From assembly GCA_021740995.1 (NCBI GenBank), contig JAIOYR010000018.1, positions 1 through 53,332 on the forward strand: a stretch of 53,332 nt of DNA, written 5' to 3'. The notes under the pieces are model-generated. The model saw only the letters and a program-made list of their open reading frames with translations. It made no database searches and was not told the DNA's origin. This DNA is from Taibaiella sp. (GTDB lineage: Bacteria; Bacteroidota; Bacteroidia; Chitinophagales; Chitinophagaceae). Shown piece by piece: positions 1 to 53,332 of this stretch; within the stretch, counting starts at the first letter, position 1; every line of letters starts with the position of its first letter. The position numbers and the translations under genes were made by a program.

Positions 1-64
1 AAAGCTAACAGCAACACAAACGCAGACAGTAAATGGTGGCGGACCAGGTCTTGTACTTCAGTAA
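1..64 (+). CDS. RiPP precursor peptide, copy 1 (5' end outside window)
   Basis: By alignment with the other copies the window opens on the last base of codon 2, so only ATG-AA is missing. The visible part reads KLTATQTQTVNGG followed by the core GPGLVLQ and TAA at 62-64. The leader ends in Gly-Gly, the normal cleavage site for C39-peptidase ABC exporters such as the one encoded at 5435. It belongs to the LVLQ core class, like the copy at 2808. The 54-nt spacer behind it is almost identical to the spacer behind 2808, which shows a recent segmental duplication. The array probably continues to the left of the window. Confidence 0.75.
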   Translation, partial: KLTATQTQTVNGGGPGLVLQ

Positions 65-118
65 GCCGGCAATATCAGTAGTCAATTTCTTTTCTAACAT
101 TCAAAAAAATCAAACAAA

Positions 119-181
119 ATGAAAAAGCTAACAGCAACAGAAACACAGACAGTAAACGGCGGCGGATTAAAGTTCAACTAA
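119..181 (+). CDS. RiPP precursor peptide, copy 2 (20 aa)
   Basis: A 20-codon ORF with leader MKKLTATETQTVNGG and a predicted five-residue core GLKFN. It is far below usual gene-calling limits. Support comes from five intact copies with the same leader, from ATG placed directly behind the same A-rich stretch (TCAAACAAA) in each copy, and from the linked C39 exporter. The core contains no Cys, Ser, Thr, Asp or Glu, so lanthionine, lasso or ester chemistry on the core is excluded. The only carboxylate in the core is the C-terminus. Product function is unknown; a secreted signal peptide or a small modified peptide is the likeliest reading. Confidence 0.8.
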   Translation: MKKLTATETQTVNGGGLKFN

Positions 182-230
182 TCGCCGGTAATTCAAACAA
201 CATTTTTAAACACTCAAAAAATCAAACAAA

Positions 231-293
231 ATGAAAAAGCTAACAGCAACACAAACGCAGACAGTAAACGGTGGCGGATTGAAATTCAACTAA
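231..293 (+). CDS. RiPP precursor peptide, copy 3 (20 aa)
   Basis: Same architecture as copy 2. The leader has Gln at position 8 (TATQTQT) and the predicted core is again GLKFN. Codon differences from copy 2 in the core (TTG AAA against TTA AAG) are synonymous, so the core is held at the protein level while the DNA drifts. That is evidence for translation and selection. It is the last copy of the left array; a hairpin follows at 329-352, then the kinase gene. Confidence 0.8.
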   Translation: MKKLTATQTQTVNGGGLKFN

Positions 294-328
294 ATCACAC
301 CTTTAGTCTGGGACCAAAACGGAATCAC

Positions 329-358
329 GAAGCCTCGCACCAGCTTGGCTTCTTTTCC
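329..358 (+). terminator. Probable terminator of the left precursor array
   Basis: Perfect 6-bp arms GAAGCC (329-334) and GGCTTC (347-352) with a 12-nt loop, followed by TTTTCC. The stem is short, so termination may be partial. It separates the left precursor array from the kinase gene, which has its own promoter element at 533. Confidence 0.5.
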
Positions 359-532
359 ATGTATATGTACCTGTTTTACCAGATAATTCATCCATATGTT
401 TTTATATTCTAATTATATAATTTTGACACTTCCTCTTTTCATATGTAGTCTCTGCCCTATTTTACATTATCCTGATTTTCGGGGAGTCAAAAATACCGCA
501 TACGCGTTCCCTGAGAGGGGGCAAATTATTAC

Positions 533-540
533 TACTTTTG
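533..540 (+). promoter_or_regulatory. -7 promoter element TACTTTTG for the TPR kinase
   Basis: Exact match to the Bacteroidota -7 consensus TAnnTTTG, 29 nt before the ATG at 570. I do not see a clear -33 TTG. Its position downstream of the longest possible start (396) is the main reason for choosing 570 as the real start. Confidence 0.55.
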
Positions 541-569
541 GACACATAAAAATATCTTTTCGAACAATT

Positions 570-2594
570 ATGAAGTATTTTTTGCTGCTATGCATTTTGC
601 TGCCATCGTCTTTGCTGGCGCGAAAAAAAACAGGACAAGAGAAAATAGATTCACTGGTGAACTTGCTGCCCGGCATGAAAGAGGATAGCAATAAGGTGAC
701 CGTATTGAGCAGTATTGCATTTTTGAATTGCAATTTCAACCCGGATATGGGGGTTGAGTTTGGAGAGAAGGCAGTAGAACTTGCAAAGACAATCAACTGG
801 AAACCCGGACTGGCCTATGCTTACAATTGTATAGGTGCCAACTACCAAATTGCTGGCAAAAGCGAATTGGCGATGACAATGTTTGATCGCTCATTGAAAA
901 TCTATGAAGAGCTGGAAGATAAGGATAACATGGCTATGATACAGGGTAATATGGCTTTGTCTTATGCGTCAGTAGGTAACAATGTCAAGAGTTTGGAAAT
1001 AATGCATAAAACGCTGATGATTTATGAAGAATTAGATAATAAAAAAGGAATAGCTCGTATGCATGCAAATATTGGTAAGCTATACGATGAGCAGAAAAAC
1101 TATAGCAAAGCACTGTATCACGACACGCTTGCTTTGGCAATATTTCAGAATATGAGAAATAGAGTGAGTGTGGCAGGTTTGCTGGTAAACCTTGGCAATG
1201 TGTATAGTTCATTAGGAAATCATGATAAGGGGATTATATATTTATCAGAAGCTTTATCGATTTATGATAGCACTGGCAACAAAAATGGAATAGCAAGAGT
1301 GCTACTAAATATCAGTACAGTCTATTCCGCAGAAAAAGATCCATACAAAGCGCTCGAATTTCAGTTTAGGGCATTAAAGATGTACGAAGAAATGGGGCAT
1401 GAATTAGGCATCGCCTTATCTGAGCTGAATATAGCTGCCTTTTATGGAGATATTGCTGAAGATGCTGCCGAAATTAAAGCATCATCAATAGTGCCTGCTA
1501 GTAGAAACGCTTGTTTAAAGCTCACTGTGCTGCATGCCCGGAAAGGAATTGACATACTTATAAAAAACAATAACCTGAATGAGCTTGCGTCTGCCTACAA
1601 GTTGATGGCTGATGCGGAGCGATTATTGGGCAACTATAAAGTGGCTTTAGAGAACTACTTAAAATACAGCAAACTCAACGACTCCATTTTTTCGATTGAA
1701 AGCAACAAGAAAATACAAAACCTCGAAAATCAGCGCGAACTTGACCTGAAAGAGAGCAGAATAAAAATACTATCGCAGGAGAACAATATGAAAGACCTGA
1801 GAGCCGCCAGAGATAAGCAGACCCGCAGGGCATTGGTAGGTGGAATAGGTATGGTGGTAGTTATTGCTGTCTCTCTGGTGATGTACTATGTGCGCAAGCA
1901 ACGGAATGATAAGCTGATAGCAAATGAACGTATAAATACATTGCTGAAAGAGCAGGAACTACAATCTGTAAGCAGTATGCTGGAAGTGCAGGAGCAGGAG
2001 CGAAAACGCATAGCCGGCGATCTACATGATCGTCTGGGCAGCATGCTGTCTACAGTAAAGCTGTATTTCAATACTGTAGAGGAGCAGATAGATAACCTGA
2101 AATCGCAAAACAAGGAGCAATACCACAAGGCTACTGCGCTGCTGGATGAGGCATGTGATGAAGTAAGGAAGATATCGCACAACCTGGTATCGGGTGAGTT
2201 GGTGAAATTCGGACTGGTATCAGCACTCAATCAGCTGAAAAATACTATTGAAGATACCGGTAAAATGAAAATGAATGTATTTGCCTTTGGCATGGAGGAG
2301 CGACTGGACAGTACTATGGAAATATCGCTATACAGGGTAGTGCAGGAGCTGATGAATAATATGCTGAAACATGCAAAAGCCACCGAGGTAACTATTCAGC
2401 TAAACAGGGTAGATGACAACCTGAATATAATGGTAGAAGACAATGGTGTGGGATTTGATGTAGCTGCCGTACTGGCGAAAGACGGGATGGGGCTAAGGAA
2501 TATGGAAACACGTGTGAAAAAGATGCAGGGAGTTATTTCAATCGATTCGGGAAAGGGCAGAGGCACTACCACCATAATTGATATTCCTGTGTAA
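570..2594 (+). CDS. TPR-containing sensor histidine kinase (HisKA_3 / NarX-like type), embedded in the precursor array
   Basis: 674 aa from the ATG at 570; a longer frame from 396 is rejected because it crosses the promoter and lacks the signal peptide at its start. Residues 1-17 form a signal peptide (MKYFLLLCILLPSSLLA). About seven tetratricopeptide repeats with a 40-residue period fill residues 40-375, followed by a coiled coil and one membrane helix at 421-441. The cytoplasmic part has the HisKA_3 phospho-acceptor H486 in ERKRIAGDLHDRLGS and an HATPase_c domain (N box ELMNNMLKHA, then GVGFD and GMGLRN). The TPR domain should therefore be periplasmic. TPR kinases of this kind usually work with LuxR-type response regulators; none lies nearby. 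Its position between two precursor arrays suggests, but does not prove, that it senses the exported peptides. Confidence 0.9.
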   Translation: MKYFLLLCILLPSSLLARKKTGQEKIDSLVNLLPGMKEDSNKVTVLSSIAFLNCNFNPDMGVEFGEKAVELAKTINWKPGLAYAYNCIGANYQIAGKSELAMTMFDRSLKIYEELEDKDNMAMIQGNMALSYASVGNNVKSLEIMHKTLMIYEELDNKKGIARMHANIGKLYDEQKNYSKALYHDTLALAIFQNMRNRVSVAGLLVNLGNVYSSLGNHDKGIIYLSEALSIYDSTGNKNGIARVLLNISTVYSAEKDPYKALEFQFRALKMYEEMGHELGIALSELNIAAFYGDIAEDAAEIKASSIVPASRNACLKLTVLHARKGIDILIKNNNLNELASAYKLMADAERLLGNYKVALENYLKYSKLNDSIFSIESNKKIQNLENQRELDLKESRIKILSQENNMKDLRAARDKQTRRALVGGIGMVVVIAVSLVMYYVRKQRNDKLIANERINTLLKEQELQSVSSMLEVQEQERKRIAGDLHDRLGSMLSTVKLYFNTVEEQIDNLKSQNKEQYHKATALLDEACDEVRKISHNLVSGELVKFGLVSALNQLKNTIEDTGKMKMNVFAFGMEERLDSTMEISLYRVVQELMNNMLKHAKATEVTIQLNRVDDNLNIMVEDNGVGFDVAAVLAKDGMGLRNMETRVKKMQGVISIDSGKGRGTTTIIDIPV

Positions 2595-2726
2595 ATATCA
2601 TTTTCTAACCAGGGTACTATCTCAGACCAAATCCTTTAATTACCAGGCTGCCTGTCTATTGCCATCTCGTGGAAGGCCCAATGATATCCCTGAAAACCGT
2701 TAGATAAAAATCATCAATTACAGTTA

Positions 2727-2757
2727 TTGCTCAAGGCCCCTTGCTGCCGCATCTTTG
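2727..2757 (+). promoter_or_regulatory. Promoter of the right precursor array
   Basis: TTG at 2727-2729, a 20-nt spacer and CATCTTTG at 2750-2757. This fits the Bacteroidota -33 TTG / -7 TAnnTTTG arrangement with one mismatch (C for the first T). The inferred start near 2762 leaves a 5' leader of about 45 nt before the ATG at 2808. The rest of the 2595-2807 gap shows no gene. Confidence 0.55.
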
Positions 2758-2807
2758 TGTCATCAAAACAAGCAAATATTTTTTTCACTTTTCAAAAACC
2801 AAACAAA

Positions 2808-2876
2808 ATGAAAAAGCTAACAGCAACAGAAACACAGACAGTAAATGGTGGCGGACCAGGTCTTGTACTTCAGTAA
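2808..2876 (+). CDS. RiPP precursor peptide, copy 4 (22 aa)
   Basis: 22 codons: leader MKKLTATETQTVNGG and a predicted seven-residue core GPGLVLQ. The core is identical to copy 1, and the downstream spacer is also nearly identical to the one behind copy 1. It is the first gene after the promoter at 2727-2757. The core lacks acidic, hydroxyl and thiol residues and ends in Gln. Confidence 0.8.
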   Translation: MKKLTATETQTVNGGGPGLVLQ

Positions 2877-2930
2877 GCCGGCAATATCAGTAGTCAATTT
2901 CTTTTCTAACATTCAAAAAAATCAAACAAA

Positions 2931-2993
2931 ATGAAAAAGCTAACAGCAACAGAAATACAGACAGTAAACGGTGGTGGAGTAAGGTTCAATTAA
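2931..2993 (+). CDS. RiPP precursor peptide, copy 5 (20 aa)
   Basis: Leader as in the other copies except Ile for Thr at position 9 (TATEIQT), GG cleavage site and predicted core GVRFN. Relative to GLKFN the changes are Leu to Val and Lys to Arg, both conservative. The pattern Gly-hydrophobic-basic-Phe-Asn is therefore a constrained core class distinct from the PG-hydrophobic-hydrophobic-Leu-Gln class. Confidence 0.8.
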   Translation: MKKLTATEIQTVNGGGVRFN

Positions 2994-3020
2994 TTTTTCG
3001 CCTCCCAATCTTTCACAAGT

Positions 3021-3086
3021 AAAAAGCCAACAGCAACAGAAACACAGACAGTAAACGGCGGCGAACCCGGAATTATTCTACAATAA
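3021..3086 (+). pseudogene. Decayed RiPP precursor, copy 6 (start codon lost)
   Basis: The frame KKPTATETQTVNGG followed by EPGIILQ and TAA matches the other copies, but the codon before it is AGT, and no ATG, GTG or TTG occurs in frame back to the TAA at 2991. The A-rich block normally before the ATG is missing and the spacer is only 27 nt, so a small deletion removed the initiation region. The core class is the Leu-Gln type, with Glu in place of the third Gly and Leu to Pro in the leader. Expression is unlikely unless a non-standard start is used. Confidence 0.7.
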
Positions 3087-3122
3087 TTTGTACAGCCGGA
3101 GATTCGTTTCACTGATTTGAAT

Positions 3123-3148
3123 AAAGGACTGGCACCTGCCGGTCTTTT
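3123..3148 (+). terminator. Terminator between precursor array and biosynthetic operon
   Basis: Hairpin with core arms GACTGGC and GCCGGTC (one G-T pair), loop ACCT, flanked by AAAG before and TTTT behind. It is a good intrinsic terminator. It implies that precursors and the maturation/export operon are separately transcribed, which fits the higher dose needed for precursors. Confidence 0.75.
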
Positions 3149-3263
3149 ATGGTGTGGTCAGATCTTTACCTACTTTTATGTCATTAGGCTTTTCTCCTTG
3201 TTTTTGTTTATTTGCACCCAACAATACTCTATATTTTAATACAGTAACAAAACTATTAGAAGC

Positions 3264-5438
3264 ATGAATCCACTTTTAGGCATTATAGGTAATCCAAAAC
3301 AAGGTAATATAGCGGCAAGCAACACTATATGTTTTGATGTGTTACGGCGCAAATTTCCTTCTGCTATTGTCAACGCAGGTAGTATCGATTTGGGCTCACT
3401 GGAAATGCTTGGCGATTTACAAAGCGCTACAAAAGGTGATGATGCTTTGTATTTTTATGGAGAGTTGTTTAACAGTAATGAACTAGCCGCAATAACATCA
3501 TTAACACCATCGGCAGAAAATGCCAGTCTCGTTCTGGCACTTATATCTGCAAAAGGAGTTGATGCTGTGAAGCTGGTCAACGGCCAGTTTGTGATTATCT
3601 ATTATCAGAAGGCTCAAAACAGGATTAGCATTATCAGCGACCATATGGGCGTACAGCAGTTGTTATACTATTGCAACGAGGAAATGTTTCTTTTTGGCTC
3701 TGAAGTAAAACTAATGATGACACATCCCGGCTGCCCTAAAGGAATAGACTGGGCTACCGCGCTCAGGCGACCACAACCACAGATTGCCCTTGCCAGCTAT
3801 AAAAGCCACGATACCTGGTTCAAAGGGATAAATCTGCTGCCTGAAGGAAGTATGTTGCAGATAGACCTGTTAACCTTTAAAACCAATATAAAGAGCTATT
3901 GGAAACCACAGGACACACAACCGGCAGCAAACGACACACGCACCGCAGAGCAGGTGATGGAGCAATATGCTGCCTTGCTGGAAAATGCTGTGAAAGTAAG
4001 GATGGAAGACAATGGTACCACCCACTCCTTGCTCAGTGGCGGGCTGGATTCTTCTGCTATATGTAGTCTTGCTGCACGAAATGGCATTGTGGAAACATTC
4101 TCTATCATCAACCAGACAACAATGCTGGAAGACACTACTTCTTACTGTGCAAAAATGGCTGCCGAGATGAACTTCGATAACAAACAGTTTCTCATTCCTT
4201 ATCACCGGCTGTGCTTCAATGCAGACCTTTGGAAGCAGCGTGTGTGGCGGGCCGAGTCGCCGGTAAATCATACAGACTCGCTTACCAAAACACTACTGCA
4301 CTATGCAATAAGAAAAGCTAACCCTGAAGTAAAAAATCTGCTCACCGGCACCGGCAGCGACCAGATGAATGGCGGGCTGGTAGGCTATATAGCTCAGGTA
4401 ACTGACGACCCAAACCAGACTTGGGACAACTTTCAGAATGAAATACTGGATGTAGAACGCCGAACACTTATAGCCAGAAGCGAGGACTCGTTATGGCAAT
4501 GCAGAAAGTTTGTGAGCCGGGATTTTCTTTCAACCATTTCGGGTAAAGAAATTGAAAAAAATCCATGGATGATCTATGTAGACGGATGCACACACTCTGA
4601 AGCCTATAGCCTGCTTTGGGATGAGCAGCGGGCTTCCGCATCTCATGGCCATATCACCCGCTACCCCTTTCTCGACTATCGCATAGCCGAGTTTATAGCC
4701 GCAGTACCTGAACGGCTGCATAAAGACCTGTTTATAGATAAGCGCATACTCAGAGAGCCCTCCAAACATTTTCTGCCAGACTATATTGTGAACAAGCCCA
4801 AAATGCCCTACAATCTGCCTGAATATGACTTCAGGGCAGAGCTATATGCATTCCTTACAGCAGACGGGCCTGATTCGCTGTTTATTGCTGCTTTTGGCGA
4901 TATAGATACTCCCCATCCGGTGATAGACAAAAAGATGCTGTATAGCAGGATTCAGGCATTGCGCCAAAACCCCGAAATACTGGAATGGCTCAATATCATG
5001 CACATCATCAACCTAGGCCTGCTGGAGCAACTGGCAGAAAAAAACGAGCAGGATCTCAATTATGAAGCATTGTTGGAGGTGCCGGCACATATTGAATTTG
5101 ATGAGCCGGAATCTGCTATTGTCAAGCTTAGGAAGGAACTGGATGTTTTGACCACTGATGAAATGCTGGACCTGCCTTTAAAGTTTGCAGAGAATTGCTC
5201 CCTTTTGCTTGATACCAAGACCAATAAATATTATCTTTCGAAAAGAAATAACATTACCTACGAAATTGATGAAGAATACAAACATTGGAAACAATTTCTG
5301 ATGGCTGTAGACAATAAGCTGAGTGCACACCAGGTGCTGCAGGCAACAGGCTTGCAGTATGTGGATATAGAGGAGTTCTTCATGATCTCTTTAAAAGAAC
5401 AAATACTGGTAACCAACGATAAAAAGACAGGGTATTGA
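3264..5438 (+). CDS. Asparagine-synthetase-like RiPP enzyme with C-terminal RRE (PqqD-like) domain
   Basis: 724 aa. Residues 1-210 resemble the AsnB glutaminase fold, but the N-terminus is MNPLLGIIGN, without the Cys2 nucleophile, so ammonia cannot be made from glutamine. This is shared with lasso-peptide cyclases and beta-lactam synthetases. The synthetase domain has the PP-loop SGGLDSS at 258-264, the second ATP motif TGTGSDQMNGG at 361-371, RYPFLD near 466 and KRILREPSKHFLP near 493. Residues about 640-718 look like a PqqD/RRE winged helix, which normally binds RiPP leaders. The enzyme should adenylate a carboxylate and form an amide on the linked precursors. Since the cores have no Asp or Glu, the target is probably the C-terminal carboxylate, or a leader Glu. 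First gene of an operon: its stop TGA overlaps the TTG start of the exporter. Confidence 0.85.
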   Translation: MNPLLGIIGNPKQGNIAASNTICFDVLRRKFPSAIVNAGSIDLGSLEMLGDLQSATKGDDALYFYGELFNSNELAAITSLTPSAENASLVLALISAKGVDAVKLVNGQFVIIYYQKAQNRISIISDHMGVQQLLYYCNEEMFLFGSEVKLMMTHPGCPKGIDWATALRRPQPQIALASYKSHDTWFKGINLLPEGSMLQIDLLTFKTNIKSYWKPQDTQPAANDTRTAEQVMEQYAALLENAVKVRMEDNGTTHSLLSGGLDSSAICSLAARNGIVETFSIINQTTMLEDTTSYCAKMAAEMNFDNKQFLIPYHRLCFNADLWKQRVWRAESPVNHTDSLTKTLLHYAIRKANPEVKNLLTGTGSDQMNGGLVGYIAQVTDDPNQTWDNFQNEILDVERRTLIARSEDSLWQCRKFVSRDFLSTISGKEIEKNPWMIYVDGCTHSEAYSLLWDEQRASASHGHITRYPFLDYRIAEFIAAVPERLHKDLFIDKRILREPSKHFLPDYIVNKPKMPYNLPEYDFRAELYAFLTADGPDSLFIAAFGDIDTPHPVIDKKMLYSRIQALRQNPEILEWLNIMHIINLGLLEQLAEKNEQDLNYEALLEVPAHIEFDEPESAIVKLRKELDVLTTDEMLDLPLKFAENCSLLLDTKTNKYYLSKRNNITYEIDEEYKHWKQFLMAVDNKLSAHQVLQATGLQYVDIEEFFMISLKEQILVTNDKKTGY

Positions 5439-7621
5439 GAACGAAAAAAAGTTTTCCCTTTATTCAGCAGCGTGCCATGATGGATTGTGGCACTACCTGT
5501 CTTGCTATGATATTTAAGTATTATGGCTACTACAATATTCAGACCTTGTTATCTAAGCTGGGTGAAGTATCTACTGAAGGTGTGAGCCTGTATAGTCTCA
5601 TAGATGTAGCAGAGCAGTTTGGGTTCAAGGCCGAGGCATATGAGATGACTTACGAATACCTGCCGCAGATAACATTGCCCTGTATTGCGCATTACAACGG
5701 AGTGCACTTCATAGTAGTGTATAAGGTTACTGACGAGTATGTCTGGACCGCCAACCCTGCTTATGGAAAAGAAAAACTGAGTAAGGAAGAATTTCTGAAA
5801 AGGTGGAACGGAATCGCCATGTCGATAGAGCCCACGCCTGAGATGTTCAAAAACAAAGACCTCGAAGATTCGGTCATGAAATTTGTCCATGAACGGAAGT
5901 CTTTGTATAAAAAGTTCTATGCCCCTGTACTTTCGTCGCTCAAGAGAATCATCTTTGAAATATTGCTGGCTACGGCGCTGCTGCAGGCGCTGGGACTGGC
6001 TATACCTTTTTTTACACAGACTATTATTGACGATGTATTGGTAAACCAGAACAGCAAATTGCTGGTAGCTATTCTGGCAGGTATGTGTGGTGTGTTTCTT
6101 GTACAGATATTGTTGCTCTATGTAAGGAATATTCTACTAGTACAATTCCGAGTAAATTTTGAGCTCGACTTTTTCAGCCGCTTCTTCAAGCACTTCATAT
6201 CGCTGAAGCAGAAGTATTACGACAGCAACAAGCGGGAAGATTTTATGACCCGTTTTCAGGAGAACATAACTATACGCCAACTGGTAAACCCTACTGTGCT
6301 GGAAAGCATTATAGACGTACTCTTCGTGTTGCTCTATGTACCAGTGCTTATAGTATTCAATGCCAAGCTGGGGCTGCTTGCTTTGCTCTTTATACTTGTC
6401 TATGCAGGTGTTACTATATACTTTGCCCCTATCATGCGGTCACTTGTATATAAGGTCTTCTACCGCAATATGGATACACTGGGCGAGTTTCTGGATTCGC
6501 TGCTGGGTATCAAGTCAGTAAAACTCCTGGCCATAGAGCAATTCAAATTTTGGCAGTGGAAAAACAAATACAAGAAGACACTCAATGTGGTGCTGGAGTC
6601 TGAGAAGAAGGGTATTATACTTCACTCTGTACAGCGCAGTATTTATTTTGTAAGTCAGGTGGCCATCTTTTGGGTAGGTGGCTACATGACCCTGCACAAT
6701 GAGATAACAATAGGTCAATACCTTTCTATCACCGCCATATTCATGCTCATTCTCAACTCGCTCAATAATCTCTCTTCTATATGGTACAACCTTACAGAAC
6801 TGTGGGTGAGTCTGGGCAGGCTGAATGAGGTGCTGCTGCAGGAAACCGAAGACCACTCTGTGCTGAACCTCGCCAATAGTTTTGCAACTGATACCATTAC
6901 TGTTAAAGACCTATCTTTTCGTTATAGCCAGAAGGATGCTAACTATGCCCTAAAGGGTGTGAATTTTTCGCTAAAACAAGGCGAAACAATAGGCATAGTG
7001 GGGAGGAACGGAACTGGTAAAACAACCCTTGTAAAGCTGCTGCTTAATCTGTATCCCGAGTACGAGGGAGAAATACTACTGGGTGGCACAGAGTTGCGCA
7101 AGCTGAACCCTATGGCGGTAAGGAAACGGATATTCCTGTTTCCACAAGACATCTATATTTTCAATGGCACTATAAAGGAAAATATACTGTACGGCAATCT
7201 GAATGCCGACATTGAAGATATAATAGCCGCTGCGAAACTGGCCGGGCTACATGATTTTGTAAAGTCGCAGTACATGGGCTATAACCACAAGCTGGGCGAT
7301 ACTGGGAGCAACCTATCGGGCGGTCAACGGCTGAAGATAGGGTTTGCACGCCTGTTTCTGAGCAACCCGGATGTAATCATACTTGATGAAGCCAGCAGTA
7401 TGCTGGATGTGGAATCGGAGAAACAAATAATGGACAACTTGAAATCGCATTTTAAGGGTAAGACTATCATATCCATTGCTCACCGCATGAATACCCTGAA
7501 AAATGCTGACAGAATCTGGGTAATAGACAAGGGCACAATAGCCGAAGATGGACACCACGATACGCTGATAAAACAAGATGGGTTGTACCGCCAATTTATG
7601 AACACTTATATTGATTTCTGA
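5435..7621 (+). CDS. C39-peptidase ABC exporter (PCAT) for Gly-Gly leader peptides
   Basis: 728 aa, full length for a peptidase-containing ABC transporter. N-terminal peptidase domain: C18 in MMDCGTTCL, H91 in NGVHFIVVY, and Asn107 in ANPAYG where most C39 enzymes have Asp. Membrane domain about 170-470. ATPase: Walker A GRNGTGKTT from 525, LSGGQ at 627-631 and ILDEASSMLD after 648. It should cleave the leaders after GG and export the cores. The start is TTG at 5435, overlapping the upstream TGA (TTGA). It is chosen because the next ATG lies inside the catalytic motif and would delete residues 1-14, including the conserved Gln before the Cys. Its stop overlaps the ATG of the HlyD gene (TGATG), so all three genes are translationally coupled. 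Confidence 0.92.
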   Translation: MRTKKSFPFIQQRAMMDCGTTCLAMIFKYYGYYNIQTLLSKLGEVSTEGVSLYSLIDVAEQFGFKAEAYEMTYEYLPQITLPCIAHYNGVHFIVVYKVTDEYVWTANPAYGKEKLSKEEFLKRWNGIAMSIEPTPEMFKNKDLEDSVMKFVHERKSLYKKFYAPVLSSLKRIIFEILLATALLQALGLAIPFFTQTIIDDVLVNQNSKLLVAILAGMCGVFLVQILLLYVRNILLVQFRVNFELDFFSRFFKHFISLKQKYYDSNKREDFMTRFQENITIRQLVNPTVLESIIDVLFVLLYVPVLIVFNAKLGLLALLFILVYAGVTIYFAPIMRSLVYKVFYRNMDTLGEFLDSLLGIKSVKLLAIEQFKFWQWKNKYKKTLNVVLESEKKGIILHSVQRSIYFVSQVAIFWVGGYMTLHNEITIGQYLSITAIFMLILNSLNNLSSIWYNLTELWVSLGRLNEVLLQETEDHSVLNLANSFATDTITVKDLSFRYSQKDANYALKGVNFSLKQGETIGIVGRNGTGKTTLVKLLLNLYPEYEGEILLGGTELRKLNPMAVRKRIFLFPQDIYIFNGTIKENILYGNLNADIEDIIAAAKLAGLHDFVKSQYMGYNHKLGDTGSNLSGGQRLKIGFARLFLSNPDVIILDEASSMLDVESEKQIMDNLKSHFKGKTIISIAHRMNTLKNADRIWVIDKGTIAEDGHHDTLIKQDGLYRQFMNTYIDF

Positions 7622-8892
7622 TGAGCGCAACTGATGAACTGGCACCGCAGCAATACGGTAAACACTACTGGGAAGAAGATATTCCCCTTGCCGATGTGCG
7701 GGTGAAGCTCATGCGCCAGCTATTGTACGGTGGCGTGGTAGTCTTTACGATACTTATGTTGCTGGGGGCTTTTGTGAAGTTCCCGGATCAGGTAGAGTTG
7801 CCATTTGTGCTGAAGAATGAAGCACCCGATGAGACCTATAATTTCCCCTATCCGGTGTATGTTGCTGAAAAGTATATAGCTGCCGGAAGTGAAGTAAAAG
7901 AAGGTCAGCCCTTGATGAAAATTTCGAGCCCGGAAATTGTAGTGTTGCTGAATAATTATGAAGAAGCAAAAAAGAACCTTGAGAATTTCCGCCTGCGCAA
8001 AAACATGTCGATAAACAATCAGCGGGAAATAATAACAACACACATTCGTGAAACGCAAAACAAGCTGGCAGCAGTGAAAGCAGAGCTTGCCTCGCTTGAA
8101 AACACATGGCAGAGTAACAAAGAGCGACTGGAATTTGAATATAGCCGTGCTGAAAAGAAGTTGGCATCAGACAAGGAGCTGTACAAGGGTAAGTATGTTT
8201 CTGAAAACGAACTGAAAGAAACAGAAGAGAAATACATAAAAGCTGGTGACGCCCGCAAAACAGCTAAGCTGACCTATGAAAAAGAAAGCACAAATTTGTC
8301 TGCTATAGCCAGTCAATACTCGTTAAGCATTTTGTCGCTCAATCAGGAACTGGATAAACTATCGTCCGATACAAAGTTCGACTCATCAGCACTATTAAAC
8401 CAGCTGGAGACCACAAAAAACAGAATAAGTAATACATTCGGAAACTTCGATATTGCAGAGGGCAATCTGGTACTGAAAGCTACAAAGGCGGGGTTGGTAA
8501 CCTATGTGTTTGAAGGTGACAAAGAAGTGCAGAGTAGCGCCATACTGCTGAAGATAAACCATAAAAGCAGCGGACTGTATTCATCTGTATCCTGCCCGCC
8601 TACCATGATAGGAAAGGTGCGGAAAAACCAGATTGCTTACCTGAAACTCGCAACCTTTCCTGCGTATGAGTGGGGTTCTGTAAAGGGGCATGTAGCAAAC
8701 TTTAGTATGGCAAATGATGAAAAAGGAGACTTTACCGTCAGAATTGATATGGACGACTACCGCAAGCTAAACAACATGCTGCAGCCGGGGCTCACAGGAA
8801 ATGTCACTATTGTATTGCATGAGCGTACCTTCTTTCAGTATTTCTTCAGAGCATTGAAGAAGACCTATTATACGGTTACTATGAACAATTAA
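7621..8892 (+). CDS. HlyD-family periplasmic adaptor (membrane fusion protein)
   Basis: 423 aa with one membrane anchor at residues 34-53, two lipoyl-like half motifs (about 75-105 and 280-315) flanking a long coiled-coil hairpin (about 110-260), and a C-terminal beta domain. This is the usual HlyD/CusB layout. It should join the C39 exporter to an outer-membrane TolC-like channel, which is not encoded here. The ATG overlaps the exporter stop by one base. It completes the export machinery and shows that the product leaves the cell rather than stopping in the periplasm. Confidence 0.9.
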   Translation: MSATDELAPQQYGKHYWEEDIPLADVRVKLMRQLLYGGVVVFTILMLLGAFVKFPDQVELPFVLKNEAPDETYNFPYPVYVAEKYIAAGSEVKEGQPLMKISSPEIVVLLNNYEEAKKNLENFRLRKNMSINNQREIITTHIRETQNKLAAVKAELASLENTWQSNKERLEFEYSRAEKKLASDKELYKGKYVSENELKETEEKYIKAGDARKTAKLTYEKESTNLSAIASQYSLSILSLNQELDKLSSDTKFDSSALLNQLETTKNRISNTFGNFDIAEGNLVLKATKAGLVTYVFEGDKEVQSSAILLKINHKSSGLYSSVSCPPTMIGKVRKNQIAYLKLATFPAYEWGSVKGHVANFSMANDEKGDFTVRIDMDDYRKLNNMLQPGLTGNVTIVLHERTFFQYFFRALKKTYYTVTMNN

Positions 8893-9038
8893 TGGCTTTT
8901 GAGGCATTAGTGCGTATACCAATAAAGGATAGAATAAATATTTAAGAAATATGGAGAAATAAGTTTACCTTCATTGCAATCTTATCACTAAACCAGTCTC
9001 TGCTCTTTTTTACTTTTCAGCCTGAAATATTTCGCCTA

Positions 9039-9260
9039 ATGACCATCACATCGGAGTTGCAAAACAAGTTTAATTCGTCTTTTCACAGAATAATGAGGCA
9101 AACACCGGCTGAACTGCAAAAGAAATGGAACGGAAAAATAGAGTGGACAGACATGAGGTCTTTCCCCACTATAGAACCTACTGTTATAGCGGCACTACCC
9201 GATGGGGCCAAGGCAGCGTATGTAACCCTGCTCAATAAGCTGAGCCGAGGCAATATATGA
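9039..9260 (+). CDS. Small hypothetical protein (73 aa)
   Basis: I do not recognise the family. The protein is mixed-charge, soluble, without signal peptide, and predicted mostly helical. It has its own ATG and lies 147 bp downstream of the HlyD gene and 74 bp upstream of another small gene on the same strand. A weak -7-like TACTTTTC precedes it. Nothing ties it to the peptide locus except position. Confidence 0.5.
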   Translation: MTITSELQNKFNSSFHRIMRQTPAELQKKWNGKIEWTDMRSFPTIEPTVIAALPDGAKAAYVTLLNKLSRGNI

Positions 9261-9334
9261 GAACAGCACACCAATAATGATAATGCCAACCCTATAAATT
9301 TTTATTTACAGGCGGATTTTTAAAGCAAAAAAGT

Positions 9335-9568
9335 ATGTCAACAGAAAACGAAGTTTTTCGTAAAATTAAAGAAATCAGCACACGCACCATTCAACCAAGG
9401 CCACTGGTAAATACCTACGATCTTGCCAATGAATTGTCTATGAGCCGTGAAAACCTCATGCCGTGCCTCGCAAGCCTGAAACAAACAAGGCTGCTCAATT
9501 ATCATGATGCTCAGGCAGTAAGCGTTCGCCTCACACTGCTGGGTACAGTAGTGAAGAGAGATAAATAG
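9335..9568 (+). CDS. Small protein, possible winged-helix DNA-binding domain (77 aa)
   Basis: The pattern VNTYDLANELSMSRENLMPCLASLKQTRLLNYHD looks like a helix-turn-helix followed by a wing, as in MarR/Rrf2-type domains: an adaptor helix, a recognition helix after the MSRE turn, and a short beta segment. Family assignment is by eye only. It has no signal peptide. It ends 21 bp before the stop of the convergent DUF523 gene. Confidence 0.55.
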   Translation: MSTENEVFRKIKEISTRTIQPRPLVNTYDLANELSMSRENLMPCLASLKQTRLLNYHDAQAVSVRLTLLGTVVKRDK

Positions 9569-9589
9569 CTATTGCAGCCAGCAGTGAGA

Positions 9590-10216
9590 TTATTGCTGAA
9601 TGTTGAAATAGTTTTTGTACCACTCAGTCTCGTGGTGGTCTTTCGCAGTTGTATTGATAGAATGGGAAGTATCAAGCTTCACATACAGCAGTTCGAGAGA
9701 CGCGTAATCTCTCTGGCTGATTACCTTGATGCCATTGCGCAATAATTGTGCAGTACTCACCCCTGCACCTACCTGATACACCTTATTCTCCGCAAATCTG
9801 TTGCCGTTGTATATTACCTGACTGCCGCAGGCAGCACTTACATCCATCATCACCGCAAGCTCTACACCCTCGCGCAAGGCTATTTCCAGCATCTTTTCTG
9901 ATGCCTTAATCATGCCTTCTGTCCAGTCAGCACCTGTTTCTGTGAGTACCCTGGCCCTACCCTCCAGCACATCCATACCGTTACCGCCATGTATATCACA
10001 CATCTCTCTGGGAGCGCCAAATGAGTATTCCTCAGGGCAGAATCGTATCAGCCGCAGAGTGCTATATTCGAGTAGCTTCAATGCACTGGGGTAAGATCCG
10101 TTTGCAGTGCCATCATAGCCGCAGGTAATACCGGTAAGACAAGCGCTGATAAGTATCCTCAGCGGGTCGTCCGGTGTGGGTACTCTAAGATCTTTCAGAT
10201 ATTCGCGGTCTGTCAT
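9590..10216 (-). CDS. DUF523 family protein
   Basis: 208 aa. The motifs ILISACLTGITCGYDG near the N-terminus, RFCPEEYSFGAPREMCDIHGG and VMMDVSAACGSQVIYNG are those of DUF523 proteins, with the conserved cysteines kept. The biochemical role of the family is not established. The start is supported by a -7 element (TATCTTTG on the minus strand, 10221-10228) that ends four bases before the ATG, so the mRNA is probably leaderless. Confidence 0.85.
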   Translation of the reverse strand: MTDREYLKDLRVPTPDDPLRILISACLTGITCGYDGTANGSYPSALKLLEYSTLRLIRFCPEEYSFGAPREMCDIHGGNGMDVLEGRARVLTETGADWTEGMIKASEKMLEIALREGVELAVMMDVSAACGSQVIYNGNRFAENKVYQVGAGVSTAQLLRNGIKVISQRDYASLELLYVKLDTSHSINTTAKDHHETEWYKNYFNIQQ

Positions 10217-10220
10217 AGGT

Positions 10221-10228
10221 CAAAGATA
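10221..10228 (-). promoter_or_regulatory. -7 element TATCTTTG of the DUF523 gene
   Basis: Exact TAnnTTTG on the minus strand. Only four bases separate it from the ATG at 10216, which predicts a start of transcription at or next to the start codon. Confidence 0.5.
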
Positions 10229-10268
10229 TCAAAACGCGGAATGATATACATCAATTCGCAGCCTGTAC

Positions 10269-11174
10269 TTAACTACCGGTTCTTGTGGTCGCTTTCCGCT
10301 TGTTAATAATATACACTGCAGCTATACCCAGCACGCCTCCCACCATTGTGTGCAGCATTATATGCTCGCCCAGCAACAACCATGAAGAGATGGCAGCGCA
10401 AAGAGGTACAAGGAAAATAAAACTACTTGCTTTTTCGGCACCAAGGCGAGTGGTAGTATAGAAGTACACAGTAGTGGCTCCTGCGGTCACAATCACCGAA
10501 CTGAACACCAGATTCAACCAGAATACCTTGTCTTTTATGCTCATGGCTGCGTTCATTTCCTGAAAATCGGTAAAGGGTAGCAAACAAAGCAGTGTAATAA
10601 GATATTGCCACGTACTAAACCCTATAGAAGAGCCATGCTGCGCCCCTTTGGCGGTAAACTTGCTCATAACCGCCCATGTAAATGCAGCCAACAAAAAGTA
10701 AAGGTTCCCACTATCAAGCAGCGCAGCAGTATTGTCCCACAACTTTAGTAACACACAGCCAGCAGTGATGCCTAGTGCCAGCCCTATAGACTCGTTGCGG
10801 GATGGCAATCGCTTGCTCAGCAGTAAGCCTATGGTATATGCCATTATGGGGTTCATTATGGTTACCAGCACCCCACCTGCCCCTGCGGAACCAGTCTTAA
10901 GCCCTTTGAAGAAAAAGAAACTATAGGCCGCCAGCAGCACACCCGAAATCAGCAGAGCAGGTATCCCTTTGTTTCTAATTCTGAAACTAATGCGCAACGA
11001 CAACAGCAACACTACCATTGTCAGCACCACCAAAATATATCTGTAAACCGAAAAGTTGATAACGGTGCAGTAACCGGTAAGCACCTTTCCTGATGGCCAG
11101 CTAAGCCCCCATAAGAACATACTGAATACAATGCCACTTACCAGTACATTCTGTGATACTTTTCTGTCCGTCAT
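10269..11174 (-). CDS. EamA/DMT-superfamily transporter
   Basis: 301 aa with ten hydrophobic segments arranged as two EamA repeats. Typical features are SMFLWGLSWPSGKVL in the first helix and the second-repeat segment FTWAVMSKFTAKG. DMT exporters of this type move small metabolites (amino acids, pyridine nucleotides or nucleosides); the substrate cannot be read from sequence. The ATG at 11174 is followed directly by a plausible N-terminal tail. It is 52 bp from the DUF523 gene on the same strand, so the two may be co-transcribed, but DUF523 has its own promoter element. Confidence 0.85.
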   Translation of the reverse strand: MTDRKVSQNVLVSGIVFSMFLWGLSWPSGKVLTGYCTVINFSVYRYILVVLTMVVLLLSLRISFRIRNKGIPALLISGVLLAAYSFFFFKGLKTGSAGAGGVLVTIMNPIMAYTIGLLLSKRLPSRNESIGLALGITAGCVLLKLWDNTAALLDSGNLYFLLAAFTWAVMSKFTAKGAQHGSSIGFSTWQYLITLLCLLPFTDFQEMNAAMSIKDKVFWLNLVFSSVIVTAGATTVYFYTTTRLGAEKASSFIFLVPLCAAISSWLLLGEHIMLHTMVGGVLGIAAVYIINKRKATTRTGS

Positions 11175-11251
11175 CTGTATAAGAATGGAAATAAAAACCC
11201 GGCGAAGTTACGACAATAGGCGTTGCAGAATAGAGCAACTTCATTTGGTTA

Positions 11252-12580
11252 CTACTTAGCTACCGCAATCATTACCTTTTTGTTCTTTATTTTCTCTTCT
11301 TTAATCAGGTGCAGCGTATGGTTGGCCTTTACCTTGCGGATGGCTACAAAAGAGAAAAAGTCTTTTACTTCTATCAGCCCTATATCTTCTTTCTTTAGTT
11401 CGCCCTTGTGCGATAGAAAGCCTACTATATCTATCTTGTTCACTTTGTCTTTTTTTCCTGCAGCTATAAAGAGCGTTGTCCATTGCGGAGCTTCGGGTAT
11501 ACGCAGTTCTTCGGGTAGTGTTATCTCTTCCACTACTGCATCTATATAGCCAGGCACATGCTCCTCTGGCGACAGTATCAGTATTGCAGTACCTGTGGCA
11601 TCCATCCGGGCAGTTCGGCCATTGCGGTGGGTGAAGCTCTCCTCGTTTATGGGCATGTGGTAATGCACTATGTATCTGATATTGGGTATATCCAGCCCGC
11701 GTGCAGCAAGGTCTGTAGTTACCAGAAAGTTCACTGTGCCATTCCTGAATTTGCAAAGAGCACTATCCCTCTGCTGCTGCTCCATACCACCATGATAGAA
11801 TGTATTGATAATTCCCTTTTCGGCTATAAGCTGGCTGGTACGCTCTACAGACTCTCTATGATTGCAAAAGATAATAGTAGACCGGTTGCCCAGGTAACAA
11901 ATAAGACCAAAGAGTGTGTCCAGCTTGTCTTTATCTTCAGAGTGGATAATCTTTATCGCAAGCTTCTCTGCCAGTGCACTTTCTTCGGGCAGGAAGTCGA
12001 GGGTTACCGCATCTTTCAATCCTATGAAGTCATGTATCTCTACCGCTTCGGTGGCAGATGTGAGTATTCGCTTGCGCAATGCCGGCAATGACTTTATGAT
12101 AAACGCCATCTCTTCTTCAAAACCCATTTCGAGGGTCTTATCATACTCATCCAGTATCAGGGTAGTAATAGCATCTACTGTTATGTTGCTGCGGCGAATA
12201 TGGTCGCACAGCCTGCCGGGTGTACCTACTATTATTGCCGGTGGCTGTTTCAGGTTATTCTCTTCGGTTTCTCTCAAGTGTCCGCCATAGCAGGCAGTTA
12301 TTTTCAGTCCAGTACCCATCGATTTGAATACTTCCTCTATTTGCTGTGCCAGCTCTCTCGATGGTACTATAATCAGTGCCTGTGTGTTTTTGTTGTTTTC
12401 CTCTAGCAGTTGTAGTATGGGCAGCAGAAAGGCGAGCGTCTTGCCGGAGCCTGTTGCAGACAGTAGTACTATGTCGTTTTGTCGCTCATTAGCAGCTATT
12501 GTTGCCAATTGCATTTCATTCAATTCTTTGATTCTTAAATTGGCAAGAATACTGTCGACCGGATATTTTTGAAGTTGCAT
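11252..12580 (-). CDS. DEAD-box ATP-dependent RNA helicase, DbpA-like, with DEYD in motif II
   Basis: 442 aa from the ATG at 12580. Motif I ATGSGKT at 42-48, motif Ia PSRELAQQ, GTPGR, motif II DEYD at 144-147 (Tyr instead of Ala), motif III SAT at 175-177 and the second RecA domain with GLDIPNIRYIVHY and HRNGRTAR. The C-terminal 75 residues resemble the DbpA RNA-binding domain (VGFLSHKGELKKEDIGLIEVKD), which in DbpA recognises 23S rRNA hairpin 92, so a role in 50S assembly is likely. A start six codons upstream (12598) is rejected: it would lie upstream of the -7 element at 12586-12593. Confidence 0.92.
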   Translation of the reverse strand: MQLQKYPVDSILANLRIKELNEMQLATIAANERQNDIVLLSATGSGKTLAFLLPILQLLEENNKNTQALIIVPSRELAQQIEEVFKSMGTGLKITACYGGHLRETEENNLKQPPAIIVGTPGRLCDHIRRSNITVDAITTLILDEYDKTLEMGFEEEMAFIIKSLPALRKRILTSATEAVEIHDFIGLKDAVTLDFLPEESALAEKLAIKIIHSEDKDKLDTLFGLICYLGNRSTIIFCNHRESVERTSQLIAEKGIINTFYHGGMEQQQRDSALCKFRNGTVNFLVTTDLAARGLDIPNIRYIVHYHMPINEESFTHRNGRTARMDATGTAILILSPEEHVPGYIDAVVEEITLPEELRIPEAPQWTTLFIAAGKKDKVNKIDIVGFLSHKGELKKEDIGLIEVKDFFSFVAIRKVKANHTLHLIKEEKIKNKKVMIAVAK

Positions 12581-12585
12581 CGCGG

Positions 12586-12593
12586 CAAAGGTA
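12586..12593 (-). promoter_or_regulatory. -7 element TACCTTTG of the helicase gene
   Basis: Exact TAnnTTTG on the minus strand, five bases before the ATG at 12580. It decides the start codon and implies a leaderless or nearly leaderless mRNA. Confidence 0.55.
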
Positions 12594-12622
12594 CGCAAGT
12601 TTAGAAGGACAGTAGATTTAGG

Positions 12623-12886
12623 CTATTTCAGATATGCATCCACTTGCTTCCTGATGGTTTTCTTTACACTATCCCATGTCTGCCCATTTTTACTTACCGG
12701 CTTTTCTGAGGCATCAGCATCATCAAAATAAATTAATGCTTGAGGGATAGAGATAAGCATCTGCTGATTAGGGAATTTATGATTATAAGCATCAATAACC
12801 TGGTCAATTGAGTAGCGTTTGAGTATTTCAGCAATATCCCAAAAGATGCGTCTGTTAAAGTCGGGTTTTTGCTTATCTGTTGGCAC
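12623..12886 (-). CDS. Small hypothetical protein (87 aa)
   Basis: Acidic and basic residues are mixed; no signal peptide or membrane segment. The pattern FNRRIFWDI near the N-terminus and QALIYFDDAD followed by WDSVKK near the C-terminus recall small proteins found next to AbiEii-type nucleotidyltransferases in Bacteroidota. No such partner is present here, so I leave the function open. It lies between the helicase and pirin genes on the same strand. Confidence 0.6.
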   Translation of the reverse strand: MPTDKQKPDFNRRIFWDIAEILKRYSIDQVIDAYNHKFPNQQMLISIPQALIYFDDADASEKPVSKNGQTWDSVKKTIRKQVDAYLK

Positions 12887-12930
12887 TATGAGAAGATACG
12901 TATCTGTTTAGTGGACATTCATCCTAAGCA

Positions 12931-13908
12931 TCAATCTTTCAGAAACCCGAATTTGCCGGCATTGTAATCTTCTACTGCCTGCTTTATTTCTTCTTCGGTG
13001 TTCATCACAAAAGGACCATAGCTCACATAAGGCTCATTGAGCGGCTCTCCGCTCAGTACCAGTATGGTGCTTTTTGCTTTTGCTTTTATGTGTATCTCTC
13101 CGCCTTCGTTTTTCAGTTGCACATAGTGGTTTTCTGCTACTGTATGGTCATTTACTACTACAGAGCCATCTATCACCAGTATACCAGTGTTGAAGTGGGC
13201 AGGCAGGTCGAACGAAAAATCCGCATTGCTGTTCAGGTGTATATCATACATGTGTACCGGCGAGAAGGTGCTTGCTATACCTTTCACCCCATCATACTCA
13301 CCAGCCACTACATATACTACACCCATATTGCCTGGCAGCTGTATTTTTGGTTTGGTGGTATGCACAATGCTTTGGTATTTTGCAGGGGTCATTTTGTGAG
13401 CCTTAGGCAGGTTTATCCATAGTTGCAGCATCTCGAACGCACCACCTTTTTTAGTGTAGGTCTGCTCATGGTATTCTTTGTGCAGCACTCCGCCACCCGC
13501 TGTCATCCATTGTATATCGCCGGGCCCTATGATGCCATGATTGCCCTTACTGTCGTGATGCTCCACGCCACCTTTGTATGCAAATGTGATGGTCTCTATA
13601 CCCCTGTGCGGATGCACGCCTACACCTCGCGATATCTCTGAAGGCGGATAGCTGACCTCTGCATTAAAGTCGAGCAGGAAGAACGGACTCATTCTTTCTT
13701 CAAATCCCTTTCCATTGGGGAAGAAGTTCATCACCTTGAAGCCATTGCCTACCATGTGGGTATTGGTGGGCGATAGCACACCCTCCACACCCCGGTAGGG
13801 CGACTTACTCACTCTAGCCACTGCCTTGAGTGGGCTGCTGATAGCAGAATACAGGTAGGTAAGTGCACTGGCTACTATTCCTTTTTTGATGAATTCTTTT
13901 CTTTCCAT
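12931..13908 (-). CDS. Pirin family protein with an N-terminal export-like segment
   Basis: 325 aa. The pirin cupin metal site is visible in GVHPHRGIETITFAYKGG, VEHHDSKGN, and GGGVLHKEY: His-x-His, a further His and Glu in the spacing of pirin/quercetinase metal ligands. Pirins are iron-binding, and some have quercetin dioxygenase activity. About 40 residues precede the usual pirin start: MERKEFIKKG plus a hydrophobic stretch, similar to the Tat-type leaders of Bacteroidota but with RK instead of RR. Export is possible, not certain. The ATG at 13908 is the only good start. Confidence 0.88.
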   Translation of the reverse strand: MERKEFIKKGIVASALTYLYSAISSPLKAVARVSKSPYRGVEGVLSPTNTHMVGNGFKVMNFFPNGKGFEERMSPFFLLDFNAEVSYPPSEISRGVGVHPHRGIETITFAYKGGVEHHDSKGNHGIIGPGDIQWMTAGGGVLHKEYHEQTYTKKGGAFEMLQLWINLPKAHKMTPAKYQSIVHTTKPKIQLPGNMGVVYVVAGEYDGVKGIASTFSPVHMYDIHLNSNADFSFDLPAHFNTGILVIDGSVVVNDHTVAENHYVQLKNEGGEIHIKAKAKSTILVLSGEPLNEPYVSYGPFVMNTEEEIKQAVEDYNAGKFGFLKD

Positions 13909-14077
13909 GAGAACTGATTAATTAGATATATCAAAAATAGAGAAAAATGTATTTGTCGCTGGCTATACTGTGTTAGGATAAATCTATAATAAGGGTATTA
14001 CTTTGGTAGAAATTCTTCCAAATTAAGATAAGCCGCTATTTATTCAATCTCTTTAACAGGAATTTTCAAAGTCTCAT

Positions 14078-14085
14078 TAGTTTTG
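14078..14085 (+). promoter_or_regulatory. -7 element TAGTTTTG of the GNAT gene
   Basis: Exact TAnnTTTG, 29 nt upstream of the ATG at 14115. There is no Fnr-type box 23 bp upstream, unlike the promoters of the respiratory island. The rest of the 13909-14114 gap holds only AT-rich sequence. Confidence 0.5.
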
Positions 14086-14114
14086 CAGACGGATATAAAC
14101 ACAAAAAGATCAGC

Positions 14115-14567
14115 ATGGTAATACTTATCAGGACAGATGCTACAAACCCAGACTTTAGGAAACTCGTGGCTGCACTGGACGAAGATCTGGCTGTAAGGGA
14201 CGGTGAAGAACATTCATTTTTTGACCAGTTTAATAAGCTGGATCAGATAAAACACGTGGTGGTAGCTTATTCCGGGACGGAGGCAGTAGGATGTGGTGCT
14301 ATAAAAGATTATGCCACAGGCATTATGGAGATAAAGCGAATGTATGTACCTGTGGAAAAACGAGGGCAGGGATTCGCGTCATTAATTTTAAAGGAACTGG
14401 AAATTTGGGCAAAGGAGATGAACTACCTGCGCTGTATACTGGAAACAGGTGTAAAACAACCGGAAGCAATAGCACTGTACAAAAAGAATGAGTATGCCCT
14501 TATTCCTAATTATGGGCAATATGCCAGTGTAGCAAGTAGTATGTGTTTTGAAAAAGTACTGGAATAA
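14115..14567 (+). CDS. GNAT family N-acetyltransferase
   Basis: 150 aa. The acetyl-CoA binding motif is clear: EIKRMYVPVEKRGQGFAS (R/Q-x-x-G-x-G/A signature), preceded by VGCGAIKDY and followed by CILETGVKQPEAIALYKKNEY, the usual C-terminal fold elements. The substrate is unknown. It is a single-gene unit facing the lipoprotein gene, with a strong bidirectional hairpin between them. Confidence 0.88.
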   Translation: MVILIRTDATNPDFRKLVAALDEDLAVRDGEEHSFFDQFNKLDQIKHVVVAYSGTEAVGCGAIKDYATGIMEIKRMYVPVEKRGQGFASLILKELEIWAKEMNYLRCILETGVKQPEAIALYKKNEYALIPNYGQYASVASSMCFEKVLE

Positions 14568-14602
14568 CATGTCAGTCGCATTCTTGCAATATATACAAAG
14601 TA

Positions 14603-14628
14603 AAAGCCCGGCAGTGATGCCGGGCTTT
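14603..14628. terminator. Bidirectional terminator
   Basis: Perfect 11-bp arms AAAGCCCGGCA and TGCCGGGCTTT with loop GTGA, between convergent genes ending at 14567 (+) and 14657 (-). The AAA/TTT ends allow it to work in both directions. Confidence 0.85.
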
Positions 14629-14656
14629 AGATTCCAATAAAAGTTCTAACTGATTA

Positions 14657-16117
14657 TTAAAAAGATCTAACAGCCCTTACATGATCAAGGTCCGTCTTCG
14701 GGTACACGGTTTGAGTGCCTGATGAAAAACTCTGTTCCCATGCATACGTACTGCTGCTTTGTGAAGAGCACCTGTACCATGCGTTTACAAAACCTCCAAT
14801 GGCTACTCTGTTCAGATATAGTTTGTTCAACTCATCCTTACTTGGAAGATACCAATCGCTATAGCCACCCGTTACCAGATCTGCACATATAGTTGCCGCA
14901 TTTGTTGGGGCACAGGCTGCAATTATTAAATTTGTATTGAGCTGACCGCTACCCAATGCTGTTGATGTACCTGCAACATCTATTGAAGAGCAACCCCATC
15001 CTGTACCTGTACTTTGATCAGCAGCAGCAGCAATTAGTCCATGTACTACACCCGCTACATAGCCGGGATCCCACGGCTGCAAGATGTATGCAACCTTACC
15101 GCCACCATAACTCATCCCTACAGCCAGTGAAGTAGTATAAAATGAACGCTGAGTACCATAAGAGGTGCCGGCACTGTTAGTAGCATAAGCACGAACATAA
15201 TAGGTAGTGCCAGGAGTCAAGCCGGTCATATTGCTGATAAATGTTCCAAAACCCGGCCCTTCAGCTGTTTTAGTAGCAAGTGCAGTTGTAGGGTTTACGC
15301 TGGTGCTCCAGCATATACCACGCATTGTTATAGCTGCACCACCGTCATTTGATATTACACCACCACATACAGCACTTGTAAGTGTAATGCTGCTAGGGCT
15401 TGTAGTAGAAAGCGAAGCCAAAGTAGCGCCGGACGTGGTAAATGTAACTTCACTTCCATAAGCTACGCCTGCACTATTGGTCGCATAAGCACGTACATAG
15501 TAAGTGGTACCAAGGGTGAGACCTGTAATACTGCTCGTAAAGTTGCCAATGTCGGCTCCATCAGTTGTTTTTGTCGACAAATCCACCGTTGGATTTGAGC
15601 TTGTGCTCCAGCACACACCTCTCGCTACTACCTCAAATCCCCCGTCAGAAACTACGTTTCCCCCACAAGTCGCAGAAGTCTGTGTAATCGATGTCACTGA
15701 TGCTGTAAGCAGAGATGCTAACACAGGTACTGTAATTGTAGTGGTATTTATTTTTTCTGCTGTACCGTAGGCCGTACCTGCACTATTGGTTGCATATGCT
15801 CTCACATAGTACGTTTTTCCAGGTGATAGTCCTGCAATATTACTTACGTAACTACCTATACCTGTGCCGTCATTTGTTTTTGTAGTCAGGGCTACCGTAG
15901 GTGTATTGGTGGTGTCCCAGCACACGCCTTTGGCCGTTACGGCAGCACCACCATCACTTGTTACATTTCCACCGGTCAGGCAAGAAGTATCAGTTACATT
16001 GGTAACTACTGTTGTAGACACAGTAGCTACAATTGGGTCACTCTTTTTTTTCTTACAACCGGTTATGGTCAATAGCCCAATTAATGCCAGTGCGGCAATT
16101 GTGAGGATGTATTTCAT
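14657..16117 (-). CDS. Surface lipoprotein with three Fn3-like repeats and a DUF1566 (Lcl C-terminal) domain
   Basis: 486 aa. Signal peptide with lipobox LTITGC, then KKKKSD. Three repeats of about 100 residues (roughly 29-127, 128-230, 231-331) share CGGxVxxDGG, RGxCWSTxxNPT and GxTYYVRAYATNSAG, the fibronectin-III-like module common in Bacteroidota adhesins and surface proteins. The C-terminal part (332-486) carries the DUF1566 pattern GGYSDWYLPSKDELNKLY, a WYRCSSQSSSTYAWEQSF segment and a final VRAVRSF. Likely an outer-membrane surface protein with a binding role. The repeats differ enough to be old duplications. No partner gene is adjacent. Confidence 0.88.
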   Translation of the reverse strand: MKYILTIAALALIGLLTITGCKKKKSDPIVATVSTTVVTNVTDTSCLTGGNVTSDGGAAVTAKGVCWDTTNTPTVALTTKTNDGTGIGSYVSNIAGLSPGKTYYVRAYATNSAGTAYGTAEKINTTTITVPVLASLLTASVTSITQTSATCGGNVVSDGGFEVVARGVCWSTSSNPTVDLSTKTTDGADIGNFTSSITGLTLGTTYYVRAYATNSAGVAYGSEVTFTTSGATLASLSTTSPSSITLTSAVCGGVISNDGGAAITMRGICWSTSVNPTTALATKTAEGPGFGTFISNMTGLTPGTTYYVRAYATNSAGTSYGTQRSFYTTSLAVGMSYGGGKVAYILQPWDPGYVAGVVHGLIAAAADQSTGTGWGCSSIDVAGTSTALGSGQLNTNLIIAACAPTNAATICADLVTGGYSDWYLPSKDELNKLYLNRVAIGGFVNAWYRCSSQSSSTYAWEQSFSSGTQTVYPKTDLDHVRAVRSF

Positions 16118-16484
16118 TTGTTTTTGCGTTTTTTAGTTTGGGGGTAATTTATTTTTTTGTTAAGCTACTGCATAACTTACGAGTAAATGTAATTCAAACT
16201 ATTATTAATTCAAAAAATACAACTTAAACTAAACTATACATTAACAAATATATTCTACATATATTTCACTGAACTTAGTGTGCTTATTATGTAGGTCTTT
16301 ATGCGTATCCTGCAGAGCTATAATACCAAATAAATAGGCATAGCATAGTTCACTATTTCAATGCGCCGTTAAACGTAAGATATGTTTTATATATAAATAA
16401 CAACATTCGTTGATGTTGAATACAACTGATTTAAATCATTATTCAGCATACTATTGGAATATAACTTTGTCAAAAAAAGAAGAC
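16118..16484. other. Gene-free AT-rich divergent region
   Basis: 367 bp between the lipoprotein (-) and the hemerythrin-like gene (+). It is very AT-rich. The right end holds an Fnr-type box (16427-16438) and a -7 element (16462-16469). A TTG-initiated extension of the downstream gene (from 16410) would run through both and is rejected. Confidence 0.7.
16427..16469 (+). promoter_or_regulatory. Fnr-type promoter of the hemerythrin-like/ccoI operon
   Basis: Box TGATTTAAATCA (16427-16438, a perfect palindrome), a 23-bp gap, then -7 element TAACTTTG (16462-16469). Taking transcription to start about five bases after the element, the box centre lies near -41.5, the class II activator position of Crp/Fnr proteins. 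One of seven promoters in the window with this exact geometry. Confidence 0.8.
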
Positions 16485-17039
16485 ATGGGTGCGAATATAT
16501 ATAGAGAATACAGAAGCATTGCATTAAAGCCTTTTGCAGAAAAGCTTCAATCAGAGTATTACGATTCAATTGAAGCATCGAGTGTGATCACAAAAAAACA
16601 ATGTGACAAGATAAAAAACATAGAAAAATCAGATGCTCCATTACAGTATGTAAAGTTATGCGAAATAGTAATTTCTGAAATAACTAAACATGTGTACAAC
16701 AGAAAACAGGTATATATACCGTATGTGCACAAACTTTCTGAAAAAATGAAAGACAACCACGATTGCAGTAACTGCTCAGGGTCATGCAAAATAAATCATA
16801 ATATGCATATTCTGGACTTGAATGCAACCAATGAAGAAATGTCTAAGGTGCTGTCTAAACTGCAAATGGCTACTTTGCCGCTGTACTCCGAAACTATGTT
16901 TCCTGACGAATACAGGTTACTACGCTCAAATATGACTATGCTGGAAACAAATCTTACAGAACTGTTTTTTCTGGAGAATAACTATCTCATACCAAAAATA
17001 GCTGAGGCACAAAAAACGATAAATGCTGATAATAGATGA
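16485..17039 (+). CDS. Hemerythrin-like / RIC-like four-helix protein
   Basis: 184 aa from the ATG at 16485, which follows the promoter by 15 nt. The protein is helical. Residues HVYNRKQVYIPYVHKLSEKM, a Cys-rich turn NHDCSNCSGSCKINHN, and LFFLENNYLIPKI recall iron-coordinating His and Glu of hemerythrin-like domains of the RIC/YtfE iron-sulfur repair family. The match is by pattern, not by alignment. It overlaps ccoI by 17 nt. A role in protecting or supplying metal centres during low-oxygen growth or nitrosative stress is plausible. Confidence 0.6.
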   Translation: MGANIYREYRSIALKPFAEKLQSEYYDSIEASSVITKKQCDKIKNIEKSDAPLQYVKLCEIVISEITKHVYNRKQVYIPYVHKLSEKMKDNHDCSNCSGSCKINHNMHILDLNATNEEMSKVLSKLQMATLPLYSETMFPDEYRLLRSNMTMLETNLTELFFLENNYLIPKIAEAQKTINADNR

Positions 17040-19482
17040 ACATAAAACAGCGAAGCCGATTAATGCACGCAAACCACTGAATACCTGCTATCATTGCGGT
17101 CTCAATTGCCTGACAAACAACATTACCATTGAAGAAAAATATTTTTGTTGTGAGGGCTGCAAACTTGTATATGAAATCATAGAAAACAAGGGCATGTGCG
17201 ATTACTACAAGCTGCAATCGCACCCGGGTATTTCTCAGATTAAGCCATTAAGAAGCGATAAATATTCGTTTCTGGATGACAAGGATATCTGCACCAAATT
17301 ATACCAGTTTACTAATAGTGAGCTTACTATAGTTACACTATACATTCCATCCATACACTGCAGCTCGTGTATGTGGCTCCTTGAAAACCTAAACCGCCTG
17401 GATAGTGGGATTAAAGAAAGCAGAATCAATTTTACAGCAAAGGAGGTAACAATACATTTTTCCGGTAAAAAAACCAGCTTACGAAAGATAGTAGAACTAT
17501 TAGCTACTATAGGTTATGAGCCATTCATCAACCTGGAAGACACAAATACTAAAGCAGCAAAGTCTTTTAATAAACCAAGACTAATAAAACTGGGTGTTGC
17601 CGGATTCTGTTTTGGCAACATAATGATGATGAGTTTCCCTGAATACCTGGCTGCAAAAACGGGTATGGAAGCGCAATATGCTTATTTGTTCCGTTACCTA
17701 AACTTGTTGCTTTCTCTGCCGGTATTTTTCTATGCAGCTACAGAATTCTACACAACTGCCTGGGCCGGCCTGAAGCAAAAAATACTCAATATAGATGCAC
17801 CTATAGTGCTCGCACTTGGAATTACTTTCCTGCGCAGCGTATATGAAATCATATCTGACACGGGTGCCGGCTATCTGGACAGCATGAGTGGAATTGTCTT
17901 CTTTATGCTGGCAGGCAGAATTGTGCAGGAACGTGCATATAAATCATTATCATTCACACGAGATTACAAGTCCTACTTCCCTATAGCAGTAAGTGTCATT
18001 ACACCAAACGGTTTTATAAACAAGCAACTGCAGGACCTGAAAGAAAAAGACATAGTAATATTACATCACGAGGAGATAGTGCCTGCTGACGCTACTGTGC
18101 TTACAAACAATGCCCTGATAGACTATAGCTTTGTGACGGGAGAGGCAGACCCGGTAAAAGTTGCAGTGGGAGAAATGGTATATGCAGGAGGAAGACAAAA
18201 GGGTGGTGAACTGAAAATACAAGTAGTGAAACCGGTTGCAGGAAGCTATCTAACCTCCTTATGGAATCATTATGCATTCAAAAAAGATAAGGAAGGCGTA
18301 AATGACAAAATAAGTATTATACATGTTTTGAGCAAGTACTTCGCAGTGATTCTGTTGCTTTTGGCATGCATTACAGCCGCATATTGGTATATCTACGACC
18401 CCACAAAAATTGTAAATAGCGTAACGGCTATGCTTATAGTTGCCTGCCCATGTGCGCTGCTGTTATCTGCAACGTTCACCAACAGTAATATACTAAGAAT
18501 ATTTGGGCTCAATGGCCTGTACCTGAGAGACGCAACGGTAATAGAGCAGATAGCCGAGGTAAACCACATAACCTTTGATAAGACAGGCACTGTAACCAAC
18601 GGTGGAAACAGTCAGGTAGTGGTGTCAGGTCATGAGCTGAGTGATGCAGAAAAAGACCTGGTATACAGTGTGGTAAAACAAAGCAGCCATCCTAACAGCA
18701 AGGCCATAAGGGCATGGCTGGGTGATCGTAATAGTGTGGTACTATCTTCGTGGAAAGAAATGCCGGGAGCCGGATTGCAGGCATCGGCTGGTAATACGAG
18801 TATAATTGTAGGATCTGCTGAATATACAGGAGTAGATGATGTAAATGCTAAAGAAAAAGCAACTGTGTACATAAATATAGATGAACGGATCACTTCTATT
18901 CATTTGCATGGTGCATTCAGAGAATTTATGACATCAGTTATTGCCAGGCTAAAAACCAGATATTCACTATCACTCCTTTCAGGTGATAATGATAAACAAA
19001 AGGGCATATTGCAAAACATATTTGGAACAAAAAGTGAATTACTTTTTGAACAAAAACCAATTGATAAACTAAAGTATATACAGCGGCTGCAGGCCAGGGG
19101 GAAAAAAGTAATGATGATAGGTGATGGACTCAATGATGCGGGTGCATTGCAGCAGAGCAATGTGGGCATTACACTTGCTGATGATGTCAACAATTTCACT
19201 CCGGCCTGTGATGCTATATTTGATGCAGGAAAAATGAAATATTTTGTATCGCTGTTAGATCTTGCAAAAAGCTCCGGCACAGTAGTTCAAATTAGTTTTG
19301 CTATTTCAATTCTGTACAACGTTGCAGGGCTGTATTTTGCCATGCAGGGGCTTATGAAACCGGTCATAGCAGCTATCCTTATGCCATGCAGCACCATGAG
19401 TATTGTCATTATATCCAGTGGGCTTTGCAACTATATAGCCTGGCGCAAAGGCTTAAGTATTCAGTCAGAAAGCAACTCCTGA
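17023..19482 (+). CDS. ccoI: Copper-translocating P1B-type ATPase of the CcoI/FixI type
   Basis: 819 aa. N-terminal cysteine-rich domain with C22-xx-C25, C29 and CCEGC at 42-46, then an HMA domain with C113-S-S-C116. The membrane metal site is CPC (C475-P-C477), the phosphorylation motif is DKTGT from D519, and the hinge motif is GDGLNDAGAL. This architecture is that of CcoI/FixI, which exports copper for assembly of the CuB centre of cbb3 oxidase. Its start overlaps the upstream gene, so both depend on the Fnr-type promoter at 16427. The cbb3 operon lies 3.5 kb downstream with small regulon genes between. A long hairpin terminates it. Confidence 0.93.
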   Translation: MLIIDEHKTAKPINARKPLNTCYHCGLNCLTNNITIEEKYFCCEGCKLVYEIIENKGMCDYYKLQSHPGISQIKPLRSDKYSFLDDKDICTKLYQFTNSELTIVTLYIPSIHCSSCMWLLENLNRLDSGIKESRINFTAKEVTIHFSGKKTSLRKIVELLATIGYEPFINLEDTNTKAAKSFNKPRLIKLGVAGFCFGNIMMMSFPEYLAAKTGMEAQYAYLFRYLNLLLSLPVFFYAATEFYTTAWAGLKQKILNIDAPIVLALGITFLRSVYEIISDTGAGYLDSMSGIVFFMLAGRIVQERAYKSLSFTRDYKSYFPIAVSVITPNGFINKQLQDLKEKDIVILHHEEIVPADATVLTNNALIDYSFVTGEADPVKVAVGEMVYAGGRQKGGELKIQVVKPVAGSYLTSLWNHYAFKKDKEGVNDKISIIHVLSKYFAVILLLLACITAAYWYIYDPTKIVNSVTAMLIVACPCALLLSATFTNSNILRIFGLNGLYLRDATVIEQIAEVNHITFDKTGTVTNGGNSQVVVSGHELSDAEKDLVYSVVKQSSHPNSKAIRAWLGDRNSVVLSSWKEMPGAGLQASAGNTSIIVGSAEYTGVDDVNAKEKATVYINIDERITSIHLHGAFREFMTSVIARLKTRYSLSLLSGDNDKQKGILQNIFGTKSELLFEQKPIDKLKYIQRLQARGKKVMMIGDGLNDAGALQQSNVGITLADDVNNFTPACDAIFDAGKMKYFVSLLDLAKSSGTVVQISFAISILYNVAGLYFAMQGLMKPVIAAILMPCSTMSIVIISSGLCNYIAWRKGLSIQSESNS

Positions 19483-19496
19483 TGTTATAGTCAACT

Positions 19497-19539
19497 ACAA
19501 ACAGAAATGCCCCCGCAGTGCGGGGGCATTTCTGTTTGT
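19497..19539. terminator. Long perfect bidirectional terminator
   Basis: Arms of 21 nt (19497-19517 and 19519-19539) around a single G, perfectly complementary; the core is TGCCCCCGCA/TGCGGGGGCA with AT-rich ends. It lies between convergent ccoI (+) and the 127-aa gene (-). Confidence 0.9.
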
Positions 19540-19580
19540 GATCTTCTATTGATCAAACAATAAAACAAAAGCAGGCAAAA

Positions 19581-19964
19581 TTACATCCACTTCTCCGCAA
19601 ACTTGCGGAAAGAACGGATAAGTTCTATCATAATTTTTTCTTCATCTTCTGCCTGAGCACATAGTTGATCATGTTCAGTTGCAAGATTACTGTCAATATA
19701 GCCTGCAGAAGAGTTAGTTGCCTCTTTGCTTATTGCGTCTATATTCACATGAATGCCATGAGCTATTGTATCAATGTTAATAGCCTGAATCTTGAATTGA
19801 TTCTCAAAATGTTCTACATCTTTCAGCATTTCAGCATTAGAGTTTTTTCCGCCTACTTCTGTAAGAATGCCTTTTAATATAGACATCTCAGATTTGTAAA
19901 AGTTGAGCGTTCTTAACCATTGATTGTGCATGTTGCTTACATGGCTGATGTTTATCCTTTTCAT
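19581..19964 (-). CDS. Helical protein of unknown function under an Fnr-type promoter (127 aa)
   Basis: I do not recognise the family. The protein is predicted all-helical, soluble and acidic, with several His residues (H8, H13, H52 and others in the middle) spaced as in small four-helix metal or stress proteins. There is no signal peptide. Its promoter on the minus strand (TACTTTTG at 19982-19989 with box TGATTCAGGTCA at 20013-20024) places it in the same regulon as the cbb3 genes. The start at 19964 is 17 bases after the -7 element. Confidence 0.75.
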   Translation of the reverse strand: MKRINISHVSNMHNQWLRTLNFYKSEMSILKGILTEVGGKNSNAEMLKDVEHFENQFKIQAINIDTIAHGIHVNIDAISKEATNSSAGYIDSNLATEHDQLCAQAEDEEKIMIELIRSFRKFAEKWM

Positions 19965-19981
19965 ATTGTTAATTGTTTGTA

Positions 19982-20024
19982 CAAAAGTATAGGTGATACT
20001 TGCCTAATAAACTGATTCAGGTCA
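19982..20024 (-). promoter_or_regulatory. Fnr-type promoter of the 127-aa helical gene
   Basis: On the minus strand: box TGA-N6-TCA at 20013-20024, 23-bp gap, TACTTTTG at 19982-19989 (exact TAnnTTTG). The geometry is identical to the divergent promoter 43 bp away at 20067-20109, so this 163-bp intergenic region carries two back-to-back regulated promoters. Confidence 0.8.
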
Positions 20025-20066
20025 GGCGAGGTAATGATATGTATTCTTGTCACTTTATTCATCATC

Positions 20067-20109
20067 TGACAATAGTCATCTTGCATACATTTCCATTGCG
20101 ATAGTTTTG
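20067..20109 (+). promoter_or_regulatory. Fnr-type promoter of the 144-aa membrane protein operon
   Basis: Box TGACAATAGTCA (20067-20078), 23-bp gap, TAGTTTTG (20102-20109, exact). The ATG at 20128 follows 18 nt later. It decides the start: a TTG-initiated extension from 20047 would cross the promoter. Confidence 0.8.
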
Positions 20110-20127
20110 ACTATCAGACGAGCTCGC

Positions 20128-20562
20128 ATGCAGCACCATATTCTTGTTATACGCATAGTCAGGGTTATAGCTATATGCCTGTTGTTGTTTAATGGTATGG
20201 GTGCTCTCTATGGTGGATATAGTCTTATCTATTACCCCGACGGCAGCGACATTCAACTCGATCCGGCACTTTTGGCACACACTCCTTTCACCGACTATTT
20301 TATTCCGGGAATCATACTATTTATTGCCAACGGAGTTCTGAGTATAGTAGCACTCATTAGCTTGATACTGAAGCACAAAAAGTATTACCTCCACATTCTT
20401 TTTCAGGGCTGTATACTATTGGGGTGGTTGGTAATACAGATGCTGCTTATCAGAAAAATTGACATGATGCACTATGTTATGGGCTTTACGGGCATTGGTA
20501 TGCTGGTGTGCGGATTCGCAATTTCCAGATTAAAATCACATACAATAACAACGACAAAATGA
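20128..20562 (+). CDS. Four-helix membrane protein of unknown function
   Basis: 144 aa with four hydrophobic segments: VRVIAICLLLFNGMGALYGG, a second near FIPGIILFIANG, a third near YLHILFQGCILLGWLVIQM, and a fourth near VMGFTGIGMLVCGFAI. No family recognised with confidence. It is coupled to the next gene by an ATGA overlap at 20559-20562. The promoter links it to the cbb3 regulon, so it may have a role in the respiratory membrane or in low-oxygen stress. Confidence 0.8.
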   Translation: MQHHILVIRIVRVIAICLLLFNGMGALYGGYSLIYYPDGSDIQLDPALLAHTPFTDYFIPGIILFIANGVLSIVALISLILKHKKYYLHILFQGCILLGWLVIQMLLIRKIDMMHYVMGFTGIGMLVCGFAISRLKSHTITTTK

Positions 20563-21650
20563 TTCGATTAGTTTTTGCCGGTTTTGTTTTTATACACGGA
20601 CTTATCCATATTTTAGGATGTTTGAAAGCATTTGGTATAGGAAACAATATTCCACTGTCCAAGGCCGTTTCAAAGCCAGCCGGGCTGTTATGGCTACTGG
20701 CCGTTTTACTCTTTTTAGTAGTTGCAATATTTGTGGTTTTGAAAAGAGACTGGTGGTACATTGGTATAGCCGCAGTGATGTTGTCTCAGATACTTGTGGT
20801 TGGTGCCTGGAGTGATGCCAAATTTGGTACGCTGGCAAATGTGTTGATTCTCCTGCTGCTACTTATGAATTTCCTGAAGTGGGACTTCCGGGCAAGTGGC
20901 AGAAGCGAAGCTGGCTATTTACTTCATGCAGCCACAAGTCCGGCTTTATTGGTCGAAAAGGTACACCTGGAAAAGCTACCTGACCCCGTAAAAAGGTGGC
21001 TCGAAAGATCAGGAGTAGTTGGCAGACCCATGATTCACACTGTGCGATTGAAGCAAAAAGGACAATTAAGAATGGAGCCCGACAGTAAATGGATGAACGT
21101 AGAAGCGGAGCAATACTTTGATGTCGATTCACCCGGTTTCTCCTGGCTGGCAAATATTGAATACGGAATAACCCACATAGCAGGAAAGGACGTATTCAGT
21201 GACGGTAGCGGTAAAATGATTATTAAGGCTGCATCAGTTTTACAGATTGCCAATGCCTCCGGAGATGAAACCGATCAGGGCACTATGCTGCGCTACCTGG
21301 CAGAAATACAATGGTTCCCCGCTGCTGCATTAAGCAAGAATATACATTGGAGTGCAATAGACTCGGGCTCTGCATTGGCTACAATGAGCTACATGGGCAA
21401 GAGGGTCACCGGAGCATTTTTCTTTAATGAGATGGGCGATGTTACCTCATTTCAGGCACTAAGGTATATGGAGAAGAAGGGTAGATACAGCCTCGAAACC
21501 TGGGTTGTGCCTGTAGACGAATACCGCACCTTTGAAGGAATAAGGGTTCCATCGAAGGGTAGAACGATATGGAAATTGAATTCCGGAGACTTTAATTGGT
21601 TCAACTGGGAAATAACTAATATTAATTATAACCGGCCAGATCTGTTCTGA
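20559..21650 (+). CDS. DUF6544-like protein with N-terminal membrane helices
   Basis: 363 aa from the ATG at 20559 (ATGA overlap with the upstream stop). Three to four membrane helices occupy about residues 1-105, followed by a soluble domain with LPDPVKRWLERSGVVG, MIHTVRLKQKGQLRM, DSKWMNVEAEQYFDVDSPGF and WFPAAAL. These are the conserved blocks I associate with DUF6544. Its biochemical function is unknown. It is the second gene of an operon under the promoter at 20067. Confidence 0.75.
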   Translation: MIRLVFAGFVFIHGLIHILGCLKAFGIGNNIPLSKAVSKPAGLLWLLAVLLFLVVAIFVVLKRDWWYIGIAAVMLSQILVVGAWSDAKFGTLANVLILLLLLMNFLKWDFRASGRSEAGYLLHAATSPALLVEKVHLEKLPDPVKRWLERSGVVGRPMIHTVRLKQKGQLRMEPDSKWMNVEAEQYFDVDSPGFSWLANIEYGITHIAGKDVFSDGSGKMIIKAASVLQIANASGDETDQGTMLRYLAEIQWFPAAALSKNIHWSAIDSGSALATMSYMGKRVTGAFFFNEMGDVTSFQALRYMEKKGRYSLETWVVPVDEYRTFEGIRVPSKGRTIWKLNSGDFNWFNWEITNINYNRPDLF

Positions 21651-21691
21651 TATGTCATCCAATCCTGAATGACAAGAAACACATTTTAAAC

Positions 21692-21734
21692 TGACCGCTA
21701 TCAATAAAACACTTTAAACAGGCATTTATTTTTA
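21692..21734 (+). promoter_or_regulatory. Fnr-type promoter of the DUF2158-like gene
   Basis: Box TGACCGCTATCA (21692-21703), 23-bp gap, TATTTTTA (21727-21734; matches TAnnTTTG except the last base). The ATG follows at 21752, 17 nt after the element. Confidence 0.7.
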
Positions 21735-21751
21735 CAAAAAAAAACAATGCT

Positions 21752-21964
21752 ATGGAAATCAAACTAGTTCCCGGCGATAAAGTAAGGCTGGTATCTGGCG
21801 GACCTGAAATGACTGTCAGAGGTAATCACTACGATGTGAATGCCAATGTGTATAGTACAAACATGGTCGACTGTATATGGTTTGCAAAAAACAAGGATGG
21901 CAAAGAAGAGGTGCAGTATTGCCCGTTTCAGGAAGAAGAACTAATAAAAACAAGAAGTGCCTGA
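21752..21964 (+). CDS. DUF2158 (YodC-like) small protein
   Basis: 70 aa. The N-terminal block PGDKVRLVSGGPEMTVRG and the later VDCIWFAKNKDGKEEVQYCPFQEEEL match DUF2158, a small beta-rich domain of unknown function found in many proteobacteria and Bacteroidota. Single-gene unit. The promoter at 21692 suggests that it is induced with the cbb3 oxidase. Confidence 0.82.
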   Translation: MEIKLVPGDKVRLVSGGPEMTVRGNHYDVNANVYSTNMVDCIWFAKNKDGKEEVQYCPFQEEELIKTRSA

Positions 21965-22058
21965 TTTTGCCTTAATCCAGCTACATTCCACGATTATCAA
22001 CGGTCTTGAAAACTTAATGTTCGTTCCTTTACGTAAGCTCGTTAATTACTTCTGATTG

Positions 22059-22796
22059 CTATAATTGTTTGCTTATTTTATTCTTTTTGTTGTGTATGAT
22101 TCTGCTGATTTTTATCCGCGACCTGTCGTAATACAATGTAACCAGAAGTGTAATGACAGGTATGTAGAATGCTTGAAAATGAATTTTCGAAAAAATCAGT
22201 CCACCAATTACTCCACCAGTCAAAAAAGAAAAAATAATAGATAATCGTAAATATATACGACGTCTTACTGAATTGTCTGCAGCAGTAGATACCGTCATAG
22301 CCGCAAGATCTATTCCCAGATCTGTAAACATACCGGTTAAGTGAGTAGTTCTTACCTCTGATCCGGACAACATTGTGACAAGTGCATTTTGTATCCCCAT
22401 TGCAAACAACAGGCTTCCTGCATATACTCCTGTTTCAAATAAAGAATGATCGAACCGGCTGCCAAATAGAGCTACTCCGGCAAGTATCAAAGCCACTGTG
22501 AATATTGGGGTAGAATAAGCTATTGAATTGTTTATACCTACATATGATATGTAAAGACTGGAAATAAATGCTCCCAAAAGAAACAACAGGAGCCACAATG
22601 CAACCAGCAACGCAGAACCGAAATTGGCTGATGCCACATATACAGCCAGTAGTGCAGCATGACCGGTAACATTAGTGGTAAGCAATGTGAATGCCAGAAA
22701 TCCGCTGGCATTTATAAAACCGGCATTCAGTGATAACAATATGGCTAAACGAATATTATGTTGATAGCTTCTTCTTTGGCCGGTATGACGCAGCAT
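22059..22796 (-). CDS. DUF1275 (YoaK-like) membrane protein
   Basis: 245 aa from the ATG at 22796, with six to seven membrane helices. The block LSLNAGFINASGFLAF...TTNVTGHAALL near the N-terminus and ALVTMLSGSEVRTTHLTGMFTDLGIDL in the middle are the DUF1275 signature. Function unknown. A longer frame from 22898 is rejected because it would start inside the regulatory region. The -7-like element CACCTTTG at 22846-22853 with an Fnr-type box at 22877-22888 gives a leader of about 45 nt. Confidence 0.82.
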   Translation of the reverse strand: MLRHTGQRRSYQHNIRLAILLSLNAGFINASGFLAFTLLTTNVTGHAALLAVYVASANFGSALLVALWLLLFLLGAFISSLYISYVGINNSIAYSTPIFTVALILAGVALFGSRFDHSLFETGVYAGSLLFAMGIQNALVTMLSGSEVRTTHLTGMFTDLGIDLAAMTVSTAADNSVRRRIYLRLSIIFSFLTGGVIGGLIFSKIHFQAFYIPVITLLVTLYYDRSRIKISRIIHNKKNKISKQL

Positions 22797-22845
22797 GATA
22801 AATATGGTATTTGCGGTATCAGCTATTGCTTCTACCTGCTGATAA

Positions 22846-22888
22846 CAAAGGTGAAAGGTATATCTAACATCCCACATGACCATAATCA
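22846..22888 (-). promoter_or_regulatory. Fnr-type promoter of the DUF1275 gene
   Basis: On the minus strand: box TGA-N6-TCA at 22877-22888 (within the longer palindromic frame CATGA/TCATG), 23-bp gap, CACCTTTG at 22846-22853 (one mismatch to TAnnTTTG). It is divergent from the ccoS promoter; the two boxes are centred 22 bp apart. Confidence 0.65.
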
Positions 22889-22898
22889 TGTTTTGCAT

Positions 22899-22941
22899 TG
22901 AGCAAGGTCATAAGCCCCCCTGTACCTACAGATTAGTTTTG
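22899..22941 (+). promoter_or_regulatory. Fnr-type promoter of the cbb3 oxidase operon
   Basis: Box TTGA-GCAAGG-TCAT (TGA-N6-TCA at 22899-22910), 23-bp gap, TAGTTTTG (22934-22941, exact). It precedes ccoS by 18 nt. This is the expected control of a high-affinity oxidase by an oxygen- or redox-responsive Crp/Fnr protein. Confidence 0.82.
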
Positions 22942-22959
22942 CCTTCATAAAGGAGCAAA

Positions 22960-23115
22960 ATGAGCGCACTAATAATACTGGTATTGATTAGCCTTCTGGT
23001 TGCAGCCTCCTTTCTTGGTGCATTTATCTGGAGTATACGGGATGATCAGTACATAGACAAAGAGGGTGCTGCAATGAGAATTCTGTTTGACGATGAAATT
23101 CAAAAAAATAAATAA
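22960..23115 (+). CDS. ccoS: CcoS, cbb3 oxidase assembly protein
   Basis: 51 aa. A single membrane helix (MSALIILVLISLLVAASFLG) is followed by FIWSIRDDQYIDKEGAAMRIL, with the D/E-D-x-x-G-x-x-x-R-I-L pattern of CcoS. CcoS is needed to insert cofactors into cbb3 oxidase. It is preceded by AAAGGAG, one of the few Shine-Dalgarno-like sequences in the window. First gene of the cbb3 operon; ccoNO begins 12 bp after its stop. Confidence 0.9.
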   Translation: MSALIILVLISLLVAASFLGAFIWSIRDDQYIDKEGAAMRILFDDEIQKNK

Positions 23116-23127
23116 TACAGCCAAAAT

Positions 23128-25278
23128 ATGGATATGGGGTTCAATAATGAAAATGCAGGTCTGCAAAACGATAAGTTTTTCTACGACAACAAGATTGTAA
23201 AATGGTTTGCCTATGCCACTATCATTTGGGGTGTAGTGGGAATGCTGGCCGGAATACTCGCAGCATTCCAGCTGGTTTATCCGGTACTCAACTTCAATTC
23301 AGCCGCTACCACATTTGGCAGGGTGCGGCCGGTACATACCAACGCTATTATATTTGCATTTGTAGGCAATGGCATCTTTATGGGTGTCTATTATTCGCTA
23401 CAGCGGCTCTGCAAGGCCAGAATGTTTAGCGATAAGCTAAGCAAGTTTCACTTTTGGGGCTGGCAATCTATTATAGTTCTGGCGGCTATTACATTACTTG
23501 CGGGTTTCACTACCGGAAAAGAGTATGCCGAGCTGGAATGGCCTATTGATATTCTTATTGCCATAGTATGGGTTGCCTTTGGCTGGAATATGTTTGGCAC
23601 CATACTTAAAAGACGCGAACGCCATCTCTATGTCGCTATTTGGTTTTACATAGCCACTTTTGTTACAGTAGCCATGTTGCACATTGTGAACTCTATTGAG
23701 ATTCCATTTTCTTTCATGAAATCTTATTCCTGGTATGCAGGAGTACAGGATGCGCTGGTACAATGGTGGTACGGTCATAATGCGGTTGCATTCTTCCTCA
23801 CCACTCCCTATCTCGGACTTATGTACTACTTTCTGCCCAAGGCGGCAAACAGGCCGGTATACTCTTATCGCCTCTCCATCATTCACTTCTGGGCGCTGAT
23901 ATTTTTGTACATATGGGCAGGTCCGCACCACTTGCTATACACAGCACTGCCAGACTGGGCTCAGTCTTTAGGTACGGTCTTTTCTATAATGCTTCTCGCT
24001 CCATCCTGGGGTGGTATGCTCAACGGTTTGTTTACTCTACGTGGTGCATGGGATAAAGTAAGAGAAGATCCGGTGCTCAAGTTTATGGTAGTGGCGGTAA
24101 CTGCCTATGGTATGGCTACTTTCGAGGGTCCTATGCTCAGTCTGAAAAGCGTAAATGCTATTAGCCACTTTACAGACTGGACTATTGCTCACGTACACGT
24201 AGGTGCCTTGGGTTGGAATGGCTTCCTCACTTTTGGTGTGCTGTATTATTTGATTCCGAAAATATTCCGTACAAAACTATATTCTACCAAGCTGGCCAAC
24301 AGGCATTTCTGGATAGGAACCCTCGGTATAGTGTTTTATGTGGTACCCATGTATTGGGCAGGATTCATGCAAAGCCTTGCCTGGAAAGAGTTTACACCGG
24401 AGGGCACGCTGAAGTATCAGTTTTTGGATACAGTAAAGCAAATGCAGCCCTTTTATGCGATGCGTGGCGTGGGTGGGGTTTTGTTCCTGATAGGTGCACT
24501 CGTTATGTGCTATAACCTGTACAAAACTATCAAAGCAGGAAACGTACTTAACGAAGAAGAAGCAGAAGCAGCACCCCTTAGCAAAGTCTACGAAGCGCAC
24601 GGCTCGCAACACTGGCACAGATGGATTGAACGCCGCCCGATACAAATGCTCGTTTTCAGCCTTGTAGCAGTAGCAATTGGTGGTATGATAGAAATGATAC
24701 CCACCTTTATGGTGAAGTCTAATATACCCACTATTGCCAGTGTAAAACCTTACACACCACTGGAATTGCATGGCAGGGATATATATGTGCGGGAAGGTTG
24801 TTACCTGTGCCACAGCCAGATGATACGACCATTCAGAAGCGAAGTAGTAAGGTATGGTGAGTATTCCAAGGCCGGAGAGTTTGTGTATGACCATCCATTC
24901 CAGTGGGGTAGCAAGCGCACGGGACCAGACCTGGCAAGAATAGGCGGAAAGTATCCGGATAGCTGGCACTTCAATCACATGTACGATCCTTCCAGTATAT
25001 CACCGGAAACCATAATGCCAAACTATCCATGGCTCTTCACTGCAAGCATAGATACTGCACTGACCGGCCCCAAAATCAGGGCGATGCTTACACTGGGTGT
25101 GCCATACGGAAAAGGATACGACCAAAAAGCAAATGCCGACCTGATGGTACAGGCAAATGCCATAGCGGCAGGTCTTGCAAAAGAAAAAATCAATATCAAA
25201 AGCGACAAAGAAATCATTGCAATGATCGCTTACCTGCAGCGAGTGGGAACAGACATAAAAAGAGAACAAAAAAAATAA
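23128..25278 (+). CDS. ccoN: Fused cbb3 cytochrome oxidase subunits I and II (CcoNO)
   Basis: 716 aa. Residues 1-470 are subunit I: twelve membrane helices with haem and CuB ligands visible in RPVHTN, WWYGHNAVAFFLT, GPHHLLY and DWTIAHVHVGALG. Residues about 520-716 are subunit II (CcoO): a membrane anchor followed by a c-type haem domain with C558-Y-L-C561-H562 and SQMIRPF. The fusion is typical of Bacteroidota. The complex is a high-affinity proton-pumping terminal oxidase for low oxygen. Confidence 0.95.
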   Translation: MDMGFNNENAGLQNDKFFYDNKIVKWFAYATIIWGVVGMLAGILAAFQLVYPVLNFNSAATTFGRVRPVHTNAIIFAFVGNGIFMGVYYSLQRLCKARMFSDKLSKFHFWGWQSIIVLAAITLLAGFTTGKEYAELEWPIDILIAIVWVAFGWNMFGTILKRRERHLYVAIWFYIATFVTVAMLHIVNSIEIPFSFMKSYSWYAGVQDALVQWWYGHNAVAFFLTTPYLGLMYYFLPKAANRPVYSYRLSIIHFWALIFLYIWAGPHHLLYTALPDWAQSLGTVFSIMLLAPSWGGMLNGLFTLRGAWDKVREDPVLKFMVVAVTAYGMATFEGPMLSLKSVNAISHFTDWTIAHVHVGALGWNGFLTFGVLYYLIPKIFRTKLYSTKLANRHFWIGTLGIVFYVVPMYWAGFMQSLAWKEFTPEGTLKYQFLDTVKQMQPFYAMRGVGGVLFLIGALVMCYNLYKTIKAGNVLNEEEAEAAPLSKVYEAHGSQHWHRWIERRPIQMLVFSLVAVAIGGMIEMIPTFMVKSNIPTIASVKPYTPLELHGRDIYVREGCYLCHSQMIRPFRSEVVRYGEYSKAGEFVYDHPFQWGSKRTGPDLARIGGKYPDSWHFNHMYDPSSISPETIMPNYPWLFTASIDTALTGPKIRAMLTLGVPYGKGYDQKANADLMVQANAIAAGLAKEKINIKSDKEIIAMIAYLQRVGTDIKREQKK

Positions 25279-25297
25279 TCACTGATAAATAAGCAAT

Positions 25298-25471
25298 ATG
25301 AAATTTATACATTATCTCGAGACTATAACCGGCGTGGGCATCTACCCGCTCACGTCGCTTACCATGTTCTTTCTCTTCTTTTCAGTAGTGAGTATTTGGT
25401 CGCTGAAGGCTGATAAAAAGTATATAGAACTGTTGAAGAACATTCCATTTCCCGAAAAAAACAATCCATAA
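25298..25471 (+). CDS. ccoQ: CcoQ-like small subunit
   Basis: 57 aa. One membrane helix (TSLTMFFLFFSVVSIWSL) after a short N-terminal segment and before a charged tail that ends PFPEKNNP. Size, topology and position between ccoNO and ccoP identify it as CcoQ, which stabilises the oxidase. It starts 19 bp after ccoNO and ends 20 bp before ccoP. Confidence 0.8.
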   Translation: MKFIHYLETITGVGIYPLTSLTMFFLFFSVVSIWSLKADKKYIELLKNIPFPEKNNP

Positions 25472-25491
25472 TTTTCTAAGATTTCAGGTAT

Positions 25492-26655
25492 ATGCAATTA
25501 TATAAAAAGGCAACCATTATTTCTGCAATAAGCGCACTACTGGCTCCGCAACTGAGCTATGCATTGGCAACTGTACCGGAAGATCAGGGCGGCAGCTACA
25601 ACATGACACTTTGGGGCATGATTGGGCTTATAGTGATTCTCCTGTTTGTAATAGGTGTAATGGCACATACCTTGTCGCAATTAACGGAAGTAGTAAGAGA
25701 TAAAAACAGAAAACTAAAAACCCCGGCGGGAAAAATATTGAAAACATTGCTGCTATTGCTGTTTGTGGGTTCGTCTACCAGTGCCTTTGCCGAGGCCAAA
25801 CCCGATCCATTCGACATCAATATTCCCGACTACATCAGTGGTATGCCTTCGGGAGATTTCTATCTTCTTGTAAGTATTATTGCCCTAGAGCTTTTGGTGA
25901 TATTTGCACTGTCAGTATTTACAAAAATACTACTCAGGATTATCAGAAATGTAGAGGATATGGATGTGGATACTCAGGCTAAAGCGGTGCCAAGCAGCAA
26001 CTGGTTTTGGGATAAGTTCAATAGTGCTGCTTCGATAGAAAAAGAAAAAGACATTCTTCTTGATCATAACTACGATGGAATCAGAGAACTGGATAATAGC
26101 CTTCCTCCATGGTGGATATATGGCTTTTATGTAACAATAATAGTTGGTGTCATCTACATATATCGCTATCATGTTTCGCACGATGGTATGAGCCAGACTG
26201 ATGAGTATTTTGCTGAAATGCAACAAGGTGAAGAAGACAAAGCCGCCTACCTCGCAAACTCTGCCAATAATGTAGATGAAAGCACAGTTACCTTGTTGAC
26301 TGCCCCTGCAGACATAGCCAGTGGTAAAGAGGTATATACAAAGAACTGTGTAGCCTGTCACCTGGCCGATGGTGGAGGCTCAGTAGGCCCTAATCTTACA
26401 GATGACTACTGGCTTCATGGCGGAAGTCTCACGGACGTTTTCAAATCCATTAAATATGGCTGGCAGGATAAGGGTATGAAAAGCTGGAAAGACGACCTGT
26501 CTCCCAAGCAGATACAAGAGTTGACCAGCTTCATCAGAACGCTGAAAGGCACAAAGCCTGCGGCCCCAAAAGAACCACAGGGAGAGTTATACCTGGAAGC
26601 ACAGCCACAGACTAAGACAGATAGTACAAAGGACGAGAAAGTAGTAGTGCAGTAA
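25492..26655 (+). CDS. ccoP: cbb3 oxidase subunit III (CcoP), one visible haem c domain
   Basis: 387 aa. Signal-like N-terminus, further membrane segments near 38-60, 82-98 and 122-145, then the FixP N-terminal block DHNYDGIRELDNSLPPWW with a helix, and one cytochrome c domain with C286-V-A-C-H. Proteobacterial CcoP has two CXXCH motifs; here only one is present, a form common in Bacteroidota. The extra N-terminal 150 residues with several helices are unlike proteobacterial CcoP. The tail is Lys/Gln/Pro-rich. Confidence 0.9.
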   Translation: MQLYKKATIISAISALLAPQLSYALATVPEDQGGSYNMTLWGMIGLIVILLFVIGVMAHTLSQLTEVVRDKNRKLKTPAGKILKTLLLLLFVGSSTSAFAEAKPDPFDINIPDYISGMPSGDFYLLVSIIALELLVIFALSVFTKILLRIIRNVEDMDVDTQAKAVPSSNWFWDKFNSAASIEKEKDILLDHNYDGIRELDNSLPPWWIYGFYVTIIVGVIYIYRYHVSHDGMSQTDEYFAEMQQGEEDKAAYLANSANNVDESTVTLLTAPADIASGKEVYTKNCVACHLADGGGSVGPNLTDDYWLHGGSLTDVFKSIKYGWQDKGMKSWKDDLSPKQIQELTSFIRTLKGTKPAAPKEPQGELYLEAQPQTKTDSTKDEKVVVQ

Positions 26656-26667
26656 GAACCTATAGCC

Positions 26668-28077
26668 ATGAGTGAACAGAATAATGAAGAGCGGTCTTTT
26701 AGAGACAAAGTAGCTACCGTAGATAAAAAGGGAAAAAGGGTGTGGCTGTTTCCTCAGCAACCAGAAGGGAAATTATACACGCTGAGAAAAGCAACTACCA
26801 TTGTTTATTTGCTGTTATTTTTCGGCTTGCCCTTTCTCAAGGTGAATGGACATCCGCTCTTTTTGTTAAACATACTTGAGCGAAAGTTCATTCTTTTTGG
26901 TCAAATATTCTGGCCTCAGGATTTTTTCATTTTTGCATTGGGCATGATTGTGTTCATTGTGTTCATTGCTTTATTTACAGTAGTTTTCGGTAGGGTGTTT
27001 TGTGGTTGGGCGTGTCCTCAAACCATTTTTATGGAAATGGTATTCCGTAGAATTGAGTACTTTATTGAAGGCAGTGCTGCCCAGCAGAAACTACTAGACA
27101 AACAAAGCTGGAATACCGATAAAATTACTAAAAGAGTAAGTAAGTGGACAGCCTTTTGGCTGGTGAGCTTTATAATTGCAAATACTTTTTTGGCATACAT
27201 AATAGGTGTAGACGAGTTGTACAAAATGGTTAAAGAGCCATTTTCTCAACATCTGGGTACTTTCGCATCTCTGGCACTTTTTACTACCATCTTTTTCTTT
27301 GTGTATCTGTGGATGAGGGAGCAGATATGTACTGTTATTTGTCCCTATGGCCGTATGCAGGGGGTGCTGCTCGATCGTAATTCGATGGTGGTAGCCTACG
27401 ACTATAAACGCGGCGAAGAACGTGGAAAATTTCACAAAAAGGAAGAAAGGACTATAGGCGATTGTATAGACTGTGAGCAGTGTGTGAAAGTGTGCCCTAC
27501 CGGTATAGATATCCGCAATGGTACTCAACTTGAATGTACCAACTGTACTGCATGTATAGATGCATGCAACCGAATGATGGATGCAGTAGGATTGCCGCAA
27601 AATCTGATAAGGCTGGCTTCGGAAAACAATATTGCCAAAAACAGGTCCTGGATTTTTACTGCTAAAATGAAAGCCTACAGCCTCGTCATGTGTGTGCTAA
27701 TAGGCATACTCGTTTGGTTGCTGGCCAGCCGCACAGATGTTGGGTTTACACTGTTGCGCACACCCGGTCAGCTCTATCAGGAGCAACCTAATAATCAGAT
27801 GAGCAATCTCTATAACTACAGAGTGCTTAATAAAACATTCAAAGATAAAGAGGTCGATTTGAGGCCGGAGAACTTCAAAGGCACTATAAAACTGGTAGGA
27901 GAAACAAGGCTGCTGGTACCCCAAAATGGAATAGTATCAGGTGCTATGTTTGTGTACTTAGACAAAAGTGACCTGACCGGACGGAAAACAAAACTTAAGA
28001 TAGGTGTATTTGAAAAGGGCAAGAAGATCAGCACCATCACTACATCATTTTTGGGTCCTTTTAATGATAATAACTAA
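26668..28077 (+). CDS. ccoG: CcoG (FixG/RdxA) iron-sulfur membrane protein
   Basis: 469 aa. Five or so membrane helices, the NapH-like motif FCGWACPQTIFMEMVFRR and CTVICPYGRMQG, and two ferredoxin clusters: CIDCEQCVKVCP and CTNCTACIDACN. A C-terminal periplasmic Ig-like domain follows. CcoG reduces copper for delivery to cbb3 oxidase in proteobacteria. It is 12 bp behind ccoP and 11 bp before ccoH. Confidence 0.93.
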   Translation: MSEQNNEERSFRDKVATVDKKGKRVWLFPQQPEGKLYTLRKATTIVYLLLFFGLPFLKVNGHPLFLLNILERKFILFGQIFWPQDFFIFALGMIVFIVFIALFTVVFGRVFCGWACPQTIFMEMVFRRIEYFIEGSAAQQKLLDKQSWNTDKITKRVSKWTAFWLVSFIIANTFLAYIIGVDELYKMVKEPFSQHLGTFASLALFTTIFFFVYLWMREQICTVICPYGRMQGVLLDRNSMVVAYDYKRGEERGKFHKKEERTIGDCIDCEQCVKVCPTGIDIRNGTQLECTNCTACIDACNRMMDAVGLPQNLIRLASENNIAKNRSWIFTAKMKAYSLVMCVLIGILVWLLASRTDVGFTLLRTPGQLYQEQPNNQMSNLYNYRVLNKTFKDKEVDLRPENFKGTIKLVGETRLLVPQNGIVSGAMFVYLDKSDLTGRKTKLKIGVFEKGKKISTITTSFLGPFNDNN

Positions 28078-28088
28078 ATAACAGAAGT

Positions 28089-28535
28089 ATGACTATAGGC
28101 TGGGGATGGAAAATAGCAATGGGTTATCTGGGATTTGTAGCCATGATTGTTTGCCTGGTGGTGGCCAGTGGTCGCCAGAAAATTGACCTTGTATCCAAAG
28201 ACTACTACAAGGATGAAATAGCATACCAGCAAGTATTGGATGCCAGTAAAAATCAGGCAGACTTACAGGGCGCACTGGCTATACATGCCAACAAGCAGGA
28301 GATAGTTATTGATTTCCCGCCCGAATTTGATCAGAAAATTCTGTCTGGTAATGTACAGTTCTATTGTGCGGTAAATGATAAGTGGGACAAAAAATTTGAT
28401 ATAAAAACCACTAATGCACGGCACAGTATCTCCAGAGATGGATTGCATCCCGCAACCTATACTGCCAAGGTAAGTTATACAGTTGACAATAAGGATTTCT
28501 ATTACGAAATACCCATTAACCTTAGTGCGCTATGA
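28089..28535 (+). CDS. ccoH: CcoH (FixH family) assembly protein
   Basis: 148 aa. One N-terminal membrane helix (LGFVAMIVCLVVASG) followed by KIDLVSKDYYKDEIAYQQ, the conserved FixH block, and a small beta domain. It is needed for assembly of cbb3 oxidase in other bacteria. It shares an ATGA overlap with the next gene. Confidence 0.9.
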   Translation: MTIGWGWKIAMGYLGFVAMIVCLVVASGRQKIDLVSKDYYKDEIAYQQVLDASKNQADLQGALAIHANKQEIVIDFPPEFDQKILSGNVQFYCAVNDKWDKKFDIKTTNARHSISRDGLHPATYTAKVSYTVDNKDFYYEIPINLSAL

Positions 28536-29239
28536 ATGCACTGTTCACAGTAGCCATATTGATGGGGCTTGCCGGCAGCCTGCACTGCGTAGGTATGTGT
28601 GGTCCCATAATGTTGTTCCTGCCATTCCATCATTTCACTGGTCTTCGCAAAGCGGCAGCTATTGCCTTGTATCATTTCGCCAGAATATCGGTATATGCTA
28701 TGATGGCATTGGTTATCTATTCATTTCGCAGTGTTTTTAATCCGGTTGTTCAGCAATATATTTCTATTGTCTTAGGCAGTTTATTTCTTTTTGCAGGTGT
28801 TATTTCATTCTTGCCCTTTACAAAAAAGCTGCAGGTAAAACTACCCTGGACAAAATTTGTTACAAAACAACTGGGCGAGTTTATGGGCAATCCTGGTTTC
28901 CCATCTATATTCATCTCAGGCATGCTTAATGGTTTGCTACCGTGTGGCCTTGTTTACATGATGCTGTCTGCTACATTGGCATTGCACACAGCTGCTCATG
29001 CTGTGCTGTTTGCTTATATCTTTGGTGTGGGCACGTTACCTGCGCTCGTCAGTATCATCTTGTTTCGCAGTCGCGTTAATGTAGGCAAAATAGAATTTGT
29101 AAGAAAATACACACCCGTTGTTGTTTTTCTGTTTGGTATTATCTTCCTTTTAAGGGGGCTGAATCTCGACATTCCCTACTTGAGTCCTAAAGTACAGGTT
29201 ATAAACGGAGAGGTACGCTCCTGCTGCCACAAAAAATAG
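28532..29239 (+). CDS. SafE/TauE-like membrane protein of the cbb3 operon
   Basis: 235 aa, six membrane helices. The N-terminal GLAGSLHCVGMCGPIMLFLP and the central GMLNGLLPCGLVYMML are the signature of the sulfite exporter TauE/SafE-like group found at the end of cco operons (a DsbD/CcdA-like fold with Cys in helices 1 and 4). It ends in CCHKK. A copper or thiol-transfer role during oxidase assembly is inferred. It overlaps ccoH by four bases and is the last gene before the next Fnr-type promoter. Confidence 0.88.
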   Translation: MNALFTVAILMGLAGSLHCVGMCGPIMLFLPFHHFTGLRKAAAIALYHFARISVYAMMALVIYSFRSVFNPVVQQYISIVLGSLFLFAGVISFLPFTKKLQVKLPWTKFVTKQLGEFMGNPGFPSIFISGMLNGLLPCGLVYMMLSATLALHTAAHAVLFAYIFGVGTLPALVSIILFRSRVNVGKIEFVRKYTPVVVFLFGIIFLLRGLNLDIPYLSPKVQVINGEVRSCCHKK

Positions 29240-29258
29240 TTACAGGCTGGCAAATTCC

Positions 29259-29301
29259 TGATTAAAATCATTTTTTCTTTGTGACACAACCTTCATATTT
29301 G
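29259..29301 (+). promoter_or_regulatory. Fnr-type promoter of the PAS kinase / REC-Crp operon
   Basis: Box TGATTAAAATCA (29259-29270), 23-bp gap, CATATTTG (29294-29301; one mismatch to TAnnTTTG). The ATG at 29310 is eight bases after the element, so the mRNA leader is very short. If the REC-Crp protein binds it, the system regulates itself. Confidence 0.75.
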
Positions 29302-29309
29302 TTTTTATT

Positions 29310-31022
29310 ATGCCCGACAAGCGTTTAAAAGAAATATTGGCGAGTGCAGCTGAAAATTTTGGCTTACATTTAAGCATGCCGTTTACCAGAAATAATGACA
29401 CTTTCCACGCATTATTTAATTATGCAAGCATTGGAATCCTTATTACCAACTCTGTTGGAGACATCCTGATGGCTAATATTTATATTGAGAGACAGTTTGG
29501 CTATGAATTGGGCGAGCTCATTGGCAAGAAAGTAGAAGTGCTTATTCCTTCCCGCTACAGCAAAAGCCATGTGAAGCACAGAGATAAATTTAATGAAAAC
29601 CCACATAGCAGGCCCATGGGGCTGGGTATGGAGTTATCTGGCCTCCGCAAAGACGGTACTGAGTTTCCGGTAGAGGTAAGTCTGGGGCATTATAAAATTG
29701 AGGAAGATAACTATTCACTTGCTTTCATCAACGATATTACCCAAAGAAAAGAAACAGAACAGGCAATTGTACAACTCAATACCCACCTGGAAGAAAAAGT
29801 GAAAGAGGGGTCACAGTCGTTGGCAATCACGGTAGAGCAGTTGGGTAGCCAGATAAAAGAAACCGAAAGAAAAGATGCAGAGCTGGAGCGGGTAAATACG
29901 TTTCTGAACAATATCTGGAACCATGCAGGCGCAATTATATTTGTAGCCGATAAAGACGGACTGTTGCAATTCTTCAATCCTGCCGCCGAAAAATGGCTTG
30001 GCTATAGTGCAGCAGAGGCAGTAGGTAATATTAATGTTCTCGACTTTCACCTAAAGGAAGAGCTGCAGCAGCGGGCCATCGAATTTGCTGCAGTAGCCGG
30101 CAAGCAGGTAACACCCGGATTTGATTTATTCACCACCGCAGTAGCCATAGGTAGAAATAATAATCAGGAGTGGCATTATGTAAGGAAAGACGGAACTACA
30201 TTTTATGTATCACTCAATATCACGCAGCTTAAAGACGGGCAAAATCATGTTTCAGGTTATCTGGGCATTGCTATAGATATCTCTGAAAAAAAGCGGGCAG
30301 AAACAGAGCTGAGAACAGCACTGGAAAAAGAGAAAGAACTCAATGAGCTGAAGTCAAGGTTTGTGTCCATGGCATCTCACGAGTTCCGCACACCTCTGAG
30401 TGCTGTTCTGTCTTCGGCTTACCTGCTATCCAGATACCAAAAATCCGAAGATCAGCCACAGCGGGAAAAGCACATACAGAGAATAGTATCCTCAGTAACC
30501 TCGCTCACTGAAATATTGAATGATTTCCTGTCGGTAGGCAAAATAGAAGAAGGTAACATAAGCGCTAACTACAGAGAGTATGATATTAAAGAGCAAATGC
30601 AGGATGTAGTGCAGGAAGTAAATCATTTGCTAAAAAAAGACCAAGTAGTAGCTTACACACATACCGGTGCATCATCAATAGTATATCTCGATACATCTAT
30701 GATGAAGCACATTGTAATAAATCTGCTATCCAACGCTATAAAATTCTCTAACGAGCAGTCTGTTATAGAGCTTGTGACAGCTACAACACCGGATAGGCTG
30801 GTGTTATCCGTAAAGGACTATGGATTGGGCATACCGGAAGAAGACATAAACAACCTGTTCAAACGCTTTTTCAGATCTTCGAACGTTACGAATATACAAG
30901 GCACCGGGCTGGGCTTGCATATAGTAGGCAAGTACACAGAACTCATGAACGGAAAGATGGAATGCGAAAGTAAATTGGGCCAGGGAACTAAATTCACAAT
31001 TACGTTTGGTAACAATAAATAA
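29310..31022 (+). CDS. Cytoplasmic PAS-PAS sensor histidine kinase
   Basis: 570 aa, no membrane segment. PAS1 at about 30-148, PAS2 at about 196-326, a coiled coil, then HisKA with H357 in ASHEFRTPLS and HATPase_c with NLLSNAIKFS, DYGLGI and GTGLGLHIV. In PAS1, IPSRYSKSH87 aligns with the region of the FixL haem-binding His, but the position of the FixL oxygen-signalling Arg220 is Met107 (GLGMELSG), and this PAS pattern is also common in proteins without haem. Oxygen sensing is therefore possible but unproven. The response regulator follows after eight bases. Confidence 0.9.
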   Translation: MPDKRLKEILASAAENFGLHLSMPFTRNNDTFHALFNYASIGILITNSVGDILMANIYIERQFGYELGELIGKKVEVLIPSRYSKSHVKHRDKFNENPHSRPMGLGMELSGLRKDGTEFPVEVSLGHYKIEEDNYSLAFINDITQRKETEQAIVQLNTHLEEKVKEGSQSLAITVEQLGSQIKETERKDAELERVNTFLNNIWNHAGAIIFVADKDGLLQFFNPAAEKWLGYSAAEAVGNINVLDFHLKEELQQRAIEFAAVAGKQVTPGFDLFTTAVAIGRNNNQEWHYVRKDGTTFYVSLNITQLKDGQNHVSGYLGIAIDISEKKRAETELRTALEKEKELNELKSRFVSMASHEFRTPLSAVLSSAYLLSRYQKSEDQPQREKHIQRIVSSVTSLTEILNDFLSVGKIEEGNISANYREYDIKEQMQDVVQEVNHLLKKDQVVAYTHTGASSIVYLDTSMMKHIVINLLSNAIKFSNEQSVIELVTATTPDRLVLSVKDYGLGIPEEDINNLFKRFFRSSNVTNIQGTGLGLHIVGKYTELMNGKMECESKLGQGTKFTITFGNNK

Positions 31023-31029
31023 CAGTACA

Positions 31030-32088
31030 ATGAAAACTATTCTTGTAATCGAAGACAATGAAGACATAAGGGAAAATGTGGAGGAAATCCTCACACTGTC
31101 CGACTACAAAGTGCTTACTGCGGCTAACGGAAAAGAGGGAGTAGAAGTTGCACAAAAAAACATTCCGGATCTCATCATCTGCGATATAATGATGCCAGGC
31201 ATAGATGGCTATGGTGTGCTGCACGTGCTGCACAAGGATCCCCTTACCCAAAATATTCCATTCATATTTCTTACTTCAAAAAGTGAAAGAAGCGACTTCA
31301 GAGCGGCGATGGAGATGGGGGCCGATGACTACATAACCAAGCCGTTTTCAGGCAATGAGCTATTGAATGCCATAGAGAGCAGGCTCAGAAAAACCGACAT
31401 CATCAAGAAAAACCTGTCTGCTGATATTGATGGATTGAATGAATTGAGGTCGGCAATGAGTAACAACAAAACACTGGAAGACCTTACTGCAGAAAGCAAT
31501 ATAAACGACTACAAAAAAAGACAGGTGATATACAAAACCGGTAATCACCCGCACTACTTGTTTTACATAATCAAAGGGAAGGTAAAGACTTTTAAAACAC
31601 ACGAAGACGGAAAAGACCTGGTAATAGATTTATATAATGAAGGTGATTTTTTTGGGTATACTACCCTTATAGAAAATGGTATTTATAAAGACACAGCCGA
31701 GGCCATTGAAGAAACGGAATTAGCGTTGATACCAAGAAAGGACTTTGAGCAGTTGTTAAATACCAACCCCGCTATAGCCAGAAAGCTGATATCGCTGCTT
31801 TCTAAGAATGTGGTATCCAAAGAAGATCACCTGCTGGGCATAGCATACAACACGCTACGCAAGAAAGTAGCCGAAGCCCTCATCAGTATGCAGAAAAAAT
31901 ACCACACCAATAAACAGGAGCCTTATACTATAGACATCAGCAGGGAGGAGCTGGCCACCATTGCCGGCACTGCCACCGAATCGCTTATCCGGACCCTTAG
32001 CGATTTCAAATCCGAAAATCTAATCGACATCAAAACCAGCAAAATCACCATCACCGACGAAAAGAAACTGTATAACCTGATAAGGTAA
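31030..32088 (+). CDS. Response regulator with Crp/Fnr output (REC-cNMP-HTH_Crp)
   Basis: 352 aa from the ATG at 31030; a TTG start at 31006 is less likely. REC domain 1-125 with phospho-acceptor D52 (IICDIMMPG) and TKPF Lys. Then a cyclic-nucleotide-binding beta roll (about 150-260; GNHPHYLFYIIKGKVK, GDFFGYTTLI) and a C-terminal HTH_Crp with ISREELATIAGTATESLIRTLSDF. The recognition helix keeps Glu and Arg at the positions that contact TGA/TCA half-sites in Fnr and Crp. No N-terminal Fnr-type cysteine cluster is present, so input should come from phosphorylation by the PAS kinase. It is the best candidate for binding the seven TGA-N6-TCA boxes. Confidence 0.92.
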   Translation: MKTILVIEDNEDIRENVEEILTLSDYKVLTAANGKEGVEVAQKNIPDLIICDIMMPGIDGYGVLHVLHKDPLTQNIPFIFLTSKSERSDFRAAMEMGADDYITKPFSGNELLNAIESRLRKTDIIKKNLSADIDGLNELRSAMSNNKTLEDLTAESNINDYKKRQVIYKTGNHPHYLFYIIKGKVKTFKTHEDGKDLVIDLYNEGDFFGYTTLIENGIYKDTAEAIEETELALIPRKDFEQLLNTNPAIARKLISLLSKNVVSKEDHLLGIAYNTLRKKVAEALISMQKKYHTNKQEPYTIDISREELATIAGTATESLIRTLSDFKSENLIDIKTSKITITDEKKLYNLIR

Positions 32089-32336
32089 AGGCAGGCATTG
32101 GCAGAAAGCACTAGTCCAAGAGTCACCCTTGGTTCTTCATTGTACAAGCGTCTCGCTTTCAAGAGCGAAACGAACATAAGCCACACTGATAGCTAACCGG
32201 GCTCTGCGCTCTGTTTCTCTCGCTCTCAATTGTGTCGGGACGACATCCTGATTGCGTCTACATCCCCCCGCCGACCCTATTACCCCTTTACCCTATTAAC
32301 CCTCTACCCCCTTAAGCACGATAGCTCAATAAGCAC

Positions 32337-32344
32337 TATTTTTG
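32337..32344 (+). promoter_or_regulatory. -7 element TATTTTTG of the RluA gene
   Basis: Exact TAnnTTTG, 27 nt before the TTG start. The rest of the 283-bp gap (32089-32371) contains a GTCTCGCTTTC/GAGCGAAAC imperfect hairpin around 32150-32172 and C-rich sequence, but no gene that I can support. Confidence 0.5.
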
Positions 32345-32371
32345 CAGATCAAAAGACACAAGAGAAAATAA

Positions 32372-34060
32372 TTGGACAACAACGACCAGCATAAAATCAC
32401 CTATTTCGCGGATAGTGTGATAAAGGAAACAACCCTACCACGGCGGTTCACTTTTCCGTTTTATTATGAGCCCCACCCACTAACAATACTGGCGGCCACC
32501 GAGCTGCAGCAATACCTGGAAACACATACCGGCCTCGGGCACAATTTCGGGCTCACCAATGACAAGGAAACAATGGCTATCGGGAAAATGTTTGGTGTAT
32601 TGGTGGTGGCCGACACGGAGGGCAAAATCGGCTACCTGTCCGCCTTCTCCGGCAAGCTTGCCGACTCTAATGATCATCCGAAATTTGTTCCTCCCGTTTT
32701 CGATATGCTCACTGAAGACAGCTTCTTCCTGAAAGAGCAGGAGGTCATAGATTCCGTAAATGCACAATTGGAAGAGGTGGAATCCAACGAAGATTACCAC
32801 CAGTTAAGACGTGAACTGGAAGAACTTTCGGCACAGTCTATGGAAGAAATAGCTGCTTTCAAAAATGAGCTGAAAACTAATAAGGAAAACCGGAGATTAC
32901 GCCGCGAAGAGAACAGCACCAACCCCGATCCGCATGATTTTGAAATGGCAGAAGCAGACCTCTCCAAGCAGAGCCATTACGACCGGCACCGGCTTAGGTT
33001 ACTTACGGCAAAATGGAAAGAAGTGCTTGAAGATACGCGCACGCGCCTGGCACAATTCGAAGACCGCATAGATGCACTGAGAAGCGAGCGCAAAGAAAGG
33101 TCCGCGGCCTTGCAGCTCCAGCTCTTTGAGCAGTATTTATTTCTGAACAAGGACGGAAAAAGCAAGAGCCTGCAGGATATTTTCAGTGCAACCGCCTTTG
33201 GCAGGCCACCCGCAGCCGCAGGCGAATGTGCTACTCCCAAGCTGTTGCAATACGCATTTGCGCAGGGGTATCATCCGCTGGCTATGGCAGAGTTTTGGTG
33301 GGGAGCAGCTCCCAGGTCTGAGATCAGAAAACACAAACAGTTTTATCCTGCCTGCGCAGGCAAGTGCAAGCCTATCCTGGCGCACATGCTGGAGGGAATG
33401 CCACTGGACGAGAATCCTTTTCTTCAGGCAGCAGAAGGAAACAGCGGCCTTGAAATTGTATTTGAGGATGATTACTTACTGGTGGTCAACAAGTCGGCAG
33501 GCCTGCGTTCTGTACCCGGTGTAGACATTAGCGATTCGGTATACAGCAGGCTGAAAAGCACACTGGCAAATACAGAACCACTTATGGTGCATCGGTTGGA
33601 CATGGGTACTTCGGGGCTGCTGGTGGTAGCCAAAACACGGGGCGCCCACAAACACATACAGAAGCAATTTCTGGATAGGGTGGTTAGTAAGCGATACACG
33701 GCATTGCTATCTAAAGCTATAGACCAAACAGAGGGCGAGATAAGCCTTCCCCTTTGTCCCGACCCGTTCAACAGACCCCGGCAAATGGTCTGTTTTGAAA
33801 CCGGGAAAACAAGCATTACCAAATGGAAGGTAGTAGCAACTATCGGAGAGGTGACCAAGGTACACTTCTGGCCGCTCACCGGGCGCACCCACCAGTTGCG
33901 CATGCACGCTGCCCACGAGATGGGACTCAATGCGCCAATCGTTGGAGATGACATCTACGGCAATGCCGGCACCCGTCTCTACCTGCACGCGGCCCAGCTT
34001 TCATTCATTCATCCCAAAACAAAAGAACGGATTAGTTTTGAAGTAGCAGAAGATTTCTAA
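32372..34060 (+). CDS. RluA-family pseudouridine synthase with a long N-terminal coiled-coil extension
   Basis: 562 aa from a TTG start. The C-terminal 200 residues are a pseudouridine synthase: HRLDMGTSGLLVVAKT with catalytic D410, KRYTALL, and LTGRTHQLRMHAAH. The first 360 residues contain a conserved-looking N-terminal domain, a long charged coiled coil (about 115-255) and a segment with ECATPKLLQYAFAQGYHPLAMAEFWWG and CAGKC. This is a recognised long form of RluA proteins. No ATG lies in frame before residue 68, and the protein reads well from residue 1, so TTG (32372) is chosen. RNA target unknown. Confidence 0.88.
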   Translation: MDNNDQHKITYFADSVIKETTLPRRFTFPFYYEPHPLTILAATELQQYLETHTGLGHNFGLTNDKETMAIGKMFGVLVVADTEGKIGYLSAFSGKLADSNDHPKFVPPVFDMLTEDSFFLKEQEVIDSVNAQLEEVESNEDYHQLRRELEELSAQSMEEIAAFKNELKTNKENRRLRREENSTNPDPHDFEMAEADLSKQSHYDRHRLRLLTAKWKEVLEDTRTRLAQFEDRIDALRSERKERSAALQLQLFEQYLFLNKDGKSKSLQDIFSATAFGRPPAAAGECATPKLLQYAFAQGYHPLAMAEFWWGAAPRSEIRKHKQFYPACAGKCKPILAHMLEGMPLDENPFLQAAEGNSGLEIVFEDDYLLVVNKSAGLRSVPGVDISDSVYSRLKSTLANTEPLMVHRLDMGTSGLLVVAKTRGAHKHIQKQFLDRVVSKRYTALLSKAIDQTEGEISLPLCPDPFNRPRQMVCFETGKTSITKWKVVATIGEVTKVHFWPLTGRTHQLRMHAAHEMGLNAPIVGDDIYGNAGTRLYLHAAQLSFIHPKTKERISFEVAEDF

Positions 34061-34149
34061 GGGTGAAACGGCTGTTAGTCTAATTCCCTGCAAATATTCA
34101 GTGGTGGCTTGGCTGGATAACTTTCGAACACAATAAGTAATTTTATCCT

Positions 34150-34374
34150 ATGGGACGAAAGACGGCACGAATTGATGTACATAAGATCATGGGGAACCAT
34201 CCTGTGACGGATTATCCTATTGACTTAAAATGGTATAGGTCCGCAAGTCGATATAATAACGGCGCTACCCTATACGGCAACAAATATAGGTTCCGAAACA
34301 TAATCGCTTACAACAAGCAAAAACCATATACTGAAGAGGAACTAACACTCTACAATGCAAGACAAAATCAGTAG
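34150..34374 (+). CDS. Small hypothetical protein (74 aa)
   Basis: Basic, Tyr- and Asn-rich, no signal peptide or membrane segment. I do not recognise the family. The ATG is preceded by AT-rich sequence without a clear -7 element. It sits between RluA and a toxin/antitoxin pair, with a hairpin behind it at 34450. Confidence 0.45.
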   Translation: MGRKTARIDVHKIMGNHPVTDYPIDLKWYRSASRYNNGATLYGNKYRFRNIIAYNKQKPYTEEELTLYNARQNQ

Positions 34375-34449
34375 CAACAACTTCGACAATCCGCGTCTTT
34401 CATATGGATTCGAACCTAAAACCAGGAATCTTTGGGTATAAACAAGCAA

Positions 34450-34493
34450 AAACGGGAACAAACTTGCAACTACTGGCAAGTTTATTCCCGTTT
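34450..34493. terminator. Hairpin, probable bidirectional terminator
   Basis: Arms AAACGGGAACAAACTTGC (34450-34467) and GCAAGTTTATTCCCGTTT (34476-34493), one mismatch, 8-nt loop. It separates the 74-aa gene (+) from the toxin gene (-). Confidence 0.7.
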
Positions 34494-34512
34494 AGTTTAA
34501 AGTCGTGATGAC

Positions 34513-34530
34513 ATCCCGCTTCGGCGGGAT
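34513..34530. repeat. Perfect UUCG-tetraloop hairpin
   Basis: ATCCCGC-TTCG-GCGGGAT: a 7-bp stem with the very stable UUCG loop. There is no T-run, so it is not a standard terminator. It lies just after the end of the toxin gene and may protect the mRNA 3' end. Confidence 0.5.
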
Positions 34531-34573
34531 ACGCTACCATGCCGCGCTACTTACGGTCACTATGGAATGAGAA

Positions 34574-34900
34574 TTATATTAAGCTTGCAACAATGGCTTG
34601 TAAGGTTTTATCACCTATATTATCGAATTCTGACTTGTCGTAAATTGTCAGTAGATAAACCTCTTTCTGTTCGTTTACTAAATAGGTTATCACCCTCCCA
34701 CCTCCACTTTTACCCTTGCTTTTACTCTTGATTGCTATGCGTATCTTATAGGTGTCATTGCCCAAAGGTGTGCCAGTATCCGGCCGTTCAGACAATAGCA
34801 TGCTCAGTTCGAAAAGTTCTTCTTTTAGCGATGGAAACTTCTTTATCAGGCGTTTAGCCTCCTTCTTGAATTTGCCGGAGGGAATGACACTAAAGCTCAT
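34574..34900 (-). CDS. RelE/ParE-superfamily toxin
   Basis: 108 aa. The pattern FKKEAKRLIKKFPSLKEELFELSMLL, then GTPLGNDTYKIRIAIKSKSKGKSGGGRVITYLV and EVYLLTIYDKSEFDNI, matches RelE-like mRNA interferases: helix pair, beta sheet with basic patch, and the C-terminal YDKSE. It overlaps the end of the antitoxin gene by 11 nt. Whether it cleaves ribosome-bound mRNA or acts otherwise cannot be told. Confidence 0.85.
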   Translation of the reverse strand: MSFSVIPSGKFKKEAKRLIKKFPSLKEELFELSMLLSERPDTGTPLGNDTYKIRIAIKSKSKGKSGGGRVITYLVNEQKEVYLLTIYDKSEFDNIGDKTLQAIVASLI

Positions 34901-35108
34901 TCAGAAAATCATTAAGCGTTTGTTTTTTTCCTTTTGTGGACCTCAACGCTTTTACCTCCAGGAAAGCTTCTTTTAAATCAGCCTTCAATTGCAGGGCCTG
35001 TTCATATTTCCTCAGTTTAGTGAGTAGTTTTTCCCATTCCGCTACAGGTAATTGAACAGCTTGAGTGTGGCCATTTGCATCATTTACGTATTGCAGTGCA
35101 ATTTTCAT
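34890..35108 (-). CDS. Antitoxin partner of the RelE-type toxin
   Basis: 72 aa. Short N-terminal beta segment (MKIALQYVNDANGHTQAVQLP) followed by long helices rich in Lys and Glu. This is the size and layout of small antitoxins paired with RelE-type toxins in Bacteroidota. It precedes and overlaps the toxin. The -7 element TAAATTTG (minus strand, 35113-35120) ends four bases before the ATG, so the operon mRNA is probably leaderless. Confidence 0.8.
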   Translation of the reverse strand: MKIALQYVNDANGHTQAVQLPVAEWEKLLTKLRKYEQALQLKADLKEAFLEVKALRSTKGKKQTLNDFLNEL

Positions 35109-35112
35109 TACT

Positions 35113-35120
35113 CAAATTTA
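35113..35120 (-). promoter_or_regulatory. -7 element TAAATTTG of the toxin/antitoxin operon
   Basis: Exact TAnnTTTG on the minus strand, four bases before the antitoxin ATG at 35108. Confidence 0.5.
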
Positions 35121-35247
35121 TGAAGTTTTGTGGTAGTAACGCAAATAAAAAACGGAGAAACATCGCTCTACTTTCTGTTTCTCCGCTCTTATTTTCTTTC
35201 GGGTTTGCCGGACAACTTTCGAATCAGATAAGTATATTTATGAATAG

Positions 35248-36528
35248 TCAAGAGTTCTGCTTTTCAAAGAATTGCAGATAAATTAAAGCCACAGCAGCAA
35301 CCGTCATAATAATTAATGCCGCAAAGCCAAGAATATTTGTTGTTCTTCCATTCACGTTTTCTCCCATTATTATTTTGTTGTTTGAAATGTGCAGTATTAT
35401 AGCTATCAATACAGGAGCAGTTAGTCCGTATAGAATGGCGGTATAAATCAATGATTGGATTGGAGTAATACCTATGTAGTTTAACGACAAACCAAGTAGC
35501 AGTGAAATTGCAATGATGAAATAAAAGGCTTTTGCTTCATGAAACTTTTTGTCAAGCCCTTGTTCCCAGCCAAATGTTTCGGTAATGATGTAGGAAATTG
35601 AGCCACTCAATACGGGGATTGCAATAAGTCCTGTACCGATTACTCCTACAGCAAAAAGAAGATATGCCAGATTTCCAGCTAACGGTTTTAATGCCATTGC
35701 AGCCTGTTCAACAGTGTCTATCTGATGGATGCCGCCTTTGAACAGAACAGTGCCGGTAGTAAGGATGATAAAGTACATGACAAAACCGGAAACCGTCATC
35801 CCAAAATCCACATCTTTGTTTATATTATGTATTATCTTCTTATTTACTATAGTATGTGTCTTTTTACTTTTCATTTCTTCAACCTCTACCGATGCCTGCC
35901 AAAAGAAAAGATAGGGTGAAATAGTTGTACCGAGTATGCCAACAATAATCGCAATAAATTTTTTATCCAACTCTATTGTTGGAATAAATGTGGCCTTTAG
36001 AATTTCGACTATATCCTGCTCGTACAAAAATGGGACAACAAAATAGACCAGCATGACGATACACAAATATTTTAAAACAGACGCAATTTTTTGATAGGGT
36101 AAGTAGATTATTAAACCTAACAAAATAACGGTAAAGGCGACACTGAAATAGTTAGCATTAATGGACGGGAACAACAGATTGCCCACTGCCCCCATGCCTG
36201 CAATGTCAGCACCAATATTGAGTACAATTGCAGGAAAGCTAAACAATAACATAAGATATAAAATAGGCCTTGGATAGTGTTTTTTAAGTGTTCCTGTCAA
36301 GCCCTGGGAGGTAACTAATCCTATCCTGGCACACATCTGCTGAATAGAAGCCATGAGGGGGAAAGCGACTATTGCAGTCCATAACGTTAGAAGTCCATAT
36401 GCAGCACCAGCTTGAGAATAAGTTGCAATACCCGATGGGTCATCATCACTAGCACCTGTTACAAGACCTGGTCCAAGTTTTTTCCAGCCAGTACGCAACT
36501 TAGACAAAAGTGTTCCCTTTTTGTTCAT
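35248..36528 (-). CDS. Nramp-superfamily metal transporter lacking the canonical Met/His motif
   Basis: 426 aa, eleven membrane helices. The first helix reads TGASDDDPSGIATYSQAGA, so the Nramp DPGN motif is DPSG. The sixth helix reads GTTISPYLFFWQ where Mn/Fe Nramps have MPHN, so the metal-coordinating Met and following His are Ser and Tyr. Nramp relatives without that Met are known, and some carry Mg2+ rather than Mn2+ or Fe2+. The substrate here is therefore open. A 14-bp palindrome lies 66 bp upstream of its start and may be an operator. Confidence 0.88.
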   Translation of the reverse strand: MNKKGTLLSKLRTGWKKLGPGLVTGASDDDPSGIATYSQAGAAYGLLTLWTAIVAFPLMASIQQMCARIGLVTSQGLTGTLKKHYPRPILYLMLLFSFPAIVLNIGADIAGMGAVGNLLFPSINANYFSVAFTVILLGLIIYLPYQKIASVLKYLCIVMLVYFVVPFLYEQDIVEILKATFIPTIELDKKFIAIIVGILGTTISPYLFFWQASVEVEEMKSKKTHTIVNKKIIHNINKDVDFGMTVSGFVMYFIILTTGTVLFKGGIHQIDTVEQAAMALKPLAGNLAYLLFAVGVIGTGLIAIPVLSGSISYIITETFGWEQGLDKKFHEAKAFYFIIAISLLLGLSLNYIGITPIQSLIYTAILYGLTAPVLIAIILHISNNKIIMGENVNGRTTNILGFAALIIMTVAAVALIYLQFFEKQNS

Positions 36529-36594
36529 TGTTTTAGTCGCTGTTGAAAGGTCTGCAGAAGCACGACCAAGGTGAGCAAAAAAGCTGTCACCATA

Positions 36595-36608
36595 TTAATA
36601 CGTATTAA
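36595..36608. promoter_or_regulatory. Perfect palindrome TTAATACGTATTAA, possible operator
   Basis: 14-bp perfect inverted repeat between the tRNA-Pro gene and the Nramp gene, 66 bp upstream of the Nramp start. Its position and symmetry fit a metal- or stress-responsive repressor site. No regulator gene is adjacent. Confidence 0.4.
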
Positions 36609-36653
36609 AAGTACTGGATTAATGTCACAGTGAAAATACCTCAGCTAGTTCAA

Positions 36654-36684
36654 TAAAAAAAAGCCCAACATTTCTGTTGAGCTT
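36654..36684 (-). terminator. Terminator of tRNA-Pro
   Basis: On the minus strand: AAGC-x-CAACA / TGTTG-x-GCTT hairpin (36661-36684) followed by a T-run (A-run at 36654-36662 on the plus strand). It lies directly behind the tRNA. Confidence 0.75.
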
Positions 36685-36689
36685 CTCCG

Positions 36690-36763
36690 TCGGGACGACA
36701 GGATTCGAACCTGCGACCACATGACCCCCAGCCATGTACGCTACCGGGCTGCGCTACGTCCCG
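36690..36763 (-). tRNA. tRNA-Pro (anticodon GGG)
   Basis: The minus strand folds as a full cloverleaf: acceptor CGGGACG/CGTCCCG, D-arm AGCGCAGCCCGGTAGCG, anticodon stem CATGG/TCATG with loop CTGGGGG (anticodon GGG) and T-arm GCAGGTTCGAATCCTGT, discriminator A at 36690. CCA is not encoded. The D-arm and acceptor are characteristic of tRNA-Pro. Confidence 0.95.
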
Positions 36764-36873
36764 AAAACTTTTCAGTTTTCTGTTAATTAAGGGGCTGCAA
36801 AAATAATCAAAAAAAGTTTACACTTAGCCCCATAACTGACTTTTTACTTTCTACTTATCACTTTCGACCATTA

Positions 36874-37521
36874 TTAACTCAAATCTGCCGAAATCAACTT
36901 CAAAAACTCTGCCCGGGTATTGTTTTTGAGGAACTCGCCGCTGAATGCGGAGGTGGTGGTGACGCTGTTCTGCTTTTGTACGCCCCGCATCATCATGCAC
37001 AGGTGGTTGGCTTCTATTACTACACCTACACCCAGCGGGTTCAGGGTTTCCTGTATCACATCCAGTATCTGGTGGGTGAGGCGCTCCTGCACCTGCAGGC
37101 GGCGGCTATAGCACTCTACCACATGTGCCAGCTTGCTCAGGCCGGTTATCACACCATTGGGTATGTAGGCTATATGCGCCTTTCCAAAGAAGGGTAGCAG
37201 GTGATGCTCGCACAGCGAATAGAGCTCTATGTTTTTCACCAGCACCATCTCATTGTAGTCTTCGTGAAACATGGCAGATTTGAGTATGTCTGCCGCATTC
37301 ATGCTATAGCCCTGGGTGATGAACTGCATGGCCTTTGCCATACGCTCCGGGGTCTTCAGCAGCCCTTCGCGCTCCGGGTCTTCGCCAATAGCAGTTATTA
37401 TAGAGCGGTAGCTATCCTTCAGGCTGCCGGTAGCCTGCTCATCATAAAACTCTTCTTTGTGGTATGCCAATGTCTGAAATTTTGGTGTGCAATAGTATGC
37501 AATGTACCTACTGTAAAACAA
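36874..37521 (-). CDS. folE: GTP cyclohydrolase I
   Basis: 215 aa. Motifs of Fol[15 protein letters not shown], the zinc site [27 protein letters not shown], and the active-site loop [17 protein letters not shown]. It converts GTP to dihydroneopterin triphosphate for folate, tetrahydropterin or queuosine synthesis. The first 25 or so residues are not conserved; a shorter start is possible, but no good alternative ATG precedes the domain. It is 28 bp behind the 6-pyruvoyl-tetrahydropterin synthase gene and probably in one operon with it. Confidence 0.94.
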
Positions 37522-37549
37522 CTAAAGTATATACCACTATCGACTTTGC

Positions 37550-37960
37550 TTATCCAAAATACTCTACGTATATCTTCTGGGTTTCTACCAGCTTCACGCA
37601 GTGTAGCTGCACCTTTTCATCGTTTATGTGGGGTTTTAGCTCATTCCAGATACCTATTGCAAAGTTTTCTGCGCTTGTAAATTTCCCTTTCATAAAGTCC
37701 ACATCCAGATTCAGGTTGCGGTGGTCCACTTTTTCTATAATCACGTCTTTTATCAGGTCGCCCAGCGTTTTGGCATTGTATATAAAGCCTGTTTCGGGGT
37801 GCGGATTGCCTTTTATAGTTACATGAAGCTCATAGTTGTGCCCATGCCAGTTTTCATTGGCACACTTGCCAAAAACCTCTTTGTTTTCGGCGTCGCTCCA
37901 GTCTTTGTTGTGCAATTTATGTGCTGCATTAAAATGCTCTACACGTGTCAGATAAACCAT
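37550..37960 (-). CDS. 6-pyruvoyl tetrahydropterin synthase / QueD family
   Basis: 136 aa. The catalytic Cys and the zinc His pair are seen in FGKCANENWHGHNYEL, with the first zinc His in EHFNAAHKL. The family includes PTPS (tetrahydrobiopterin) and QueD (queuosine); LFGKC-type sequences are closer to PTPS, but function cannot be decided. It acts after FolE, encoded next. A -7 element (TAATTTTG, minus strand, 37978-37985) stands 17 bases before the ATG. Confidence 0.9.
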   Translation of the reverse strand: MVYLTRVEHFNAAHKLHNKDWSDAENKEVFGKCANENWHGHNYELHVTIKGNPHPETGFIYNAKTLGDLIKDVIIEKVDHRNLNLDVDFMKGKFTSAENFAIGIWNELKPHINDEKVQLHCVKLVETQKIYVEYFG

Positions 37961-37977
37961 TATTTTAATTTATTATG

Positions 37978-37985
37978 CAAAATTA
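37978..37985 (-). promoter_or_regulatory. -7 element TAATTTTG of the pterin operon
   Basis: Exact TAnnTTTG on the minus strand, 17 bases before the ATG at 37960. Confidence 0.5.
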
Positions 37986-38085
37986 GGCTTAGTATATGGT
38001 ATTCACAAAAGTTTGCTGAAAAAGGTCGAAAGTAGAAGGTCAAAAGGCTATAGCTGTTGAGCGCTGCATGTTTGCTTTTTACCTA

Positions 38086-39177
38086 CTATTTGGTTCTTTT
38101 TGCTCTTTCGTATTGTGGCGGCCAGGGCATTTCGTGGTAGCCGAGGGCATTGGCTGCGGCCAGGGGGAAGTAGGGGTTGCGGAGCAGCTCCCTTGCCATA
38201 AAAATAAGGTCTGCACTACCTGCTGTCAATATATCCTCTGCCTGCTGGGGCGACACTATGATACCTACTGCACCCGTAAGCACTCCTGCCTGGCGCACTG
38301 CATGGGCAAAGGGCACCTGGTAACCAGGCTTAGCCGGAATCTTTACGCCTGATACATTGGCGCCGGACGAGCAATCTATCAGGTCTATACCCCGCTGCTG
38401 CACTATGGGTGCCAGTTGCACAGAGTCTTCGAGGGTCCAGCCGCCATCGGCCCAGTCTGTGGCAGATATGCGCAGAAACAAGGGATAGTCATGCGGCCAT
38501 ACAGTGCGCACGGCATCTATTATCTCCAGCAGAAAGCGTATACGATTGTCAAAGGTGCCACCATAGTCATCTGTGCGCAAATTGCTCAACGGCGACAGAA
38601 ACTCATTGATCAGGTAGCCATGTGCACCGTGTATCTCCAGCACCTTGAAGCCTGCCTGCAGCGCTCTTGCTGCCGCTGCTTTGAAGGCCTGTACAATATC
38701 TGCAATTTCTGCCGTGGTGAGCGTTGCGGGTACTGCCATGGCTGGCGAGAAGGGTATGGCGCTGGGGGCTACCGTGTCCCAGCCACCATCGGCAATTGCT
38801 ATCTGGCTATCACCGTTCCATGGCTCTGTGAGGCTTGCCTTGCGCCCTGCATGCGCCAGTTGTATGCCCGGCACGCTGCCCTGAGCCTCTATAAAAGCGG
38901 TGATACGCTGCAAGGGCGCTATCTGTGCCTCCTGCCACAGCCCCAGATCCTGCGGCGATATTCTGCCCTCCGGCAATACCGCTGTTGCCTCTGTAAACAC
39001 CAGCCCTGCGCCACCCACAGCCCTGCTACCCAGGTGCACCAGGTGCCAGTCGTTTGCCATACCATCCACGCACGAGTATTGGCACATGGGCGATACCACT
39101 ATGCGGTTTTTGAGGGTGATACCTTTTATGTGGAGTGGCGTGAAAAGCAGTGGCAGCGTGCCGGCATTATCGGTCAT
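38086..39177 (-). CDS. Old yellow enzyme family NADH:flavin oxidoreductase (YqjM-like)
   Basis: 363 aa TIM barrel. The block RIVVSPMCQYSCVDGMANDWHLVHLGSRAVGGAGLVFTEAT has the Cys that tunes FMN in YqjM-type (class III) enzymes, HGAHGYLINEFLSPLSN is the substrate/FMN loop (NH(G)AHGYL motif, here IHGAHGYL with His for Asn-His variations) and FMARELLRNPYFPL is at the C-terminus. It reduces activated C=C bonds with NAD(P)H. Its GC content is somewhat higher than that of its neighbours. Single-gene unit. Confidence 0.92.
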   Translation of the reverse strand: MTDNAGTLPLLFTPLHIKGITLKNRIVVSPMCQYSCVDGMANDWHLVHLGSRAVGGAGLVFTEATAVLPEGRISPQDLGLWQEAQIAPLQRITAFIEAQGSVPGIQLAHAGRKASLTEPWNGDSQIAIADGGWDTVAPSAIPFSPAMAVPATLTTAEIADIVQAFKAAAARALQAGFKVLEIHGAHGYLINEFLSPLSNLRTDDYGGTFDNRIRFLLEIIDAVRTVWPHDYPLFLRISATDWADGGWTLEDSVQLAPIVQQRGIDLIDCSSGANVSGVKIPAKPGYQVPFAHAVRQAGVLTGAVGIIVSPQQAEDILTAGSADLIFMARELLRNPYFPLAAANALGYHEMPWPPQYERAKRTK

Positions 39178-39404
39178 AGTATACTATTTTGTCCTGAAAA
39201 TTACGGAATGTTATAGAAACAGAGCCTACTCAAGTCCTACGGGCTTACTTGGCTTAACGATATTGCCTGATAAGTTTAATAAAATAGTTGTAGCGCTGTA
39301 GTTGCCACGCACATATGAAAGTAGCTCACTCCTTCGGGTAATATCTTACTTTTACATGAGTTTGAATACCGCAACTTAACTGCCGCTAACCGAAAATATC
39401 GTTT

Positions 39405-40304
39405 ATGACTACCAACCTGACAGCAGGTACAGATTGTGCTTATGAGTGGATAGACATTTCTGACCCGCAACCCGATGAACTTGCAGGCATAGCCCACAAG
39501 TATGGGCTGCACGAGGCCTCGGTAAATGACTGCCTGCAACCGGGTCATCTGCCTAAGTATGAGCAGTTGAAGAATTATACTTTTATCATTCTGCGCATCT
39601 ATATGGAGTCGGTAAAGGAGGCTGATACCGTGCAGGAAATAACTACCAAAATAGCTGTGTTTATAAACGATAAGTATATCATTACCATTCATCGCAAACC
39701 AAGTGCACTACTGGAGCAGCTAAGCAAGACAGTGCTGGTAGAAAGTGAATGTAAGCTACCCATGCATGTGCTTACAGAAATTGTAAAGGCAGGGCTGCAC
39801 ACGTTCGATGAGCCGGGGCAAACACTGGCAGAATCTATAGACTTTTATGAAACACAAGTGTTTCTGACACATAGAAAAACACCGCTTTTAAAGGGGCTCT
39901 ACTATGTGAAACGTAAACTGGATGTGATAAGGAGGTTGCTGCTGCTGACCTATGATATAGTAGACAAGATAGACCCCGTACAATCATCTAACGCTTATAG
40001 CCGGGACGTGCGGGATTTGTATGTAAAACAGAAAAGTTTGTTTGATGCCTTGTCTGACAATACCAATCATCTGCTCAATATCTACTTTAATATTTCTACC
40101 CAGCGCACCAATGAAACCATGCGCCTGCTTACTATTTTCTCAGTGTTTTTTATGCCGCTGACGTTTATTGTGGGTATTTATGGTATGAATTTTCAGTATA
40201 TGCCGGAGCTGGGCTGGCGGTATGGCTACCCCATAGTGATGGTGGCAATGGTAGTGGTAACAATAGTTATCTATACGTGGTTCAGAAGAAAGAAGTGGAT
40301 GTAA
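39405..40304 (+). CDS. corA: CorA-family magnesium/divalent cation transporter
   Basis: 299 aa. Long cytoplasmic helices, two C-terminal membrane helices and the signature GMN at 260-262 (IYGMNFQYMPELGW), with a basic tail RRKKWM. CorA forms a pentameric channel for Mg2+ (or Co2+/Ni2+). Single-gene unit. It is followed by a GC-rich hairpin region (about 40312-40360, CCGCTCC/GGAGCGG) that may end transcription. Confidence 0.93.
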   Translation: MTTNLTAGTDCAYEWIDISDPQPDELAGIAHKYGLHEASVNDCLQPGHLPKYEQLKNYTFIILRIYMESVKEADTVQEITTKIAVFINDKYIITIHRKPSALLEQLSKTVLVESECKLPMHVLTEIVKAGLHTFDEPGQTLAESIDFYETQVFLTHRKTPLLKGLYYVKRKLDVIRRLLLLTYDIVDKIDPVQSSNAYSRDVRDLYVKQKSLFDALSDNTNHLLNIYFNISTQRTNETMRLLTIFSVFFMPLTFIVGIYGMNFQYMPELGWRYGYPIVMVAMVVVTIVIYTWFRRKKWM

Positions 40305-40407
40305 AAGAGACCGCTCCCCCAGCCCTGTATCGGCAGGCTCAACCTGACAAGGAGCGGAGAGGGAGGTGTGATGTGAGCGCAGTAGATATTAGTGATCGCT
40401 CATTCTG

Positions 40408-40427
40408 TTTATCACTTTGGTGATAAA
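40408..40427. repeat. Inverted repeat TTTATCAC-TTTG-GTGATAAA
   Basis: Perfect 8-bp arms with a 4-nt loop in the 220-bp gap between corA and mazG, about 100 bp upstream of mazG. There is no T-run on either side, so an operator is as likely as an RNA hairpin. Confidence 0.4.
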
Positions 40428-40524
40428 TGCAGCAAACAATAACTAATTTTAGGTGCCGGTATATGCGGTATTGTGTGTTGTATCAATACTGCCGAACTGC
40501 CGGCTATCACTTTCAATCAAAATC

Positions 40525-41298
40525 ATGCAATATTCACAATCATTAAAGCGGCTGCGAAAAATAATGGATGAACTACGGGAGCAATGCCCGTGGGACAAAA
40601 AACAAACCATACACACCCTGCGCCAGCAAACACTGGAGGAGGTATATGAGCTTACAGATGCTATAGCCAATGAAGACTGGAATGGACTGAAGGAAGAACT
40701 GGGCGATATGATGCTGCATATAGTGTTTTATAGCCGCATAGGCATGGAGCAAAACCGGTTTACACTGGATGAGGTAATAGAGGGCGTATGCAACAAACTC
40801 GTAAACAGGCATCCGCATATATACAGCAACACGAAGGTGGAGAACGAAACTGAGGTAAAACAAAACTGGGAGCGCATAAAACAACAGGAGGGGAAGATGT
40901 CGGTACTGTCAGGGGTGCCACCGTCTATGCCGGCACTGATGAAGGCCCTGCGCCTGCAGGAGAAAACAAAACAGGTAGGCTTTGAGTGGGATAACACAGA
41001 ACAAGTGAAGGACAAAGTAAATGAAGAAATAAGCGAGCTGTATGAGGCTGTGAGCAGTGGCAACCAAAACGACATAGAGGATGAGTTTGGTGATGTACTG
41101 TTTGCACTTATCAACTATGCCCGCTTTGTGAAGGTAGACCCTGAGCTGGCACTGGAGCGCACCAACAAAAAATTCATACGCCGCTTTCAGCGGATAGAAG
41201 AAATGGCGGCTGCACAAAACAGCTCGCTGCACGATATGACATTGCAGGAAATGGATGAATTGTGGAATCAGGTAAAAGCAGAAGAGCGTAATAAATAA
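40525..41298 (+). CDS. mazG: MazG nucleoside triphosphate pyrophosphohydrolase
   Basis: 257 aa from the ATG at 40525; an upstream GTG (40453) is rejected because MazG proteins begin near LKRLRKIMDELREQCPWDKKQT. Two MazG domains: ETLEEVYELTDAI with EELGDMMLHIVFYS, and EEISELYEAV with EDEFGDVLFALINYAR, giving the ExxE-12-ExxD metal sites. It hydrolyses NTPs to NMPs and pyrophosphate. The next gene starts at the base after its stop, so a sensor kinase is translated from the same mRNA. Confidence 0.93.
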   Translation: MQYSQSLKRLRKIMDELREQCPWDKKQTIHTLRQQTLEEVYELTDAIANEDWNGLKEELGDMMLHIVFYSRIGMEQNRFTLDEVIEGVCNKLVNRHPHIYSNTKVENETEVKQNWERIKQQEGKMSVLSGVPPSMPALMKALRLQEKTKQVGFEWDNTEQVKDKVNEEISELYEAVSSGNQNDIEDEFGDVLFALINYARFVKVDPELALERTNKKFIRRFQRIEEMAAAQNSSLHDMTLQEMDELWNQVKAEERNK

Positions 41299-44200
41299 AT
41301 GTTCAGGCGATATCCATATTGGGGCTGGCTGGTGCTATGTGTGCTGCTATGGAGTGTGAATGGTTACTACTACCATACACACCGGCAGGAGACATTGCCG
41401 GAGCGTATGGCGCGGGCTGTGAACAAAGACCTGCAGGCACGAGAAGATAAGTTTGCCGCCGTGACCGGAGATGCAGACCTTGTAAATCACCTTTTTACAG
41501 ATTCGCTGACATATGAGGAAGTGCAGCGTATGAGCGCCTTGCCGCTATATGTATATGCCTACGAAAACAACTATCTCAAATTCTGGAATACCAATGCAAT
41601 ATTGCCTGCAGTAACAGATACAAGTGATGGTGTAGCAACTATAGTAAAGAATGAAAAGGGAGTTTTCATTCAGAAAAACATACAGCAGGCTGATACCAAC
41701 AGAACACTGGTAGTAATGTTTCCGGTGCTGTATACCTATCCTGTAGAGAATAATTATCTGAAGTCGCAGTTTGCCGCATCGGAGCTCATTCCGGTGAACA
41801 CGCGGATAATTCCTGCTAGCATCCCTACAGCAGGCACCTACCCGGTAACGATGCGCAATGGCAAGCTGATATTTCAGTTGCTATTCAATCTGCAGGATAT
41901 TCAGAAGTGGGTGCCTGACGAGTTGTTTCTGTTGCTGCTGATAGCTGCGCTGCTGGCAAGCATATCGTGGATTCATCTTATGATTATCTACCTTACACGA
42001 AACAAGTCATCACTCACCGGATTCATCGTAACCCTATCTGTAATCCTCACGTTGCGCATATATCTATACGCCTTTGGCATCCCCTTCCATCTCGATACAC
42101 TATTGTTCTTTTCGCCAAGACTCTATGCCTCCAGTACCTGGCTATCATCCTTCGGCGATCTGTTTATCAATACGCTTTGTGTGCTGTGGCTGGTTATCTT
42201 CATAGGGCGGCACACCGAGTATAAAACTTACTTTGAAAACCTAAGGAGCAGCAAGCTGCGCAAGTGGCTGCCGGGCATACTGGTGGTGCTGATGATAGGC
42301 TATCTGCTGCTGTATGTGCGGCTGATACGCAGCCTCGTGCTCGACTCCAGTATCTCATTCGATGTGAGCCGTTTTTACTCTATCAACCAGTATACCATGC
42401 TGGGGCTGCTGGTTATCTGCACTATCACTGGTATTTCTGCCATGATTATTTATCTCTTCAACTTCCAGCTTCGCCAACTGATGCAGGACAATATGAAGAA
42501 ATACGGACTGGTCGCACTATGCGGTGTATTACTGCTGCTGATAAGCGGCAATTATGCCGATATCTTTTACTGGTATCTGCTCGGCTGGCTGCTATTATTT
42601 CTGCTGCTGCTGGATATACCGAAGCTAACATTGGTTTCAGACCTCTTTGAGCCACAGATGATATTCTGGGCTTTGTTTATCTGCGTATTCTGTACAGGCG
42701 TTCTGCAATATTTCAATGCTGCAAAAGAACGCGAAGCCCGCAAAGCATTTGTGGAGCAGCATCTGGCACCCCACAGAGATAATGTGATGGAGTATACATT
42801 TGATAAGACGGTCGGCAAGCTGGAGCATGACCTCACACTAAAGCAGTTTTTTTATAAGCCCTCTCTGTCATTGCGGAAAAGTATCAACAACCGGTTTGAT
42901 ACTATGTATCTGAATAGCGCTGCAGCAACCTACACTACCACTTTGTACCTGTTTGACGATGAAGGACATGCATTGTACAACAGTGACTCCGGCGACTACT
43001 ATTCGCTGATGTATGAGAAGAATGAGGCTGTTCCTACGACCTCTCCCTATTTGTTTTATAAAGAGGGAATGCCGGACAAGCACTCTTACCTATCTTATAT
43101 ACCGGTATACAGCGATACTATCAACAATAAAATAGGGTATGTAGTGATGGACTTCAGCCCAAAGAAGCAGGCCGCAGAGACTGTCTATCCCGAGCTGCTG
43201 CTGCCCGCCTCAGGCAAGGCTAATCTGCAGGATAATGAGTATGCTTATGCAGTATATATCAATGGCAGGCTTGCTACGCAGGTAAGAGAATACCCTTTTA
43301 ATTCGTATCTTAAATTCGATACGCTGAAGGAACAAAATTATGCTTTTTATGACGTAAACAAGACCTCTGAACTGCACTATAAGATATCAGACAAACGAAC
43401 TATAGTAGCGGTATACAACCACAATACCATACTGGAGACGATTACAGTATTTTCTTACCTGTTCAGCATTCAGGTGGGTCTTGCCATCATCATACTGCTC
43501 TATCAGTTTTATCTGTCCTATTTTGCCCGCCCGGTAGCCCCGGGCAAGTATGTGCGCCTCACACTCCGAAAACGCATTCAGTATGCTATGCTGGCTATTG
43601 TATTCGTATCATTCGTGTTCATAGGCATAGTTACCATCTGGTTTTTTTCATCGAGTTACCGCAGCACCAATGCCAACAATTTGCAAAAAGCTATGCAGAT
43701 AGCCCGGCAATCTGTACAGGACTACCTGAATAACGCCAGAGCATATGAGAGCGATTATCAGTTCGACTCTGTAACCCAATCTAATGGGTTCAGAAAATTC
43801 CTTACTAATATCGCCAGCAATCAGAAAATAGACATCAATCTGTTTGATAATAACGGCAATCTTTTTGCTGCATCTCAGGACGAGATATACCAGAAGGGGC
43901 TAATTTCACGCATCATTCGTCAGGATGCCTATTATCAGCTCAATGTGTCGGGTAAGTCTGTAATAATACAAAATGAACGGGTAGCGGGATTGTCTTACCT
44001 GTCGGCATATGAGCCGCTGCGCGATGAGCGTGGTGTGGCACTGGGCTACCTGAATGTGCCTTTCTTTTCCTCGGAGAAAGATCTCAACTTCCAGATATCC
44101 AATATCGTTATTACCCTTATCAATGTGTATGCTTTTATCTTCCTTATTTCCAGCCTTATTACGGTTTGGATCACCCGCTGGGTTACAGGTTCCTTCAATG

Positions 44201-45030
44201 TTATAATTGAGCAGTTTGGGCGGTTGAACCTGCAGCGAAATGAGCGCATCACCTGGCCCTACAATGATGAAATAGGATTGCTGGTAACTGAGTACAACAA
44301 AATGGTAAACAAGGTAGAAGAAAATGCAGCACTGCTGGCGCAAAGTGAGCGCGAGACAGCATGGCGGGAGATGGCGCGCCAGGTGGCCCACGAAATCAAA
44401 AACCCCCTCACACCTATGAAGCTGAACATACAGTACCTGCAACAAGCCATAAGGAACGACAACCCCAATATAAAAGAACTTACCGGCAGACTGTCAGAGT
44501 CTATCATAGAGCAGATAGATAACCTCTCTTACATCGCATCAGAGTTTTCCAACTTCGCCAAGATGCCCGAAGCGCGACCTGAAGAACTGGAACTGGGAGA
44601 GTTGCTGCAACTGGCTACCGGTCTGTATCGCAATGAGCAGCATATTCAGGTAAACATGTCTGTGCCTCCGGAAAAAATATTTGTTTTCTCAGACCATAGT
44701 CAGTTGTTGCGTATGCTCACCAATCTGCTGGAGAATGCCAAACAGGCTATTCCCACAGACCGACAAGGCAAAATAGAAGTAACACTCCACTGCACCGATG
44801 CATCGGTGGCAACCATTACTATTACCGACAATGGACATGGGATAAGCGAGGAGGTAGCACAACGCATATTTCAGCCTTATTTCACCACCAAGTCTTCCGG
44901 CACAGGTCTGGGGTTGGCAATGACCAAAAAGATAATAGAATTCTGGAAAGGTGAAATATGGTTTGAGTCGGAAGAAGGTAAAGGCACTACTTTTTTCATA
45001 AGGTTACCCGTATTAAGAAGAAGCGCATAA
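41299..45030 (+). CDS. Large NtrY-like membrane sensor histidine kinase
   Basis: 1243 aa. Membrane helices near residue 10, several between 205 and 455, and near 720, 765 and 940, with two large extracytoplasmic regions (about 30-200 and 475-715) and a smaller one (about 785-935). After a HAMP-like linker comes HisKA with H1031 in RQVAHEIKNPLTPMKLNIQYL, the NtrY signature, then HATPase_c (NLLENAKQAI, DNGHGISEE, GTGLGLAMTKKI). NtrY normally works with the sigma54 activator NtrX, which is absent here. It starts directly after the mazG stop. Signal unknown. Confidence 0.92.
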   Translation: MFRRYPYWGWLVLCVLLWSVNGYYYHTHRQETLPERMARAVNKDLQAREDKFAAVTGDADLVNHLFTDSLTYEEVQRMSALPLYVYAYENNYLKFWNTNAILPAVTDTSDGVATIVKNEKGVFIQKNIQQADTNRTLVVMFPVLYTYPVENNYLKSQFAASELIPVNTRIIPASIPTAGTYPVTMRNGKLIFQLLFNLQDIQKWVPDELFLLLLIAALLASISWIHLMIIYLTRNKSSLTGFIVTLSVILTLRIYLYAFGIPFHLDTLLFFSPRLYASSTWLSSFGDLFINTLCVLWLVIFIGRHTEYKTYFENLRSSKLRKWLPGILVVLMIGYLLLYVRLIRSLVLDSSISFDVSRFYSINQYTMLGLLVICTITGISAMIIYLFNFQLRQLMQDNMKKYGLVALCGVLLLLISGNYADIFYWYLLGWLLLFLLLLDIPKLTLVSDLFEPQMIFWALFICVFCTGVLQYFNAAKEREARKAFVEQHLAPHRDNVMEYTFDKTVGKLEHDLTLKQFFYKPSLSLRKSINNRFDTMYLNSAAATYTTTLYLFDDEGHALYNSDSGDYYSLMYEKNEAVPTTSPYLFYKEGMPDKHSYLSYIPVYSDTINNKIGYVVMDFSPKKQAAETVYPELLLPASGKANLQDNEYAYAVYINGRLATQVREYPFNSYLKFDTLKEQNYAFYDVNKTSELHYKISDKRTIVAVYNHNTILETITVFSYLFSIQVGLAIIILLYQFYLSYFARPVAPGKYVRLTLRKRIQYAMLAIVFVSFVFIGIVTIWFFSSSYRSTNANNLQKAMQIARQSVQDYLNNARAYESDYQFDSVTQSNGFRKFLTNIASNQKIDINLFDNNGNLFAASQDEIYQKGLISRIIRQDAYYQLNVSGKSVIIQNERVAGLSYLSAYEPLRDERGVALGYLNVPFFSSEKDLNFQISNIVITLINVYAFIFLISSLITVWITRWVTGSFNVIIEQFGRLNLQRNERITWPYNDEIGLLVTEYNKMVNKVEENAALLAQSERETAWREMARQVAHEIKNPLTPMKLNIQYLQQAIRNDNPNIKELTGRLSESIIEQIDNLSYIASEFSNFAKMPEARPEELELGELLQLATGLYRNEQHIQVNMSVPPEKIFVFSDHSQLLRMLTNLLENAKQAIPTDRQGKIEVTLHCTDASVATITITDNGHGISEEVAQRIFQPYFTTKSSGTGLGLAMTKKIIEFWKGEIWFESEEGKGTTFFIRLPVLRRSA

Positions 45031-45189
45031 AAAGGAACTTATAGGCTAATGTATCAGTAACTCAGGCTATATAAAGCCACAGAGTAAAGAAATAAGGCGC
45101 AAAATGATATTTAAGTTGCAAAAAACCGGATTTAATTATAAAAAATTCGGTGAAAGTCATATTTTTATCGCTGGACAATCTATTTCTTG

Positions 45190-45197
45190 TAAATTTG
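45190..45197 (+). promoter_or_regulatory. -7 element TAAATTTG of the nuclease-like gene
   Basis: Exact TAnnTTTG, 22 nt before the ATG at 45220. The 189-bp gap after the kinase otherwise holds AT-rich sequence only. Confidence 0.5.
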
Positions 45198-45219
45198 CTA
45201 ACTTGAACAAAAGGTATAT

Positions 45220-45936
45220 ATGCAAAAAACAATTTTAAAAAGAACCTCAAAGCTGGTTTCTGTACTATTGATTGCGCTTAGTTGCAGCAGTTACGCACAG
45301 GACATTGTGAAAGTAAGAAACCTCAATTTTACTTCTTACTTTTCAAAATCGCAGCATATCCCTGTTTTGGTTATCTACTCTCTGACGCCGGACATGTTTA
45401 ACTGCTCCAAACTGAAAGGTGATCACAACGTCAGATTAGCAGCAGACCCGCAGCTGACAGAGGCATCAGACCTGGTGAATGACTACAAGAGTACATTGTT
45501 TGAAGATGCCCACATGATGGCACCTAATGAGAACAATTGCGATAAAGATGCTTATACCGAGAGTTATTACTTCACGAACATAATGCCTATGCCGAAAAAC
45601 CTGCATAAAAGCTTGTGGGAGAAACTGCATACCAAGGAAATGCTGAAGGCAAAAAAATATAAGAAAGTGAAAGTGTTCTCAGGCACCGTTGGTCGCAACT
45701 GGGTAATAGGGCATAACAACAATGTGATAGTACCGGAATGGTGCTGGAAGGTAATATACATACCCAGCACTGACGAATACCTGTGCTACCAGTTTCACAA
45801 CATAGAGCCATACAACGCTAAAGATAATCTGGCTAACCATAAGGTAGATATCAACACGATTGAATCACTTGCCGGTGTACGCTTTGTGAATGGCGTAATA
45901 TCTGCTAGCTATGTAACAGCTACTCCTAATAACTAG
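45220..45936 (+). CDS. Secreted DNA/RNA non-specific endonuclease-like protein with altered DRGH motif
   Basis: 238 aa with a signal peptide ending near SSYAQ (residues 22-27). The Endonuclease_NS layout is clear: IPVLVIYSLT (strand), DPQLTEASDLVNDY, FEDAHMMAPNEN, TESYYFTNIMPMPKNLHKSLWEKL and KVFSGTVG. In active nucleases the second block contains DRGH; here it is E95-D96-A97-H98. The general-base His98 and the metal-ligand Asn120 are kept, but Arg is replaced by Asp and Gly by Ala. It is either a divergent active nuclease or an inactive relative. Promoter at 45190; a long terminator follows. Confidence 0.75.
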   Translation: MQKTILKRTSKLVSVLLIALSCSSYAQDIVKVRNLNFTSYFSKSQHIPVLVIYSLTPDMFNCSKLKGDHNVRLAADPQLTEASDLVNDYKSTLFEDAHMMAPNENNCDKDAYTESYYFTNIMPMPKNLHKSLWEKLHTKEMLKAKKYKKVKVFSGTVGRNWVIGHNNNVIVPEWCWKVIYIPSTDEYLCYQFHNIEPYNAKDNLANHKVDINTIESLAGVRFVNGVISASYVTATPNN

Positions 45937-45982
45937 TTTTTGAGTTTATTGGTTAAGAGGATAATAAGTTTTTGCCTGAGTT

Positions 45983-46030
45983 TCAGGACATAAAAAAATC
46001 CCGCTATGGCGGGATTTTTTTATGTCCTGA
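45983..46030. terminator. Long perfect terminator hairpin
   Basis: 22-bp perfect stem (arms 45983-46004 and 46009-46030) with loop TATG. The inner part is TCCCGC/GCGGGA with runs of A and T on each side. It ends the nuclease-like gene and may also act on the minus strand. Confidence 0.88.
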
Positions 46031-46090
46031 TGATGTTGGAATTTGGTATTATATCATTTCACTATCAAAGTTCGTCATTGATTTCAGGTG

Positions 46091-46147
46091 CTTTGCGATC
46101 TTTGCGTGCACTTCACAGGCTATGATTCTTTGCGGCTTTGCGTGAAA
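46091..46147. repeat. Two CTTTGCG-NN-TTTGCGTG repeat units
   Basis: CTTTGCGATCTTTGCGTG (46091-46108) and CTTTGCGGCTTTGCGTG (46128-46144), followed by a further TTTGCGTG near 46152. These are near copies of one short intergenic unit between the terminator at 46030 and the trans-sulfuration gene. Confidence 0.55.
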
Positions 46148-46183
46148 TTTTTTTGCGTGCCATTTTCTGATGTTTAAATGGTA

Positions 46184-47338
46184 TTATCCTATTGCCTGAT
46201 TTAGATCCTCCTTCAGGTCTTCTATGTCTTCTATACCTACACTGAGGCGAATGAGTGAATCTACCAGACCGTTTTTAATGCGCTCTTCGCGTGGAATAGA
46301 AGCATGGGTCATAGTAGCAGGGTGCCCTATCAGCGACTCTACACCACCCAATGACTCTGCAAGTGCAAACAGCTTTGTTTTTTTCAGCACCTCCAACGCA
46401 GCATCCATGCTATCGTTTTTCAGGGTAAAGGAAATCATACCGCCAAAACCACGCATCTGCTTTTTAGCCACGTTATGATTGGGATGGTCTTCAAATCCCG
46501 TCCATATTACTTTGCCTACCTTGGGGTGTGCACGAAGGAAGCGGGCTATTGCTTCGCCGTTCTCGCAATGGCGCTGCATACGCACATGTAGTGTCTTTAT
46601 ACCCCTTAATACCAGCCAGCAGTCGTGCGGACCCGGCACTGCACCACAACTATTCTGTATGAAGCGCAGGCGTTCGTCCAGATTAGCATCATTCACTATG
46701 AGCGCACCATGCACTACATCAGAGTGTCCGCCCAGGTACTTGGTAGCAGAGTGGAGTACGATATCGGCACCGAGGTCCAGAGGTGTTTGTAAGTATGGGG
46801 AAGCAAAGGTATTGTCGCAAACAAGCAGCAGGTTGTTCTTTTTAGCTATTTCTGCACAGGCTACTATGTCTATTACATTCAGCATGGGGTTTGTAGGGGT
46901 TTCTATCCATATCATCTTCGTATTGGCGTTGATGTAGGAATTAATACCCTGAGCATCGTGCATCGATATAAAGTGAAACCGGATGCCATAGGCTGCAAAT
47001 ACCTTGGTCATTATACGATAAGTGCCACCATACAGGTCGTTTGATACTATTACCTCATCGCCGGGCTGCAGTAGTTTTATAACCGCATCTGTAGCCGCCA
47101 TACCACTACCAAAGCACAATCCGTACTTGCCGTTTTCTATGGCAGCAAGTGCATTTTGCAGCACAGTGCGGGTTGGGTTTTGGGTGCGGGCATACTCATA
47201 TCCTTTATGATCGCCGGGGGCAGCCTGCACATAAGTAGACGTCTGGTAGATGGGTGTCATTATTGCACCGGTAGTGGGGTCGGGCTCTATGCCGGCATGT
47301 ATCAGTTTTGTATCGAGCTTGTAATTCTTGTTATCCAT
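46184..47338 (-). CDS. Trans-sulfuration PLP enzyme (cystathionine gamma-synthase / beta-lyase type)
   Basis: 384 aa from the ATG at 47338; the open frame extends upstream to 47482 but crosses the promoter. PLP-binding K200 is in SATKYLGGHSD; other motifs are YEYARTQNPTR, LCFGSGMAA, and VCDNTFASPYLQTPLDLGAD. This Cys/Met-metabolism family includes MetB, MetC and cystathionine gamma-lyase; sequence by eye does not separate them. -7 element TACCTTTG (minus strand, 47360-47367) stands 21 bases before the ATG. Confidence 0.92.
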   Translation of the reverse strand: MDNKNYKLDTKLIHAGIEPDPTTGAIMTPIYQTSTYVQAAPGDHKGYEYARTQNPTRTVLQNALAAIENGKYGLCFGSGMAATDAVIKLLQPGDEVIVSNDLYGGTYRIMTKVFAAYGIRFHFISMHDAQGINSYINANTKMIWIETPTNPMLNVIDIVACAEIAKKNNLLLVCDNTFASPYLQTPLDLGADIVLHSATKYLGGHSDVVHGALIVNDANLDERLRFIQNSCGAVPGPHDCWLVLRGIKTLHVRMQRHCENGEAIARFLRAHPKVGKVIWTGFEDHPNHNVAKKQMRGFGGMISFTLKNDSMDAALEVLKKTKLFALAESLGGVESLIGHPATMTHASIPREERIKNGLVDSLIRLSVGIEDIEDLKEDLNQAIG

Positions 47339-47359
47339 TAGCTTGTTTTTATAAGAGTG

Positions 47360-47367
47360 CAAAGGTA
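47360..47367 (-). promoter_or_regulatory. -7 element TACCTTTG of the trans-sulfuration gene
   Basis: Exact TAnnTTTG on the minus strand. It lies inside the longest open frame and so decides the start at 47338. Confidence 0.55.
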
Positions 47368-47471
47368 CTGTGATTTGCAACATGGCGCAGCAACACAGTA
47401 AATGAATCCATGTGATCATGGATGATGCACATTGTTGTCTGCTAAAAACCGGTATTTGGAAATTAATATAC

Positions 47472-47495
47472 AAAAAAAGCACCCATTCGGGTGCT
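47472..47495 (-). terminator. Terminator of DUF4402 gene A
   Basis: On the minus strand: AGCACCC-GAAT-GGGTGCT followed by a run of seven T. The same hairpin plus about 25 bp of flanking sequence recurs behind the paralogue at 48497, so the duplication included the terminator. Confidence 0.85.
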
Positions 47496-47528
47496 TAAAT
47501 GATAGGTCGATAGGCAAACTAAAACTTC

Positions 47529-48053
47529 TTAGTTGTAGTTTACAGTTACCGGTACACCAGTTGCGTTGGTGTAGGTTCCTGCAGCCTGTGCTGCTGATAC
47601 GTTCAGTGTTGCACCTACAGTGAGTGTTTCTGTACCACCTGCACTTAGTGTGCCGGTAGCTGATGGTGTGCTCGTGAAAGCATTTACCGTCATGTTATGA
47701 GATGCACCATCGGTGATGGTAGTAGTTGTAGGTAGTGTGATAGCGTAAGTGTAGCTCGCCTGACCAGATACAGTGAAGCTTGCAGCAGCAACAGTACCGG
47801 TAGTAGCTGGAAGTGTAACACCACCTGCACCGCCTGTAGTACGGGTACCTGCTGGTGACAATATTGCTGTACCTGCAAGGGTAGCAGATACGGCTACGTT
47901 ACCGAAGTTCATATCTACTGTCTTTACTATTGATATCGGGGTGATGATGTTTGCAGATGCAGATGCTGTGGCAGTTGCCTGAGCAAAAGATGCGTTAGAG
48001 AATCCCATTACTGCTACTGAAGCGATTGCGATTGACTTGAAGATGTTTTTCAT
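47529..48053 (-). CDS. DUF4402 secreted protein, copy A
   Basis: 174 aa. Signal peptide MKNIFKSIAIASVAVMGFSNASFAQ, then a Thr/Ala/Gly-rich beta domain with ITPISIVKTVDMNFGNVAVS and VSGQASYTYAITLP, the DUF4402 pattern, ending in VPVTVNYN. It has no cysteines. The family resembles fimbrial or surface-layer components of Bacteroidota; function is not established. It differs from copy B (48548) at only about a dozen residues, clustered in the middle of the chain, while signal peptide and C-terminus are almost unchanged. Confidence 0.88.
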   Translation of the reverse strand: MKNIFKSIAIASVAVMGFSNASFAQATATASASANIITPISIVKTVDMNFGNVAVSATLAGTAILSPAGTRTTGGAGGVTLPATTGTVAAASFTVSGQASYTYAITLPTTTTITDGASHNMTVNAFTSTPSATGTLSAGGTETLTVGATLNVSAAQAAGTYTNATGVPVTVNYN

Positions 48054-48489
48054 TTTAGTTTAGTTTAGATTGTTTTAGCCTGCCTGCCGCAGGCAGGTTT
48101 GTTTGTTTGTGTTATTTGAAAGGTATATTACCAAACACGTGCCAGAAATGCAACTAATTGATTATCAATTATTTAAAAGTATGCATGGCGTGCCAAAATT
48201 CCATAGAGCGGACAGTTTTTCCAAATAGCGGAAATCGTTTCGGGTATTGCGTCGGAAATCAGCAATATCTTTTTGCGATATGCGTTTTGCTGAAGTGAAC
48301 TACATCTTCTACTTCATTGCCATTAACTTGGCCCTTAAGATATTACAGGTCATAATGGTTTTTTCAGCATTTTCAAGGCACGAATGCAACAATACCAATC
48401 GCTTTTCTGATATATCTGCTCCCGGGCAAAAGACTAATTCAATCTATTAGTTCAGAGCCACATACTGTATTCCAGCAATTGCGATACAA
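48054..48489. other. 436-bp region without a supported gene
   Basis: It holds the upstream region of DUF4402 gene A: a CCTGCCTGCCGCAGGCAGG hairpin (about 48078-48098), the conserved block TACCAAACACGTGCCA (48129-48144), and the palindrome AATTGATTATCAATT (48156-48170). A 67-codon plus-strand frame at 48247 is not supported. Confidence 0.6.
48129..48170 (-). promoter_or_regulatory. Conserved upstream element of DUF4402 gene A (sigma54-like block plus palindrome)
   Basis: The minus strand reads TGGCACGTGTTTGGTA at 48129-48144. It has a perfect -24 half TGGCAC of a sigma54 promoter, but GT where -12 needs GC. Eleven bases further upstream lies the palindrome at 48156-48170. The same block and palindrome, with the same 11-base spacing, occur upstream of copy B. 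Confidence 0.4.
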
Positions 48490-48514
48490 TAAAAAAAGCA
48501 CCCGCCCGGGTGCT
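48490..48514 (-). terminator. Terminator of DUF4402 gene B
   Basis: On the minus strand: AGCACCCG / CGGGTGCT hairpin (48497-48514) followed by a run of eight T (A-run at 48490-48497). Confidence 0.85.
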
Positions 48515-48547
48515 AAAATGATAGGTCGATAGGCAAACTAAAAAAAT

Positions 48548-49072
48548 TTAGTTGTAGTTGACAGTTACAGGTACCGCGGTTGCGTTGGTATATGTGCCTG
48601 CAGCCTGTGCTGCTGATACGTTCAGTGTTGCACCTACAGTGAGTGTTTCTGTACCACCTGCACTTAATGTGCCGGTAGCTGATGGTGTGCTGGTGAAAGC
48701 ATTTACCGTCATGTTATGAGATGCACCATCGGTAATGGTAGCCGTAGATGGCAATGTGATATCGTAAGTGTAGCTCGCGCTGCCGGATACAGTAAAGCTG
48801 GCTGCAGCTACAGTACCGGTAGTAGCAGGTAGTGTAACACCACCTGCGCCGCCTGTGGTACGAACACCTGCAGGGGTCATGATGACCGTACCTGCGAGGG
48901 TTGCGGATACGGCTACATTACCGAAGTTCATATCTACTGTCTTTACTATTGTAATAGGAGTAATGATATTGGCAGATGCAGATGCTGTTGCTGTTGCCTG
49001 TGCAAAAGACGCGTTAGAGAATCCGATTACTGCTACTGAAGCGATTGCGATTGTCTTGAAGATGTTTTTCAT
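48548..49072 (-). CDS. DUF4402 secreted protein, copy B
   Basis: 174 aa, same length and order as copy A: signal peptide ending SFAQ, ANIITPITIVKTVDMNFGN and the same C-terminal block to VPVTVNYN. Upstream element, terminator and coding sequence are all duplicated, so the two genes arose from a tandem duplication of about 1.02 kb. Both copies remain intact, which suggests selection for dose or for slight differences in the central strands. Confidence 0.88.
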   Translation of the reverse strand: MKNIFKTIAIASVAVIGFSNASFAQATATASASANIITPITIVKTVDMNFGNVAVSATLAGTVIMTPAGVRTTGGAGGVTLPATTGTVAAASFTVSGSASYTYDITLPSTATITDGASHNMTVNAFTSTPSATGTLSAGGTETLTVGATLNVSAAQAAGTYTNATAVPVTVNYN

Positions 49073-49118
49073 TTTTGCTAAGTTTAGTTGATTTTATTTG
49101 TTTGTTTGATTGGTACAA

Positions 49119-49158
49119 TACCAAACACGTGCCAAAAACGTAACTAATTGATTATCAA
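49119..49158 (-). promoter_or_regulatory. Conserved upstream element of DUF4402 gene B
   Basis: Identical TGGCACGTGTTTGGTA block (minus strand, 49119-49134) and palindrome TTGATTATCAA at 49148-49158, at the same mutual spacing as upstream of copy A. The sequence between this block and the gene differs from copy A, so the block is conserved more strongly than its surroundings. Confidence 0.4.
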
Positions 49159-49243
49159 CATTTTGAATACCTGTAAAATGTGCCAATTTTCTAGAATCGG
49201 GATGCAATTTCTAAAGTTGAGAATAAATCGGCGCCGGGTAAGC

Positions 49244-49273
49244 AAAAAAATCCCCGCTGGTATGCAGCGGGGA
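49244..49273 (-). terminator. Terminator of the SusCD/lipoprotein operon
   Basis: On the minus strand: TCCCCGCT / AGCGGGGA hairpin (49251-49273) followed by seven T. Confidence 0.85.
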
Positions 49274-49299
49274 CAGAAAAAAATATCGAATCTGAAAGC

Positions 49300-49950
49300 T
49301 TATTGCAACTTCTTAAACATCCTGATGGTGGGTGCAAAAAAGTTGTTCTGCAAGGTATACTGTATAGTAGTATCACCCGGAGCCATCATTACTGTACCTC
49401 CGGTGCCATATATGTCGCCAAACTTTGAGTCTTGCTTTGGCATCACCAATGCCACATCAGAAGTCTGTACAAACCGGGCAGCAATAACGTGAGTAGTGTC
49501 ACCTGCACCATTGGCGGCAGCGTCATCTATGCTATAAAAGCCATTGGCAATCATTGATACGTTAACGGTATCATCTGTTTCTATGCGCAGGTATTTTCCT
49601 GCCAGATTGATGGCGGGTGAAATATCTGTAACTGCCACATGGATGGTTTTTGAAGCCATCATACCATACTTGTTTCTGGCTGTAGCCGTAACTATATAGC
49701 CACCCGGAACAGTATTGTCCAGCTTGCTCTGGTCAAACAAAACCGTGCAGTCCTCATGATAGAAAGAATCGTGAGCAGTAGCAATGATCAAAGGCAACAC
49801 ACCTCCTACAGGCATACTGAATACATCGCCATTTGTCAAAAGTATAGTAGGCGCAGAGTAGCTGTGCAGTGTAGATATTGTTGCTTCTTTCTTCTTACAC
49901 CCTGCAAACGCTACAGCAGCAAAAACTGATAATATCAATAATTTCTTCAT
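49300..49950 (-). CDS. SusCD-linked surface lipoprotein of unknown fold
   Basis: 216 aa. Signal peptide and lipobox VAFAGC followed by KKKEAT. A central Ig-like segment (NKYGMMASKTIHVAVTDISP) precedes a C-terminal domain with KYLRIETDDTVNV, FYSIDDAAANG and MFKKLQ. This is the usual third component behind SusD in Bacteroidota loci, probably a surface-exposed accessory binding protein. It is 28 bp behind susD. The substrate cannot be inferred. Confidence 0.8.
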   Translation of the reverse strand: MKKLLILSVFAAVAFAGCKKKEATISTLHSYSAPTILLTNGDVFSMPVGGVLPLIIATAHDSFYHEDCTVLFDQSKLDNTVPGGYIVTATARNKYGMMASKTIHVAVTDISPAINLAGKYLRIETDDTVNVSMIANGFYSIDDAAANGAGDTTHVIAARFVQTSDVALVMPKQDSKFGDIYGTGGTVMMAPGDTTIQYTLQNNFFAPTIRMFKKLQ

Positions 49951-49978
49951 CCTGATTTTGTTTATTAAATAAGTCTAT

Positions 49979-51508
49979 TTAAAGTTTGTCCCACCACACA
50001 TTCAATACTATAGGCTGTGTACCCGGGAACTTTGCATTATTGGCAACCTCTGTAGCAGGGTATATAAACCTTAATGGGAAAGCAGTACCTATCAGGCTAT
50101 TGCGGGGGCTAATAAGGAAGTCGGGGTAACCTGTGCGGCGCCACTCTGTCCATGCTTCAAAACCCTGATTGCCACACATAGCAAACCACTTCTGCGTGAT
50201 GATGTGTCTTGTTTTCTCATCAGCTGTGCCTGTTGCAGGATACTTTACCCAGTATCCGGCAGGTGTTGCGGTAGCAATATCGCCATTGATATACATGTCG
50301 TAAGCCGCATTTGGTGTAGCACCTGCCTGAGTGGTAATAGCGTTGCCATAGTACATATAGCTGGCGTGTATACCTGCGTAGAACATCATTGCATCATCGC
50401 CGGTAGTCATACCTTTTGCAATAGCCTCTGCCTGCAGGAAATAACTCTCTGCGGCAGACAGCAGATTCACTGCTGCCATTGCTGAATTTTTATTAGTAGC
50501 ATCAGCACCTACATATGAACTAGGTATTGAGTAAGAACCTGATGGCAATGCGATATCGTACTCGCCCTGCTTGATGCCGATAAGGCCCATTGCATTCACA
50601 GTCTTGTAAAATACCACACCACGATAGTCGTTATTGCTGTTCATGGTGTCTATACAGGTTTTGCTGCCAGCCAGTTGCTGTGTACCTGCCAGTTGCATAG
50701 AGCTCAGCTCGGCATACAGCGGATTGTTGCTACCCGCAGCAGCTCCGTAGGCTATGTGTGCATCGTCACCCTCACCCAGAAATTGCGGGTTAGTGCTATA
50801 CAATGTATCCATTTTCAACTGTGCATATACCGGGTCTGCTTTCGACATACGCAGCAGCACACGCAGCTTAAGTGTATTTGCAAATTTTTTCCATTTCTGC
50901 ATATCACCTCCGTATATGAGGTCATCAGAACCCGGACGTGTTGCATTGCCGGTATTCATCAGTTTTGTAGCAGAGTCTATATAAGATACAATACCTCTGT
51001 ATACTACCCTTTGCGAATCATACTTAGGGCTCACTACATTGCCATCAGGGTATTGGCCTTTCAGTGCTTCAGTGAATGGCACATCGCCCCAGGCATCGGT
51101 AAGCACCTGGAAGGTATATGCCTGCATCAGCAAAGAGATAGCCTTGTACTGATCTTTGTGCTGATCGTCAGATATTTTGGCAAGCTGGTAGAAATTGCTG
51201 GCACCTGCATACAGATTGCCCCAGCTACCCGAAAAAGCATCTGCCTTAGGGGCAAACTGCTCAAAAGAAATATATTCCTTGCCTGAAGGTGATTGTGTCC
51301 AGAATTGCGCCCATATAGAACCATTAACCTGAAGATCCACACCTACAGCAGACCCTACCAGCAACTGTGCTGCAGGCAATAATGTCTGCACATTAGCGCT
51401 TTGTGCCACATTTGGATTGGTATTTACATCCAGATATTTCTTACAGGAAGATGCACCCAGTGTCAACCCGGCTACAGCAACAACTAAAAATTTCTTATTT
51501 ATTGACAT
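49979..51508 (-). CDS. SusD/RagB-like outer-membrane lipoprotein (SusD_2 type)
   Basis: 509 aa. Lipobox region TLGASSC followed by KKYLDVNTNPN, the typical start of SusD_2 proteins. Later motifs: WAQFWTQSPSG, LLMQAYTFQVLTDAWGDVPFTEAL (TPR-like helices), WKKFANTLKLRVLLRMS, AESYFLQAEA, and QKWFAMCGNQGFEAWTEWRRTGYP near the end. It caps the SusC channel and binds the imported substrate (glycan or peptide). It lies 23 bp after susC. Confidence 0.93.
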   Translation of the reverse strand: MSINKKFLVVAVAGLTLGASSCKKYLDVNTNPNVAQSANVQTLLPAAQLLVGSAVGVDLQVNGSIWAQFWTQSPSGKEYISFEQFAPKADAFSGSWGNLYAGASNFYQLAKISDDQHKDQYKAISLLMQAYTFQVLTDAWGDVPFTEALKGQYPDGNVVSPKYDSQRVVYRGIVSYIDSATKLMNTGNATRPGSDDLIYGGDMQKWKKFANTLKLRVLLRMSKADPVYAQLKMDTLYSTNPQFLGEGDDAHIAYGAAAGSNNPLYAELSSMQLAGTQQLAGSKTCIDTMNSNNDYRGVVFYKTVNAMGLIGIKQGEYDIALPSGSYSIPSSYVGADATNKNSAMAAVNLLSAAESYFLQAEAIAKGMTTGDDAMMFYAGIHASYMYYGNAITTQAGATPNAAYDMYINGDIATATPAGYWVKYPATGTADEKTRHIITQKWFAMCGNQGFEAWTEWRRTGYPDFLISPRNSLIGTAFPLRFIYPATEVANNAKFPGTQPIVLNVWWDKL

Positions 51509-51531
51509 ACAATCTTATTTAAAATTAAGGT

Positions 51532-53332
51532 TTAGAAATTAACTTTTACATACACACCATAATTCCTCATAGTAGGGCGTGCGGTATAGTTAAATCCCTG
51601 TCCGTTACCAATAGACCCTGCCGAAGTAGCTTCGGGGTCGTCAAACTTATTGCTTTCTGCTGTCCACAATATCAGGTTGTTGCCAAACACACCTGCCTCC
51701 AGTGCACCAAACGGGCTGCGCTCATAGTACCTCTGTGGTATCTTGTAAGACAGCGACAACTCCTGCAACCTTACATAGCTGCCATTTACGATACCCTGTG
51801 CAGGTACTGAATTCTGCTGGTTGGTGTAGTAGTCATATGGAGATGCCTTGGTAGTGTTGGGCAGATAGATGTTGGTGTTCGGAACCAGATAAACTGAGTT
51901 TTCCCATATATAAGGGTTACGACCATTTACGGTAGTAGCCTCAGAGGTACCGTTAGCATCCATATTCATCTTATTCTGGCTGTAGAACTTGTTGCCCTGC
52001 TTGGTTACAAACAATGCATGCAATCTCAAACCTTTGAAGGTAACATCCGTACCCCATGATGCCATAAACTTAGGCTGATAAGAACCTTTGTACACAGGGT
52101 CTTTTGTAGCCTTAGGCAAACCGGTTGCAGGGTCTACCACTGCATGCCACTCACCCTTAGGGTCTTTCCAGTATTCTATATCAGCAGCATAAAACGAGCC
52201 TAACGGACGACCCTGAGCCGCTACTACCGCCATACCGTTGTAGCCACCCAGCACTATGTTCTCTACACCACCATTCAGGCTTTCCACTGTATTCCTGTTT
52301 TGTGTGTAGGTAGCAAACAGGTCCCAACGCAGTCCGTAACGGGTAGCTATTGGTGTTCCTTTTATGCTAATCTCAATGCCATTGTTAGATACATCACCTA
52401 TATTATTGTAATTGAACATATACCCGGTTGAAGAAGGTACAGGCACAGGTGCAATAAGATTGAAGGTATAAGACCGGTAATAAGTAAATGAAGTATTGAT
52501 CTTGTCTTTCAGGAAGGCAAGGTCTGTACCAACTTCAAATTCGCGTGTGCGCTCAGGACGCAGATTGTTGTTGCCAAATGTGTTGGAGATCTGGTAAGCA
52601 TTCACACCATTAAATGGAGATGTCACTGCACCATAGTTGGTTCTTACAGTACCAGGCACATAGCCTGCATTGTTGTTGGTATAAGCTATAGCATCATTAC
52701 CTACACCGCCACCCGACATGCGGATTTTACCATAGTTCATGAAGTGCTCCTTAAATCCTGTTCCGTTAAGTCTGTCCGTAAACACCCATGCAGCATTGGC
52801 AGCAGGGAAGAAGAAGGAGTTGCGACCCTGCCACAGCGTAGACGACCAGTCGTTACGACCTGTGAGTTCCAGGAACAATTCGCGCTGATAGTTGAATGAC
52901 AGATTGTAGAAAGTACCCACTGTGCGGCGGTTCATAGTATTGTTATAGCCGGTTACCGGGCCTGCATTGTTTTGCAGGTTGTAGAAGTTTGGAAGTACCA
53001 GACCACCATTTGCAGGGTCTATTACACCTGCCAGTGTTTCGTCGCGCTGCATCGTCATGTTATGACCTGCAAATGCAGTCATACCAAAGTTTTCGCTAAG
53101 CTGTGTGTTGTAGTTTACTATGAAGTCGTTGTACAAACGCAGTCCGTTGTAGTTCGACTGTGCGAAGCCACCTGCAGATGAGTAAGTTGTACTTCTATAC
53201 AGTGGGTCTATGCCACTTGCGTTGAACTGTGGTGTGTTGTAAGAAGACCTGTCTGAAGTGGCATCAATACCAAATCTGTTGAAGATATTCCAGTCGCTTT
53301 TTTTCCAGCCCATTTTCCAGTCACCCAGCACC
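51532..53332 (-). CDS. SusC/RagA TonB-dependent receptor, C-terminal 599 residues
   Basis: The gene runs off the right edge, so signal peptide, plug domain and TonB box are not visible. The barrel strands seen include FVNYGKIRMSGGGVGNDAI-type repeats, NLRPERTREFEVGTDLAFL, NTSFTYYRS, GIEISIKGTPI, and a final YGVYVKVNF with the C-terminal Phe needed for outer-membrane insertion. It imports the ligand captured by the SusD partner encoded behind it. Confidence 0.95.
   Translation of the reverse strand, partial: VLGDWKMGWKKSDWNIFNRFGIDATSDRSSYNTPQFNASGIDPLYRSTTYSSAGGFAQSNYNGLRLYNDFIVNYNTQLSENFGMTAFAGHNMTMQRDETLAGVIDPANGGLVLPNFYNLQNNAGPVTGYNNTMNRRTVGTFYNLSFNYQRELFLELTGRNDWSSTLWQGRNSFFFPAANAAWVFTDRLNGTGFKEHFMNYGKIRMSGGGVGNDAIAYTNNNAGYVPGTVRTNYGAVTSPFNGVNAYQISNTFGNNNLRPERTREFEVGTDLAFLKDKINTSFTYYRSYTFNLIAPVPVPSSTGYMFNYNNIGDVSNNGIEISIKGTPIATRYGLRWDLFATYTQNRNTVESLNGGVENIVLGGYNGMAVVAAQGRPLGSFYAADIEYWKDPKGEWHAVVDPATGLPKATKDPVYKGSYQPKFMASWGTDVTFKGLRLHALFVTKQGNKFYSQNKMNMDANGTSEATTVNGRNPYIWENSVYLVPNTNIYLPNTTKASPYDYYTNQQNSVPAQGIVNGSYVRLQELSLSYKIPQRYYERSPFGALEAGVFGNNLILWTAESNKFDDPEATSAGSIGNGQGFNYTARPTMRNYGVYVKVNF

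Follow-up and report, generated by a model that had tools for sequence, protein, structure and literature searches.

Ultra-short double-glycine leader genes arrayed with TPR histidine kinases in a Taibaiella genome: candidate secreted oligopeptide signals

What is encoded by a tandem array of genes of some 20 codons that runs into a modification and export operon? A preliminary description of this locus, made on a window of 53,332 nucleotides (the whole stretch of DNA analyzed), proposed a RiPP or a peptide signal, and this is still the correct pair of options. It listed five intact precursor copies and one decayed copy. All six are present in the window, where the motif GTNAAYGGNGG occurs six times compared to 0.61 expected, a count reached in 0 of 100 shuffles. 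However, copy 1 lacks an ATG in the window, being cut by its first base, leaving four complete ORFs, one truncated ORF, and the decayed copy (Table 1). The left edge of the window is a contig break within the array. An exact overlap of 76 nt joins the ends of the window and contig C27, which carries 14 ORFs of the array on its reverse strand (13-1730), copy 1 among them. With C27, the array is about three times larger than described, comprising 18 intact genes of 20-22 codons and the decayed copy. The latter has AGT where other copies have ATG and matches the precursor HMM over model positions 2-15 (E = 1.0e-6).

Table 1. Positions of the array copies and linked features in the window.
Feature	Position	Strand	Remarks
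Precursor copy 1, 3' part (MKKLTATQTQTVNGG-GPGLVLQ); start codon on C27	1..61	+	Complete at C27:13-81, reverse strand, 76-nt overlap
Precursor MKKLTATETQTVNGG-GLKFN	119..181	+	
Precursor MKKLTATQTQTVNGG-GLKFN	231..293	+	
TPR sensor histidine kinase	570..2594 (ORF opens 396, probable start 570)	+	Pfam; start from comparison with the C27 kinase; TPR model
Conserved promoter-region box ahead of last sub-array	2689..2772	+	Alignment A3; three further copies on C27
Precursor MKKLTATETQTVNGG-GPGLVLQ	2808..2876	+	
Precursor MKKLTATEIQTVNGG-GVRFN	2931..2993	+	
Decayed precursor lacking the start codon, with Pro replacing Leu4 and core EPGIILQ	3021..3086	+	HMM match
Asparagine-synthetase-like (AsnB-like) enzyme with intact PP-loop (SGGLDSS), loss of the glutaminase residues, and a possible RRE in a C-terminal extension of 119 residues	3264..5438	+	
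C39 peptidase-containing ABC exporter, TTG start	5435..7621	+	Cys and His kept, Asn replacing DP aspartate
HlyD-like membrane fusion protein	7621..8892	+	

Frame-specific substitutions bore out the earlier proposal of selection on the peptides: pN/pS of the leader was 0.16 in frame, whereas the alternative frames gave 1.69 and 1.09. On this evidence, the ultra-short leader/core genes are under selection. The high copy number and similar spacers between copies would suit non-coding repeat DNA, an explanation rendered extremely improbable by the in-frame constraint and by the recurrence of both core classes in another lineage (see below). Matches outside the array were rejected as precursors; those on contig C86 sit in a giant repetitive ORF, and those on C26, C93, and C95 are three-mismatch sites, with no short GG ORF in the C95 stretch examined.

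The leader ends in GG in 17 of the 18 intact copies and in GD in one. Position -4 is Val or Ile and position -12 is Leu in all 18, in keeping with a double-glycine leader, and model TIGR01847 scored 15.1 bits on it (cut-off 15.7). The two core classes described earlier hold, but their motifs are wider than G-[LV]-[KR]-F-N and G-P-G-L-V-L-Q: 14 intact cores (11 distinct) follow [GAT]-x-[KR]-[FLM]-N and four (two distinct) follow GPGL[VI]LQ. Every 5-residue core ends in Asn and every 7-residue core in Gln. Unlike lasso peptides, no intact core contains an Asp or Glu that could accept a ring. Within the 5-residue cores, position 2 is hypervariable (pN/pS 1.16), compared to 0.21 at position 3 and 0 at position 5. 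So many paralogues with one hypervariable residue fit a diversified product library, i.e., an exported cocktail of short peptides, either RiPPs or unmodified, with antimicrobial or other bioactivity, with a two-component system controlling production only and its kinases sensing something else. We consider this cocktail unlikely; cores of five to seven residues would be short for bacteriocins, and no immunity gene was recognized in the six window neighbors scanned.

The AsnB-like, C39-ABC, and HlyD-like genes do adjoin as first described, with overlaps of 4 nt and 1 nt, respectively. To call them a complete maturation and export route was nevertheless an overstatement, since the enzyme has lost its glutaminase residues and Glu/Tyr pair, the exporter has Asn for the DP aspartate, and the RRE-like nature of the modeled enzyme tail is only suggestive. 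The exporter contains a Peptidase_C39 domain (E = 1.3e-33) whose Cys and His align with those of the best solved match, 4ry2, with NPAYG here and DPGKG there. No transglutaminase-like leader protease, as expected for lasso peptides, was found among six window genes and two C27 genes scanned. The enzyme tail had no Pfam hit and a hhalign probability of 0.3% to one PqqD; its low-confidence model (pLDDT 55) showed a beta3-alpha3 order, and its top Foldseek hit, PqqD, was non-significant (E = 0.29).

The AsnB-like enzyme keeps its PP-loop and Lys493, and its best solved match is beta-lactam synthetase. In place of the glutaminase signatures (Cys, HRGP, NGE), it has MNPLLG for MCG, no HRGP, and YGE for NGE, and the Glu-Tyr dyad, placed by spacing, is Gln367/Leu372; two homologues aligned with it keep all glutaminase residues and Glu-Tyr. 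Simple amidation was weighed and downgraded given these lost residues, because of which amidation with ammonia appears unlikely. A published study reports that each of the five AS-like enzymes it compares has a Glu-Tyr dyad, and that the AS-like enzyme PesC acts on the C-terminal Asn of a RiPP (PMC13060819). This precedent, the C-terminal Asn/Gln in 18/18 intact cores, the kept PP-loop and Lys493 with loss of the glutaminase residues, and the match to beta-lactam synthetase would all suit a library of modified peptides, in which the enzyme adenylates the C-terminal Asn/Gln carboxylate and closes a ring or joins an amine. The product would be a capped peptide, e.g., a protease inhibitor or metallophore, with regulation incidental. 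We regard this as rather improbable, given that an enzyme with Gln367/Leu372 at the dyad may do other chemistry or none and that no AsnB-type enzyme was seen near related peptides in a second lineage. Two AsnB relatives that extend past the synthase domain lie in lanthipeptide-like clusters (annotated LanM; LanC- and LanB-like neighbors by eye), in line with an exported cocktail.

The array is also linked to two paralogous histidine kinases, one before and one inside it, and to a LuxR-type regulator (GerE domain) on C27; the window kinase and this regulator are absent from the preliminary description. The window kinase comprises a signal-like N-terminus (by eye), TPR, one apparent TM segment, HisKA_3, and HATPase_c. 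Between the two kinases, the periplasmic TPR sensors are identical at 171 of 350 positions and the kinase halves at 219 of 233, which suggests, from sequence, two input specificities into one regulator. No divergence hotspot was found on the concave TPR helices, with 57 of 104 presumed concave positions identical compared to 46 of 106 others. The modeled sensor has the TPR receptor fold of the RRNPP type (Rap/PlcR/NprR), its best bacterial structural matches being the pheromone receptors RapI and NprR, and LGN/Pins score above the Rap family. A modeled fold in common with the Rap family is no proof of function.

An independent occurrence of the peptides bears on their role. In a Saprospiraceae MAG, a TPR kinase and its regulator flank two peptide ORFs that have this leader and represent both core classes (GLKWN, GPILQ), the first of the two ORFs having an ATT start. 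No AsnB was found in the 18-kb stretch examined with these peptides, and none of four exporter matches covers the C39 domain, all beginning at query residue 176 or later; both observations count against signaling by exported peptides. In place of the AsnB/C39/HlyD partnership first proposed, the sole independent occurrence found pairs the peptides with a TPR histidine kinase and LuxR-type regulator. This recurrence favors signaling and, being with a kinase and regulator rather than a biosynthetic enzyme, argues against the cocktail. The position of the MAG peptides between kinase and regulator genes, with no C39 exporter match there, would also fit short ORFs translated without export, either as nascent-peptide attenuators or as small intracellular kinase regulators. 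However, the next gene after most array copies is a further copy and not a structural gene, the leader resembles C39 substrates, and beyond it the core is too constrained and diversified by position, making this very unlikely.

Four conserved promoter regions each lie upstream of a sub-array. The upstream part of the box ahead of the last sub-array is unique in the window (0 expected). This array box and the kinase-promoter box occur once each in the window, hence no wider regulon is readable. There were no Rfam matches at gathering level in window positions 1-9000, and scans gave 10 sigma-70 sites compared to 9.0 in shuffles and no terminators compared to 2.5.

The best explanation, which we hold to be about evenly poised between right and wrong, is that the array encodes C39-exported oligopeptide signals read by the TPR kinases. 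The genes, selection, linkage, common promoter regions, sensor divergence, and second-lineage recurrence are established at the sequence level. In the proposed mechanism, the C39 exporter and HlyD adaptor would recognize the 15-residue double-glycine leader of each 20-22 residue precursor, and cleavage after GG would yield peptides of five (G-x-K/R-F/L/M-N) or seven (G-P-G-L-V-L-Q) residues. In all intact cores the C-terminal position, and no other, is confined to an amide residue, and this Asn/Gln is the probable target of the AsnB-like enzyme. The peptides would reach the periplasm or medium and occupy the groove in the periplasmic TPR sensor of each kinase, and the two kinases would drive the C27 regulator; this in turn probably feeds back on the four promoter regions. 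Against signaling, 18 genes with 13 distinct cores would be a large number for a pheromone, and TPR sensors are not peculiar to the array. The genome contains 21 kinase matches at E <= 1e-20, including the array's two, and no array-type peptides were seen near the 14 inspected of the 19 others. Likewise, two related kinases in the genus had no such peptides in the stretch of 13-14 kb examined around each, and three of four TPR proteins scanned contain a cyclase and the fourth a different kinase type. If a peptide ligand holds for even one TPR sensor, this whole sensor class becomes testable.

Gram-positive bacteria are well known to use peptide pheromones. Those of the RRNPP systems (Rap-Phr, NprR, PlcR) are linear 5-7 residue peptides cut from short precursors, and their receptors are cytoplasmic, acting once the peptide has been imported. 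The array is alike in its 5-7 residue peptides from short precursors and its TPR fold, but differs in its C39-type exporter and in placing the TPR domain after a signal-like N-terminus and before a TM-like segment and HisKA_3 kinase; this TPR-TM-HisKA_3-HATPase kinase is not a cytoplasmic receptor that is itself the regulator or phosphatase and binds an imported peptide. The streptococcal ComC-ComAB-ComDE system similarly combines a GG leader, a C39 ABC exporter with adaptor, and a histidine kinase with response regulator. However, its pheromone has about 17 residues, its kinase is multi-TM, and its regulator is of the LytTR type, compared to 5-7 residues, 18 gene copies, a TPR sensor with HisKA_3, and a LuxR/GerE regulator here. 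The AsnB-like enzyme shares an Asn_synthase domain and PP-loop with other AS-like enzymes (nitrilobacillin PesC, TsrC, lasso cyclases, beta-lactam synthetase) but has lost the glutaminase residues and the Glu/Tyr pair.

A far-reaching version of the signaling explanation, which we regard as a long shot, is a Gram-negative RRNPP counterpart: array pheromones of two classes (5-7 residues) would be exported by C39, a glutaminase-dead AS-like enzyme would seal their C-terminus as a cyclic imide (-18 Da) through the side-chain amide of the terminal Asn/Gln, and they would be read by Rap-like periplasmic TPR kinases that combine diversifying sensors with a fixed kinase. Among the open-access titles and abstract openings consulted, none describes a Bacteroidota oligopeptide pheromone with a TPR kinase. 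Comparable clusters are RiPP clusters of Bacteroidales, which are alike in their Bacteroidota-type hosts and PCAT exporters and include some with HK/RR or TPR genes and a suggested signaling role; the available passages note no ultra-short array, and the string 'asparagine synth' has no occurrences in the text (PMC10352776).

The array family is very rare among the genomes sampled. HMM A1 matched one of 298 order genomes at E <= 0.01, the array's own, and five of 35 genus genomes at E <= 1, where the four besides its own (E 0.15-0.47) were judged chance; in the order of the Saprospiraceae MAG, HMM A2 matched one genome of 298. The pattern ATGAARAARYTNACN...GGNGG...TAA was found in 13 of 385 phylum genomes. 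Translation of the 12 others gave a 58-residue ordinary GG precursor (G1320), a 42-codon ORF with TVGG (G1224), nine that are not GG precursors, and a single in-frame 17-codon MKKF...GG-KLP ORF overlapping the terminal part of a longer open frame (G1336), which we took as chance although it may be a precursor. The leader pattern had no matches in viral_contigs and eight in genome_contigs: one ultra-short, three longer GG precursors (Tenacibaculum, Chryseobacterium, Sphingobacteriales), three inside long clostridial proteins, and one chance frame. No homologous AsnB-C39-HlyD operon was found in the genomes sampled; searches with the exporter matched three of 35 genus genomes (1e-80), and those with AsnB two of 147 family genomes (1e-60) and one of 395 class genomes (1e-45). 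No AsnB homologue was confirmed in genome_contigs or viral_contigs, and AsnB-like matches on three Streptomyces plasmids were at 26.5-29.1%. Genes of about 20 codons fall under the size usually kept by gene callers, and more such genes may therefore be hidden.

The array of precursor genes, each encoding a 15-residue double-glycine leader and a core of five or seven residues, most likely spans two contigs. Within the 3.9-Mb genome of 151 contigs, the window corresponds to contig C82; all six precursor copies listed for it in the preliminary description are present, and its first base cuts a precursor gene. Promoter type and the relatives recovered both point to Bacteroidota as the phylum of the host. 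Its start and the end of the neighbouring contig C27 share an exact 76-nt overlap and so C27 and C82 most likely abut, judging by sequence that a repeat could mimic. Allowing up to three mismatches, the leader pattern matched 25 sites in the genome, i.e., 14 on C27, six on C82, and five elsewhere; the reversed pattern, used as a control, matched one site on each of the two strands. All 14 sites on C27 are ORFs, giving an array of 18 intact precursor genes and one decayed copy (see table). The ends of the AsnB-like, C39-ABC, and HlyD-like genes overlap. A conserved promoter region (consensus CCTGA...CCG..AGA.AAA.ATCAT....TACAGTTATTG.TCA, approximately 20 nt upstream of CGCATCTTTGT) opens each of four blocks of the array, which contain 7, 4, 5, and 2 intact genes as counted by hand.

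Layout of the precursor locus, in order, and other regions of the same genome (G000)
Contig	Feature	Coordinates	Details
C27	AraC-like gene		by eye
C27	TPR kinase 1		677 aa
C27	LuxR-type regulator		212 aa
C27	Precursor genes		14
C82	Precursor genes		2 more, complete
C82	TPR kinase 2	570-2594	
C82	Precursor genes		2, then the decayed copy
C82	AsnB-like enzyme	3264-5438	
C82	C39-ABC exporter	5435-7621	
C82	HlyD-like protein	7621-8892	
C82	DUF4402-type protein	47529-48053	Pfam
C82	DUF4402-type protein	48548-49072	Pfam
C27	DUF4402-type protein	10650-11249	coordinates within L009
C28	Match to kinase half	9061-9867	one internal TAA
C6	Tandem TPR-type proteins	~100-119 kb	L085, L086; nine proteins, 638-682 aa
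C86	Repeat-rich open frame	within 40000-50077	L010

The precursor ORFs are very likely real genes. Codon differences in the leaders of the 18 copies fall mostly at the third position (0.049, 0.061, and 0.259 across the three positions), and leader pN/pS is 0.16 in frame, whereas the two alternative frames give 1.69 and 1.09; these ratios are descriptive only, because the copies share descent. The cores vary in a position-dependent manner. Where the core has five residues (14 copies), the second position varies freely (pN/pS 1.16, again descriptive given common descent), the third is always Lys or Arg, the fourth is Phe, Leu, or Met, and the fifth is always Asn; all four seven-residue cores end in Gln.

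A second lineage contains comparable genes. Searching genome_contigs with the leader-only pattern returned eight loci, one of them in a Saprospiraceae MAG, where a 20-codon ORF with an ATT start ends in GLKWN. Alongside it, a second ORF begins with ATG and ends in GPILQ; this one does not match the leader pattern. Both core classes of this MAG match those of the window, and both ORFs lie between the gene for a TPR kinase of 742 aa and that for a LuxR-type regulator; the kinase is 29% and the regulator 34% identical to its counterpart at our locus over the aligned parts. That this adjacency arose by chance appears unlikely, since at E ≤ 1e-20 the kinase has 21 matches in the Taibaiella genome and four in the MAG. 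Separately, approximately 6.4 kb of Chryseobacterium viscerum DNA (L056) contains four ORFs with a GG leader; at 52-82 aa these are precursors of ordinary length, and their leader is related.

The two TPR kinases of the locus are 69% identical overall, with 171 of 350 residues identical in the TPR part versus 219 of 233 in the kinase half. The kinase half likewise shows less synonymous divergence (pS 0.53 versus 0.84 in the TPR part), for which reason it may have been homogenised by gene conversion. With or without such conversion, the two proteins differ in their sensors and hardly in their output. Two relatives were found within the genus: one has a kinase half with 73% identity joined to another sensor (by eye), and the second has a TPR part with 38% identity; no such peptides were seen in the 13-14 kb read around either gene. 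Whether the precursors serve as signal peptides for the TPR kinases is, in our estimation, evenly balanced. No description of this array, or of a TPR-kinase pheromone in Bacteroidota, was found among the titles and abstract openings returned by searches of the open-access literature, and the available parts of PMC13289728 and PMC12710340 contain nothing further on either. For Bacteroidales, the accessible portion of PMC10352776 discusses PCAT clusters that include HK/RR or TPR genes.

Elsewhere in the genome, the match to the kinase half on C28 is a possible decayed kinase. A class III nucleotidyl cyclase domain was detected in both scanned members of the tandem TPR-type run on C6, and no short GG ORFs were seen between the proteins of this run.

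The AsnB-like protein matches the Asn_synthase domain, with beta-lactam synthetase as its best solved match. For the exporter, the best solved match is 4ry2, which we take to be PCAT1. Alignment of the AsnB-like protein with two homologues from lanthipeptide-like clusters indicates loss of the catalytic Cys, the HRGP and NGE motifs, and the Glu and Tyr of GSDEFNGGY, and retention of SGGLDSS and Lys493. In the sections available, PMC13060819 compares five AS-like enzymes, reporting that all of them share a Glu-Tyr dyad, and describes an enzyme that acts on a C-terminal Asn. Placed by spacing, the lost Glu/Tyr pair would correspond to this dyad. We infer that the AsnB-like protein either performs ring-forming chemistry or has a non-enzymatic role.

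Two AsnB-like proteins outside this genome were noted. One, in another genome (G071; L047/L013), has an intact glutaminase motif, a C-terminal extension, and LanC-like and LanB-like neighbours by eye; the other, on Streptomyces scopuliridis plasmid NZ_CP109092.1 (L092), is a relative with 26.5% identity over 91%, and its neighbours are genes annotated as LanM, diiron oxygenase, and PqqD.

The DNA leader pattern also caught the repeat-rich frame on C86, a single frame that stays open for more than 3,300 codons, carries numerous repeats of the TVTGGG type, and appears adhesin-like by eye. The three DUF4402-type proteins are very alike, with no more than one variable position among the C-terminal 54 residues.
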